From contig OZ024874.1 in NCBI GenBank assembly GCA_964017185.1, positions 32,712,721-32,776,720 of the forward strand: 64,000 bases of DNA, given 5' to 3'. The first letter of the stretch is position 1. Every line of letters starts with the position of its first letter. This DNA is from Rugalucina vietnamica. Taxonomy: Eukaryota; Mollusca; Bivalvia; Lucinida; Lucinidae. A program made the position numbers and the translations under genes. Positions 1 to 64,000 of the stretch are shown in pieces. Below the pieces are notes generated by a model that searched no databases, was not told the DNA's origin, and saw only the letters and a list, made by a program, of their open reading frames with translations.

Positions 1-450
1 CCTGGGGTGCTCTTTCAAAATCAATAACCTATACGTGTATGACCTTATTGTTCAATCCTATTTCTTAATAGTACAATTAAAATGAGTTTTGTAACTCTAT
101 TCGAGAAGGAGTACCTAAAACATGTTCACATTTAACTATTTTCATAATTTATGAAACAGTTTCATGTGTCCTATTGTATAAAAATGAGTCCTGGGGTAAC
201 ACAAAATGAGTCCTGGGGTACTAGAAAAATCTATAATAATTGTATGACAAACTGGTACAATTTTATAAGTTATGTACCTGTAATCGCTTTCATTGAGAAG
301 AAGTACACAAAATCTGTTCATATTTTACATTTTTATTGTCTGTAAAGCATTTTTCATGTGTATTTATTACATTAAAAAGGAGTCCTGGGGTGCCCTGGTG
401 CGTCTTGGGGTGTTCTCCGGTATTTTGGGGCGTCCTGGGGTAATAAGACT
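1..450. repeat. Diverged tandem repeat, ~190-bp unit, marked by GAGTCCTGGGGT
   Basis: The motif GAGTCCTGGGGT (or its CCTGGGGT core) recurs at about 1, 186, 211 and 379. The stretches between copies align as a diverged unit of about 190 bp: a GTACAATT start, a GAGAAG(G/A)AGTAC middle and a TTTCATGTGT near the end. It runs off the left edge, so array length is unknown. No coding sense; probably satellite or the tail of a non-autonomous element. Confidence 0.55.
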
Positions 451-2520
451 GACCGGCTGAAATCTATAGACGACTCTACCAATTTTTTTTCTGTTTGTTA
501 AATTGTAAAGATCATACCATAATGCGCAAGCTTGCATATTTTGTTCATATTAATAGACAAATGATTACAATTTTCAAATGAACATCACCGTATTACTATC
601 TCCTTTGCAAACAATTGCCATATTTTATTCACGTATTCGGCATACTTGCATTTTCCACTGATTCCGGCTTAATGTCGTTCATGTATTTGATTGGCAAGTG
701 ACACACACCTTTAAAGGGCATCGTGGTATTTGCTTGTTTGTTTGTTTTGCCTGATTGTTCAAGACTTGAGTTGGGAAACCGTGGTTAGTGCAAGTGTGCT
801 GGTACATTGCCTTGCCTTGATAAAGTTCTATGTTGTTGTTTTTTGTTGTTTTTTACATATCTCAATCTTTTTTTCTTAGTAGTTTGTCATTTGGAATTCT
901 TTCCTTGATTATGTTTTGTTCTTGCCATTTCTTGCCCCATATGTGGGCCGAAAATTCTTAATGAAGATCTTGTATCTTGCATCTTGATTATGGTTTGTTC
1001 TTGCCATTTCTTGCCCCATATGTGGGCCGAAAATTCTTAATGAAGATCTTGTATCTTGCATCTTGTAATACACACTTGTATCGCCTTCCGGTACAAGCCG
1101 GCTTTTACAGCTACGGTTGGATTAGCACCCAAGAGATCCTGGTTCGATCGGGGCAAAAGAAAATTAGCATATTTTTATATACCTGTTAAAATTGGCTCCC
1201 AACGTAAAATGATCGTTTCGGTGGCTCGGAGCACATTCTTGTCGAATTTGGGTTCGTGAATGTTTAATTGAGATTCGGGGATGAATCTAAAATGGATGAG
1301 GAATATGTAGTAGTGCTAGGATTATTAAAAACAAACAAACTGGAAACCAGCCAATTAATGTGGATTTACGCCTTTCTATGGTCCCATTCCCGGTTTCATT
1401 ATTTTACTTTTCAATGAACACCGAATGCATACTGCAAGTTTGGTCACATTTTTGTAGCTCTATTACTTCGTTTCAATGTTTTACATAACTTTCAATGACC
1501 TCGAAATTCAGTTGCAATTTCGCAAAACAAAAATATCAAACGTTATTAAGATAAAACGACGAAAAGTCTACTTTTGTTCAATAGCATTTTCGGCATCAAA
1601 TCTTAATGTGTCAATATATTAGTAGGGACAATCAACAGAAGCTATAGTAATTGTATAAGATGATGTCGGAAATACACACTATCTGAGTACACAAAAAAAT
1701 GTGCATACGAAGGTACAAGGAGCAAACCATAATCTTAAATTTAAGAATACAAAAAATTGACAATATGCATATTGTTTTAGCAAGACACTTAAAGAAACGA
1801 CACAAAGACGTTTTCTCTAAAAGTCTAGTAACTTTAACTTGTAAAAACAATTCACACTTTGCACTATTGTAATAGAAGGCTCTACACTCTGCCGTTAGTA
1901 CATGTAGTTGGAAAAAATGTCCCCAGGCCATAGCTAACGTTTTGAAATATTTATACATAAATTACACCATTATCTAGTAAATCATTTTGAAACGTGAATG
2001 AAATTGAGATTTATTTACTTCGGATAGTTTTAAATTAAGCAATAACTGCATTGTCATGACTGTATGAAATGTAACAAGATATGGCGTTGTTTGGTAAATA
2101 AAAGTGTTCAACTTTAATCTTTAGTAAAATTTTGTAACCTGTACAGAAAACCAGGGAAGAGCAACATGGAAACAATAATACCTCTACCGCCATCTCGGCT
2201 AGATCACTTACTTGACCAAATACAATTACGTGTATATAGAAGTTCCAAAACGTGCATTAATAAATTCAGAAATTTATCACAATCAACCAGATAAGAAGAA
2301 TCTTCTACGAACACAAACAACGAAAACATTTATTCATTAACAGAAATCACAATTGCAATATGGTTGAATATTCTAACAGAGCTTACATTCATACTTAGAT
2401 GTATAGTAAACCATATAGATGTAACATGTATCAATGCAAAATAAGATGAGACAAAAATAAAATATCACGAAGTTGGAATACATTACAATATTATCAGAAG
2501 TTCACCAAACAAGTTGAATC
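451..2520. other. Non-coding AT-rich stretch upstream of the GH3 first exon
   Basis: No credible coding region, tRNA or known element was seen apart from the 79-bp duplication at 907-1064. A tRNA B-box-like string, GGTTCGATCGGGG, lies near 1140 but lacks a convincing A box. The open frames here are short and lack conserved motifs. Confidence 0.5.
907..1064. repeat. Direct tandem duplication of 79 bp
   Basis: Two head-to-tail copies (907-985 and 986-1064) share GATTATG(T/G)TTTGTTCTTGCC through ATCTTGCATCTTG with a single obvious substitution, so the duplication is recent. Confidence 0.85.
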
Positions 2521-2590
2521 TCCGTCCCGACATGACTGAAAAATTGTTGACTAGGACGTTAAATCTCAAAACAAACAAACAAAAACAAGT
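2521..2590 (+). repeat. 3' end of a tRNA-derived SINE (5'-truncated)
   Basis: Contains the tail domain shared with the SINEs at 25749, 25978, 33483 and 59917: GACATGACTGAAAAATTG, TTGACTAGGAC and a final run of CAAA repeats. No tRNA-like head is visible. Confidence 0.6.
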
Positions 2591-2765
2591 TGAAAACTTG
2601 ATCGTGCTCAACACTGAAGTGCACAAATGAGTACAGTTTCTATGTGTATTTGATGAATCGATGCAATTAATTAATATTAACTTTAACGTCGATTGACGCT
2701 TCGTCGCGCACCGTTGTCGTAATGTTTTACCTTAACATAAACATTCTTTTGTTTTATGAGTGGTG

Positions 2766-2772
2766 TATAAAT
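2766..2772 (+). promoter_or_regulatory. Possible TATA box of first exon 1a
   Basis: TATAAAT sits 47 bp upstream of the start codon at 2819. A start site about 30 bp downstream would leave a 5' leader of roughly 20 bp. Position is sensible, but the surrounding sequence is AT-rich, so a chance match is possible. Confidence 0.3.
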
Positions 2773-2818
2773 GTGAAATCAAGTTTTTATGAATGTGTTG
2801 AAAAGGATAATAATCTGA

Positions 2819-3135
2819 ATGGAGTTAAATCGGCTTGCTTTCTGGAGTTTGATATTCTTTCACTCACTACATTTGGTGTTTGGAGTATTTCCTTTTCGAA
2901 ATACGTCTTTAACATGGGAAGCTCGTGTGACAGATTTAATTGGGAGACTAACTTTGCCCGATTTAGTTTATCAAATGGCCAAGGGAGGTGCTGGTCCCCA
3001 AGGCGGCCCGGCGCCAGCAATTCCTAGACTAGGTATCAAACCGTGGGCATGGAACACGGAGTGTCTGAGAGGCGACGCAAACGCTGGTGATGCAACTGGA
3101 TTTCCACAAGCTATAGGCTTGGCTGCGGCATTTAA
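2819..3135 (+). CDS. GH3 beta-xylosidase-like gene, first coding exon 1a
   Basis: First 105 codons plus two bases of a glycoside hydrolase family 3 enzyme of the beta-D-xylosidase/alpha-L-arabinofuranosidase type, which removes terminal pentose units from plant or algal polysaccharide fragments. Residues 1 to about 22 (MELNRLAFWSLIFFHSLHLV and on) form a signal peptide, so the product should be secreted or lysosomal. The mature start FPFRNTSLTWEARVTDLIGR and the PAPAIPRLGIKPWAWNTECL stretch match the N-terminal end of the family's barrel domain (compare plant FCN-SLP-RV-DL and PRLGI-YEWW-E). The exon ends TTT AA followed by donor GTAAGATG, phase 2, which fits the acceptor of exon 2 at 42454. 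It is a paralogous copy of the exon at 30167: either an alternative first exon or the remnant of a tandem gene duplication. No further exon of a separate gene was seen before 30 kb. Confidence 0.8.
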
Positions 3136-3718
3136 GTAAGATGTGTATCCATTTAAAATAATATTTACTATACTGAAAACCTTTATAAACGCATCATTTC
3201 ATATCCGAACCCCATATGAGATGTGGGATATATTCGGGATATTTTCATGATGATACTTTATTGGCAAGCACGATCGTCGAAAAAAAAAGATTCACTATTT
3301 GGCTTTGGTCAAGTAGCCAATGTCCTGACTGTTTCAAGTTCCCCACAGGGACCTCATATATATAATAAGCCATTTGACATTTGGGAGTATCAGTTGTGTT
3401 TTGGAAGGCAGTCTCACTGCATCAACTTCAAGTGCTATTAATTGAAAGTTTTGGGATATTGAAAAAATGTTTTCTGTTATGGATAATTGGTGGTTTGAAG
3501 ATATAAGATTTGCTTATGATGAGTTGACTGTACATACATATGTATGTATATGTATGTATGTTGGGGAAGATAGCCTAGCAGAATGTGACAGTTGTACAGG
3601 GAAGTTGATTTGCGTTTTTGGCATGTTTAATTGATTTGTATACATCATGTTAGTTCTTTCATGCTGATTGAACATGTTATTTTCTGTGCAGGTGAAATTT
3701 TGTTTACTATCACGAAGC
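3136..3718 (+). other. Start of the GH3 intron after exon 1a
   Basis: Non-coding. Contains a short ATGT/ACAT microsatellite near 3533-3560 and nothing else recognised. Confidence 0.5.
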
Positions 3719-4227
3719 TGTAACGAACAGCCGAGCCAAGCCACAGAAACCCCGTCGGTGGAAAAGCATGCTCATCCACCAAGGGTGGTTTACTGCGCTA
3801 TATACCTAACCGTTACTCTAATCACAAAGTTTCGAGTTTCTAATTTGCATATTACTACCCGCTAATATGCCGCTAATACGTCGCACCAACGTATTCTACA
3901 AGGGAGACTATCCCGTTACATTACTTCCCCCTCCGAGAAGACTCGCCCCGAGTCTTGGCATGGGGACTACATGGGTAAGGCAACTCCGTTCTGGCAGTTG
4001 TCATCATCCCACCGCTGCCACCAAATGTAACGAACAGCCGAGCCAAGCCACAGAAACCCCGTCGGTGGAAAAGCATGCTCATCCACCAAGGGTGGTTTGC
4101 TGCGCTATATACCTAACCGTTACTCTAATCACAAAGTTTCGAGTTTCTAATTTGCATATTACTACCCGCTAATATGCCGCTAATACGTTGCACCAACGTA
4201 TTCTACAAGGGAGACTATCCTGTTACA
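3719..4227 (-). mobile_element. TRIM (miniature LTR element), copy 1
   Basis: Two direct repeats of 202 bp (3719-3920 and 4026-4227), each with TG...CA ends, flank only 105 bp of internal sequence. On the minus strand the first repeat is followed by a primer-binding-site-like TTTGGTGGCAGCGGTGGG, and a purine tract GGAGGGGGAAGTAA precedes the second. Target duplication AAGC is found at 3715-3718 and 4228-4231. The two repeats differ at about three positions, so it is fairly young. It has no coding capacity; movement would depend on a larger Ty3/gypsy-type element. A second copy lies at 50112-50622. Confidence 0.85.
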
Positions 4228-4639
4228 AAGCTATGTGATTTCCTTATGTTGCTGGTCTTAGTTGTCTTGAGATGTTATGAATTAGTATCTTAGATTAATT
4301 TTGATGTCTGTGCATAGAAGATTGCTGGTGATACCTAAATGGAGAAGAAACTATGTGATTTTAATAGCTGCATGAGAACAAATGAGGTGTACATTTGTTC
4401 ATAGACTTACAGGTCAGTTTTGATATGTTTCGGTGTTTTTGTTTTATTCTTAAGTTCATCCGTGTGTATTTTTTTTCGCGATCTTTAATAAAAGTAAAAT
4501 ATTGTTGTTAGTCTTTTAAAACTAGTATCCTATCAGGGCATGAGATAAAGAATAGAATTACATTTGCACTTATCTTCGAACTAGTTTAATGGTATGAATA
4601 CATGTCAATAATTTGATGAGTAGTGTCCTTTGACTGGCA

Positions 4640-5280
4640 TATAAATGAGCCAGTGTTATACCTGTAAGGGGTTTGTATGAGTGGAACTCATGTTAAAAAT
4701 GCATGCGGAAAATCTGGAAATGTAAACGAAGCAGATGCATGTCCATGTGTTGAAATATATAGTTGCTGTTTCATTTGCAAGGGTTTTATAGATTGACTTA
4801 ACGTGCAGGAAACAAATCATGGAAAGAGAAATGACTGGCAAAAAAAAAAAAAAAAAAAAGAAAAAGAAAAACAACAATGTAGATCTGAAGAGAGAAAGAC
4901 AGGAAACACAGAGAAAGAAAAAGGCGTAGAGATGTAAAGAGAGTTACATCAGGCACTAATACAAAGGGAACATATTGTAAGCCATAAGTTTTGATTACAG
5001 TTTGAGTTGGAACGCTGTCCTATTTGTTTATAAGATATAGGATTAGCTTATTTAATATGCATGGAACTGAACCTAAATCTCAAAGTAGTATTAAAGAAAC
5101 TTTACTTAATATGCATGTGGAAAACTGACTTAGATACATAATGCAGGCTATCCTATTTGTTACTAAGATATAGGAATATCTTGTATTTGGGAAAACCTAT
5201 ATAAACAGTTAGTTACACGGTATATGAAAGTCTGTGTGGGGATGAAGCAAAAGGAAATTTCCATTATGTTCTCTTTCATT
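4640..5280. repeat. Degenerate satellite-like units related to the array at 7844
   Basis: Three degraded units carry the shared words GCTATCCTATTTGTT, AAGATATAGGA, ATGCATG(C/T)GGAAAA and GTGTGGGGATGAAGC. They are in the same orientation as the better-preserved array at 7844-8445. The unit length and association with microsatellites recall bivalve pearl/BIV160-type repeats; that family match is inference. An A-run lies at 4839-4858. Confidence 0.5.
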
Positions 5281-5378
5281 TCATTCAGACGCAACATAAA
5301 TTATTTATTATCTTTACTTCCTTATTTGGGAAACGAGGTATAACACATCGAACACTACAATGAATATAACGTAAGCAT

Positions 5379-5578
5379 ACAAGGATAGCTTTTAAAAAAG
5401 CTAGAAGCGGCTCGTTTAGCATTTTGTATTATTACCACACCATTTTGGAAATCTATACATTTTTTAAACAAATAAACTTGTATGCTAGTGGTTTCTGAGA
5501 AAACAAATTTGTTATTTTGATGTGCATGAGCTCAAGATTACTCTCACACTGATCTCATGAGAATTAGTCGTAAAGTAA

Positions 5579-5654
<76 letters not shown>

Positions 5655-6378
5655 TAGATAGATTCCGTTACACTTTTATAGGCTAGAAACGGCTCTGTTG
5701 GGCAATTGGGATAAAAAAATATGTTGATTTCCGACCCACACTAATCAGTCATTAAGTAGGCATAAGCCACAGTACTGCTTGCAATGAAATAGCTATAGAA
5801 ATTAGAGGTGTTTCGGAGGCGAACAGACACGGCCCAATGTATGGAAGTCGTGTACATGGTTTACTTGGTGTGAATTGTGTCAGTGAAAGTGGGGTCCCTT
5901 TGATCACGGTGCGAGACCTTCTGCTTGCGGTTTGCCAGATGGTTTTTCTTGTGGACCTCCCGTTTTCGTACCACCCACTTATATGAGCTGAAATTATCTT
6001 AAAAGGGACATAAAATTGAATTAAAAAAGAAAAAAAAGGCCGAGTGGACTTGGTTAGACGGAAATGTAAAAAGGCAGAGATGACCTGCTTCCTGGATTTC
6101 CTGTTCGGTAATTAGTCGACCCTTACGGCCCCGATATCAGCATACGCAAAATGGTTTACATCCGAACTTTGCTTAAGAGAAAAATGATGATTGGCTGGAT
6201 TTCATTAAACCAATCACTACTAACGTTTAAAACATCACATGTTTTCGGCTTACCGGATGACTAATTAGTGTAGATCGGAAACCAACCTGTGTAGTCATGC
6301 GGAGTGTTCGGTATTTTTCGTAGGTTCCCAGCCAAAATCCTATCGTATATTCGGCTCGTCGAGACGAGCCGAAATAAC
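5379..6378 (+). repeat. Left arm of a ~1-kb inverted repeat pair
   Basis: About 1 kb that reads as the reverse complement of 13134-13317 joined to 20027-20854. It starts ACAAGGATAGCTTTTAAAAA and ends at the near-perfect hairpin TTCGGCTCGTC-GA-GACGAGCCGAA (about 6350-6373). It contains a GT/GA microsatellite (5579-5655) matched by CT/CA in the other arm. Arms differ by scattered substitutions and small indels only. Either TIRs of one large element or two inverted copies of one. Confidence 0.8.
5579..5655. repeat. (GT)n(GA)n microsatellite
   Basis: About 50 bp of GT followed by about 27 bp of GA. The complementary tract is at 20579-20666 in the other arm, so it predates or is part of the repeated unit. 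Confidence 0.95.
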
Positions 6379-7843
6379 CCCTCTGAATTCCACTGAACCA
6401 TCTAGCATTTCATGTACAGCATATTCATTCATACTCGCAGCGTTATACCTTGATACATAATAGAAAACACAACAACATATACGTGTGTGATGGCGAGCAC
6501 AGACCGGAGCACCTTATCTTTATTTGAATACAAATTTCACAAACAATCAATTGACAGCCAGCTTAATTTTTCAAAATGTGTTTATGGAAGTTTTAAACAC
6601 ATTAAGTTGGATAACGTTCCATTATCATGACTCTCCGACAGTATAAAGTATATAGATCCATCTCGTATACTATACATGCCAAATCTGAAAGGAAACTAAA
6701 ACAAAACCAAGAATTAAAATAACATTTAACGCTTTACACGTATAAGCTTTACACAAAAAGCTTTGTGAACACTACGCACATTTAAACTAGACTGACTAAT
6801 CACATTTCGTCGTGATTCACGTGACTGAACAGAAATAAAATTCTGACTCGAATCAACATTTATAAATGAAAATTGCGAAATATGTGATAAGCACCATGTT
6901 AATAAATTTTTTCCCCAAGTTCTGTATACTCAAAAACTCACTTAAAAACTTCGGTTTGATTCAACTATTGCATATTACATATGAAATGTTGTACATGTAA
7001 CATTGGTATTTTGAAATTAAACACTGATTGACAACATCGATCATAAGTTTAAACAAACGTTGCGTGATCCCTACATTATGCATTGCATAAAGCCTAGTGC
7101 ATGTGATTGAACAGATATGATATGTCCATTTCAAAAAGCATTACTTTGAACAGGTGCCTTTGAAACAAAGAGACAAATTTCAACAAAATAATCTGAAATG
7201 GTCTATGTATTCGATATTCACACTATTTTACTCCTAAACCATCATCCATGAACGAAAAAAGGGACCACTTGCATTATTTTCCAAATAGCTGTACTACATA
7301 CCAATAACAAATTAAATTTACATCACGACTTGCGTCATCGGTCTGTAGCAACACGACCCATCACATTTGGTACATTCAGATTTCGATCAGGACTAAACAC
7401 TAGAAACATGTATGTGTTTCACTGTACACTGAGGTATACTATGAGCTTTGGGTACAGTGGAAACAAGCAAGCTCTTTTAAACCTGCTCTAAAACTTTTAT
7501 ATCAAACATATGGGTGGGGAGTGGGGGGGGGGGGGGGCAAGCGCACAAAACCTAACTCAACTGCTCCGTATCGTCTGTCAAGCCTCGAATGACCTTGAGA
7601 CTTATGCAATCATTATTTATACCCTCACTGAACAGTGCTTACTCTAGATTCACGCAATTCATGAGCTTAAATGATATTATATCATCGACTTGAAGCGATA
7701 TACTCGTGCTAAAATCACTGAATATTTACCGTATTTACTAATGCACACGAAACGATAATACATCTTCCCCTATAAGACTTGCATTTAAAACCCAAATTAC
7801 TTCAGTAGACTATGATAAATATATGCATGTGCATGCGTACGAC
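6379..7843. other. AT-rich non-coding interior of the inverted-repeat pair
   Basis: No gene, RNA or known element seen. A G-run lies at 7517-7538. Confidence 0.45.
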
Positions 7844-8445
7844 GTGCGTTTTGATATAAATAGCAATACTGTTTTATTTAGCAAGCTATCCTACTTGTTT
7901 CTAAGATGTAGGAATAGCTTCTTAAGATGCATGCGGAAAATATCGTTTCAACTGTTAGTAACTGTGGAGATGAAACAGAAGGAAATTGACAGCACGTGTA
8001 TGTGAACAACGTGCATTTTGATATAAATCGCAATAGTGTTTTATTAAGCAAGCTATCCTATTTGTTTCTAAGATGTAGGAATAGCTTCTTAAGATGCATG
8101 CGGAAAATATCATTTCAACTGTTAGTAACAGTAACAGTATTTGAAGGTCTGTGTGGGGATGAAACAGAAGGAAATTGACAGCATGTGCATGCGAAAAACT
8201 TGCTTTGTGATGAATATAGCAATACTGTTTTATTTGGCAGGTTATTCTATTTAATTCTCAGAAATAGGAATAGCTTATTGAAGTACAGCGGAAACGATCA
8301 TTTCAACTTTAGTTACACAGGGATGAAAGCTGTACAACGGAAGAAAAAGATAATAAAGTACTCAATATACTATTGAGCAGGCTGTCCTGTGAGATATGGG
8401 AGTGGCTTTTTGGACTTGCATGCGGATAACACAAATGTTTCAGGA
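7844..8445 (+). repeat. Tandem satellite array, ~165-190-bp unit
   Basis: Units at about 7844-8010, 8011-8199 and 8200-8360, with a fourth degraded unit to about 8445. Each contains a TTTTGAT(A)TAAAT start, GC(A)AGCTATCCTATTTGTT, GATGTAGGAATAGCTTCTTA, GATGCATGCGGAAAAT and a GATGAAACAGAAGGAAATTG end. The second unit carries about 22 extra bases. The open frames across it arise from the repeat itself. The organisation resembles bivalve pearl-type non-autonomous elements with internal satellite units; the assignment is an inference. Confidence 0.75.
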
Positions 8446-9104
8446 ATACAAAGTAAATGTAAACAACAGTCCAGTGCGACGTTGCAGCCCTGGGTTGCAG
8501 CATTTGACTTTGTTGGACGTGCATTGTTGGTTAAATATTTCAGGAAACATCGTTAGGCACAACATTTCTTTGATGGCGTTAGCCTATTATTTCCAAACAC
8601 TTGTTTCAGATAGGCCTATATGTCTTGTGGTTTGTCGTTAAACAACGCGTTGTCTTTGGGTGCGTTCACACTAGACATTTTACAAGGAGGGCAACCACGT
8701 GACTAAAATCAATTATTGTGTACTCGGACCGAGCCAGTATTGAATGAAAATTCACTGGATAAAAAGCACATACTCCTGGATGGTACGCTCTAAACTGTTA
8801 ACAAAAGTCAGTTTAATGCGTGCTGTAGTTTAATATATTACCACGAGTAACTGGATTCGTATTTTAACACCGAGGTTGCCCGCGGGAATCTTTTAAATTA
8901 CAGTGCGCATTAAACTGTTTGTTGTATAATAGTTTAGAACGAACCAGTCCTGGGTGACCGCACTTCACCCCATAAAATTCCATTCGGTTTTAAAAAATTA
9001 TGGCCAATTTGCTTACTGGTTAAGTCCGAGAACTAGTACTCAAAAATCAATGTTAGTCACGTGATTGTCCACCTTGATTTTAGACAGGATCAGACTTATC
9101 CAAA

Positions 9105-9295
9105 ATATTCTGATCAGGATTACATTTGCGTTCACACTAGACAAAAAGTTAATTCGGACCAGACTGGCGCGCATCAATGGCGCATGAACATTTTGCCTAG
9201 TGTTAACTCAAATGTAAGATCAGATAAATGCGGATTAATCCGATCCGGATTAAAATACATTTCCAGTGTGAACGCAAATTTAATCTGGATCAGTT
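9105..9295. repeat. Small fold-back (MITE-like) sequence
   Basis: GATTACATTTGCGTTCACACT near 9118 is matched in inverse orientation by AGTGTGAACGCAAATTTAAT near 9266, both next to GATC-rich words. Another GCGTTCACACTAGAC occurs at about 8661. Target duplication not resolved. Confidence 0.45.
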
Positions 9296-9314
9296 CTTTC
9301 TCATAAGCTAAATC

Positions 9315-9730
9315 ATGATCACTTCAACAGCAGTTGACTCGGTTGTCAATACAGATAAGAGAATGGAGACTTCTCGGGTCGGCATTTTAGAGTCAATCAA
9401 CAAGCTAAAGCATAGTATTGGTGGGCTTCAAATCTTTCCATCAGAAAAATCAACCACGCAACAGCGGTATGATAACGATGTCCCATTTCTGGATTTACAT
9501 ATATCTATTTCTAATGGTTTTGTTTCATCCAAAATCTGTGGCAAACGGTGATGATCTTGATTTTTTATATTCTTAACATCCCATTCTTAGGCAGAGATAT
9601 TTCTTCCTCTGCTTATACGCCTTGCGGGCGTTTGTTGTCATGTTACCATCGTTAAGATATCCGTAATAAATCTAAGCTAAGCTTCATAAACAGGGCTATC
9701 GATATCATAAACTTCTTAAAGCTTTCCCCG
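9315..9730 (+). pseudogene. Old, broken retroelement reverse-transcriptase fragment
   Basis: A short region ending the recognisable motif VPFLDLHISISNGFVSSKI, a pattern found in the late part of some non-LTR or Penelope-like reverse transcriptases (FLDL...NG...K-Y-K-DD). Similarity appears to continue weakly downstream. It is a fossil with several breaks; no element ends were found. Low confidence in the exact family. Confidence 0.35.
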
Positions 9731-11021
9731 GTTGTTAATGACATTTTGAATTAGTATCTATGGGTGATTTGTACTTTCTTATTACGTCAGCGGTGTGAAC
9801 ATTTGTCACCAACAAATATTAGGAAATTTTAGTAATAAAACTGTAAACTGAACAAACTTTTCTACAGCATTCAAAACATTTACCACTCGGGATAAAAGGT
9901 AATATGTAATGCAACATACAACATCCTAACCATTTAACCAGGGCATTGTTAAAGGCTCAGCTTTTCGCTTTGTACGCTAAATTCACCGCCTGAGTCCACC
10001 AGGGGTTGAATATTAGCTTTCTTTTGCTCTGGTATTCAGCGTTACTATTGAGTCCTCGTTTCTGCTTCATCACAGTATTTACACAGTGTGCTTTCTTTGA
10101 GACGCTTCATTAACGAGCGAGGAAACTTCTTTCAGAACATAACAAATCTCAGCATACTAAGGACAAGAACTGGGCTTCGACTCAGCCAGCTGCATATATC
10201 GGCCCGTCATCAGTAAAATGTGAGCATCGCAGCATATCGTAAGGGGCCCGAAATAACAAAGTATCTGGCAAAAATGCATATGAAATGTTAGAAATTGATA
10301 TCCGTATTTCTGCATTAGGGTGAAGGGGGTCAGAAAGAGAACTATTGATCTTTGATGCCAGTACTTTTTCGCCTCCAGGAGTCCTCTTTGAGTAGTATGC
10401 GGGCCGCTGGCACTCCGTCAGCGATATTTAGTTATCTTGCCATGTCGGTCCCACGACGGTCCGTCAGGGGCACGTAATAAGAAAGTGTCTTACAAGACGC
10501 ATTTGAAGTGTCATACATATTTACATATATCCAATAATTAGAAGTTAGAACATATACATGTACCGTTTTCACCAACCATGCAGAGCCGTAAACCGGTCTT
10601 TTCGGAGACAGTCTTTTTAAATTAAGCAATCTGATTTTTAACGTTTAATATTTTGATTCTTATTAAGTAAACTCTATTATTTATTGAGTGTTTCATAAAA
10701 GTAGTTTGATAAAGTGTTTCATAACAAAGTTTATGAAAACCACAAGAGGACCCGCTGTCGGTCCGTCGGCGTCTGCCGCTTTATTCAACAACAATCGATA
10801 ACATGGGATTTTCATTATTTGGCACATTGTTCTCATTACAACGAAAAGATTTTAATATGTGTGTACATAATAAATCATAACAAATAGTGGTTCTGGCCAT
10901 AAAATCATTTGGTTTTCCTCTGTTTGTAACTTGTTTCAGTATAGACACATACAGTGTTATTGTTTACATTATTTGACCTTGACCTCGATGACGTAGTGCG
11001 CGTTGCATTGTGGTTGAAACT
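9731..11021. other. Non-coding stretch
   Basis: No gene recognised. GC-richer words of the type CCCGCTGTCGGTCCGTC or GGTCCCACGACGGTCCGTC recur at about 10385-10470 and 10748-10775, with related words near 12985-13020. They suggest old repeat copies I could not bound. Confidence 0.4.
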
Positions 11022-12116
11022 TTCACTTCCGGGTGGCAAAACCATTTCCGGTTCAATGTTGTTTACATACATTTACAGTTAGAATGAAAGTGAAATGTGG
11101 TGCCATTTCAACCAGTGAACGATGATGACCCCTAAATACAAAATCACTTATAATTTTTGGCATTTGTATTTATTGATTTGTTTAATCTTTTATAAATAAT
11201 TTAATTTTTAACACATTCTTGAGCGTCTCAAGTATCCTATATATATAAATGATGTTTGAACCGCGCGAAGAAAAAAAAAACAACGTAGATCTTTTACTTA
11301 GATATTATTTATGATTTATTAATAATTTGCGCCAACCACACGGCCACGTCTCTGCAATCAGACTAAAAAATGTTCATAATGGAAAAAATAAAAAAGGTTA
11401 TAAACAATTAAATAAATAAATAGTTTTTGGTCCCTTTTTCCAACCTTATTTGTACCGTAACTAGAAATAAAAGTGCATTGATCTTAGCACTTGTAATGAA
11501 TGAAAGTTTCTTCTTCTTTTTATCGATCTTTAACATTTTAATTCTTAAGAACATCAACTCTTGCTCACATTATATTTAAATAATCCCCATGAAATATAAC
11601 TTGATCCAGTTTAAATACATGTCAAACTATTCGATAATAATCAATTTGCCGGAAAGAAGGGCGGTTTCAACTTTTGAAGACAGTTTTATGACACACTATC
11701 TCAAATTACGATGCCCATAATCATGATGATCGGCTTCTTTAATTATTATATATGACACCTTTTCAAAGAAACGAAACATTCTTGGGGTACAATATGAATG
11801 ATAAAGGATTAATGAAGTCCCCCGGGGCAGCAACTTTAGAAGACAGTTTTATGACACAATATCTCAAATTACGATGCCCATAATCATGATAATCGGCTTC
11901 TTTAATTATTAACAAGAACAAGAACAAGAAATCATTATCATTACATGTGTTGACATCGCCTGGATTAGCAAAAGATAATTATGATTCCAGTGTCGTAGAT
12001 AAAAATGGATACACTTTTAATTTGTGAATAAAATAGATTTATTTCACGGAATAAAAATAATGTTTTTTTTTCTTCTTTTATTTCACCGCATGCAAAACAA
12101 ATTTAAATCATGTGCT

Positions 12117-12156
<40 letters not shown>

Positions 12157-12501
12157 GGAGAGAGAAAGAGAGACCAATTGACGACTTTAAGATTCCCGTT
12201 TCTAATTTCTAAAACTTAAAAAAATGATTCAAACACGGAAAGTATTGAACGTTGATATTTATGATTTATCCCGTGGGATTATTTCATCTTTTGACTGAGA
12301 TGCAAACCTTTTAAAGTCATATTTTCTAATTCCGCACGGGAAGAAACGCTAAATACTTAATACTAAATTATAAACAGAAATTAATTTGTTAAGAATAAGT
12401 TATATTTTGACATTATTTTACATTTTTATACATCAAAACATTACAGTTCATTACACATTCATTGACCTGAGGTCGCTTTTTTGCCACCCGGAAGTGAGAA
12501 A
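11022..12501. repeat. Possible inverted-repeat element with internal direct repeats
   Basis: TCACTTCCGGGTGGCAAAA at 11023-11041 is mirrored by TTTTGCCACCCGGAAGTGA at 12482-12500. Between them an 80-bp direct repeat occurs at about 11671-11750 and 11830-11912 (shared AAGACAGTTTTATGACACA and CATAATCATGAT words). A GA-rich microsatellite lies at 12119-12175. Element ends and target duplication were not established. Confidence 0.45.
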
Positions 12502-12729
12502 AGGTCATGTGGTAGTCACGTGGCTTACCTGTATTTTATAGACCACGTGGTTTGTGACGTATTGTTTGTACCTGTGTATATTCAACATAGAAATAAATTT
12601 GTGACTAAATAAACCCACTGGCACATGCGTTAAGAACATATATGTATATTCAAAAATAGGTGCCTTTGGTGTCGCACTACGCTTTGGGCATGACTTCTGT
12701 CATTTTCTAACACTGGCGGGTTCTTCATA

Positions 12730-12945
12730 TTTGAAGGCTGCATGTGGAAAAATTTGTAATAGACTTTATATAAATTAAGCAAGCTATTTAATCGTTTCGT
12801 ACATGTCGGCACAATGGGGGCAATTTGGTGGCAACAAATTTGAAGACTGCATATGCAAAATATGTAATAGACTTTATAAATTGGGCAAGTTATTTAATCT
12901 TTTTGTATGTCGGCACAATTTGGCGGCAACAAAGCGGTATTTCGA
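12730..12945 (+). repeat. Two tandem units of ~108 bp
   Basis: TTTGAAG(G/A)CTGCAT(G/A)TG through GTCGGCACAAT..GG(T/C)GGCAACAAA is repeated twice head to tail, diverged by about 15 percent by eye. A third start of the unit may lie just upstream. Confidence 0.7.
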
Positions 12946-13317
12946 CAGCGGGTCGTTCATTTGTCGAGTTGCATCCCTGCCAGGGGCCCGATGACGGCAG
13001 TTGACAGCGGGCCATTGTGTTTGCAATGCTGAATGGGGCCGTTGGTAGCCATACTTATCAATGCTGACTGGGGTTAAATCGACCAAGTTAAGCCCCCCAG
13101 TTATTTTACTGATCGTTCCATGTCGGTTCTGTTGTTATTTCGGCTCGTCTCGACGAGCCGAATATACGATAGGATTTTGGCTGGGAACCTACGAAAAATA
13201 CCGAACACTCCGCATGACTACACAGGTTGGTTTCCGATCTACACTAATTAGTCATCCGGTAAGCCGAAAACATGTGATGTTTTAAACGTTTGCAGTGACT
13301 GGTTTAATGAAATCCAG

Positions 13318-14106
13318 TGTTACGACCTAGCGTAACTAGACAGGTACAGCGAAAAACAACCAAGTAATTTAAACTTAACAATATTTAATCAAACAAATAA
13401 ATACATACAAACAAACAAACAGATAAGTAAATAAATAAATAAATAACTTACAAAGTTAATGTCAAATAAGTCCTTGTCCCTCAAATGTAAGTCCACAATC
13501 CAGTAACCAGAATATGAGCACATGTATATTTTAATCCACACAAAACACTAGTGAAACAACCAAAATTATATACTTTAAATCACTTCAAATTTCTGAATAC
13601 CTACGACTGAATTGGGACCTATATTTATACATCTAAGGAAATTCTCCAGGTTTCTAGAGAATGATATAATAAACTTTTCTCTAGAAAAGAAACGAACTAA
13701 ACGAAAGTTCTTTTAAATTCTCCAAAGAGAATTTAGAATTCTCCAGAGAGAATTCAAGGCCGCAACGACCATCAAGACTAAACGAGAGTCCACTAGACCC
13801 TTCGAGATCTCAGTAGTATACATAGTCCAAATATATTTTTAACTTATGGTAAAAAAAAACACTCACTCCATTTTCATCTGGAATTATCCACAAAGTGCTC
13901 ATAGAATTTTCTATACTTCTAAATTATATAACAGTGATAAAAATAATCAATGACATTCTTCTACAAAGTTCTAGATAATAAATTGTAGAAACATAAAAAG
14001 AAATATATATTAATTAATTGGGTTACTCCCCTTTGATTATATATATATAAATTATAAGTAATAGCTTTTAAAAGAATCAATATTATTGAATCAATTATAT
14101 ATAACA
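13318..14106 (-). repeat. 3' LTR of the Gmr1-like Ty3/gypsy element
   Basis: 789-bp repeat beginning TGTTACGACC and ending ATATATAACA on the + strand, nearly identical to 19237-20026. The differences seen are in A-run and TA-run lengths, so the insertion is young. CCAG precedes it at 13314-13317. A purine tract (AAGAGGGGAAG on the minus strand) abuts it. Confidence 0.95.
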
Positions 14107-14189
14107 CTTCCCCTCTTCAACGAAAAGAAAGTTTTGTGAAATAAAACTTCTTTTGCAATACTCATATGCAAACATACAAGGCAAAACTG

Positions 14190-17100
14190 TCAAGCTCTTG
14201 AAAGGGTGTCTGGAATTATATTATCTCTACCTTTTATGTGTCTAATGTCAAGATTGTGCTCTTGCAACATGAGACTCCATCTGAGCAAATGCTGATTCTT
14301 GTTTTTCATTTTGTGTATGAAGGTCAGTGGATTGTGATCACTGAAGACGACAATTGGTGAATTTGCAGAAGACAGATACACTTGAAAGTGTTGAAGGGCC
14401 AGAATAAGAGATAAACATTCTTTCTCTATAGTAGAATAATTTCTTTGATGTTTGTCAAACTTCTTTGAAAAGTAACAAACAGGATGATCAACACCATTGT
14501 CATCTTCTTGTAACAATACACTGCCTGCACCAACATCACTTGCATCCACTGCCATTTTGAATTCTCTGTCAAAGCGTGGTTCCGATAGAACTGGAGCACT
14601 CTTAAGTATGGCCTTTAACTGATCAAAAGACTTCTGACAAGCCTCAGACCAAACATACCTGACCTTCTTACCAAGTAAATTTGTCAAAGGCTCAGCTATA
14701 ACTGAAAAATTATTACAGAACTTTCTGTAATATCCAGCCATACCCAAAAAGCGCATCAGTTGCCGTTTTCCTGTAGGTACAGGAAAATCTGATATAGCCT
14801 CAACTTTGGCTTCTACAGGTCTAACCTGACCTTGTCCAACAATATGTCCTAGAAATGTCAAATTAGCATGGCAAAATTCACTTTTCAGTAAGTTTATTGT
14901 CAGTTTAGCATCACTGAGTCTTTTGAAGAATTCTCTAATGATCTCCAGGTGTTGTTTCCACTCTTCACTGTAGATGATGGCATCGTCGATGTAAGCTTTA
15001 CACCCATCCAGACCGAAAATCAAACTATTAACCAAGCGAACCAAGCAACATTTCAGCGCTTTCAGTTTATTTCGAAATTGTCTTTCTGTAGTAACAAATT
15101 CTAAAATCTCCTTTGGACTGTCTATAAATGGAATCTGCCAAAACCTTTTCAATAGATCGAATTTCGTCACATATTTGGCGTGACCAATGTTGTCGATGCA
15201 GTCATCAATTCTTGATATGGGAAATGTGTCAGTTTTTGTGACAGAATTTACTTTTCTATAGTCTGTGCACATTCGAAATGTCCCATCAGATTTTGGCACA
15301 AGTATACAAGGAGAACTCCATTCACTTTGACTAGGTTCTATAAAGTCATTGTCCAGCAAATACTTAACTTCTTTCCTGAGATATTGTTGTCTTTCAGGAT
15401 GAAGTCTATACGGATGTTGTTTCACCGGTTTTGCTCCTTCAATAATGTCTACATCATGGTAGATTTTATCGGTTCTGGATGGAATGTCCGGAAATAAGTG
15501 CTCATATTCAAGAATTAATTGTTTTAGTTCATGTTTCTTGTCCGGATCTAGATGTGACAGTTTCTGATCGAGGTTATGCAGAATGTCAGAATTCTGGAGT
15601 TTTGAGGATAATGGTTCACAGTTCACAGAGTTCATTTCTTCAAAGTCTGTCTGATTTTGTTCATGAGGGACAGAATTAACTATGCTTACTGAGGAAATAA
15701 CTGAACTATCATTATCACTATCCCTATCAATGTACTTTTTAAGCATGTTAATATGACATAATTGTTTTTGCTTGCGCCTCCCAGGAGTGTTAACAATGTA
15801 ATTTACATCACTTAACCTTTTCTCAACAGTATATGGACCATAATATCTAGCTTGTAATGGCCTGCCAGGAATGGGCAAAAGAGCAATCACCTTGTCTCCA
15901 GGGTCAAAATTTCTGTTCTGAGCATTTTCATCAAAATGCAACTTCATTTTGCTCTGAGCTGACTTAAGATTGGACCGAGCAACTTCCCAAGCTTTTGTCA
16001 ATATAGTTTTGAAGTCAGACACATACTGAAGTAAGTTCAAAGGACTGTCATTACTTGAAAGAAACTTCTCTTTCATAAGTTTTAAAGGTCCACGAACAGT
16101 GTGTCCGAAAACAAGTTCAAACGGACTGAACCCAAGAGACTCTTGTACTGACTCTCTGACAGCAAATAATAGCAAATGTATGCCTTCATCCCAATCTTTT
16201 TCGGTGTCAAAACAGTAAGATCTGATCATGTTCTTCAAAGTTTAATGGAATCTTTCCAGAGCACCTTGACTTTCAGGATGATAAGCTGATGACTTGTATT
16301 GTTTAATGCCAAGTTCATGCATTACTTGCTGAAATGTTCCTGACATAAAATTGGAACCCTGATCTGATTGGACTGATTTTGGAAGACCTACAAGTGTGAA
16401 AAACTTTACAAGGGCCTTAACTATTGTTTTCGTCTTGATATTCCTGAGTGGAATTGCTTCAGGAAAACGTGTTGAAGCACACATTATAGTCAAGAGATAT
16501 TGGCAACCTGATTTAGTCTTGGGTAACGGACCTACACAGTCAATGATAATCCTACTAAATGGTTCATCAAATGCAGGAATAGGCTGTAAATTAGCTTTTG
16601 GAATAGTCTGATTAGGTTTTCCTACCATTTGACAAGTGTGACAGGATTTGCAATGTTGGGAAACATCAGATTTTAATCCTGGCCAGTAGAAATGCTTGAG
16701 AATTTTGTGGTAAGTCTTATTTATCCCTAAATGACCTGACATGGGAGTTTCATGGGCCAAGTTTAAGATTTCAGGACGATAAGCCTTAGGAACCACAATT
16801 TGGTGATTTATGGTCCATTCGTCTTCCGCTGAAACATCAGGAGGACGCCATTTTCTCATTAAGATGTCATTTTTGACATAAAAACAAACAGGAACCTGAG
16901 AAATTTCATTTTCATCTAAAGCCCTTTCAAATAAAGGCGAGATTTCAGGATCACTGTGCTGTTCTTGACAAAGTTGTGACCTTGACATTTGGTCGTGACC
17001 TTGGTCAAAAATTGAAGGTGAAAGGTCATTGTCTGACCTTTGATTGTTGAAGTCAGTTTGACTTGAAGAAAGAGATTTTGAAATCTCATCATGAAAAGAC

Positions 17101-19160
17101 TGACCTATAAAAGTGTCAGTTAAGTCAATATCCTGTATCCCATCATTCAATTTGACTTTTTTTGCCATAGCCCTTGTAACGGCACATGAAGGGTAAAGAT
17201 CAGGAATTTCCTGCTCAATGGGATCAGGCAATTGATCCTCACAAGGTGTATTGGTCAAAAGTGGGTTTACCACAACCTTATCTCCGGCTAAGTCATTGCC
17301 TAATAGCAAGTGAACACCTTTAAAAGGTAAAGAAGGCCTAATACCTACAGCCACAGGACCAGAAACTAAGTCTGAAGACAAATAAATGTTATGGAGCGGT
17401 ACATTAACAAATCCACACTCTACTCCCTGAATAAGGACACTTGTCCCAGTTGAAGTCTTCTCGGAAAAAGGCAGGGTATCTGCTAAAATAAGAGACTGAG
17501 AAGCTCCGGTATCTCGTAAGATTTTAATAGGGGTAGACTGGGCAGAATCACTAGTAAGTGACACAAAACCTTCTGATAAGAATGGTTCATAAATCTCTAT
17601 AATACAATCAGTCGCAGACGTTTTGGCCAAAATAGGATTTTCATCCTGAATAATCGACTGTGGTTTTGACCTTAAAGAAGTAAGACCTGTTGGTCTAGAA
17701 TTATTTTGATTTTGTCTCTCTTTTCTTCTTTTCAAAGTTTCACATTCAGAAATGACGTGACCGTCACCTTTACAATAACTGCAAAACAGCCGGGGTGAGT
17801 ATGAGGATCTTTGACCTTTGTTTTCACTAGTATCTTTATTTTTAGGATTATGTGAAGGACTGGAACTATCAGCTGTTAGTCCAGCTTGTGGTTGTGGATT
17901 AGGTTGAGGAGAATTATTTCTCTGTTGAGGGTTAAATGGTTTTGACTGAGGTGTATTAGGTTTAAATTGAGGGTTAAAAGGTTTCTTGTAAGGCTTATTT
18001 ACAAAAGACACCTTATGAGTCAAAGCATAATCATCAGCTAATCGTGCTGCTACATCTAAAGTTTCTACTTCCCTTTCGTCAAGAAAAGATTTGACATCAG
18101 AGTGTATGCATCGTTTGAACTCTTCAACAAGCATGAGCTGTCTTAATTTTGCATGATCAGACTTTACATCCTTTGAAGAACACCACCTATCAAATAATTG
18201 CTCCTTAGTTCTAGCAAATTCTACATGGGTTTGATCATGTTCTTTCCTACAATTTCTGAATTTCTGCCTATAAGCTTCAGGTACTAACTCATAAGCCTTA
18301 AGAATCAGATTTTTGACTGTGTCATAATCTGAACTTTGATCAAGTGGAAGCTGAGTGTAAATTTCTCGAGCTTTACCAATAACAACTCTCTGTAGAAGCA
18401 AGGTCCAATGCTCTTTTGGCCATTTCAAATTTTCTGCTACCTTCTCAAAATGTAAAAAATACTTATCTACCTCTTTTTCTTGAAATGGAGGAACGAGCCT
18501 GATATGTTTTGTAACATCAAATACTTTACTAGGATCAAAAGACACAGGAGGCATTGATTTACTGCTTAATTCAAGCTCTTTCATTTTTATCTCATAATGC
18601 ATTTTCTCTTTTTCAAGTTCTACTCTTTCTAACATTTCTCTGTGTTTTTCCTTCTCTCGTTCTTCCATTTCCCTTTGCTTTGCCTTTTCCCTTTCTTCCA
18701 TATCTATTTTTTCCTTTGCAAGCCTTTCTTCTAACTCTCTTTGTTTTTCTCTTTCCCTTTCTTCAAATGCTAACTTTTGTTTTTCAAGCTCTAACTTTTC
18801 TTTTTGCATTCTTTCTTCCCTTTCTTCCTTATCTGCCCTTCTTTTTTCTTCAAATTCTAATCTTAATTTTTCCAATTCAAGATGCCTTTTTAATTCTAAC
18901 TCCTTCAGCTGTATGTCGGTTTGTGAGACCATAATTAGAGATGTAGCTGAGGGTTCAAAAAATTCCTCATCAACAAGAAACTGAATGATAACATTCTTAA
19001 TTTCACGTTTTAACATAGATGTTTTGACATCAGGTATGCTATAATGACTAGCAATGTCTAAAAGATCACTCTTTTTGGCCAAGTTTAACAGCTCTTGAGA
19101 AGGCGCAGCAATGAAATCTTCAAGTTTGAATAACATGGTTGCTTTTTGCTGGTATGACAA
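14190..19160 (-). mobile_element. gag-pol coding region of the Gmr1-like element
   Basis: Read from 19160 leftwards. The gag part has a long charged coiled-coil stretch rich in E, K and R, then a gag core, then a CCHC zinc knuckle (CSYCKGDGHVISEC). Next comes an aspartic protease motif (DTGAS), and then an integrase with its HHCC finger (CHTC) and core (IIIDCVGPLP, SDQGSNF, YHPESQG). An integrase C-terminal GPY-like module (YYGPYTVEKRL) follows, then a reverse transcriptase (FRMCTDYRKVN, AYIDD) and RNase H (MAVDASDVGAGSVL). The product would be virus-like particle protein and enzymes for RNA-mediated movement. Described as a fossil with a small number of breaks. Confidence 0.9.
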
Positions 19161-19236
19161 ACAATAAATATCTTTTCAAATTCAGAATAAAATAGGTGCA
19201 CAAAATGTTCAATCCCGGCTCAGAGCCCCCAAAATC

Positions 19237-20026
19237 TGTTACGACCTAGCGTAACTAGACAGGTACAGCGAAAAACAACCAAGTAATTTAAACTTAACAA
19301 TATTTAATCAAACAAATAAATACATACAAACAAACAAACAGATAAGTAAATAAATAAATAAATAACTTACAAAGTTAATGTCAAATAAGTCCTTGTCCCT
19401 CAAATGTAAGTCCACAATCCAGTAACCAGAATATGAGCACATGTATATTTTAATCCACACAAAACACTAGTGAAACAACCAAAATTATATACTTTAAATC
19501 ACTTCAAATTTCTGAATACCTACGACTGAATTGGGACCTATATTTATACATCTAAGGAAATTCTCCAGGTTTCTAGAGAATGATATAATAAACTTTTCTC
19601 TAGAAAAGAAACGAACTAAACGAAAGTTCTTTTAAATTCTCCAAAGAGAATTTAGAATTCTCCAGAGAGAATTCAAGGCCGCAACGACCATCAAGACTAA
19701 ACGAGAGTCCACTAGACCCTTCGAGATCTCAGTAGTATACATAGTCCAAATATATTTTTAACTTATGGTAAAAAAAACACTCACTCCATTTTCATCTGGA
19801 ATTATCCACAAAGTGCTCATAGAATTTTCTATACTTCTAAATTATATAACAGTGATAAAAATAATCAATGACATTCTTCTACAAAGTTCTAGATAATAAA
19901 TTGTAGAAACATAAAAAGAAATATATATTAATTAATTGGGTTACTCCCCTTTGATTATATATATATATAAATTATAAGTAATAGCTTTTAAAAGAATCAA
20001 TATTATTGAATCAATTATATATAACA
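19237..20026 (-). repeat. 5' LTR of the Gmr1-like Ty3/gypsy element
   Basis: Near-identical partner of 13318-14106, with the same TGTTACG...ATAACA ends. CCAG follows at 20027-20030. Confidence 0.95.
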
Positions 20027-20577
20027 CCAGCCAATCATCATTTTTCTTTTAAGCAAAGTTCGGATGTAGACCATTTTGCGTATGCTGATATCGGGGCCGT
20101 AAGGGTCGACTAATTACCGAACAGAAAATCCAGGAAGCAGGTCATCTCTGCCTTTTTACTTTTCGGTCTTACCAAGTCCACTCGGCCTTTTTTTCTTTTT
20201 TAATTCAATTTGTTGTCCCTTTTAAGATAATTTCAGCTCATATAAGTGGGTGGTACGAAAACGGGAGGTCCACAAGAAAAACCATCTGGCAAACCGCAAG
20301 CAGAAGGTCTCGCAGCGTGATCAAAGGGACCCCACTTTCACTGACACAAGTCACACCAAGTAAACCATGTACACGACTTCCATACATTGGACCGTGTCTG
20401 TTCGCATCCGAAACACCTCTAATTTCTATAGCTATTTCATTGCAAGCAGTACTGTGGCTTATGCCTACTTAATGACTGATTAGTGTGGGTCGGAAATCAA
20501 CATATTTTTATCCCACTTGTCCATTATGTTTATGCACACAGAGCCGTTTCTAGCCTATAAAAGTGTAACCGTTACGG

Positions 20578-20578
<1 letters not shown>

Positions 20579-20666
<88 letters not shown>
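20579..20666. repeat. (CT)n(CA)n microsatellite
   Basis: Complement of the GT/GA tract at 5579-5655, within the right inverted arm. Confidence 0.95.
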
Positions 20667-20667
<1 letters not shown>

Positions 20668-21749
20668 TTACTTTACAACTTATTCTCATGAGATCAGTGT
20701 GAGAGTAATCTTGAGCTCATGCACATCAAAATAAGAAATTTGTTTTCTCAGAAACCACTAGCATACAAGTTTATTTGTTTAAAAAACGAAGAGATTTCGA
20801 AAATGGTGTGGTCATATACGAGCCGCTTCTAGCTTTTTTAAAAGCTATCCTTGTTTATCTTCTGTTGGTTTTCCTCTCTGTTGTACATCGCACTGTTTTA
20901 GGTCCGTCACAGTGTGAGTGATTCTTTATGATATCTGCTACTGATTCTTGATGATATCAGGTAACGGATTCTTGACAAATGCTACGGATTCTTGACAAGG
21001 ATTGATACTTCCAATTGCAAACAGCAAAAAATGGTAATTTTAGATAGTTGTAGATCTAAATTTTGTCAGGAGACATATTAGTAGTATGGTTTATATTAAT
21101 CTATGTATATATTCTACATGATAGGGTTTCAAAATAAAACCATTTAGATAAATTGAGCAAATATGAAAAACATGGCAATTCGGTATAATTATGTGAATTC
21201 CTAAGCAAACATGTTTGGAAACATTGAAACAGTTAATAAAAGTGATATGAGGACCTTCAAATTCTACATTACCCTGCGTAATAACCCTTTTTCATTTTTT
21301 TGCATGCTACGGATTCTTGATGATACGTTACAGATTCTGTATGATATCAAAATGTGGGTAACGGATTCTTTATGATATATGTTACTGATTCTTTATGATA
21401 AATGTTACAGATTCTTTATGATTTAAAGCAAGTTTATGATGTTCTACAACTTGAAATGCAGATTTGGACCCATGGTTTACCAATGAACTGTGTTTTTATC
21501 AACTCAACACTGCAAGAAATATGATCTGCAGTGTAAAATTTGATCAGATTTATCACAAACCAATTAATAATTGTGATTAATGTAGAACCTTGTTGTATAT
21601 TTGTGTATATCACAAAACACTATTATTTATTTATTTATTTTTTAACTTTTTGGTAAAATCAATTATTTTTTTTTCAATCAGTGAGACCGACAATCTTATA
21701 AGTAGTATTCATGCGTGTACAATTTTACTTTTTTTTCTGTTTTGGGTCT

Positions 21750-22010
21750 CACAAGGATGGGCATTGATCCCATTTCTAACCACCTTACCGCTTCGCTATG
21801 TCACCTTGTGTATGTTTTCATGTTTGGGTAACTAAGTGACAGACTAGTGGGGAAAAAGCTACTCACTCAGATTACAAAATGTTCCCTAAGTATACCAAGC
21901 ACCTATTGCCAATGTAGTTTTTTTTTTTCACATTGGTTTTCGGAGTGGGAATTTCTGATTGCACCATTTGCTCTAATCATCATCACTGCATACATTTTTC
22001 CTTTTCGGTG
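21750..22010 (+). repeat. Dispersed repeat family R1, copy 1
   Basis: Shares with 36110-36450 and 62790-63010, in order: a GTATGTTTTCAT word, a ggtaACTaAGTG-type word, GGGAAAA-AGCT-CTCA, a poly-T/CCCAC stretch, GG-TTTTCGGAGTGGGAAT and CTGATTGC(A/G)CC. Copies are strongly diverged. No tRNA-like promoter was found, so its class is open. Confidence 0.5.
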
Positions 22011-22951
22011 CCACTTCAGAGAAGTTACATTTACTGCCAGACTGGAATTCAGGAAATACAAATATTCAAGGCCACGAGTATTGATTATTTGACACAGATC
22101 CACATTCCTTTCAGTGCTGTTTCATGATCTCATTTCTATGGCAAGCCAATTTACTGTTTATTCAAGAAAGCAGATAAGGGTGGTTTTCAAAAAACAAATG
22201 AAGTATTTTTCAATATTAAAGCTGAACGGATAAGCTTTAAACATATAAGGTCTCATTAATACCTTAAATGTGTGTTATGAAGGTGTCAAATTCCATGCAA
22301 AATTTCATAAAAAAAAGATGGATCCATACCAGATTGATTATCAGAGGTTCTTCATTAAAAACCCTTTCTTATATTTTGAAAAGTAGCTGATCTAATCAGT
22401 TCACCATTTTTGTCACAAGTGCAACGTTTTGTATTTCTTGACTGTCCATATGAGCATATCATGTATGACTTGTTGTTTTGCTTTATATTTTAGTCTAGGA
22501 GGTCAGAAAGAAACCTTTGCGTATAGTTATGCATATTGGTTTCTAATATTAATAAAAGTGATGTCACAAGTGCAACGCATATTTTCTAGTCTAAAAAATT
22601 GAACGCTAATTCCTAACGATACATATTACTTATACTCTTATCACAATCACAGGAAGCAGTGTACACTTGCAAGATACTGTTCATCATATTGATCATTTGA
22701 GTAGTTATGGAAACATTTATAAGTTCAGAAAGCAATTTTAGGGGTCAAATTTATCACATAAATATGTGAAAAAATTGTTTTTTTGAGAATTTTATCAAAT
22801 TAATGGCATAGAGTCTAGTCCAAGTATAGGGTCTATGAAACTAAAAACAAATTTAAAACATAAAGTGTATGTTACAATTGTAGCACTACCTATAAAGTAT
22901 GTCACCAGTTTTGAAAATTAACAACAAAAAACAAAGAAACAAGAAAATCAC
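22011..22951. other. Non-coding stretch inside the TA-flanked element
   Basis: AT-rich. GTCACAAGTGCAACG occurs twice (about 22413 and 22564). Nothing else recognised. Confidence 0.4.
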
Positions 22952-24476
22952 AACAAGAGGACCAATGGTCCTGTAAACGCTCACCTGAGATCTGCTGCAT
23001 ATATCAATAAACATGTTTGAATATTATGGTATTTAACCCCAGTGCAGGGGCAGATGAAGCCCTTGTGCCATTTTCTTCTTTTTTTCAGAATAATCAATAT
23101 TCTGCCCATTTGCCAATTTCCTGCTGGCTTTTCCCTTCAAATGACATTTTAACAATTTTCCCCATTTAAATGCATGGTCAACCCATGTTGACCTTGCCAT
23201 AAACTGGGTCAAGGTCATCACAGGGTCATGATTTATGCATACATTGTAGTACTTAAGCCATAGATGCTTCACACCAAGATTCTTTGAAATAGGTCCACCG
23301 GTTCCAGAGAAGAAGATTTTTGAAGGGTTTTTACCATATATGAGCATGGCGGCCATCTTCATCATGTGACCTTGATTATTTATATATACATTGATTCCCC
23401 CATTCTATAGATGCTTCACATGAAATTTGGCTTTGATTGTCCAAGCGGTTTCAGAGAAGATGTTTGAATAGTATGGTAATATACATGTATAATGCCCCGG
23501 GGTTGGGGCAAATATGCCCCTGGGGTCCAATTTTTTCAGAATCATTAATAGTCAGTCCTACTGCCCATTTTCTGCAAGACTTTCACTTTAAATGACATTT
23601 TAAAGGTTTTCCCCATTCAAATGCATTGGCGACCTATGTTGACCTTGCCGTAAAATAGGTCAAGGTCATCCAAAGGTCATAATTTATAAACACATTGTAG
23701 TACTTCAGTCCCCAATGCTTCATGCCAAGTTTCGTTGAAATCGGGTTCAGGAGAGGAAGATTTTTGAAGGGTTTTAACCATATATGGGCATGGCGGCCAT
23801 CTTGATCATGTGACCTAGATTATTTATAAACACATTGATTCCCCCTTCCCATAGATGCTTCCTATAAAATTTGGCTTTGATTGGCCAAGTGGTTTCAGAG
23901 AAGAAGATCTTTGAATATTTTTGTAATATACATGTATATTGCACCGGGGTGGGGGCAGACCAACCCCTGTGGTCCAATTTTTTTTTTCAGAATTACCTAC
24001 CTTCAGTCCATTTGCCCATTTCCTGCAAGTTTTGCCTTTCAAATAACATTTTTAACAATTTTCCCCATTCAAATGCATGGGCGACCTATGCTGACCTTGC
24101 CGTAAAATAGGTTCAGGTCATCCAAAGGTCATAATTTATAAACACATTGTAGTACTCCAGTCCCCGATGTTTCATGCCAAGTTTCGTTGAAATCGGTCCA
24201 GTGGTTCTGGAGAAGAAGAATTTTGAAGGGTTTTTACCATATATGGGCATGGCGGCCATCTTGGTCATGTGACCTGGATTATTTATAAACACATTGGTTC
24301 CCCCTTCCCATAGATGCTTCATATAAAATTTAGCTTTAATTGGCCAAGCGGTTTTAGAGAAGAAGATCTTTGAAAATGGTGGACGACGACGGACGGACGG
24401 ACGACGACGACGGACGCCGGATCATGGCCATCCTATAAGCTCACCTTGTGAGCCTTACGGCTCAGGTGAGCTAAAA
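22952..24476 (-). mobile_element. Non-autonomous element, AGCTCACCTGAGC family, copy 1
   Basis: One end is the palindrome GGACCAATGGTCC (about 22958). The other is a hairpin in which AGCTCACC..GAGCC pairs with GGCTCAGGTGAGCT (24438-24472), followed by CTAA. Between them lie three direct units of about 440 bp (from about 23010, 23465 and 23900). Each carries TTCAGAGAAGA, CATGGCGGCCATCTT, CATGTGACC and TCAAGGTCATC words. A GACGACGGACGGACGG minisatellite lies near the hairpin. A second, split copy is at 44527-61243. Hairpin plus CTRR-like end would suit a Helitron-type element, but that is only a guess. Confidence 0.6.
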
Positions 24477-24599
24477 ATGGCCGTTGTCAAAGAGATTTGA
24501 ATGTTGATTTTTTTTTTATTTCGATATCCGTAGAAAAACCAGGAACAAAAATTAAAAAGACAAATGCATATCTCAATTTTGACATAAAATGGGTCAATG

Positions 24600-25690
24600 T
24601 CACACTTTTACTTCATTTTTTTGAAAATCACCCATATCTGTTATGCAGTATTAGATATCTTGTTTAATAGATATGATATTTATTTCAATTTATTAGATAT
24701 CTATTATAAAGAAGATATCTTATATAGCAAATACTATATCCATTTAATTATATTAGGTATACAAAATGTTAATATTAGATATATGCAATGTTTATTTAGA
24801 TGTCTTATATAGTATATTTAGATATCATTCAGGCTTAATAAGATATCTTATTTGTAAAAATAGATATCTAAATTGACAAATAAGATATCTTAAAAATTAT
24901 ATTAGATATCTTATTTGTAAAAGTATATAACATATCTTAATTCATAATTTGTCATAAATATATCTGATATAGCAATTATGATATTAGATATTAGATTTAT
25001 TTCTTAATATGACATCAGCATTTGAGAATATGACACTTAATCAGCATTTGAGATATCTAAAATAGTTGTATAGATATCTATGTTAAGATTTTTATATTTG
25101 TCAAATAAGATATCTTCTTGAGTATATAAGATATCTTTATTACATAAGATATCTAATATGCTAAAGTAGATATGGTTTTAGACAAATAAGATATCTTATT
25201 TACAAAAAAAAGTTATCTTATATCCTTAATTAGCTATCTTATTGAGCTAAACAAATAAGACACCTTTAGTTTATATCTTATTTATTTTGCCCAATCACAA
25301 CCTATTTCTTTTACTTAAATAAGATATCTACTATGTCAGTACAGAAATCTAATTTATAGCCTTAATTAAGATATATTGTATTAATTCATATATCTGAATT
25401 ATAAATGAAGATATCGTTTTTCTAATTAAGATATCTAATTTACCGTAAAAGATATCTTATTGACCACTGTATATAAGATATTTGTTTTACCAATTTAGAT
25501 ATCTTATTTGCTAATTAAGATACCTAGTTTAGCAATAAAGATGTCTTATTAACCAAAGTAGATATCTTGATTTATCTTGTTAGGAAGATATCTTGATTTA
25601 TCTTGTGAAGAAGATATCTTATTTAGGTATAGCAGATCTCTCATTTAGTATATAAGATATCTAAATTATATTAGTTTCATAAACACTCAA
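24600..25690. repeat. GATATC-rich tract (recurring AGATATCT palindrome)
   Basis: Over about 1.1 kb the palindrome AGATATCT, or its core GATATC with an attached TTATTTG or TAATTT, recurs at irregular spacings of roughly 15-40 bp. Regular unit boundaries are not visible, so it is a degenerate cryptic repeat. No coding sense. Confidence 0.7.
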
Positions 25691-25748
25691 TCATCTCAGC
25701 GCTGTGTTTGGTGTGGGTTCAAGTCCCGCACTGGGTAATTGTGAAACA
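25690..25748 (+). repeat. tRNA-like SINE head relic
   Basis: Contains a perfect B-box-like GGGTTCAAGTCCC within about 60 bp, directly before a longer SINE. The A box is poor and there is no cloverleaf, so it is not a tRNA gene. Confidence 0.45.
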
Positions 25749-25962
25749 AGCGCGGTGGCGTAGTGGTAGAGTGTCGGACACCAAATAGAGAGGTCCTGGG
25801 TTCGATCCCCACAGGCGTCACCGTGTTGGTCCTTGACCAAAACACATTAACTCCTTACAGTACTGGTTAAACCCAAGAAGAATTGGCTCTGTACTGACAT
25901 GACTGAAACATTGTTGACTGGGACATTAAGCCTCAATACAATTTGAGTTCATTTCATTTAAA
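25749..25962 (+). mobile_element. tRNA-derived SINE
   Basis: Head with A-box-like TGGCGTAGTGGTAGAGTG and B box GGTTCGATCCC spaced as in a tRNA. Then an unrelated body (GTCCTTGACCAAAAC), and a tail domain GACATGACTGAAACATTG, TTGACTGGGAC, TTAAGCCTCAA shared with the other SINEs of the window. Confidence 0.85.
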
Positions 25963-25977
25963 AAAGGAAGTGTAGTG

Positions 25978-26165
25978 CGGTAGGGGTAGACTACAGGTCT
26001 CCGATGCGGGAGGCCATGGGTTCTAGACATAACTCTATCATGCAAGTTGTGTTCATGAATCTATAGTATTGTTTAAAACACAAGAAGTGGTGGCCCTTTG
26101 CCTCAACATGACTCAAAACTTGTTTACTGGGACGTCTAGTCATCACTTAACCAAACCATATCATA
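25978..26165 (+). mobile_element. tRNA-derived SINE, diverged
   Basis: Same layout as 25749-25962: a GTAGGGGTAGACTA head, a weak GGGTTCTAGAC B box, then CAACATGACTCAAAACTTG and TTTACTGGGACGTC tail words. Confidence 0.6.
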
Positions 26166-26267
26166 ATATTTGAAAATAAATGCTCAAATCTCAGTTTGCC
26201 TGATAAAATAATGACTTGTTTACCAAATCGCATAGTACAAACCTGCTTTGTAGATCAGAGACATTAA

Positions 26268-26490
26268 TAATTGCCCCCCAGAGGGGGGGGGGGTCTTTGC
26301 TCCCTGCTCCATGAAAGAAAAATGACCTTTCTCCCCAGCTCATAAAATGTTTTCCTCAGCCCCCTGCTCCCTAAAACTCCAACAAGTTATGCTTTCTCCC
26401 CAAATCCCTTAAAATAAATGACCCTTCTCCCCAAATCTCTGAAAATAGATAGCCCTTCTCCCTGAATCCCCCAAAACCCTGGGAGGGCCT
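26268..26490. repeat. Degenerate pyrimidine-rich tandem repeat
   Basis: About six imperfect units of roughly 35 bp with (C)TTCTCCC(C/T)(A/G)AATC and an A-rich spacer, next to a G-run. Non-coding. Confidence 0.5.
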
Positions 26491-26785
26491 CATAATTGGT
26501 AGTTTATCTCGATAAAAGAGTGTCATAAAGAATCTGTAACATATCATAAAGAATCCGTTACCCATCATTTTGTATCATACGGAATCCGTGACAAAATTTT
26601 GTCACAGATTCTTTATGATACTTTTGATGCTTAAAAACACAAAAGTCTGCAAAACAATTCCTTTGAAGATTTACATGCATTGAAAAGTGTTAGTTCATAA
26701 ATAATTAGTTAAATTTCTAAACTGATGATAAAATGTTTTGATGTGTTATGTATTTTAATATTCATTATCGATTTTCCTTGCTTTC

Positions 26786-29632
26786 TGAATCTGAATCTGA
26801 ATAGTTTACTGGTGACACGCCAAATGACATTATTTCACCAGGGGGTTCGGATGGGGGGGGGGGGGGGAAATTAGTCCCTTGAACGCACGAGTGAAGCGAA
26901 CTTGGACACACAGTCATCAGACATTTCAGCAGAGGAGACAAGTGAATCAGGGAGGTCATTCCAGTCCCTGATAGTCTGTGGAAAGAAACTACTTTTGTAC
27001 GCTTCTTTGCTAGCTGAAGGTATCTGAAAAGCCAAAGAGTGTTGATTTCTACAACGCCTATTCTTTGGGATAAGGTCATCTGTGGGTATTCTGGCTTTAC
27101 CCTTTAGACCTTTGTATAGCAATATAAGTCTACTATCCTTCCTCCTTTTCTTAAGAGATTCCCATTTCAGTTGACCTAAAATGCCAGTCATGCTCCCAGT
27201 TTCAAAAACATAATTTCCCGTCACAAACCTTGCCGCACGATTTTGGACCTTTTCCAGTTCTTCTTGGAGGCCATGAGTGTGAGGGTCCCAAACTGAGCTT
27301 CCATATTCCAAGACCGGCCGCACCAGTCCTTTATAAGCTGCTTCTTTCACATCTGGGGGACAAGAATACAAATTTCTCCTCAAGAATCCGAGAGTTCTGT
27401 TAGCCTTTGTACAAACATTGGAAATATGAGTATTCCATTTCAAATCATTTGTGATAGTTACACCCAGGTATTTTATGCTTTCAACATTTTCCAGTAAAGT
27501 GCCCTCAAGGGTGTAGTTAGCCTGTATCTTACTAGACCGTTTATTTGTCAGCTGCATCATGTTGCATTTGACGGGTTGAAATCTCATTCCCCATTTTCTA
27601 GCCCAACTGCCTAGGCGATCAATGTCTCTTTGAAGTTTCAATGTATCCTCTTCATTCTTGATTTCACGATAGCAAACACAATCATCAGCAAAGAGTCTTA
27701 TTTCAGACTCGATGTCTGCTGAGATGTCATTTATATACAAGGAAAACAGCAAGGGGCCGAGAACGGTGCCCTGAGGGACACCCGACACAACTGGAGCCCA
27801 ATCCGATTTAATACCATTAACCACTACCCTTTGTTGTCTGAAACAAAGGAAAGCATTTATCCAATTCAGTGTTGTTCCACCTATTCCATAGCTGAACAAT
27901 TTGCTTTTAAGGAGTTCATGGGGAGGAGTATCGAAAGCCTTTTCAAAATCGAGTATAAAAGTGTCGACCTGGCCTTTTTTGTCTAAGATTTTGGCCCAGT
28001 CATTTATCACTGTAGTCAACTGAGTTTCACAGCTATGCCATTTCCTAAATGCGTGTTGCCTGTCCGACAGGAGTTCATGTTCATCAAGATGGGCCATAAT
28101 ATTTGAGCATACAATATGTTCAAGAAGCTTACAAGGAATGCATGTCAAAGAAACAGGGCGGTAATTGCGGGCAAGTGACCTGTCGCCCTTCTTAAACAGG
28201 GGGCAAATATTAGCAAGAGACCATTCTTTAGGAATTTCACCTGTATCAATTGACTGCTGGAAGAGATGGGCGAATACTGGCCCTAATTCCATAGCCAGTT
28301 CCTTTAGGACTCTAGGATGAAGCTCATCAGGCCCTAAGGCTTTAGACGGGTTTAGACCTTTGAGAAGTTTGGTCACCCCTTCCTTTGTGACCACAATATC
28401 ATGCATGAATGGGGCAGATCTATCCATAAGAGGGACCTGTTTGTATTCACTTTTAGTGAAAACATCCGAGAACTGACCATTAAATTCTTCCGCCTTCTCA
28501 AATTCAGATTGAGCTATTCCACTTCCATTTCTCTTTTTCAACGGGGGAATACCTTGGGTATCTTTTTTCTGACTGTTTATGTACCTGTAAAAATCTCTAG
28601 GATTAGCCTTAACATCTCCTACCAAGTTGTTCACATAAAGATCATGCTGCTTCCTGATATCAGCTTTGATCTCTTTCCGTAAAGATTCAAATTTAGATCT
28701 AAATTTTGCACTACCAGTCTTTTTAGCTTTTGCATGAGTTGCATTTTTTCTGCGAATCTTCCTTCTTATTTCAGGTGTTATCCAAGGGACAGAGGAAACT
28801 GAGCGACTAGTTTTTGAGGGGATATGTTTATCTGCCGATTCCTGAATAAACGATGTAATGAGATTGAAATTTTCCTGGACCGACCGAGTATCTGAGTAAC
28901 CGTTGAAGTATCTTTCCTTTGCAAATTTAAGTGTTTCTGCTCTCATAGATTCATAATCACCTTTCTGATAACGATACACTTTTCTCCTAGGTTTCTTTAT
29001 AGGGGGGATAGCAATTTTCAATGTGCCAGAAACAATGTCATGATCACTGAGCTTATCCGGGGAATGAATGTCTACAAACTGACCAGGAAGAGAGGTCAAA
29101 ATTAAGTCCAAAGTATTTCTTTCTCTGGTGGGGAAATTGACTAATTGTTCCAAACCATGGTCATTCATGATATCTATCAAAATCTGACCCTCCGTCTGAC
29201 TCAATGATGACCCAGATTTGCTGAGTCTGTCCGGCCATACAATATCTCTAAAGTTGAAATCACCTAAAACATGAATTAAGGGGGGTTTGTTGCCTTTATT
29301 AATATTTTTGATTTTGTCAAGCTGTTCTCTAAATAAATTGTCAAACTTTTCCAGTGAATTCAATAAGTCATTTCCATTGTCCGATACTGGTAAATGACCA
29401 TCGACAGGTGGTCGATACCAGCTAGCCACAAAGTGAGTTTTCTTATTTACAAAAAGTTTGACCCAAACTGACTCTGAGTCATTGTCCAATTCTGTGAGGG
29501 GCATGTGTGGGATGTCCTTGTGTACAAGAAGCATAACACCACCACCATGTAAGGTTCTATCCTTTCTGTACACGCTGTATGGAAAAGATTCCGGAAATAA
29601 TTCAGACGTTAATATGCTTTATTAACCATTTT
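26786..29632 (-). mobile_element. CR1/Jockey-type LINE, 5'-truncated
   Basis: Non-LTR retrotransposon on the minus strand. The 3' end is at the left, a short ATTCAG microsatellite tail (three units, 26787-26804), typical of CR1-like elements. The 5' end is lost within the endonuclease domain: in-frame similarity (LTSELFPESFPYSVYRKD) can be followed upstream to a stop near 29620. The LINE sits inside the TA-flanked element at 20901-29881. No target duplication was resolved. Confidence 0.85.
26871..29573 (-). CDS. LINE endonuclease/reverse transcriptase (ORF2, 900 codons, open)
   Basis: Long open frame of a CR1/Jockey-type LINE. The N-terminal third is the endonuclease/exonuclease/phosphatase domain: VHGD-type GDFNFRDIVWP near residue 107, LDLILTSLPG and SDHDIVSG near 165-190. 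The reverse transcriptase lies at roughly 400-680, with the motifs NYRPVSLTCIPCKLLEHIV, LDFEKAFDTPPHELL, SGVPQGTVLGPLLFSLYIND and catalytic FADD (RLFADDCVCY). The C-terminal part has YLGVTITNDLKW and a VLEYGSSVWDPHT stretch usual in this clade. The product nicks target DNA and copies its own RNA there. The frame has no internal stop over 2.7 kb, so the copy is young despite the missing 5' end. The first in-frame ATG is probably internal because the endonuclease start is absent. Confidence 0.92.
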   Translation of the reverse strand: MYRKDRTLHGGGVMLLVHKDIPHMPLTELDNDSESVWVKLFVNKKTHFVASWYRPPVDGHLPVSDNGNDLLNSLEKFDNLFREQLDKIKNINKGNKPPLIHVLGDFNFRDIVWPDRLSKSGSSLSQTEGQILIDIMNDHGLEQLVNFPTRERNTLDLILTSLPGQFVDIHSPDKLSDHDIVSGTLKIAIPPIKKPRRKVYRYQKGDYESMRAETLKFAKERYFNGYSDTRSVQENFNLITSFIQESADKHIPSKTSRSVSSVPWITPEIRRKIRRKNATHAKAKKTGSAKFRSKFESLRKEIKADIRKQHDLYVNNLVGDVKANPRDFYRYINSQKKDTQGIPPLKKRNGSGIAQSEFEKAEEFNGQFSDVFTKSEYKQVPLMDRSAPFMHDIVVTKEGVTKLLKGLNPSKALGPDELHPRVLKELAMELGPVFAHLFQQSIDTGEIPKEWSLANICPLFKKGDRSLARNYRPVSLTCIPCKLLEHIVCSNIMAHLDEHELLSDRQHAFRKWHSCETQLTTVINDWAKILDKKGQVDTFILDFEKAFDTPPHELLKSKLFSYGIGGTTLNWINAFLCFRQQRVVVNGIKSDWAPVVSGVPQGTVLGPLLFSLYINDISADIESEIRLFADDCVCYREIKNEEDTLKLQRDIDRLGSWARKWGMRFQPVKCNMMQLTNKRSSKIQANYTLEGTLLENVESIKYLGVTITNDLKWNTHISNVCTKANRTLGFLRRNLYSCPPDVKEAAYKGLVRPVLEYGSSVWDPHTHGLQEELEKVQNRAARFVTGNYVFETGSMTGILGQLKWESLKKRRKDSRLILLYKGLKGKARIPTDDLIPKNRRCRNQHSLAFQIPSASKEAYKSSFFPQTIRDWNDLPDSLVSSAEMSDDCVSKFASLVRSRD

Positions 29633-30166
29633 AAGGATTGAATCACCCATTAACTTTCAACCTGTATACCAACATTGCTAAAATTGATGGAGAACAATTT
29701 CCAGCATATATATACTATGTATGTGTGCCAAAAAGGTCATTTCATGCATCAAAAACCTTAGAAACAACTGTTCTCATCACCTACCAATATATGAGCTAAG
29801 AGAATCATAAAGAATCTGTAACGCTATCATAAAGAATCAGTAGCAGATATCATAAAGAATCATCTTGCACTGTGACGGACCTAATGCATATGCGATTACT
29901 GTGGCCACCCATGTTGATACTGGTCTTCGGTACTGGGTTTTATACCACCACGCTGCACACCAATGCCTATGTACCAAACAAGCCAACCTGTCTCTTTGTT
30001 TATCACTTCCGCAAAATTTTGATAGAAATGACACTTTTAATATTGCTTCGATTTTACAGTTAACGCTGTGAATTGTATATTTCTGAATATCAACAGTTGT
30101 CTAAGTAACAATAGACTTCGAGTTTCATTTTTTACAAGTTGTCATTCTACAAGAAACGAGAAAACA
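29633..30166 (+). other. Right end of the TA-flanked element and upstream region of exon 1b
   Basis: Holds inverse GATTCTTTATGATA motifs up to the element end at 29881. Then about 285 bp of unique-looking sequence that must contain the 5' leader, or the promoter if exon 1b is a true first exon. No clear TATA box or initiator was seen. Confidence 0.45.
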
Positions 30167-30477
30167 ATGATCACTCATGGCCTATTATTCACCATTTTAC
30201 TTTCATCGTTACCATTGTCCAAATGTGATTACCCGTTCAGAAACGTAAAACTTCCATGGCATGAAAGGGTTGATGATCTTGTTAGTCGATTGACTATTCA
30301 TGAATTGATGCTGCAGTTGGCTATGGGTGGGGGTGGTCCTAGAGGTGGCCCTGCACCCAGCATTCCTCGGTTGAAAATAGGGAAGTATTCATGGGGCACT
30401 GAATGTCTGAGAGGAGACGCTGTTGCAGGAGAAGCTACTGCATTCCCACAATCCATCGGTTTGGCAGCAACATTTAG
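30167..30477 (+). CDS. GH3 beta-xylosidase-like gene, first coding exon 1b
   Basis: Paralogue of exon 1a. It starts at the ATG in AAACAATGATC with a signal peptide (MITHGLLFTILLSSLPLSKC, residues 1-20). Next come YPFRNVKLPWHERVDDLVSR, the glycine/proline-rich GGGGPRGGPAPSIPRL and the WGTECLRGD and AFPQSIGLAATF motifs of the GH3 N-terminal barrel. The exon ends TTT AG before donor GTGGGTTG, phase 2. That joins the exon 2 acceptor at 42454 to give a serine codon (AG|T). It is the closer of the two first exons to exon 2, but a minisatellite element and an 8.5-kb LTR element lie between. Earlier in-frame ATGs upstream (30068 onward) would give a long non-signal leader, so I prefer 30167. Confidence 0.82.
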
Positions 30478-30689
30478 GTGGGTTGTGATAATGGGTATGT
30501 TTTCATAGCTCTTCAGGCTTTTTTAGCCTTTTTTTTATTTAATTTAGTATGAATGAAATCAGATTAATTGTATTAAAGCTAAGATGAAGTTGAAAAGAAT
30601 CATTCTGTGCTTATCATCTTATATGAGTTCAAAATTTTCTGATCATTTGATATTACCTCAGGGTGGATGGAAGTGAAAGAGTACCAGAC

Positions 30690-30726
30690 TCTACAATACA
30701 GTAGTGCAGACTTAGTGGTGTAGTGT
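30690..30726 (+). repeat. 5' part of a SINE interrupted by the element at 30727
   Basis: Sequence leading to the 9-bp target copy GTGTAGTGT. The continuation with the usual SINE tail words is at 33483-33608. Head is short and diverged, so moderate confidence only. Confidence 0.4.
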
Positions 30727-31469
30727 GGCTGTGTATAAAACCTGTAACCGAACCAAACCGAACCGAACCTACGGAAATTACCGAACATATCCGGCCGAAC
30801 CTACGGAAATTATCGAACATCCGGACCGGACATATGGCAATTATGATCTTTCGATACCGGGAATTAATTGCATTACCTGTTAAAATTACCAAAATTTTGA
30901 AGTTCAAGCACTTATTTCACTATTTACAAAGAGTTTTATGTAATTTTACCGCTAAGTTAAGCTTAATGAAGGATCATAAAGGTTGTTTGTTTATTTATTT
31001 GTTTGTTTTTTAAGTATCTATATTATAATGGCGTATTTTCTTTTCCTTTCCTATTGTAATGGTGCGGTTGTATTTAATACTTCAAAGATTACTTAGAGCA
31101 AAGTCTTTCTATACACAGTGAACCCCTGCTGTGATGCATGACCACCTTCACTGAATAGCTGATGATAATCCTTCTGTATCCTTACTGTTAATAAACTCAG
31201 GTGTCACTTTCATAATCATGTCTTTATCACGATAAAGACTGTCTTTCACGCCCTGGTCAAACATAGCTAATTATCGGATTGATATCGCGATTATTATTCT
31301 TTTAATTGTTTCTATATGTCAATTAAGTTTAACAAACAATCCAAATAACAAAATCATACAAATTTTGATATAAAGAAAATAATAATAATGTTTATGAAAC
31401 ACTATGCCCCCAACAGATACGTCACTTTCAAGATGTAACCGAAAAATGAAAAATTATAATTCATATAAC

Positions 31470-32970
31470 CTGTTAACCGAACTGGGTCCGAACTTGTTAG
31501 CCGAGCTGTGTCCGAAATGTAAACCAAACTGAGGCCGAACATGTTTACCTAACTGGGGCCGAACCTGTAAACCGAACTGGGGCCGAACCTGTTGACAGGT
31601 TTGGCCCCAGTTCGGTAAACATGTTCGGCCCCAGTTCGGTTAACAGGTTCGGTCACAGTTCGGCTAATACTTTCGGTTTACACGTTCGGACCCAGTTCGG
31701 CTAACCGGTTTGGTTAGCAGGTTCGGCCACAGTTCGGTTAGCAGGTTCGGCCACGGTTCGGTAAGCAGGTTCGACCACAGTTCGGTTAGCAGGTTCGGCC
31801 ACAGTTCGGTTAGCAGGTTAATTCTGTCATAGTTAGGTCAGCAGGTTCGGCTAGTTCGGCCACAGTTCGTTTAGCAGGTTCGGTCACAGTTCGGTTTGCA
31901 GGTTCGGCCACAGTTCGGTTGGCAGGTTCGGCCACAGTTCGGTTAGCAGGTTCGGCCACAGTTCGGTTGGCAGGTTCGGCCACAGTTCGGTTAGCAGGTT
32001 CGGCCACAGTTCGGTTAGCAGGTTCGGCCACAGTTCGGTTGGCAGGTTCGGCCACAGTTCGGTTAGCAGGTTCGGCCACAGTTCGGTTAGCAGGTTCGGC
32101 CACAGTTCGGTTAGCAGGTTCGGCAACAGTTCGGTTAGCATGTTCGGTCACAGTTCGGTTAACAGGTTCGGCCACAGTTCGGTAAGCAGGTTCGGCCACT
32201 GTTCGGTTAGCAGGTTCGGCCACAGTTCGGTTAGCAGGTTCGGCCACAGTTCGGTTGGCAGGTTCGGCCACAGTTCGGTTAGCAGGTTCGGCCACAGTTC
32301 GGTTAGCAGGTTCGGCCACATTTCGGTTGGCAGATTCGGCCACAGTTCGGTTAGCAGGTTCGGCCACAGTTCGGTTAGCAGTTTCGGCCACAGTTCGGTT
32401 AGCAGATTCGGCAACAGTTCGGTTAGCATGTTCGGTCACAGTTCGGTTAACAGGTTCGGCTACAGTTCGGTTAGCAGGTTCGGCCACAGTTCGGTTAGCA
32501 GGTTCGGCCACATTTCATTTAACAGGTTCGGTGCCAGTTCGGTGAAAGTGGTCGGCCCAAGATCGGCTAACAGGTTCGGTCCCAGTTCGGCTAGTTCGGC
32601 CACAGTTCGGTTAGCAGGTTCGGCCACAGTTCAATTAGCAGGTTCGGCCAAAGTTCGGTTAGCAGGTTCGGCCACAGTTCGGTTAGCAGTTTCGGCCACA
32701 GTTCGGTTGACAGGTTCGGTGCCAGTTCGGTGAAAGTGTTCGGCCCAAGTTCGGCTAACAGGTTCGGTCCCAGTTCGGCTAACAGGTTCAGCCTCAGTTC
32801 GGTTTACATGTTCGCACTCAGTTCGGTTAACATGTTCGGTTAACAGGTTCGGTCCCAGTTCGGCTAACAGGTTCAGTCTCAGTTCGGTTTACATGTTCGC
32901 ACTCAGTTCGGTTTACATGTTCGGTTAACAGGTTCGGTCGCAGTTCGGTTTATATGTTCGGACCCAGTTA
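31470..32970. repeat. 24-bp minisatellite, orientation flips near 31593
   Basis: About 60 units built on TTCGGTTAGCAGG followed by TTCGGCCACAG, with variants (GACCCAG, GTTTACATG). Units left of the palindrome ACCTGT-TG-ACAGGT at 31587-31600 are in the opposite orientation from those to the right. Because 24 is divisible by three, several frames on both strands stay open (up to 233 codons, e.g. minus 31810-32511 with AEPANRTV repeats). I regard these as repeat artefacts, not genes. Confidence 0.9.
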
Positions 32971-33000
32971 TTTATTTATTTTATTTTATTTTATTTTATT

Positions 33001-33055
<55 letters not shown>

Positions 33056-33057
33056 TT
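32968..33057. repeat. (TTTA)n/(TTTTA)n microsatellite
   Basis: About 90 bp of TTTA and TTTTA repeats at the end of the minisatellite. Confidence 0.95.
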
Positions 33058-33482
33058 GCCGTATTTAGCCGTATACAGTTTGAATTCCCGAGCTGTCCAC
33101 GTTTTTCACATGAGATCTTGCAAATAAGAAACTAGTTGCATGAAAATTTGTCTAATGACCCGGAAAATCAATTCACTTATGGTCCGTCATTCATTTAAAG
33201 AACGTATGTTGTATTTTGATTTTCTTACTTTGTGTTTATCGGTTTCGTATCAAGTACTCCTTGCGTTTATATATAGGCCCTAAGAATCGCTCTTCCATAC
33301 ATCTACCTTTTATTTTTCCAAATTAAACCGGTATTGATGCTAAATCTCGGTATCGATATATCGGCATTTTCCGTAGGTTCGGCCCGGAACGTACGGTAAT
33401 TCCCGTAGGTTCGGTCGGGTAAGTTCGGTAATTTCCGTAGGTTCGGTTTGGTCTGGTTCGGTTACAGGTTTTATACATAACC

Positions 33483-33608
33483 GTGTAGTGTCCTTATGAC
33501 ATTAAGAACTACAAAGTATCAGTTAATACCCAGGAAGTGGTCCATCCTGACATGGATGAAAACTGAAAAGTTGTTGACTGGGACTGTAAGCCATAACCGA
33601 AACAAACA
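33483..33608 (+). repeat. 3' part of the interrupted SINE
   Basis: Carries the shared tail words CTGACATGGATGAAAACTG, GTTGTTGACTGGGAC and final CAAA repeats. Confidence 0.55.
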
Positions 33609-33882
33609 AACTATAGCTCAGGTTGTGTTGGTGTCTTAATTTTGTGTTGGTGTCTTAACTTGGAATTTTCCTGTAAAAAATAATTGTTACTACATGTACA
33701 TGTATGTGCCCATGCATGCAACTGATGGTGTCTCAGTTATGGATTTTGTCAAACTAGTTTCATTGCTCTGATGTTTCAGAAGCTATTCCAAGCTAATATA
33801 ATTACATAAATCTAGACTGTCACATACCCTACTACTTAACCTGTCATGGGTGAACTGATGATGTGACACATTTCTAAAATTA

Positions 33883-34595
33883 TGTAACGTATGCGGGGCT
33901 AGCTTGATAAATATATATATATATATATATAATTTTCCTTTGGGACTACTTTGTCCTGTGATTATAGACCAATGATTTTTACAATGATTGGATGAGCAAA
34001 ACAAAAATCATAGGAATCAACTTAATATGCATATAAAACAAATGTGATGATGCTCTGCACTCTGTATATGAGCTCAGCCTGAACCTCTGCTGAGCTAGCT
34101 CTGACTATTAGTATCAGCCTACACTGCTGATGATCCGTGAGTGACCAGCATATACTTCTGCTAGGCCAGTCCTATGCTAGTAACATAAACCACCTTAATC
34201 GCCTAAGACTGTTCACTGCTTGGTTATATTAATCAATGCTACTTGGATGGACTGTGTCCACTTTTCGCTATTGCTACTGAGATGGATAAAATCCACTGTT
34301 CGCCACTAAACCAAGCTTGCAATCAGTCTTTAATAGATTTTATATTGGTTTATTTACTTTATCTGTACTCTCCGACGACTTCTTGCTAACTGAACAACTC
34401 GCAGTGCGAAACACAGGTATTTATACTATCGGTGACGTCACACACTTTGGACGAATCTACTTTGCGGGCGAGTCTATGTTTCAAATCACCTTAGAAACGG
34501 GGTTGTCAGGCTACTCAAAGTCGTTTCGACCAAGTGAATTAATCGCCGGTACTTTCCTATGAAGACCGACTTGCAAAAATAATGATTTTGTCACA
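33883..34595 (-). repeat. 3' LTR of Ty3/gypsy element 2
   Basis: 713-bp repeat, TGTAACGTATGC...TTTTGTCACA on the + strand, nearly identical to 41633-42343. The differences seen are one substitution and TA-run length. Confidence 0.9.
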
Positions 34596-34913
34596 CTACC
34601 CACGCCTCCGGGTATATGCGTCCTCGCATAAAAATAAACAACTAAAAAAAAATCATGACATTAACATTATTTTTGTTCAACATTTTTCAAAAATCATCAT
34701 CTTCGGCATCATCATCATCATCATCATCAAAATCATCATCATCATCATGTCTGTCCGCATCGGACCATGCCTTACTTTAGGCTTATCTTATAGATAATTA
34801 TCCATTATTACTTTTACTTTTTTTGTATATCATAGACCTGACCTTGGTCTAATTTATCATGTCAATGAAAATGAAACTTCATTGCCTTCCTGACAGCACT
34901 GAATTTGAACACT

Positions 34914-35943
34914 TTAATCATCAGACTCAGGGCAATATGTAAGGGTTAGTTCAACATTCCCTTCTCCTTTCAGCCGCAGATTGATATCATTTGCATTAAT
35001 ACTTCCGTCTGGAATGATATCGCCCATATCTATCTTAACTGGCCCTGTCTTCTGCTTCTTCCTTCGAACTTTATCCCTGTAAGTCTCCTCACCATTTTCT
35101 GTCACTGTTGTGACAGATTCAGATGATCCCTCTTTTATCATACTCTCGCATGTCACCTTGATTTCTTTCTTTCTCTTCAGTATCACGTTATCTCTCTTCA
35201 CCTGTACAGCTTCCCCTTTCTGTCCAATGTCCTCGTTCTCTAGCTTTTCGTCTACTCTCTGTTTCTTAGGTGCAACTGGGATGTCAGGGGTGGTGGCTTT
35301 CCGGATCACCCTGCCAAGGCACAGCTCTTTCTCCTTATCCACACTGCTCTGATCAACTTTGTCTTTCTTAATTTCCTGTCTTCTTGAGTCATTGTCACTT
35401 GAGCTGTCACTATCATCAGAGACCTGTAATTCTCCCTCCAAAGATACATCAGGTGACTTATCCCAGTCATAGTTTTCTTCAGAAACTAGATCGACACTTT
35501 CTACCTTCTTAGCCGTGCTCACTGTCTCTTCTTTTTTTCTGCACCTGACCATCAGAAACTTTCTTTTCCTTACTATCCTTCACTTTACTCTGATCATCCA
35601 GGTTATGCTTCTCTTCTTCAACATAAATGTTTGCTACATGACTGTTCGTCTTCAGGCCAACTTTGAAATGTCCTACAGATCTTTTCAATGTTCTGTTTAT
35701 GCTTGCCCAAGCCTGATGTTGCGTTCTCTTGTGCTTCTCGAGATACGATTTCAGTTTGAAGGTATTGCCACAGGCATGGCAAGTCCATCTGTTCCTGTAG
35801 CACTTGATCATGTGCTGTTCATACTGGTCTCCTTCTTCAAATAATGCGGTACTGCTGTTCTGGTTCACACTTATCAAAGTTATTCCAATTACGAGTTTCA
35901 TGTTGCATGGCTTTGTGACCACCCGAATATAATGGCTGTTCAC
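34914..35943 (-). mobile_element. Zinc-finger coding region between pol and 3' LTR of element 2
   Basis: Same strand as pol, in the place where an envelope gene would be, but not envelope-like: no signal peptide or membrane segment. It contains a C2H2 finger (TCHACGNTFKLKSYLEKHKR then TQH), followed by a lysine/glutamate-rich, low-complexity stretch with basic clusters (RKKQK) and an acidic end. It could be an accessory nucleic-acid-binding protein or a captured host zinc-finger gene. Treated as part of the fossil element, with perhaps one break. Confidence 0.6.
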
Positions 35944-36109
35944 TTAGCCCTCTGCATTTACTTGTTCTGTCCAAGCTAGCACTGTGACCACCTAATACCT
36001 TCAATAGCTGCTCACTCTGCTTTCCGTTATTTATGTTAAACGTTGGTATCTATGTTTAGTACTTTCTTAATAAGATTTCTTATTTCTTGTTTATCACTGA
36101 ACCACTACA

Positions 36110-36450
36110 GAAGCTGAGGGTGAGGTTAGGTACCTGTAAAACCGGTTTAAGCCCGCCAGTAACTTTGTGTTACTGATCGTTCCAAGTCGATACTTCTGTA
36201 GTGGTTCTTTTTGTTTTATGTCTTGGTGTTTAAAATTTTTTGTGCTGTTGGCGCCTTATGTATGTTTTCATATTTTTAGTTAAGTTAAGGTAACTGAGTG
36301 GCCACCTATTGGGAAAATAGCTGCTCATTCGGCTTACGATATGTTTCATGGTATAAGTACCTGATTGTTAGTTTGGTTTTTTTCCCACCTCGGTTTTTGG
36401 AGTGGGAATCTTTTTCTGATTGCGCCTTTTCCTGATCTTTGCCTACTTGT
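36110..36450 (+). repeat. Dispersed repeat family R1, copy 2, inside LTR element 2
   Basis: Shares GGTAACTGAGTGGCCACC, GGGAAAATAGCTGCTCA, CCCACCTCGG, TTTTGGAGTGGGAATC and TCTGATTGCGCC with copies at 21750 and 62790. It lies at the junction of pol and the zinc-finger region, so the extreme C-terminal end of the pol frame runs into repeat-derived sequence. TAAGCCC-CCAG and ACTGATCGTTCCA words near 36150-36180 also occur near 13090-13120. Confidence 0.55.
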
Positions 36451-39400
36451 ACCTTTTTACACCAGGTACATCTGGTCTTTGCCTTATCTGCCATGCTGTG
36501 TTTTCTTGGAGTAACCTTTGTGTTAACCATCCTGCAAGAGAAAACATAATCTTTAGCCCAAACAGGTTTTCTACGGACTCTCTTTCTATCAGATTCATAA
36601 TCTCTGTCTGTGTCCATAACGGGCTGGTGAGCAGATTCTAATTCTTCTACTTCATCTATCTCATTATCTCTATCTGCTTCAGGCTCATCATTATTCTCAG
36701 GTTCATGTGCATGACCTTCTTCATGACCTTCTATATCAGACTGTTCAAGTTCACCTCTTAGAACTTGTTGTCTGCACAACTTAATTCTGTCACAGTGAAT
36801 TATTTGCTCAGCATTATTGCGACCACAATTTACTTTGTACAAAACGTCTGACAGTTTGCCAGTAACTTTGAATGGACCCCTCCAGAAAGGCGTCAGCTTT
36901 GCAGAGGTGCCCACCTTCTTCACAGGGAAATGCACAAACACTTGATCTCCAATCTTAAATGTTTCAAAGGACATTCGCGAATCGCGATTTCGTTTTTGCC
37001 TATGCATAGCTTGCTGTGTGTATTGACGTACGAGTGTGTGTGCCCTTTCTATACGGTCCCGTAATTCCCAAACCCATTGATTGCTTGGGATCGGCTTACT
37101 CAGATTTGGGAGCTCATACACAAGGTCAAGCGGTGTTGAAACTTCGCGACCAAACATTAGCATGTTGGGACTCATCCCAGTTGTTTCATGCTCGGTACTA
37201 CGGTAGGCCATGGTAACGTAAGGTAACTGTTCATCCCAATCTCTATGATTTTCGCTGACGTATGCGGAAAGCATCGCCGCAAGCGTGCGGTTGAACCGTT
37301 CAACCATTCCGTCGCTCTGTGGATGGTAAGGGGTAGTGCGCGTCTTGTGTATACCTAGCAATTTGCACATCTCTTGAAACAAATTACTTTCAAATTGACG
37401 TCCTTGATCAGAATGGATAACTTGGGGAATTCCAAATCGACAAAGCACATTTTCCACAAGCACTTTTGCTACAGTACATGCTTCCATGTTTGGGATCGGC
37501 AAAGCCTCGGTCCATTTCGTAAAGTAGTCGCCGATCACCACAATGTACTTATTGCCTCTTGGTGTCTCAGGTAGCTCACCTAAAATGTCAATGGCAATCC
37601 TCTCCATAGGAAAACTGCTTCTGACAATCTGCATCGGTGCTCGCTTTGATGGAATTGGGCCTTTGCGTTTGCTACAAGCATCACAACCAGCTATATAGCT
37701 TCTGACGTCAGATTGTAAGCCAGGCCAGTAAAACTTCTGCTTGATTTTACTGACAGTCTTCGTGACACCCAAATGTCCTGATGTTTTCATGTCATGGCAG
37801 GCATACAAAATGGATCGTCTAGCCTTCTTGGGGACGATCACTTGAAATGTGATCACATTATCTTCATCCAGATTTTCTTGTCTCCGAACAAGCAAATCAT
37901 CGTGTAGTTCAAGGCATGGAAACTGATTCCAGAGTGATTTCAATATGTAACCTTCAGCAGCAATGACGGCAAATTCTGGCCTCTTATTTGCTTGCATCCA
38001 TGAACGAACTACAGCTAGTTCGTCGTCATCTGCTTGCAGAGATTTTAAGTCATCAAACTCACTCATACTTTCATCAGTATTCTCATTTCCTACATGCATG
38101 CAACTCGGATTTAACTCTTTTGCATCATCCTGTGGACTATTCCTATGGCTAGTTGTGACTGTGTCATCAGTACAAGGCTTTCTGCTCATGCCATCTGCGT
38201 TACCATGCAATCTTCCAGGACGATGTTCAATTGCCATGGAAAACGTTGATAGAACCTCTAGCCAGCGGGCTACCTGACCCTCTGGGTTCTTAAAGTTCAT
38301 CAGCCAGCGTAAGGACGCGTGATCTGTCCTAGCTGTGAACTTTCGCCCATAGAGGTAGTGTCGGAAATACTTCACAAAGTATACAAGGGCTAGTAACTCC
38401 TTTCGAGTTACACAGTATTTTCTTTCCGATTTAGATAGCGTTCTGCTTGCGTAAGCTATCACACGCTCTTCATTTCCTGTTTTCTGTGACAAAACCGCCC
38501 CAATTGCATGATTACTTGCATCCGTGTCCAGAATAAATGGTTTAGTAAAGTCTGGATGAGCAAGTATGGGAGCCGTCACAAGCATGTGCTTCAGTCTATC
38601 AAATGCATCTGAGCATTCAGACGTCCAGTTGAACTTCTGGTCTTTTTCTGTGAGCCTCGTCAACGGCTTAGCAACGTGCGAATAGTTGGCAATAAACCGC
38701 CTGTAATAACTACATAGTCCAAGAAATGACCTGAGCTCAGTGATATTCTTTGGTGTTGGCCAGGTTTTAACACATTCAATCTTCTGCGAGTTAGTGTGTA
38801 TCCCGTGTTCATTTATAACATGGCCTAAGAAATCGACCTCCCTTTTGAACAGTTGACACTTTTGTGATTTCAATTTTAGACCAGCCTGAGCAAATCTTGC
38901 TAGCACAGTGTCTAGATTCTGTATCATTTCCGCAAATGTCTTCCCAAAAATGATTATGTCATCCAAGTAGATCAGGCATATTTGCCAATGCAACCCTGAC
39001 AGTACCAACTCCATTAACCTCTCGAAGGTCGCAGGGGCATTACATAAGCCAAAGGGCATTACGTTGAACTCGTAGAGACCGCGCCTGGCTATGAAGGCTG
39101 TCTTCTGTCGATCGTCAGGATCGACTTCCACTTGCCAATAACCAGCACTTAAGTCCAAACAAGAAAACCATTTGGCCCCTGCAAGTTGGTCCAGAGATTC
39201 ATCAATTCTGGGTAACGGGTAGGCATCCTTGACTGTGACGTCATTCAGGCGCCTGTAGTCAATACAGAAACGCCTGGACCCGTCCTTCTTTTTCACAAGC
39301 ACAATAGCACTGGCCCATGGACTTGTCGATGGCTGTATGATATCATGTTCTAGCATAAGATCAAGTTGCCTATCAACTTCATCCTGCATATGTACAGGAA

Positions 39401-41540
39401 CTCTGCGCATGGCTTGTTTTATTGGCCTTGTGTTATCTACTGAAATTTTGTGCTTAATAATGCCTGTCCTACCTAAGTCATGTTCGTCCTGGGAAAATAT
39501 ATCTCCATATTTTCCTAAGAGATTTGCAATTTGTTTCTTTTGTGTGGAAGACATTCCTTCTGATGCTCTTTCATAGAGCTCAGTCAAATGCTTGGGTAGA
39601 TTTCTGGGAGGCTTTGTCTTGACTTCCTGTACGGCCCTCAGAACCTGCGCTGGACAAAATTCAGCAATGTTTGTACCGGGGTACAATATCTGATCCTCAT
39701 TAGAAAAGTTGGCATATCTAATGGGTATTTTTCCATTAGCTTTCACGAGTGTTCTTGCAACAACTCCTCGGTTTGAATTTAGAAACTTGTCCGAAGTTTC
39801 TATGATGCTTATGTTGTCATCACTGGAGTCCCAGTCTACCAATTGTCCTTCAAGGATAACCTCAGATCTACTTGGCACATGTACCCTTTCTTTGACGATG
39901 ACTTGGTAGCAGCCGATCTTTCCAATTTTAACCAAAGGACACACTGTCCCTTTAATATGCATGGTCATACCAACAACATCTACAATGACATCATGCATCG
40001 ACATGAAGTCCAACCCTAGAATAGCATCAATGTCCATTTCAGCTATCACTACGTCCATGACACACTTCACTCCGTTTATCACAAAACAAACGTTTGCTTT
40101 GCCTTTTGTATCAAGGACATTTCCAGACGCAGATACGATCTCTTTATCAAATTTTTCCAGAGAGATTGTACCTTTAATGGCAGACCAAACCTTAGATGAC
40201 AGTAGACTGAGTGTTGCCCCGCTGTCAACTAAGCAGTCGGCACCATATTTTCCGAGCTTAGCTTGCACAAATAATCCAGCATGATTGGTACTGCTCAGAC
40301 AAACACTCTCCTTATTTGTAGAACCAGGTTTATCCTTGTCTCTATTACTAGTTTTGGGCTGAGTACAATCTTTAATCAAGTGCTGGTCAGAGTTGCAGTT
40401 AGAGCACCTGCGAGCTGTCCTGTTCTGACCCTTGACCTCGGGTTTATAACTACCATTATTAACCCTTTGTCTGTTGGTGCCATTATCAGTCCTCGTCTGA
40501 GCAGGCGGTCTGTTATTACTCACCGGACCTTGCTTTGAGGGCTGATTTTCTTGACGATAATTACTTTTCCGTTGCTGAAACAACAGCTTGTTCATAACTT
40601 TGGTCATCTCATCTAACCTGTTGTTCAGAGACGAGAACGCTTCAGCCAATTTCTTGTCATCAACTTGTTCGCTTGGGACAGCTGTATTTATGAACCCCTG
40701 TCCAGCTTGTCTACTTTCTGCTCTATAGAAAGCCTCTAATTCGACAGCGTGTCTCACAGCGTCATTAAGATCAATAGGCCTTGCCTGCTTGATCTTCAGT
40801 CTCATTTCCGTGTTGACCAGCGAGTCGACAAACTGTTCTTTAGCTAAGGTCTCCCTCACATCGCTGGGAGCTTTAGGATATGCGAGGTTGGTTAGGCGTC
40901 TTATATCCTGTCCAAGCTCGGCCATGCTTTCAGATGCTTTTTGGCGGCGATCACGCAACTGGACCCTATATAGTTCAGTCTGGTTCGGAGGTGCGAAGCG
41001 CTCCTCTAGAGCCCTGACCAAGTCACCATAATCATGCTTGCCAGACTCTAAATTGCCAAACACACCTTGTGCTTGCCCACATAGTGATACAGAAAGGTAC
41101 AGACCTTTCTGTTGATCCGTCCAGCCGTTCAGCTCGGCACATGCATCAAAATGTGCCTTGTAGTCCATCCATGCTACGCTACCATCATAAGTGGCTGGTT
41201 TCATAATTACGTCCTTTGATTTTGAGCCAGAGCTAGCTGGCTTCTTTCTATTTGTCACAAACCTATCAGGTATCTCATGACTGTCTATGCCTTCCGCCTC
41301 AGACAGTCCGGCCTCAGCACCATGAGCATCATCTGATCTCCCCTTAGGTATATCTGACCATACCTTCCTAGAACCTAGACCTTGCTCGTCTTTAATTGGT
41401 GCTGGGGTAGAAAGTAGCCCAGACATTTCGCCTAGCTCTTGTCTATAGCTCCTGAGCTCATGCTCCAACTTTAAGACCCGATTTTGCCTCTGGAGCTCTT
41501 CAATCTGACGAGACATTTCTTCGTAATATTTATCGTCCAT
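36306..41540 (-). mobile_element. gag-pol coding region of Ty3/gypsy element 2
   Basis: One long polyprotein frame of about 1,744 codons. In order: an N-terminal coiled coil (residues 1-50), a gag core with a YDGSVAWMDYKAHFDAC motif (about 115-290), and a CCHC knuckle CSNCNSDQHLIKDC (about 385). Next come an aspartic protease motif DSGATLSLL (about 440), a reverse transcriptase (FCIDYRRLNDVT, MPFGLCNAPATF, YLDDIIIF; about 700-880) and RNase H (LDTDASNHAIGAVLSQ). Then integrase with an HHCC finger and core (AIDILGELP, SDQGRQFESN, YHPQSDGMVERF), a GPF-type tail (WRGPFKVTGKL) and a charged C-terminal end. Apparently whole in this part. Confidence 0.93.
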
Positions 41541-41632
41541 ATTGCAGTAATACTAAATAACAACTGATGATAGATGGGTAAGCCTATTGGTTAATGCAAT
41601 AGAAATTTGCCCCACGTTGGTCGCCAAAAATA

Positions 41633-42343
41633 TGTAACGTATGCGGGGCTAGCTTGATAAATATATATATATATATATAATTTTCCTTTGGGACTACTTT
41701 GTCCTGTGATTATAGACCAATGATTTTTACAATGATTGGATGAGCAAAACAAAAATCATAGGAATCAACTTAATATGCATATAAAACAAATGTGATGATG
41801 CTCTGCACTCTGTATATGAGCTCAGCCTGAACCTCTGCTGAGCTAGCTCTGACTATTAGTATCAGCCTACACTGCTGATGATCCGTGAGTGACCAGCATA
41901 TACTTCTGCTAGGCCAGTCCTATGCTAGTAACATAAACCACCTTAATCGCCTAAGACTGTTCACTGCTTGGTTATATTAATCAATGCTACTTGGATGGAC
42001 TGTGTCCACTTTTCGCTATTGCTACTGAGATGGATAAAATCCACTGTTCGCCACTAAACCAAGCTTGCAATCAGTCTTTAATAGATTTTATATTGGTTTA
42101 TTTACTTTATCTGTACTCTCCGACGACTTCTTGCTAACTGAACAACTCGCAATGCGAAACACAGGTATTTATACTATCGGTGACGTCACACACTTTGGAC
42201 GAATCTACTTTGCGGGCGAGTCTATGTTTCAAATCACCTTAGAAACGGGGTTGTCAGGCTACTCAAAGTCGTTTCGACCAAGTGAATTAATCGCCGGTAC
42301 TTTCCTATGAAGACCGACTTGCAAAAATAATGATTTTGTCACA
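41633..42343 (-). repeat. 5' LTR of Ty3/gypsy element 2
   Basis: 711-bp partner of 33883-34595, same ends. The near identity implies recent insertion. Confidence 0.9.
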
Positions 42344-42453
42344 CTTATATATAATTATTTGAAACTTAAATCTGACTTGTTTGCCATTCATGCTCCAATA
42401 ATGTTTCTAACGCAGTTTGTTTTCTTACCATTTGTACTGGCTATATTTTTCAG

Positions 42454-42613
42454 TCCAAAACTAATTCATGCCATTGCTGAAGCTACAGCCAAAGAGGTTA
42501 GAGCCAAATACAATAACTATACAAAGACAGGACAGTATGGTGATCACAAAGGAATCAGCTGTTTTAGTCCTGTTATCAACATCATGAGACATCCACTATG
42601 GGGCAGAAATCAG
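42454..42613 (+). CDS. GH3 beta-xylosidase-like gene, exon 2
   Basis: Acceptor CTATATTTTTCAG at 42453, then 160 bp ending AGAAATCAG before donor GTGAGAC. Entered in phase 2 (completing AG|T from exon 1b or AA|T from 1a), left in phase 0. It encodes PKLIHAIAEATAKEVRAKYN, then ISCFSPVINIMRHPLWGRNQ. This is the GH3 segment where plant enzymes read AIGTEARAMYN...WSPNINIFRDPRWGRGQ, part of the barrel and substrate pocket. The exon 2/3 junction falls inside the conserved RWGRGQETPGEDP-like motif, here [12 protein letters not shown]. Its 5' intron is now mostly LTR element 2, which ends only 110 bp upstream. Confidence 0.88.
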
Positions 42614-42942
42614 GTGAGACAAGAAAATAACTCCGTTAGTCTCACAATTACAATATCAAATAAATGTAACAGATGACCAAGGATTGGGCTTAAGATGATA
42701 GGCAATATGTATAGGTGATAGATACTTGTATAAAAACTAGCTTGTACTGCAAGGCAATTATCAATCAAAGTCATAAGCTAGATGGGTCCTCAGATAAGTT
42801 TATGCTGGTTTTCAGAAATTTTTTGCTTAATAGTGACACATTTAATTAATATGACCCTATACCGCATATAGCAAACAAATAAATTGTTTCTATCAGAATT
42901 TCTAAGTTATGTCTGATAGTTTGCAGGTATCATGATTGCTGA
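42614..42942 (+). other. Intron 2, proximal part
   Basis: Non-coding. Nothing recognised before the hAT-like element. Confidence 0.5.
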
Positions 42943-43737
42943 CAGGCTTGGGCAGCATTAGTTAGCAAAGTAATGCATTATCATTAGCATTAAAACTGAT
43001 TTGGAGCATTGGCATTAGCTAGTTTATAAAAACAATGCCTTGGCATTGGCATTATTTGACAAAACAGTGCATTGGTATTGACATTAGTTTTCAGATAATT
43101 TTGCGTTTGGGAATTTAACCAGTGCAATGATGGGTTGTACTTGTATCTTCATTGAACATTTTAATCAACTATCATACACTGCTGATTTTGGTATTTCAAA
43201 GTTATTTAACACATTCATGAAAAAGGTGATCTACTCAGTATAAGATCAAGAACTGATGTATCAAATTATGATTCCATCACTGCTCAACTTCAAACCTAAT
43301 TTCCATACTGAAACATACTATAAATCTTATGGCTGTACAATTACAATCTTAAATTCTATTATTCTGAAAAGGTGCTGTTCAACAGCATGCTTCATTGGAT
43401 GTATTCACCTGACAAAAATCTTCATAAAAGGACACAGGTAACTGCAGATTATTAAGTGACATTGTAACGCATACAGTACTGCTAGGTAATAGCCAAAGGC
43501 AAACAAAGAACTTCTCAAGTAACAATATGTATTGAAGTGGCAATTACATGTAGTTTGTAAACATGATCCTAATTAATGAAATTAGACAAAGTATATTAAA
43601 TATAGAAAAACACTTTTTGTAGCTAATGCCCAGTCTAATGCTAATACATTAGCAAACTTTGCAAATTAGCATTAGTTGTGAAATAGCTAATGGATTGCTA
43701 ATGCATTGGCATTAGTTTAATGCATTGCCCAAACCTG
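42943..43737. mobile_element. Non-autonomous hAT-like element with 8-bp target duplication
   Basis: Inverted ends CAGGCTTGGGC and GCCCAAACCTG are flanked by ATTGCTGA (42935-42942) and ATTGCAGA (43738-43745), a 7/8 match. CAG...CTG ends and 8-bp duplications are typical of hAT. Both subterminal regions are packed with GCATTAG/TAATGC words in opposite orientations. No transposase. It sits in intron 2, about 170 bp before exon 3a. Confidence 0.8.
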
Positions 43738-43908
43738 ATTGCAGAATTTACAAATATTAAAATGTTTCATCAATTTCTCATTGATATTTGATATTTGTTG
43801 CTGTTATTGTCTTTCATTTTATTTATTCATTGTTTATTATGTATGTTCATTACAAGTGAATTGAAATACTACCTTTGATAAACCATTAAACTAGACAGTG
43901 CTATTTAG

Positions 43909-44079
43909 GAGACTTATGGAGAAGACCCCTATATGAATGGTCTGTATGCTGCCAACTTTGTATGGGGTCTGCAAGGAACAGAGAGCAGATATATAAGAGC
44001 CAATGCTGGTTGTAAACATTTTGATGCTTATGCAGGACCAGAAAATATACCTACCTCCAGGCTATCATTTGATGCAAAG
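43909..44079 (+). CDS. GH3 beta-xylosidase-like gene, exon 3a
   Basis: Acceptor CTATTTAG, 57 codons, donor GTATTGG; phase 0 at both ends. It encodes [40 protein letters not shown] and IPTSRLSFDAK. The GEDP and KHF motifs are hallmarks of the GH3 barrel; the lysine-histidine pair lies in the substrate-binding site of the family. One of three copies of the same exon (with 44176 and 61836). Because all are phase 0/0, any one can join exon 2 to exon 4 without a frame change. Inclusion of two or three would duplicate a barrel segment and probably unfold the enzyme, which favours mutually exclusive use if all are expressed. Confidence 0.88.
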
Positions 44080-44175
44080 GTATTGGTTGCATACATGGAA
44101 TAATTGTGAAACTGCCTTATGCCTTAATGAGTAGCTAAGGAATGCTTTATCTTATGTAAATTTCACCCTGATCAG

Positions 44176-44328
44176 GAAACATATGGAGAAGACCCCTATA
44201 TGAATGGCCTTTATGCTACAAACTATGTCCATGGACTACAGGGCACTGATGCTAGATATATAAAAGCCAATGCTGGCTGCAAACATTTTGATGCCTATGA
44301 CGGGCCTCAAGTCACTTTTGATGCACAG
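44176..44328 (+). CDS. GH3 beta-xylosidase-like gene, exon 3b (shorter duplicate)
   Basis: Only 96 bp after exon 3a. Acceptor CCTGATCAG, 51 codons, donor GTAATTG; phase 0/0. It encodes [20 protein letters not shown], then [20 protein letters not shown] and TFDAQ. It is six codons shorter than 3a and 3c: the ENIP-SRL segment is replaced by Q-V. A spacing of 96 bp to exon 3a may be too short for both to be spliced together efficiently, a known route to mutual exclusion. It could also be a decaying duplicate, but the frame and splice sites are intact. Confidence 0.8.
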
Positions 44329-45149
44329 GTAATTGATTTCACAGCTGTGAGACTTCCTAAAGTCATTATGAACAGCCAAGTGTACATGGTGGCTATAATG
44401 GTTGAATTTGAAGTTCACTCCAATGAATTTCATTAACTTTGGTCAGATGTTAAAGAAACAGTGAAGTGATAATATTAGAAACTTTGAAAACTAATTCTTA
44501 TTATTTTTTCTTTTGCTTGATTTTTAGCTCACCTGAGCCTGAGCTTATAGTATACCCATGATTCAGTGTCCGTCTATCCGTCCAGGAAAATTAGTAAAAT
44601 GCAATTAAATGGGGGTAAACTTGATGGGAATATGCAAATGGACAGAATATTTTGTTTCTGAAAACATTTTATCCCCAGGGGGTTGTCTGCCCCTGTCCCG
44701 GGGCTATATACATGTATATGACCATGATATTCAAACATCTCTGAAACTGCTCGGCCAATCAAAGCCAAATTTTATGTGGAGCATTGTTATGAAGGGGGAA
44801 TGAAAGTTTGTATAAATGGTCAAGGTCATATGGCCAAGATGGCCACCATGGCACCTTCTTCTTCAGAACCAGAAGGCCTATGATTTTGAAACTTGGCATT
44901 GAGCATCAAGAAATGGAGCTCTACAAAATTTATATTAATCATGACCCTGGCATAACCTTGACATAGAAAAAGAGAGTTACGGGCCTTGGACATGGCAGCA
45001 CGCGTTTTGTGAAGCTGAAATAATTTGATAGAATTTTGAATTACTACTTTACAATTCCGTGGTATAAGCGTTTATTCAGTGGACTAAAACATTATTTGAA
45101 CTTTTCTCTTTCTTTGGAACTGTTTATTTGGAAGTTATTGGTGGAAATA

Positions 45150-46279
45150 TGGCTGGAAAGGGTAGCCAAGGCAGAGGGCGGGCCGCGTGGCAGTCGGAAA
45201 GTAATCGGTATTCGCGACTTGTCGAAGTCGGCGACGATGAACAAGTGCCCTGGACTACTGTTGAAAGGCAAAAACGTCAAAGACGATCTACAGGTGGGAC
45301 ATTTGAACATACTCGTATACATGAGAGCCAATATAAATTGTCTATAAACGAATTTAAAGACCTTTCCATGGATGACAAACTCGTTTCACTATTTGAACTT
45401 TTGGGTTCCCAGAAATACTTGGAGAAGAGGACTGTGAAACCAAAGTCAAAGTGCTCCTGGCCGAAAGACTGGGTATTGTTGACGATATGTGTGTGCAGAG
45501 GGCACACAGACTGGGTCAGCTATGTAGACCCATAGCGTTCAGATACCGACAAGGCACCAAACCTCAAGGACCCAGGCCGATTATCATGTGCTTCAGAGAC
45601 TATTCAGATGTTGAAAATATCCTCGCAAATAGCTACAAACTTGCAGATACTAACTATGGTGTAAGCAGGGACTATCCCAAAGAAATTGTTACAGCTCGGT
45701 CTCAATTGTGGCCTATGTACAAATCTGAAAAAGGGAAATTCCCAAAAAGGAAAGTGTCCATAGGGTTTCCTGCTAAGTTGATAGTTGACGGCCCTGTTAT
45801 TGAAGACAAATTCCCAGATTGGTTCGCGGTTCTGCGCGGATCTAGACACTATCAGAACTCTGAAAACTCTGAAAACACCAGCCCCAAATCCGTTGAAACC
45901 CCCCCCAAAGTTCTCATGTTAATGTTCCTAATGGTAGATATCCATCCGCGGGGTCAGATTTGAGGGACCAACAACAGGATCGGAGTGATACCGATGATGA
46001 GGAGCGTGACACTGTCATGCAAATGGACACTGATCATGATGAATCTCTTGCCTCAGTGCAATCGCAGACGAGTAATCAACCCCGAGGTGGTCGTAGCCCC
46101 TCCCCGGAGCGAGGTAGTTACGATTCCGCAATGGCCTCGCTAGCAAGACTTTCTCAGCTACAAGCCCAAATGGACAGTATATCAACTGCTAAAACCGATG
46201 AAGCCCCTCCCATGCGCGACAAGACTTTGGAAGGCAATACCAATAACGATGCGCTCCCCCAAAATTCGGTACCGAGATA
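45150..46279 (+). pseudogene. LINE ORF1 (L1-like RNA-binding protein), frameshifted
   Basis: ORF1 of the LINE at 44966, about 375 codons in three overlapping frames (45128-45535, 45451-45963, 45960-46280), so at least two frameshifts. It begins MAGKGSQGRGRAAWQSESNR (45150). A short coiled-coil-like segment is followed by a domain with VQRAHRLGQL, RPIIMCFRDYSDVENIL and ARSQLWPMYKSEKG. This matches the RRM and C-terminal domains of L1-type ORF1 proteins (Transposase_22), nucleic-acid chaperones that coat LINE RNA. The C-terminal 100 residues are acidic and serine-rich. The 5' leader from 44966 to 45149 is non-coding. Confidence 0.75.
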
Positions 46280-46785
46280 GGACACTAGGGGGTCAGTGAC
46301 TGTTTCTAGTGCTAGTTCACACTCAACAACATAGCCAGTTCTCCTCTGAGAAATTATCTGTAGCCAGTTTGAACATTTGTGGTCTAAGGCGCAGACTTCT
46401 TTATACAGAATTTACTGATCTAGTGCAAAACTATATTTTCTGTCTGTCTGAGACGAAATTGCTGGACACCGACATTATTTCTTGCCCTGGTTATACCTTT
46501 TTTAGTCAACCAAGGCGCCAGTTATTCTTTCGTAGATCCGGCGGAACGGGATTTTTGGTTCGAAATAATATTGTAAATCATGTCTTCATAATCGAATCCA
46601 AATCTGAATATATCGCATGGCTTAAAATCGGTAAGCAGTTGTTTGGATTTGACCAAGATGTTATTATTGCAACGGTCTACATTCCGCCACAGCAATCAAG
46701 ATTCTATTCGGAAGATGAATATGACATTTTTGAACAAGAAATAGTGTCGGTGCGAAGCAAGTTCGAATACATATGGGCCAAGATC

Positions 46786-48457
46786 TGATAAAAGGAGTCT
46801 TATGGCAGAAATAATCAAAATTAAGATATTAATTACATATGAAAGACCAAGTTTCTTTGAGTATTTCCTGAAAACTTGAAGAGATTATCTTTACAAGTAG
46901 CAAAGATATGAACGTTGAAAGGTGTGCAGTTGATGCAATCTAAACATGACGTCATAAACTGTTGATGACGTTTGGACGTTGATGACGTTAACGTCTTTGA
47001 ATCACTGTAAGTAAAAGAAGGTAAGACTAAAAATTCTCGAAATTCTATGTGTTTCTTGAAGTTACTGCACAGACTATGCAATAGGCACGAATTCACAAAC
47101 TGTTTGATAAAACATGCAATACAAAGGGCGTACCTGGTTTTTAAAATGAGGGTAGTCCTTATGGCGCAATGGTTGCCATGGCAACATACATGATACAAAT
47201 ACCGTTTGACCATAAGAAAAGTATGTGTCTTGGATTGTGTTACAATATTAAGGCTGTATGAAATAAATATCAGAACATGCCAAATATTTAAAATTTAGAT
47301 GGTTTTTAGCTCGCCTGTACGAAAGTACAGGAAGAGCTATTGCAGTCACCCCGGCGTCGGCGTCGGCGTCGGCGTTAGCGTCGGCGTCGGCGTCGGCGTT
47401 GCTCAAAATGTTAAAGTTTTTGGTTAAAGTTTTTATGAGTCTATATCTCTTGAAGTTGTTGATGGATCAAGTTGATACATTGCATGTTACTAGATATTGG
47501 TCTGAAGTTTTATGCTGTACCATCATGACCCACCTGGGTGACCTTGAGGTCAAGGTCACGGACTTAGAAATTTTTTGTTAAAGTTTTTGGTTAAAGTTTT
47601 TTTAAGTCTATATCTCTTGAAGTTGTTGATGTATCAGGTTGATACTTTGCATGTTGGTACATGTTGGTCTGACGTTTTATTCTGTACCATCATGACCCAC
47701 CTGGGTGACCTTGAGGTCAAGGTTACGGACTTAGAAATTTTGTGTTAGAGTTTTTGGTTAAAGTTTTTATAAGTCTATATCTCTTGAATATGTAGAGGGA
47801 TCAAGTTGATACTTTGCATGTTGGTAGATATTGGTCTGAAGTTTTATGCTGTACCATCATGACCCACCTGGGTGACCTTGAAGTCAAGGTTACGGACTTA
47901 GAAATTTTGTGTTAGAGTTTTTGGTTAAAGTTTTTATAAGTCTATATCTTTTGAATATGTAGAGGGATCAAGTTGATACTTTGCATGTTGGTAGATATTG
48001 GTCTGAAGTTTTATGCTGTACCATCATGACCCACCTGGGTGACCTTGAGTTCAAGGTCACAGACTTTGAAATTTTATGTTAAAGCTTTTGCTTAAAGTGT
48101 TTTGAACTATATATTGCTGGAACAAATGGATGGATCTAGTTGATACTTTGCTGTTATGCTGTAGCATCTCGACTCACCTGTGGTCAAGGTCACAGACTTA
48201 GATTTTAGGTTATAAGTCTATATATCAAATATGTAGATGGATCAAGTTGAACTTAGCATGTTGGTAGATATTGGTCTGAAGTTTTATGCTGTACCATCAC
48301 AACCCACCTGAGTGACAATGAGGTCAATGTCTTTGGTCGTAGATTTAATAGATTTAGTGACAAAGCACAAGTCAGGCGAGCTACGCTGTCCTGCGACAGC
48401 TCTTATTAAATTTTGATAGCATAAAATGTACTTGAATGCCCGAAGACACCTTTTACC
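46786..48457. mobile_element. Inverted-repeat element with 5-bp target duplication, nested in the LINE
   Basis: TGATAAAAGGAGTCTT at the left end and AAGACACCTTTTACCA at the right are inverted partners, flanked by AGATC at 46781-46785 and 48458-48462. It interrupts the LINE endonuclease frame. No transposase. Most of its right half is the tandem repeat described at 47309. Confidence 0.65.
47309..48410. repeat. TAGCTCGCCTG-type repeat with ~170-bp tandem units
   Basis: Starts TAGCTCGCCTGTACG and ends CAGGCGAGCTACGC plus AGCTCTTATTA, inverted partners at both ends. Inside are a GGCGTC hexanucleotide tract (47352-47400) and about five units of 170 bp sharing GTCTATATCTCTTGAA, GATCAAGTTGATACTTTGC, ATCATGACCCACCTGGGTG and ACCTTGAGGTCAAGG. 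Its design (hairpin-like ends, few long tandem units) parallels the AGCTCACCTGAGC family, suggesting a related class of elements. Confidence 0.65.
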
Positions 48458-50111
48458 AGATCCGCGCTCATATATCTCCTGGGAGACTTTAATGCACAAA
48501 CATCCAACATGGACGATTTTACCACAGCTGACTCATTCCTTTCTGAATATTTTCATTTTGACCAAGATACTATTGAATATATGGATCAAAAATGTGTTTT
48601 GGAAAATTCGGTATTCAAATCTGTAGGGTTTCCAAAGATGCCAAAAAGAACAATCATGGTTTTAAAATTATTGATTTATGTAAAACGCACAATCTGTCCA
48701 TTTTAAATGGTAGGTATGGCGATGACAGAAACGTAGGAGCTATGACTTTTCGTGGCATATCAGTGATAGACTATGCCATTACTTCTACTAAAGCTATACA
48801 GTTTTTGAAAAATTTTAAAATTTCAAAATTGGACAGTCTTTATTCCGACGGACATTCCTTACTCTCGTTAGATATACGAACACACACCCCTTTGCATCGC
48901 ACACTTGCAAATCAGCAATCGTTTGACGGTCCGATTTCACGCATTTATACAGAAGAATTTGACTGTTTTAAAAATGGTATAAATCTACAAAAAATAGACC
49001 AGCTCAGGAACACACTCGAGAACCAGGATATCACACACACTTGCGAAACGATATATCAAGCTGTTGAAGATTTATGCAACATTTTCCAAGAAAGCGCGGA
49101 TATAGTTAAGGCTAGTCGTAAGCCAATAAATCATTCAACGAAACCCATTGGACAAACCGTGGTTCGGCGCTCAGTGCAAGACGGCACGTAGGAACTATTT
49201 TCTTGCAAAGCGTATACATAGGCGTCAGCGCACAGAAGATAGCCATTTATCCCTTGTACAAATGAGCAAAAGGTATAAACGTGTAATGAACATGCATATA
49301 AATAAGTACAAAAAGTCCCAACATCAAGTGCTACGTCGTATGCAAAGTAGTGAACCGAAAAAATACTGGAAATATATTAACTCTTTGAAATCAAAACAAA
49401 AAGCGGATGCCCCATCGGCGGATACGTTTTACGAATTTTTCAAAGAGGTATATTCTGCAGAAAACGTTTCTGCTGACGATGAAATTCCTCTTAATTTTAA
49501 TTTTGAACATTCAAACGCTGAGCTTAACCGCCCATTTACGGAGGCTGAAATTTATAGTTGCATCAGAAAATTAAAGAATTCGAAATCACCCGGACACGAC
49601 AATATTTTGAACGAATTTATCAAAGTTACAAAAATAGAAATGACCCCAATCTATGTTTCTCTTTTTAACATCATTCTAAAAACCGGCATCATTCCCGATG
49701 AATGGTCAGTCGGTAAAATAAGACCTATTTACAAAAATAAAGGATCAACGACCGATCCGAATAACTATAGGCCCATCACGATTTTGAGTTGTCTCAATAA
49801 ACTCTTTACAGCGGTACTAAATGAAAGATTAACGGATGAAAATGTAATGTTAAGCGAAAATTAAAATTAAAATTATTTAGATGAAAATGTAATGTTAAGC
49901 GAAAACCAGGCGGGCTTTAGAAAAACTTACTCAACATCAGACCATATATTTTCTCTGCATGCGCTCATTGAAATTATGAAATTCGAAAAGAAAAAACTAT
50001 TTTGTTCATTCGTCGATTTTTCTAAGGCATTTGATTCGGTCTGCACTGTGGGGTAAACTTCTATGTAACGAAATAAACGGAAATTTTTTAAGAGTACTCC
50101 ATAATATATAT

Positions 50112-50622
50112 TGTAACGGGATAGTCTCCCTTGTAGAATACGTTGGTGCAACGTATCAGCGGCATATTAGCGGGTAGTAATATGCAAATTAGAAACTCGA
50201 AACTTTGTGATTAGAGTAAGTGTTAGGTATATAGCGCAGTAAACCACCCTTGGTGGATGAGCATGCTTTTCCACCGACGGGGTTTGCTGTGGCTTGGCTC
50301 GGCTGTTCGTTACATTTGGTGGCTGCGGTGGGATGATGACAACTGCCAGAACGGAGTTGCCTTACCCATGTAGTTCCCAGGCCAAGACTCGGGGCGAGTC
50401 TTCTCGGAGGGGGAAGTAATGTAACGGGATAGTCTCCCTTGTAGAATACGTTGGTGCAACGTATCAGCGGCATATTAGCGGGTAGTAATATGCAAATTAG
50501 AAACTCGAAACTTTGTGATGAGAGTAAGTGTTAGGTATATAGCGCAGTAAACCACCCTTGGTGGATGAGCATGCTTTTCCACTGACGGCGTTTGCTGTGG
50601 CTAGGATCGGCTGCACGTTACA
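50112..50622 (+). mobile_element. TRIM (miniature LTR element), copy 2, inside the LINE
   Basis: Same family as 3719-4227, opposite orientation. LTRs at 50112-50314 and 50420-50622 (203 bp each) flank 105 bp. TTTGGTGGCTGCGGTGGG directly follows the first LTR, and GGAGGGGGAAGTAA precedes the second. Target duplication ATAT at 50108-50111 and 50623-50626. It interrupts the LINE reverse transcriptase region. LTRs differ at several positions. Confidence 0.88.
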
Positions 50623-50892
50623 ATATCTTAATGCAAAATCCTTTATCTCCATTAATAACCAAGAATCCGGCTTTCTTGTCAACGGCTGCGGACTACGTCA
50701 AGGTGATAATATTTCGCCAATTTTATTCTCCATGTATCTTAATGATCTTGAAACATATTTTGACGCGAACCGTATAAACGGTGTGCCGGTTGAATTTCGT
50801 GCCGATGACATGTTTATTTACTTGGAGATGTACGTGATGCTCTACGCGGATGACACCATTATAATGTCGAACAATGCAGAATCATTCCAAGC

Positions 50893-51665
50893 CAGCAAAA
50901 TAGATAACGATGCGTACTGCGTATGTACGCACGATTTTTCGCTCTGTACGCATAGAAAATTCGGACCTGTGCGTACCATGTACGCAGTAAAAATCAGCGG
51001 TACGCAAACATTTTTGGGTTTTATGCGTACTCAGATAAAAAAAATCTATAAAATTGTCACAAAATGACAATTCTTCAACTAGGTTTGTCTGGCTGCTCTG
51101 TCAACAATGGAAAAGTAGTTATTAATGTAGCTTTTGCTCGTTCCATATTAACATATCATGCAATATAGAATGTATCTTCACGCGCTCTCCGTTCAGTTCC
51201 TTGGCCAGACAAACCGTTTACCAAAGATTTATTCACGAAGTTTTATAGTGTGTCACTTTTGTTTATTGAATAGGCATTTTGCATCGATTTCCGGTCATTG
51301 TTTTTAATTTAAACTTGATGTATTCCATGTTCTACAGCCAGCCCAGTTTATCATGTTTTCCTATTTTTTTCTCTCTTATTATCTCTGCTGGGGACAAAAG
51401 TATGGTTTAACACGCCTAAATATTAGAATAACATGTAATTACAGGATTGGTAGCCAATTTACTTGAGTTTTCATTACTTGAAGAAATTGTCTTATCCATA
51501 CGTGTACACATAGTTACATGTATCTATAAGTTTAATTGATTCTAAATGCGTGGTTAGAATAAGAATCCTCAGAAAAAGTGTACACAGTTGTATTGTCGGT
51601 ACGCAGTGTGCATTTATTTTGATGCGTACAGTACGCATTGTGAAAAATAATTATCTACATCACTG
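50893..51665. mobile_element. CAG...CTG element with 5-bp target duplication, nested in the LINE
   Basis: Flanked by exact CAAGC (50888-50892, 51666-51670). Ends share CAG, a TAGATAA word and ATGCGTACTG in inverted orientation. GTACGCA words are concentrated at both ends (50910-51030, 51598-51640). Without it the LINE frame reads through as ESFQ then ACLDTF. Non-coding; hAT-like ends but a 5-bp duplication. Confidence 0.72.
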
Positions 51666-52483
51666 CAAGCGTGTCTTGATACATTTCACACGTATTGCAT
51701 AGACTGGCGATTAACTGTCAACGAGTCTGAAACTAAAATCTTAATATTTGGGGCAAGCAAAACGGACAATTTCAGTTTCAAGTTCGGAGAAACGACTCTC
51801 GAATTCGTAGACACATACAAATACCTAGGAACTGTGTTCTCTAAATCTGGTTCTTTTCTAAATGCCAGAAAACATGTACTAGAACAAGCTAAGAAAGCCA
51901 TGTATCTCTTAAAAATACGTATAAAAAAATCTCGATCTCCCCATAGACCTCCAATTGAAACTATTCGATAATACGATTCTCCCGATACTAACTTACGGGA
52001 GCGAAATATTTGGGTTCGAGGACTGTAAAATGCTAGAAATCATCCAAAATAATTTCTTGCGTTCACTGGTGAATTTCCGTAAAAGTATGCCATTATACAT
52101 GGTCCTTGGCGAATCCGGCAGATACCCATTGGAATTAGCCATCAAAAGTAGAATGATTGGTTTTTGGGTCAGAATTTTAACAAATAAACCGACTAAATTG
52201 TCCTATATACTATATAGAAAACTTATAGAACCCCCCCCCCCCCCATACTGTAACCATCGAAAGTCTTGTCCTCGGGAGCTAGGCACCAATAAGAGCAATT
52301 TACTAACTAAACACTTACCTGGCATAGTTAATATCCTTTTTTTTTTTTTTCTTCTTGTTTTTTAATCGAGTTTCAACATGCTGCCATGCTTTCAGCCAGA
52401 CAGAAATCGTGACCATGCTTAGCACGTTGAACACATACCGTTCCGTACAGCTAGGGACTATACCGTTTGTCATATCCCCATTA

Positions 52484-55400
52484 TAGTGAGGGTCGAGATG
52501 TAAAAATTTTAGCTCCCGTGCGATTTTTGTGCTAAAATTGATTTTTTTATTTTAAATGATAGTTTACGGCTTAAACAATCGGAAAATTATGGGGTTCAAT
52601 TTTTTCCAGCCCTTGACCCAATTTTAAGGGCTCTCAATGATGACCACGCCCATTTTGTACCATTTTAGTCCTGCAAACATTAATCCGTCTCTTTATTCTT
52701 TAAAAACTTTACATTGGGCATGCATTCTACAATTTATATCTTCTTTGGAAGCTTGTATTGTGTTAAATAATGAGAATGTGCTACTTATTGGCGAGAGAAG
52801 CCTACTATACGTATAAAAAAGAAGTGGGTGGGGTAATTAAAGGCGGAAAATGGGGATGATGTGTTAGAATTCCGTTACATGGTATAAACGTTATAAAAAC
52901 AACTTATTCTAATACCTGGAACGTTTTAACATGCAAATTTACTAGACTATCATATGAACCCGTCAAAACCAACCCTGGGTAATCATAGGGGTAAGCAAAA
53001 ATAAACTTATTTGTGGTCTGAGCAAGTGCCTAACCTAAATGCTTGCTCAACAAAATCTTGCTCCTTTACTGATTCACTCGTCATCTTCGTTATCTATGTC
53101 ACCAATTCGTATTTCCTCTTTGATGAGATTGGCACATTCAGTGGCAAAGCATTTACAAAGAGGTGTGCAAGGCAGTTTGTTACTGTAGCACTTACATCTC
53201 GAGCCAATACATCCCGTTTTACAGCCACACTTTGTCAATTCAATAACAGCTTTTGGAGCTGGATCATCTAAGCACATCACTGGCTTGTATAGAGTTCCCT
53301 TTACCAGCCACCCGCTTTTGTCGATAGGTGGGAGAACTGGGCAGTTTGTTGTGTAGGATTTGTCACGCATGGCTATGTAATTTGCACGCGTAATATGAGG
53401 GAGAAGGGTTGCGCGTGTTGGAGGTAAACTCTCGCCTTCCAAGTTCCGTGTCCGAAACATTTCCCATCGTAATGACGGCAGGTTAGTAGGTCCTGACATA
53501 CAATATACGCGGCACACAAAGTGTTCTAAACCCTGAAGCTGCGGGGGTAGCTCCCCATTATCAAGCTGAGTAGGAATGACTGATGAGCCGAGATTCCGAA
53601 AACAGTCAATGGCTGGGTCGTCTTCGTTAAGTGACATATAGGCATCAACCCACGTTTTCTTTGATTTGCCCACGAATTTCCCACCCCAATCCGCGCCAGA
53701 GAAGTTATGAAGCCCCACGAAACCTTGACATTTGCAAGCGCCAATAACACGTACTCTTTCGATTACATCTATTTCCCTATATGTTCTGCCCTTTCCAGTT
53801 AAAAATTTCAGGCGTGTTTGAGGTGCAAGTAAGCCGCGTGAGACGAGATCAATCAGAAGAATGAAGACGTCTGTGTCCGGTGATGAAACACATATCTCAC
53901 GACAAGGCTGTTTTGCTGCAGACGCCAAAACCTGATTGGGTATAAGTGTATCAGCCTCTTCGTGAGTATGAACTTCTTCTACTTCTCGACCTTTGATCCT
54001 GTTGTCGTAAGCCACAATCACAGAGCAAGTAGCACTATCATGGAAATGTGCGATCAAGCCTTCTGCCAGATATACTGTCAAACTGCTCTTTGTTTTGGAT
54101 GAAGAGAGAAGTTCTTTAAGAGGCATTGAGAGTTTCATTTCAGAATGAATTTCATATTCAGTGGTAGTTGCAGCCCTCTTTTGTCGCGTCTTGTTTTTCA
54201 ACGACTGATCAAGATAGCGATCAAATATTATCCGGCCTTCATTGAAACCATTGAGCATGTTCTATGCGTTTCACAAATGTTTCCTTTAGGTCAGCAAGTG
54301 TGCGCATGGTTGGGTTTTTCTTCATACTCTGAACCACAGCCATGGCATCAACAACCAGGGCCCGATCTCTGTAATCAACAGTTGTGGTTTCAGGTAGGTC
54401 TGGTACACGTGGCTCAGTCTTTGCAGCTTCAATTACATGCATCAAACATGCTTTGTCTGTCGGAATATAGAGCGACCCATCAACGGCACACAACGATCGT
54501 GGAACTACAGACATCTCGTACTCACCAATGGCATCCTCAAGCTTCGGAACAAGTTCCGGACGACTTCCTTGTATGATGAGAAATCTTCCAAATAGTTCCC
54601 TTTCTTCACGAAGCTTGATAACCTTGTCGCCTGTTCTGACTTTGATTTTTTCCATCCAGTTAGAAAATGTCTTCAGCTTGAGCTTTTTCATCGGGTCCCA
54701 GACTGAAATAGTCGATGTAGACAGCAATCGTTCATTGATGAAGTCTTGGAAACGTGCTTGACCCTTCTCCGCAAAATTGAGAATATCGTTCTTTGCATCA
54801 CTTGGGACAAGGGCTGATGAGACAAGACTTTTCAATGGTGACCCAGCCTGTTCAAGATATTCTAGCATGAACTGAGCCTGTTCCCCAGCATTTTCTCTTT
54901 CATTTAGCTTAATGTTTTCTGTGTACCAAGTCTGAATATTTTCAAAGATGACATTGGCATCCGGACTTCGCTCGTGAAGGGCCTTTTGAAGAGAGTCACA
55001 TTGGGTCCGGAGTAAGTCTGGCAAGGGCTCTTTTGCGTTTGCATCAAAGAGCATCATTAGGATTGCAAGGCATGTTGTGATGTGATATTCTATTCCTCGT
55101 TTGTATGCTTTGCCCCCATAAATTCCCCGTAGCGCTGCCGATGTAAAAGTACCACTTTCGACAGCACATGTATCAATGCCACTGCCATCTAGTGTTTTAC
55201 CAAGTGCATGTAGAGCAGCAAACACGATGTGCAGAACACCTGCTCGCAGGACCCAGTTGGTGTTTCCAACTGTCTGTTGAATTTGAAGAGCACGGCTATA
55301 AAGATCAAGGTCGAGTGTTATGATTGTTTTCCTTTCAGGGCCAACAACAACTGCCGAGACGCCCTGTGTCAGCATCAGAACAGTATACAGAGTTGTTATG

Positions 55401-57201
55401 TCAGTGGGAGAAGTCTTGAACAGAGGGGCAATTACTTCAGTATTTGTTCGAGTGATACTTTCTTGCGTCTTTGAAAGCAGTAGGGAACGAGTTGCGGCCC
55501 AAGTGGGCATGACGTCTTTCTTTGCTAACCTTTTTCTTTCATCTGTTTTTACCGACACTGATATGATAGGTTTGTCTAATGATTGTGCGCCTTGGTTGTG
55601 AGGAGACTCAATTTCCGAAGTATCAATACTTTGAATGTCTTGATCCTCAGATAAGCCTTGCTGCTCAACAGTCTCCACATTTGCATCATCTGTGCTTTTG
55701 CTGTCTTCATGCGTAGCTAGGAAGGACGCAAGGGCCCAACAATGGGTTCAGCTCCGTTGGACAAAAGCTACAGGATGAGAACATGCAAATTTGAGCTTTG
55801 GGGACTGTTTTTGTTCTTTTTGGTCGGGGGGTGTCACCAGAAGTTGAGGGTCTTCCACGCTTGTGCAGAGAACTACTAGCAACAGGAGAGTCAGATCTGG
55901 AAGTCTTATATTTTCGCAGCCGCTCAATATTCACTTTATTCACTAAGGGCTTCCTACATTCGCTATGATAATAGACAGAGCTCTTTTCACTTTCACTTAG
56001 ACTGTTCAGGCGATCACAGAGCGGTTTGATTTCGAGTTCGCCAAGAGATAGCCGCTCATTACAACATGTTACTAAATCCGCAATCATTTCAGAACTGCTG
56101 ATCAGTTTCTTGGACGATGGAGTTGAGCCCTCATTGCAAATTATACACAATTTAGTCTCCGACATTTTGAACATGTGTGTTCTGTGTCTGCGTTTGATAC
56201 AGACAGAGAAAATAAAAGTTTCAAATAATTTAATGACGTATTTGCGTACATTGTATTTATTACAGATTTAGCGCTCGTTCGGTTAACCCATAGAGCTGAA
56301 CGCCTGAAAGGTGGTTTTGGTGAGCGAAAGTTCGCCCAAAAGCAAATGGAATCGCTGAAAAATATACATAGAAGGATGATAATGCTGTTTGTGTTTAATT
56401 AGAAAATGTATAGTATGTACATGCCCTCCCCAAACACAATAGTGGCACGTGAAAGAGTTCACAGTAAATGCGGCAAGACAAATGAATGGCAGAAACACGC
56501 ACAAAACAATGTAAATCCGTATGCATTTTGGGCATTTGCATGCCCATATTTGGGCTCTTATGGGTGTAGGTGTAGCTGGGCTCACGGAAGAACCCACACT
56601 TGGATCTATAACCTTTTTGACAATTCAAAATTAGGGTACATGTTGATATTGGCGTAGTCGAACAGATTTCTTTAAAAAATGCCAATATATGGACATTCAT
56701 CACTTAGAGAGCACTTCATTTGAAATGGGCTCTATGGGTGAAGCCCAAAAGCTCTGCTATGTTGTTAGGAAACATATTTTATCTAATGGCCATTTATGTT
56801 TACCCAATATTCAAACAAATACAAATTCAGACGAATCTATTAAAGTCAGCGGCAAAAATCACCATTTTGGGCTCCGCCATGGAAATAAAGAGCCCAAGTA
56901 TGGGCTTCAGGATATTTCTATCACAATACAAGTATTAAAAATGGACTTGGCACCCTTAAATCAAGTATTTTTGGCACTAAGCACTTCACGATTAGTTAAA
57001 TATGCGAGATGTCATGAAACATTTTGTTCTAAAATGGGCTTAACGGCTAATTTTTGTAAATGGGAGCCCAGTTTTGGATGTGGGGCTTGGAAAAATTGAA
57101 CCCCATCATTTTCGTGCATAGTACACCCAAATCAATTGATTCAAGCAAAAAAATCAATTTTAGCAAACAAATCGCACTGGATTACATATCGACCCTCACT
57201 A
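52484..57201 (-). mobile_element. TIR transposon encoding a zinc finger, PIN/XPG-like nuclease and CXC tail
   Basis: TAGTGAGGGTCGAGATGTAA at the left end and its inverse at the right (ending CGACCCTCACTA, 57201) are flanked by TTA (52481-52483, 57202-57204). The inverted ends extend about 130 bp imperfectly, with shared GTGCGATTT, GCTAAAATTGATTTTTTT and ATGGGGTTCAATTTTT blocks. The element sits in the 3' UTR of the LINE. Its only coding content is the minus-strand protein at 53074-56174. The 3-bp duplication and an XPG-like domain would be compatible with the Academ superfamily, but that is a low-confidence guess. Region 56280-57050 has unassigned GGGCTC-rich words. Confidence 0.7.
53074..56174 (-). 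pseudogene. Transposon-encoded protein: N-terminal zinc finger, PIN/XPG-like nuclease, CXC domain (two frameshifts)
   Basis: About 1,030 codons in three frames: 55707-56174, 54239-55678 and 53074-54258. The first switch is near 55745 (the second frame is already open upstream of 55678, reading ASFLATHEDSKSTDD), the second within 54239-54258. N-terminal part: start MFKMSETKLCIICNEG, a Cys/His cluster (CIIC...C...YHSECRK) and a basic Ser/Pro linker. The middle is mostly helical and unassigned (LRAGVLHIVFAALHALGKTL, SGTFTSAALRGIYGGK). The last third has HEEADTLI followed by SSPDTDVFILLIDL, the acidic pattern of XPG-I/PIN-type nucleases, then GLHNFSGADWGGKFVGKSKK. The C-terminal end, CGCKTGCIGSRCKCYSNKLP then CTPLCKC, resembles tesmin/TSO1 CXC zinc-binding domains. 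No DDE transposase core was recognised. Likely an inactive copy of the element's own gene. Confidence 0.7.
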
Positions 57202-57330
57202 TTAGTATGATAATCTTTATTGGAAACCTGTAGTCACCAGCTCATACCTAAATGTCATGTTTACTGTATCTTCACTACCCCCACCCCTTCTTCCTCTCTT
57301 CTCTTCACTTACCTAGACTCTACCATAACC

Positions 57331-57683
57331 CAGGGATTTTTTCAGCAATTTTGGGAAGGGGCCCTAGTGCCTTTCTGATTGGGAAATTTAGCGGCGTAAA
57401 TCCTGACTTTGGGAAATTTTCAAAACATTCATAGTTGATATATTTTCAAATGTGACCTAGTTTATTAGGGTATTTCATTCAGAATCATTAAATAATAACT
57501 TATAATCAATGTTAAACACCATTTCAAACATCAAAGTTTGAATTTTACAATGTATGGAAATGTTAAAAATTATTTTCAGCTCTGATTGGGAATTTTTTTC
57601 TTCAAATTGGGAAAAATGTCACCTAAATTGCATTGGGAATGGGGCCTTATTTCGGCCCCTGAGACACCCGAAAAAAATCCCTG
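57331..57683. mobile_element. MITE, CAGGGATTTTTTC ends, 5-bp target duplication
   Basis: Inverted ends CAGGGATTTTTTC and GAAAAAAATCCCTG, flanked by exact TAACC (57326-57330, 57684-57688). GGGAAATTT/TTGGGAA and GGGGCC words recur inside. Nested in the 3' UTR of the LINE. Non-coding. Confidence 0.75.
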
Positions 57684-59094
57684 TAACCTCTTTACTTATA
57701 CTTAACCTTAATTTCGTGCTTGTCATGTCATATTGTATTTTTATAACATTAACTCGATGTCACATGTATGACCGGAGTTGTGAAATAAAAGATTTGTTCG
57801 TTCGTTCGACATATTTTATGGCAAGGTCAACGTAGGTGGCCTATGCATTTAAATTGTTAAATTGTCATTTAAAGAGTAAAACTTAAAGGAGATGGGCAAA
57901 TGGACTAAATATTCAGGATTATAAAAAAAATTGGGTTGGTCTGCCTCCACCCTGGAGCAGTATACAGTACATGTATATAATATACATATTTTCAAAGATC
58001 TGCTTCTCTGAAACTGCATGGCTGATCAGTCAAATGTTGTAGGAAGCATCTATAGGAAGGTGGATCCAATATGTTTATAAATAATCCTGGTCACATGACC
58101 AAGATGGCCGCCATGCCCATTCAAGGTAAACACCCTTCAAAAATTTTCCTCTCCCAGAACTGCTGAATCTATTGCAATGAAACTTGACATGTAGCAATTG
58201 GGACTAGGGTACTACAATTTGTTTATAAATCATGACCCTGTGATGACCTTGAAGAATTTTAAGGCTAGGTCAACTTATGCAGAAAGCTGTTAAAATGTCA
58301 TTGAAGGGAAACACTTCAGGAAATGGACATAATATTTATGATTTTGAAAAAGAAATTGATCTCAGGGGATATTATGACACTGCTGTGGGGCCATATACAT
58401 GTATATGACCATTATAGTCAAACAAATGTATTGGTATATACAGTGGTGTTATGGCTAAAAACCCAAATTAGCTGTTTCAGCGGCTAATTTGTTAACGGCT
58501 AATTGTAAAATTTCGCGGCGAAATTGTGTGGAAAATAAAAGTCAGCGCGGAATTTCGAAATTCCGGATTTCGCGGCGAAATTTCGCGGCGGAACACGGCG
58601 AAAAAGTATACCTGTCATTAGCATAAAAATCAATCGACTGTTATTTCGCGGTGTTTCGCGGCGAAAAAGATGACAGTCATAAAAGTTTTTTTTTGTTTAA
58701 ATTTAATTTTAAATTGGATGTTTTTATATCATTTTAAGTCGTATCAATATTTTGTTTTCGTTTCAATTTTGTATAATTATCGTTTTAGTCCCGACAGTCA
58801 CAAAAGTTTTATTGTTTAAATTTCATTTTAATTTGTATGCCTTTATTTCTTTTCAAGTCATATAAATATTTGTTTTCTTTTCAATTTTGTATGATAATCG
58901 TTAAGTTACGTGTTTTATTCGTGTTTTCGCTTTGAAGTTTCGGAGACAATATTAACGGCTTTGTGTTTATTTTCATGCTTCTTTTTCAGATTAATCAGAC
59001 TTACCTGATAATATTAGATCCTATTATTTATCTTAACAGAACAAAAGCTTATAGCGGCGTAAGCAATTTTCATGGGATGACTGCCCACATATTT

Positions 59095-59297
59095 GTTTGT
59101 TTGTATTGAGGCTGAACGTCCCAGTCACCAATTTGTCAGTCATGTCTGGACGGAGCTACCGTTTCCTGGGGATTAAGTAGTACTGTGGGTAGTTAATGTT
59201 CCTTACTGAAGGACACAACACGGTGTCGCCAGTGCGGATTGAACTCATGACCTCTCGATTCTGAGTCTGATGCACTACAACTATGCCACCGCGATCT
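59095..59297 (-). mobile_element. tRNA-derived SINE
   Basis: On the minus strand: head GCGGTGGCATAGTTGTAGTG, B-box-like GTTCAATCC region, body, tail domain GACATGACTGACAAATTGGT and GACTGGGACGTTCAGCCTCA with a final CAAA run. Confidence 0.8.
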
Positions 59298-59916
59298 CAA
59301 CCCACAGATGTATACAAGTCTTTGGATTCAACATGAAGAAGCAATCGGTTTCAACTCTTCTTTAGACATTTAATCGCCCGTGGTAATGACACTGCTAAAA
59401 GCATCAGTGAATTTTCGATTACGTCGAGTGGACGCCGTTTCGTTGAAATCTATTTACTCGAAACAACATTTGGTCGCATACGACCTTCACAGGGTCCATA
59501 TGATATTCGCTCGAATACGAGCAGTACAGCAACGTACATGTACAAAACTATGTGGAAAGTGTCAATAATTGACGGGATTCTTTTGCTAACCGTTTTGAGT
59601 TAAACAGCGTGTTGTGTGCCTTCTAAAATCCACATATACGGATGACTTAGAACACGTTCATTCACGTCGAATGTCAAAACCTCATTGTATACAAGGCACA
59701 ATACACTAGAAAAAAGGAGGATACTGTGTTTAAAACAAAATATTGTAGTTCATACATTTACACTAATTTTGTATAAGAAATGGGTCATATGAAGTTTTCA
59801 GTTTATTTCGGAACACATATACAGTGTATACAGTAAGGGCCACGAGTACGCACCGTGGCAATATGAGCACATGCCGCATAAATCGATGGTAATTAGAACA
59901 AAGTTGAGTGCAGAAG

Positions 59917-60082
59917 CCTAGTGGTAGATTGTATGAATTGACCGGAAACAAAATGTCCTGTGTTCGATTCCTATATTCGTTGGGTTTCGTACTTGAGCAA
60001 AACCGGTTAACATGTATTACCCTGAAAGTGTTGTCACCATGGGACTCAAACACTGTTGACTGTTAAACTGAACTCAGGATGA
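59917..60082 (+). mobile_element. tRNA-derived SINE, diverged
   Basis: Head AGCCTAGTGGTAGATTGTA and B box TGTTCGATTCC, then TTGAGCAAAACCGGTTAA and ACTGTTGACTG tail words. Confidence 0.6.
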
Positions 60083-60479
60083 TCTTCGCTAGTTGTACTT
60101 CTACAAGGCAAGTTCAATGTATAAATCGATATGATTGCGATTAGTCTTATGCTGGCATTCATAGAGGGTGATCAGAGTGGTAACCAGCAAGCCCAAATGT
60201 CAATATGTCTCTTTTTGTTGTGTGGTTTTTACATGGTTGATCTTAAATTAAGTTATCGTTGTTCACACCTTAAACGCTATGAAGTGAAGAAATTAAGGAA
60301 AATATTAAAAAAGAAAGCAAGGGATCTAACTGTTAATTGAGCAATACCCTTTAGACAATGTTTGTGCTACAAAACAAGGCACAAAGTTAGATGGCCCTGC
60401 CCCTTGGGACCTAAAGAAACATATGGGCTGTTTGTGCCTCCAGGAAATGCTTAGTATACGCTATTGACTGATCATCTGA

Positions 60480-60690
60480 TTACGGGTTTACCGCTCAGGT
60501 CTGTGCCTGCCTAGGAAAAATGGTTTCAAGTCAAACCATCCATACATATAAGCAGTATTGGCTTAGAGGGATGGTTATATTTCAAACACTTGTTGGCTAT
60601 CATGACGTCCCATAAAATAGAGGCATCGTCCCAACATGACCATTGCTGTTGATTGCGACGTAAAGCGTCGTTTCAAACAAACAGACAAAT
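60480..60690 (+). repeat. Old SINE copy
   Basis: Head-like GTTTACCGCTCAGGTCTGTG with a weak B box GGTTTCAAGTCAAACC, and tail words CCAACATGACCATTGCTGTTG and CGTAAAGCGTC followed by CAAACAAAC. Confidence 0.45.
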
Positions 60691-61243
60691 TTAGATTCAA
60701 CGAGCTGGCTCATTGCGTTATAAATATTTTCGTCTATCCGTGATTTCGCTATCGTACCATGAAATATCAATGGAAAAGTCGCATTATGCATGTTTTTCAT
60801 TTCTATACATGCATAATTGTACATACTATTAATGTGCACGTACATCACGATCTATACTAGAAACCTATGAATCATAGTGTGGTCTTTAAATTAAAAAATA
60901 AATAATTTTATTTTAACAATTACAGGTATTTCGCCGTGTTTTGCGGCGAAATAGGAAATTTAAACTTACCTGTTGTAAACATTAAAAAACGAATTTCGCC
61001 GCGAAACACCGCGAAATTTCACCGCGAAAATCGAAATTTCGTGGCGAAAAAATTAACCGATTAAACGTTTAAATTTTCCCTTGGCCGGTGAAATTTCGCG
61101 GTGGTTTCGCCACGAAAAATCACAAGTGATCAGCGCGAACTGTGCAAAAATGGGTTTTTAGCCATAACACCACTGTATATATATATATATATATATATAT
61201 AATATCAGATCTCAGGTGAGCATTTACAGGACCATTGGTCCTC

Positions 61244-61835
61244 TGGTTGGGTGAATGGGAAAGATTGTGGATATAAAGGAAACCAAAGTGCAATGGAAAT
61301 ATTGATAGAGGCCAGAGTGGATAACAGAACATAGAACTGAAACTATTTTTACCTTTCAGGCAATAAAAATTCATGAGTCGATCTGTCTTAGCTGTTCATT
61401 AATGGCATAAGGTGGTTTCATATTGTACATAATCATATTTACCCTACTCTGTCAGTCAGGATCTGACAAACCAACATATTGGTGACATTGGTTTACTTTG
61501 TGGCAATGGAAAGCAATAAGACTGACCTTTTTTCCATTTCATTGAAATGTGAACCTTATTAAAATATCAAGTTATCATGACTTACTGTCTGATTGTCAGG
61601 GTAAATGTGATTTCCTATGTTAGACCTTGAATAAGAACCCTGTTATGAGATTATGAGAACCCTAGCAAGGTTTTACATGGAAAGTTTGAAGTCTTTAGTT
61701 TCTGTAGATGAGCATGTAGATTTTTTCTTGCATGTTAACAAACTCTAAACAGGTTTTCTCATGACAGGGTTCATTGGCAATTAAGCGGGTTGAAATTTTC
61801 TCTCTTGGTCATGATTAAGAATGTTTATGATTTAG
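61244..61835 (+). other. Intron sequence before exon 3c
   Basis: Non-coding. No repeat recognised; it contains the presumed branch-point region of exon 3c. Confidence 0.45.
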
Positions 61836-62006
61836 GAGACCTATGGAGAAGACCCATATTTAAGTGGTCAGTATGCCCGTCAGTTTGTCACGGGGCTACA
61901 AGGGGACCACTTTAGGTATGTTAGAGCCAGTGCAGGCTGTAAACATTTTGATGTCCACGGAGGACCTGAGAATATACCAGTATCAAGATTTAGTTTTGAT
62001 TCAAAG
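61836..62006 (+). CDS. GH3 beta-xylosidase-like gene, exon 3c
   Basis: Acceptor TATGATTTAG, 57 codons, donor GTAATGTGG; phase 0/0 like 3a and 3b. It encodes [40 protein letters not shown] and IPVSRFSFDSK. It keeps GEDP and KHF but differs from 3a and 3b across the loop between them (LSGQYARQFVTG, DHF), which could alter substrate specificity. It is the copy adjacent to exon 4, so if only one copy is functional this is a strong candidate. It is more diverged from 3a than 3b is, suggesting an older duplication of 3c versus 3a/3b. Confidence 0.87.
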
Positions 62007-62495
62007 GTAATGTGGTCATGGTAGAGACAAAAAGCTTGGGCTCTTGGTTATATAATTCAGCTGATGACACAAAAAACTGAAATACATATTACTATTTATA
62101 GGTATAGAATATTATCAGATTGCACATAAGTTCTGCTTGTGGTGTGAATTGTCATTTAATGTTCTAATTTTGTCAGGTCTATGATTTCATGTTGTCCTTT
62201 TTGGAAAGACATTATAAATAAATGCTGCAACTTAAAATTTTCTTAAGTTACAGCCTTCAAAGTTTCTTAATTCTAACAGTTTTTTTTTTAAATCTAAAAT
62301 CATGTGCTAAAAGTTGTTTTGAAAGTGATTAGCAAAATGCCTAAAACTGGAAGGCATTTAAATGTTATTGCCTCGGCCCATATTTGTATTGAAATGAGAG
62401 AATTTACGAATTTCAAAATAATATCTTAGACCTGATAATGATAGAATGGTGAAGGTTAGAAGCATTTATACAGCCATATATTGACTTTGCTTTAG
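62007..62495 (+). other. Intron between exons 3c and 4
   Basis: 489 bp, non-coding, GT...AG. Nothing else seen. Confidence 0.6.
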
Positions 62496-62587
62496 GTGGC
62501 AGAGCGGGATTGGAGACTAACATTTCTACCAGCTTTCCGAGCATGTGTGAAAGCGGGAACCTACAGTCTAATGTGCAGCTATAATAG
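62496..62587 (+). CDS. GH3 beta-xylosidase-like gene, exon 4
   Basis: Acceptor TTTGCTTTAG, 30 codons plus two bases, donor GTAGGAAC, phase 2. It encodes VAERDWRLTFLPAFRACVKA, then GTYSLMCSYNR. It matches the GH3 segment FTFDARVTEQDL...PFKSCVEEG..S-MCSYN just before the NGVPSCA and catalytic VSD stretches, which must lie in later exons beyond 64000. Gene is therefore incomplete in this window. Confidence 0.87.
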
Positions 62588-62789
62588 GTAGGAACTGTAC
62601 GCAGTGTTAAAGCTGATTTAGTATAAACACACACAATTTAAACATATTCAAAGCGTTCCATTTAGAGATCTGGACAGACTTATGTTACATTTTGTAATGG
62701 TTAATAAAGTACTGTTGAGCAGTTTTATAAACTATGAAGAGATGAGACAGTTTTCTTTGTAAATCATGTCCTTCTCCTGTCTTATCGTC

Positions 62790-63010
62790 ATGTTTTCTGT
62801 ATATTTTGTCTTCTGCTATGTTGTACTTACCACCTTGGTATGACTGAATGGCTACCTTGTTGGGAAAGAGCTAGCCATCTGGCTTTTTATGCATGTTATT
62901 ACAATTTTGTGATGTTTTGTGCTGTACTTTCTTTCCCACCTGGTATCTGAGTTAGGATTTTAAATTTAATTTTATTAATTCCTGTGCCTTTTAATCTACT
63001 TCATTAAAAT
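62790..63010 (+). repeat. Dispersed repeat family R1, copy 3
   Basis: Shares GTATGACTGAATGGCTACC, TTGGGAAAGAGCTAGCCATC, TTTCCCACCTGGTATCTGAG and CCTGTGCCTTTTAATC words with the copies at 21750 and 36110. Confidence 0.5.
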
Positions 63011-63078
63011 GAATGATTAAAAAAAACAACAACGAAGTTTGCTATGTTAAATGAATATAGGGATCAAATATGATTTTC

Positions 63079-63180
63079 CATTCATTAACATTCGCTAGGT
63101 CCCGAGGGGTGTTGAAAACCGAGGGCGTAGCCCGAGGTTTTCAACATTCCCCGAGGGACCTAGCGAATGTTAATGAATGA
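63079..63180. repeat. Large palindrome (hairpin)
   Basis: ATTCATTAACATTCGCTAGG at 63080 and its inverse CCTAGCGAATGTTAATGAAT at 63159-63178, with the loop side GGTGTTGAAAACC / GGTTTTCAACATT, give stems of about 43 bp around a GAGGGCGTAGCCCGA centre. A second inverted pair, ATTATTGCATAAAT (63203) and ATTTATGCAATAAT (63491), follows, so the whole of about 63060-63510 may be one fold-back MITE. Confidence 0.7.
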
Positions 63181-63510
63181 CAAAATCATTTTTGATCGCT
63201 ATTATTGCATAAATTCTGCAGAAACGAAAGAAATATGGTGAGAAACGAAAGAAATATGGTGCACTATATTTTACAGCCTCATCACATTTTCATACGCGTA
63301 AAAGCTTTCGTTTTTATGCTCGTTCCTGGCGAAATCAGTTTTCTCATTACTAGCACGTGCTCTGCGTGGTGCCCGGTAACGAGCATAAGTAAAAGCCATG
63401 TATTAACAGCACGTGCGCGCGTGAATTGCAATATTAATGCATGGCTTTCTCTTCATTAATAAACGGCTATTAATATCGTTTGACACGGGTATTTATGCAA
63501 TAATGAGGGT

Positions 63511-64000
63511 TTAAAAATGGCTGCTGGTAACATGTTATAGGACATCTACAAATACATATTATCACGGTGGTGATTCAATTGATACCACCTGTGCTGTCGT
63601 CCGAGACGTTACTGCATATATTGCTGTTGTCCGAGTATTCCGGTTTCCATCCGAGTACTACGGCTGTCGTTACACAAACAGTACACACGTAAAAGCGGCT
63701 CGTGATTGTATTTGAAGGTATTATTTATCCTTTTTCTGCTAGAATGTGTTGTTAGATATTTGTCTATCATGCAATATGTTTGTACGGGTTTTTGGGTCGC
63801 TAGTTTGCATACAATCATGTATTTAATCGTAAAAAAGCAAAAATCACATAAATATGCAAATACTTTAATAATCAGCATTTCTCAGTTCTAACCATTTATT
63901 GAACAACATGGAAAACATAACTGCAAAGATAAAACCTTTTAGAGTTATAAAAAAATCCAAAGCAGAAAGGTTTGAAGGGGCGTTTAACTTTTGGTGTTAC
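63511..64000. other. Non-coding right end of the window
   Basis: GH3 intron, AT-rich. No exon of the gene and no known repeat was recognised. Confidence 0.4.

Follow-up and report, generated by a model that had tools for sequence, protein, structure and literature searches.

The unit at positions 52484-57201 of the window (the whole stretch of 64,000 nucleotides analysed here, C6:32712721-32776720 of a 1.09-Gb genome) is very probably a copy of an Academ-type cut-and-paste DNA transposon resembling AcademX, internally deleted and non-autonomous. The initial annotation of this DNA had recognized a mobile unit with a single nuclease-like gene but had seen no DDE core in it, because most of the cut-and-paste enzyme is missing from the window copy. 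Longer copies in the same genome carry what is lacking. The case shows how a deletion derivative can mimic a new transposon design if a single copy is read. The features of the window copy are listed below, with residues numbered as in the protein of L009, a longer copy of the same element.

52481..52483, no strand: left target-site duplication TTA, identical to the 3-mer at 57202-57204
52484..52621, plus strand: left terminal inverted repeat (TIR), imperfect, first bases TAGTGAGGGTCGA, from repeat comparison, BLAST and terminus search
53074..54261, minus strand: gene fragment 3, 395 aa, residues 1253-1647
53116..53229, minus strand: CXC-like cysteine cluster, its Cys pattern found in most of 32 aligned rows
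54239..55747, minus strand: gene fragment 2, 502 aa, residues 583-882 and 1057-1252, then a few out-of-frame residues
54260..54261, no strand: 2-bp deletion relative to four aligned 6.5-kb copies, shifting the frame
54846..54847, no strand: junction of a 522-bp in-frame deletion with CC microhomology, residues 883-1056 gone, including W898, D965 and E969
55747..55753, no strand: junction of a 1274-bp frame-shifting deletion placed at 55752/55753, with a few non-matching filler bases, residues 157-580 gone, including D498
55753..56165, minus strand: gene fragment 1, counted from the first ATG (56163-56165) and holding the N-terminal Cys/His domain, residues 19-156
57074..57201, minus strand: right TIR, from repeat comparison, BLAST and terminus search
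57202..57204, no strand: right target-site duplication TTA

The 4718-bp unit has imperfect TIRs of about 130 bp and TTA on either side, which corroborates the earlier view that it is mobile. The TIR arms pair at 52483-52503/57182-57202 with 95% identity, at 52514-52555/57140-57181 with 86% and at 52582-52621/57074-57113 with 83%, and as a single BLAST match they cover 132 columns at 72.7% identity (E 9e-14). Exact matches to the 13-bp terminus TAGTGAGGGTCGA occur in the window at the two element ends only. Two more sites in the window match it at two mismatches, and the TIR-like 13-mers at 5731, 6266, 13234 and 20481 sit inside a different long inverted repeat.

Three stop-to-stop frames of 186, 502 and 395 aa overlap on the minus strand of the element, and compared to full-length copies of its own genome the window copy is without about 1.8 kb of coding sequence. 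Fragment 2 contains D728 (55310-55312), H755, part of the helical insertion and the nuclease residue D1223 (54347-54349), and D728 is the only DDE position retained, D498 and D965/E969 having been deleted. Fragment 3 contains most of a FEN/EXO1-like nuclease, the fold being taken from the L009 model, together with the CXC-like tail. Its nuclease sites are D1266 (54220-54222), the HEEAD motif ending at 53950, the SPDTDV acids (53875-53877 and 53869-53871) and GAD (53689-53691); all codon positions of catalytic residues in the fragments were derived by hand. The 2-bp deletion splits the nuclease domain, leaving D1223 in one frame and the remaining acids in the other, and the window copy is able to make neither enzyme whole. 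The HEEAD, SPDTDV and GLHNFSGAD motifs and the Cys-rich tail are present as first described, and the gene is the sole one at a cut-off of 200 aa, the near-identical L009 locus (9 kb) having one stop-to-stop frame of at least that length.

When the genome was searched with the 502-aa frame, near-identical matches came as two halves about 0.5 kb apart in open frames of 1015-1647 aa. Only the window matched this frame over its full length among 85 scored candidates, so that no second copy with the 522-bp deletion of the window was seen among those 85. Over the bases that they share with the window, three copies of 6515 (L009), 6523 (L010) and 6540 bp (L011) reach 98.56, 98.43 and 99.09% identity, and a fourth (L012, 6510 bp) reaches 94.42%. 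An unbroken single-frame gene (1647 aa) is found among these four in L009 only, the others having frameshifts or stops.

We examined 23 copies, including the window (L009-L028, L031 and L032 being the others), with boundaries and duplications read by eye and TAGT assumed as the element start, and resolved both ends and the duplication in 11 of them. The duplications were of 3 bp in 10 of the 11 (TTA in the window, TTT in L009, L014 and L032, TGA in L010, ATA in L012, ATT in L013, AAA in L023 and L027, and AGT in L026) and of 4 bp in L011 (TTAC). The duplication count leaves out 12 copies: right ends only were seen in L015-L018 and one end in L025 and L031, while for L019, L020, L021, L022, L024 and L028 inverted repeats were present near some of the copies but TAGT ends flanked by a duplication were not found. 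All 11 resolved copies, which belong to several diverged families, start with TAGT and have the gene or its remnants within the TIRs, a point on which the initial annotation had asked for other copies to be compared. Aligned with L009, L031 and L032, which sit at separate loci, show the same four internal gaps, and the breakpoints agree to within 2 bp; deletion derivatives of this sort thus seem to have multiplied. Six copies (L013-L018) represent another family of this type that is very young, with 99.1-99.98% pairwise identity over aligned stretches, single frames of 1662-1664 aa and a length of about 7.7 kb in the two copies where both ends could be read.

The full-length protein is predicted to include a DDE transposase whose RNase H-like fold is interrupted by a large helical insertion. 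D498, D728, D965 and E969 do not vary across the 32 aligned rows, a set made up of L009, 23 of 46 homologs and 8 open reading frames from the genome. The 23 omitted homologs are mostly short, with the exception of P0006, P0008, P0045, P0046 and P0047 (1445-1801 aa), and all of these but P0047 are included in 34-row alignments that cover 33 of the 46. After structural re-alignment, the L009 core model matched Hermes and RAG1 best, at moderate Z and 4-11% identity. Foldseek alone gave no Hermes/RAG1-type match to the core model (best E 0.22), and querying Pfam and PDB, by sequence or profile, with the frames of the window copy, the protein of L009 and alignment A1 led to no assignment, the alignment profile returning two matches (E 0.017 and 0.5) to unrelated proteins. 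The earlier statement that there is no DDE core thus does not extend to the full-length copies, and the idea that the nuclease is the mobility enzyme is contradicted by their DDE-like core. A DDE/RNase H-fold match in the middle domain had itself been named as an outcome that would count against this idea, and it is what the full-length copies give, through structural matches that are moderate and were not recovered by Foldseek.

Pfam DUF6589 matches 4 of the 9 longer proteins scanned, above the cut-off in L023 (E 2.9e-11) and just under it in L013, L019 and L020 (E 2e-5 to 5e-6), and the same scan did not find it in the L009, L010, L021, L022 and L028 proteins. The matches span the second aspartate to just past E969, or the later part only in L023. 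Since they overlap the core and 3 of the 46 homologs are labelled DUF6589 in Pfam, we interpret DUF6589 as a segment of this DDE core. The papers found by our literature search did not mention DUF6589, and linking it to the core would aid the annotation of unnamed proteins.

The C-terminal domain of the L009 model has a PIN-like fold of the FEN/EXO1 type, with about 11-15% identity to FEN1, EXO1 and XPG in the rows seen, which bears out the proposed PIN/XPG-like nuclease. The full set of metal-binding acids accompanies this fold in the full-length relatives, nearly all of which conserve them in the 32-row and 34-row alignments, and we take these acids to correspond to residues of FEN1. The fold and the ordered conserved acids, including E-x-D and D-x-D pairs, are shared with the FEN1/EXO1/XPG 5'-nucleases, but the nuclease here is fused to a transposase. 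The tesmin-like cysteine array suggested earlier holds as a cysteine cluster but not as a Pfam CXC domain, as the MSL2-CXC (9.7 and 11.7 bits against 26.7) and TCR models (11.3 against 23.5) miss their cut-offs. For the tail of the window copy, the matches to MSL2-CXC in Pfam (E 1.3) and to the LIN54 sequence in PDB (E 0.081) were both below threshold, and we call the tail CXC-like from its Cys pattern.

Among known transposases, those of hAT elements (Hermes) and RAG1 likewise have an RNase H fold with an all-helical insertion before the last acid, but the element here differs in its 3-4 bp duplications, its extra nuclease and its CXC-like tail. Duplications are 8 bp for hAT and 5 bp for RAG/Transib, and the 3-4 bp in all 11 resolved copies argue against hAT. 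PIF/Harbinger elements make 3-bp duplications of the TWA type, which TTT, TGA, ATA, ATT, AAA, AGT and TTAC rule out, and the TTAA duplication of Kolobok was not seen in the 11 resolved copies. Academ has reportedly been linked with an XPG nuclease by Kapitonov and Jurka and by Kojima in 2020, the latter also being said to treat AcademX as a lineage of the Academ superfamily. No paper found by our literature search used the phrase XPG nuclease in connection with Academ or AcademH, or had Academ, XPG, superfamily and DDE together.

Published accounts count Academ among the DDD/E-transposase superfamilies (PMC9587614; PMC10294476), and a passage of an earlier paper mentions a RecQ helicase for Academ (PMC3627910). 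According to Kojima (2023, PMC10045372), a paper in which the word XPG does not occur, duplications are 3 or 4 bp for AcademX and 9 or 10 bp for AcademH, and their length is seemingly tied to the encoded helicase and nuclease. AcademX likewise has TIRs and a DDE transposase with a nuclease, whereas the window copy has lost two of the three DDE positions and its reading frame. AcademH, reported in the same text as belonging to the same superfamily, has a helicase and 9-10 bp duplications in contrast to the FEN-like domain and 3-4 bp seen here, and our Pfam scans gave no helicase match. The element agrees with AcademX in the three features compared, namely a DDE core in full-length copies (the window copy keeping D728 only), a nuclease instead of a helicase, and 3-4 bp duplications in 11 of 11 resolved copies, a comparison drawn from descriptions of AcademX. 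Academ is the right superfamily for comparison, as the initial annotation had proposed.

A separate superfamily near Academ that gained its FEN-like nuclease independently is improbable. What speaks for it is that the Academ filing was made from described features, among them neither the TAGT termini nor the CXC-like tail. However, the duplication length and the nuclease are both as reported for AcademX in PMC10045372, and curated full-length bivalve Academ elements are of similar size, with a mean of 5565 bp (PMC10294476). Considerably less probable is that there is no DDE enzyme at all and that the PIN/XPG-like nuclease moves the element, as the window copy without a DDE triad, the nuclease acids kept in nearly all full-length relatives and the moderate Hermes match missed by Foldseek alone might suggest. 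Copies that are longer and 98-99% identical encode the segments absent from the window, re-alignment of the core ranks Hermes and RAG1 first, and the four core acids are invariant in the 32 rows, all of which speak against it. We give almost no credence to a host gene that became enclosed by unrelated inverted repeats and lacks a transposase of its own; the window copy by itself does consist of broken gene pieces only, but in all 11 copies with both ends resolved, TIRs starting with TAGT at a duplicated target enclose the gene or what is left of it, and this across several diverged families.

For the AcademX-like transposon that we favor, sequence or models provide the TIRs, duplications, deletions, conserved residues and predicted folds, and every biochemical step is what we infer. 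The full-length element is about 6.5 kb long and encodes one protein of about 1650 aa, with an N-terminal Cys/His domain, the DDE transposase, the FEN1/EXO1-like 5'-nuclease and the CXC-like tail in this order. The Cys/His and CXC-like regions may help to bind DNA, while the DDE core (D498, D728, and E969 or D965) would cut the TAGT-starting ends and join them to target positions staggered by 3-4 bp. At the gap in the donor or the target, the FEN-like nuclease could trim flaps or ends derived from hairpins, and the window copy, if mobile after its deletions, would be moved by protein supplied in trans. We suggest tentatively, and with the odds somewhat against it, that the nuclease, whose acids are conserved together with the DDE positions, is a working second catalyst of transposition and that its trimming of flaps or hairpin-derived ends fixes the duplication at 3-4 bp, where the sister lineage with a helicase has 9-10 bp. 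If true, this would be a naturally occurring transposase of the hAT/RAG fold that combines two enzymes. For the Academ-type core, what is gained is a structural reading as a Hermes/RAG1-like enzyme with a FEN/EXO1-like partner domain.

The window holds several other repeats, for which the Gypsy-looking and LINE-like labels were assigned by eye from reading frames. The long inverted repeat has arms that are 92-98% identical (5379-6378 with 13134-13317 and 20027-20854), and a Gypsy-looking LTR element at 13318-20027, whose LTRs are 99.6% identical, interrupts the right arm as a nested recent insertion. A second Gypsy-looking LTR element at 33876-42345 has LTRs 99.4% identical and an open frame of 1748 aa, and a 915-aa frame at 26871-29618 resembles a LINE endonuclease and reverse transcriptase. 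A tandem array at 31591-32969 is open on both strands, with repeats such as NRTVAEPA and RFGHSSVS, and looks more like a minisatellite than a gene.
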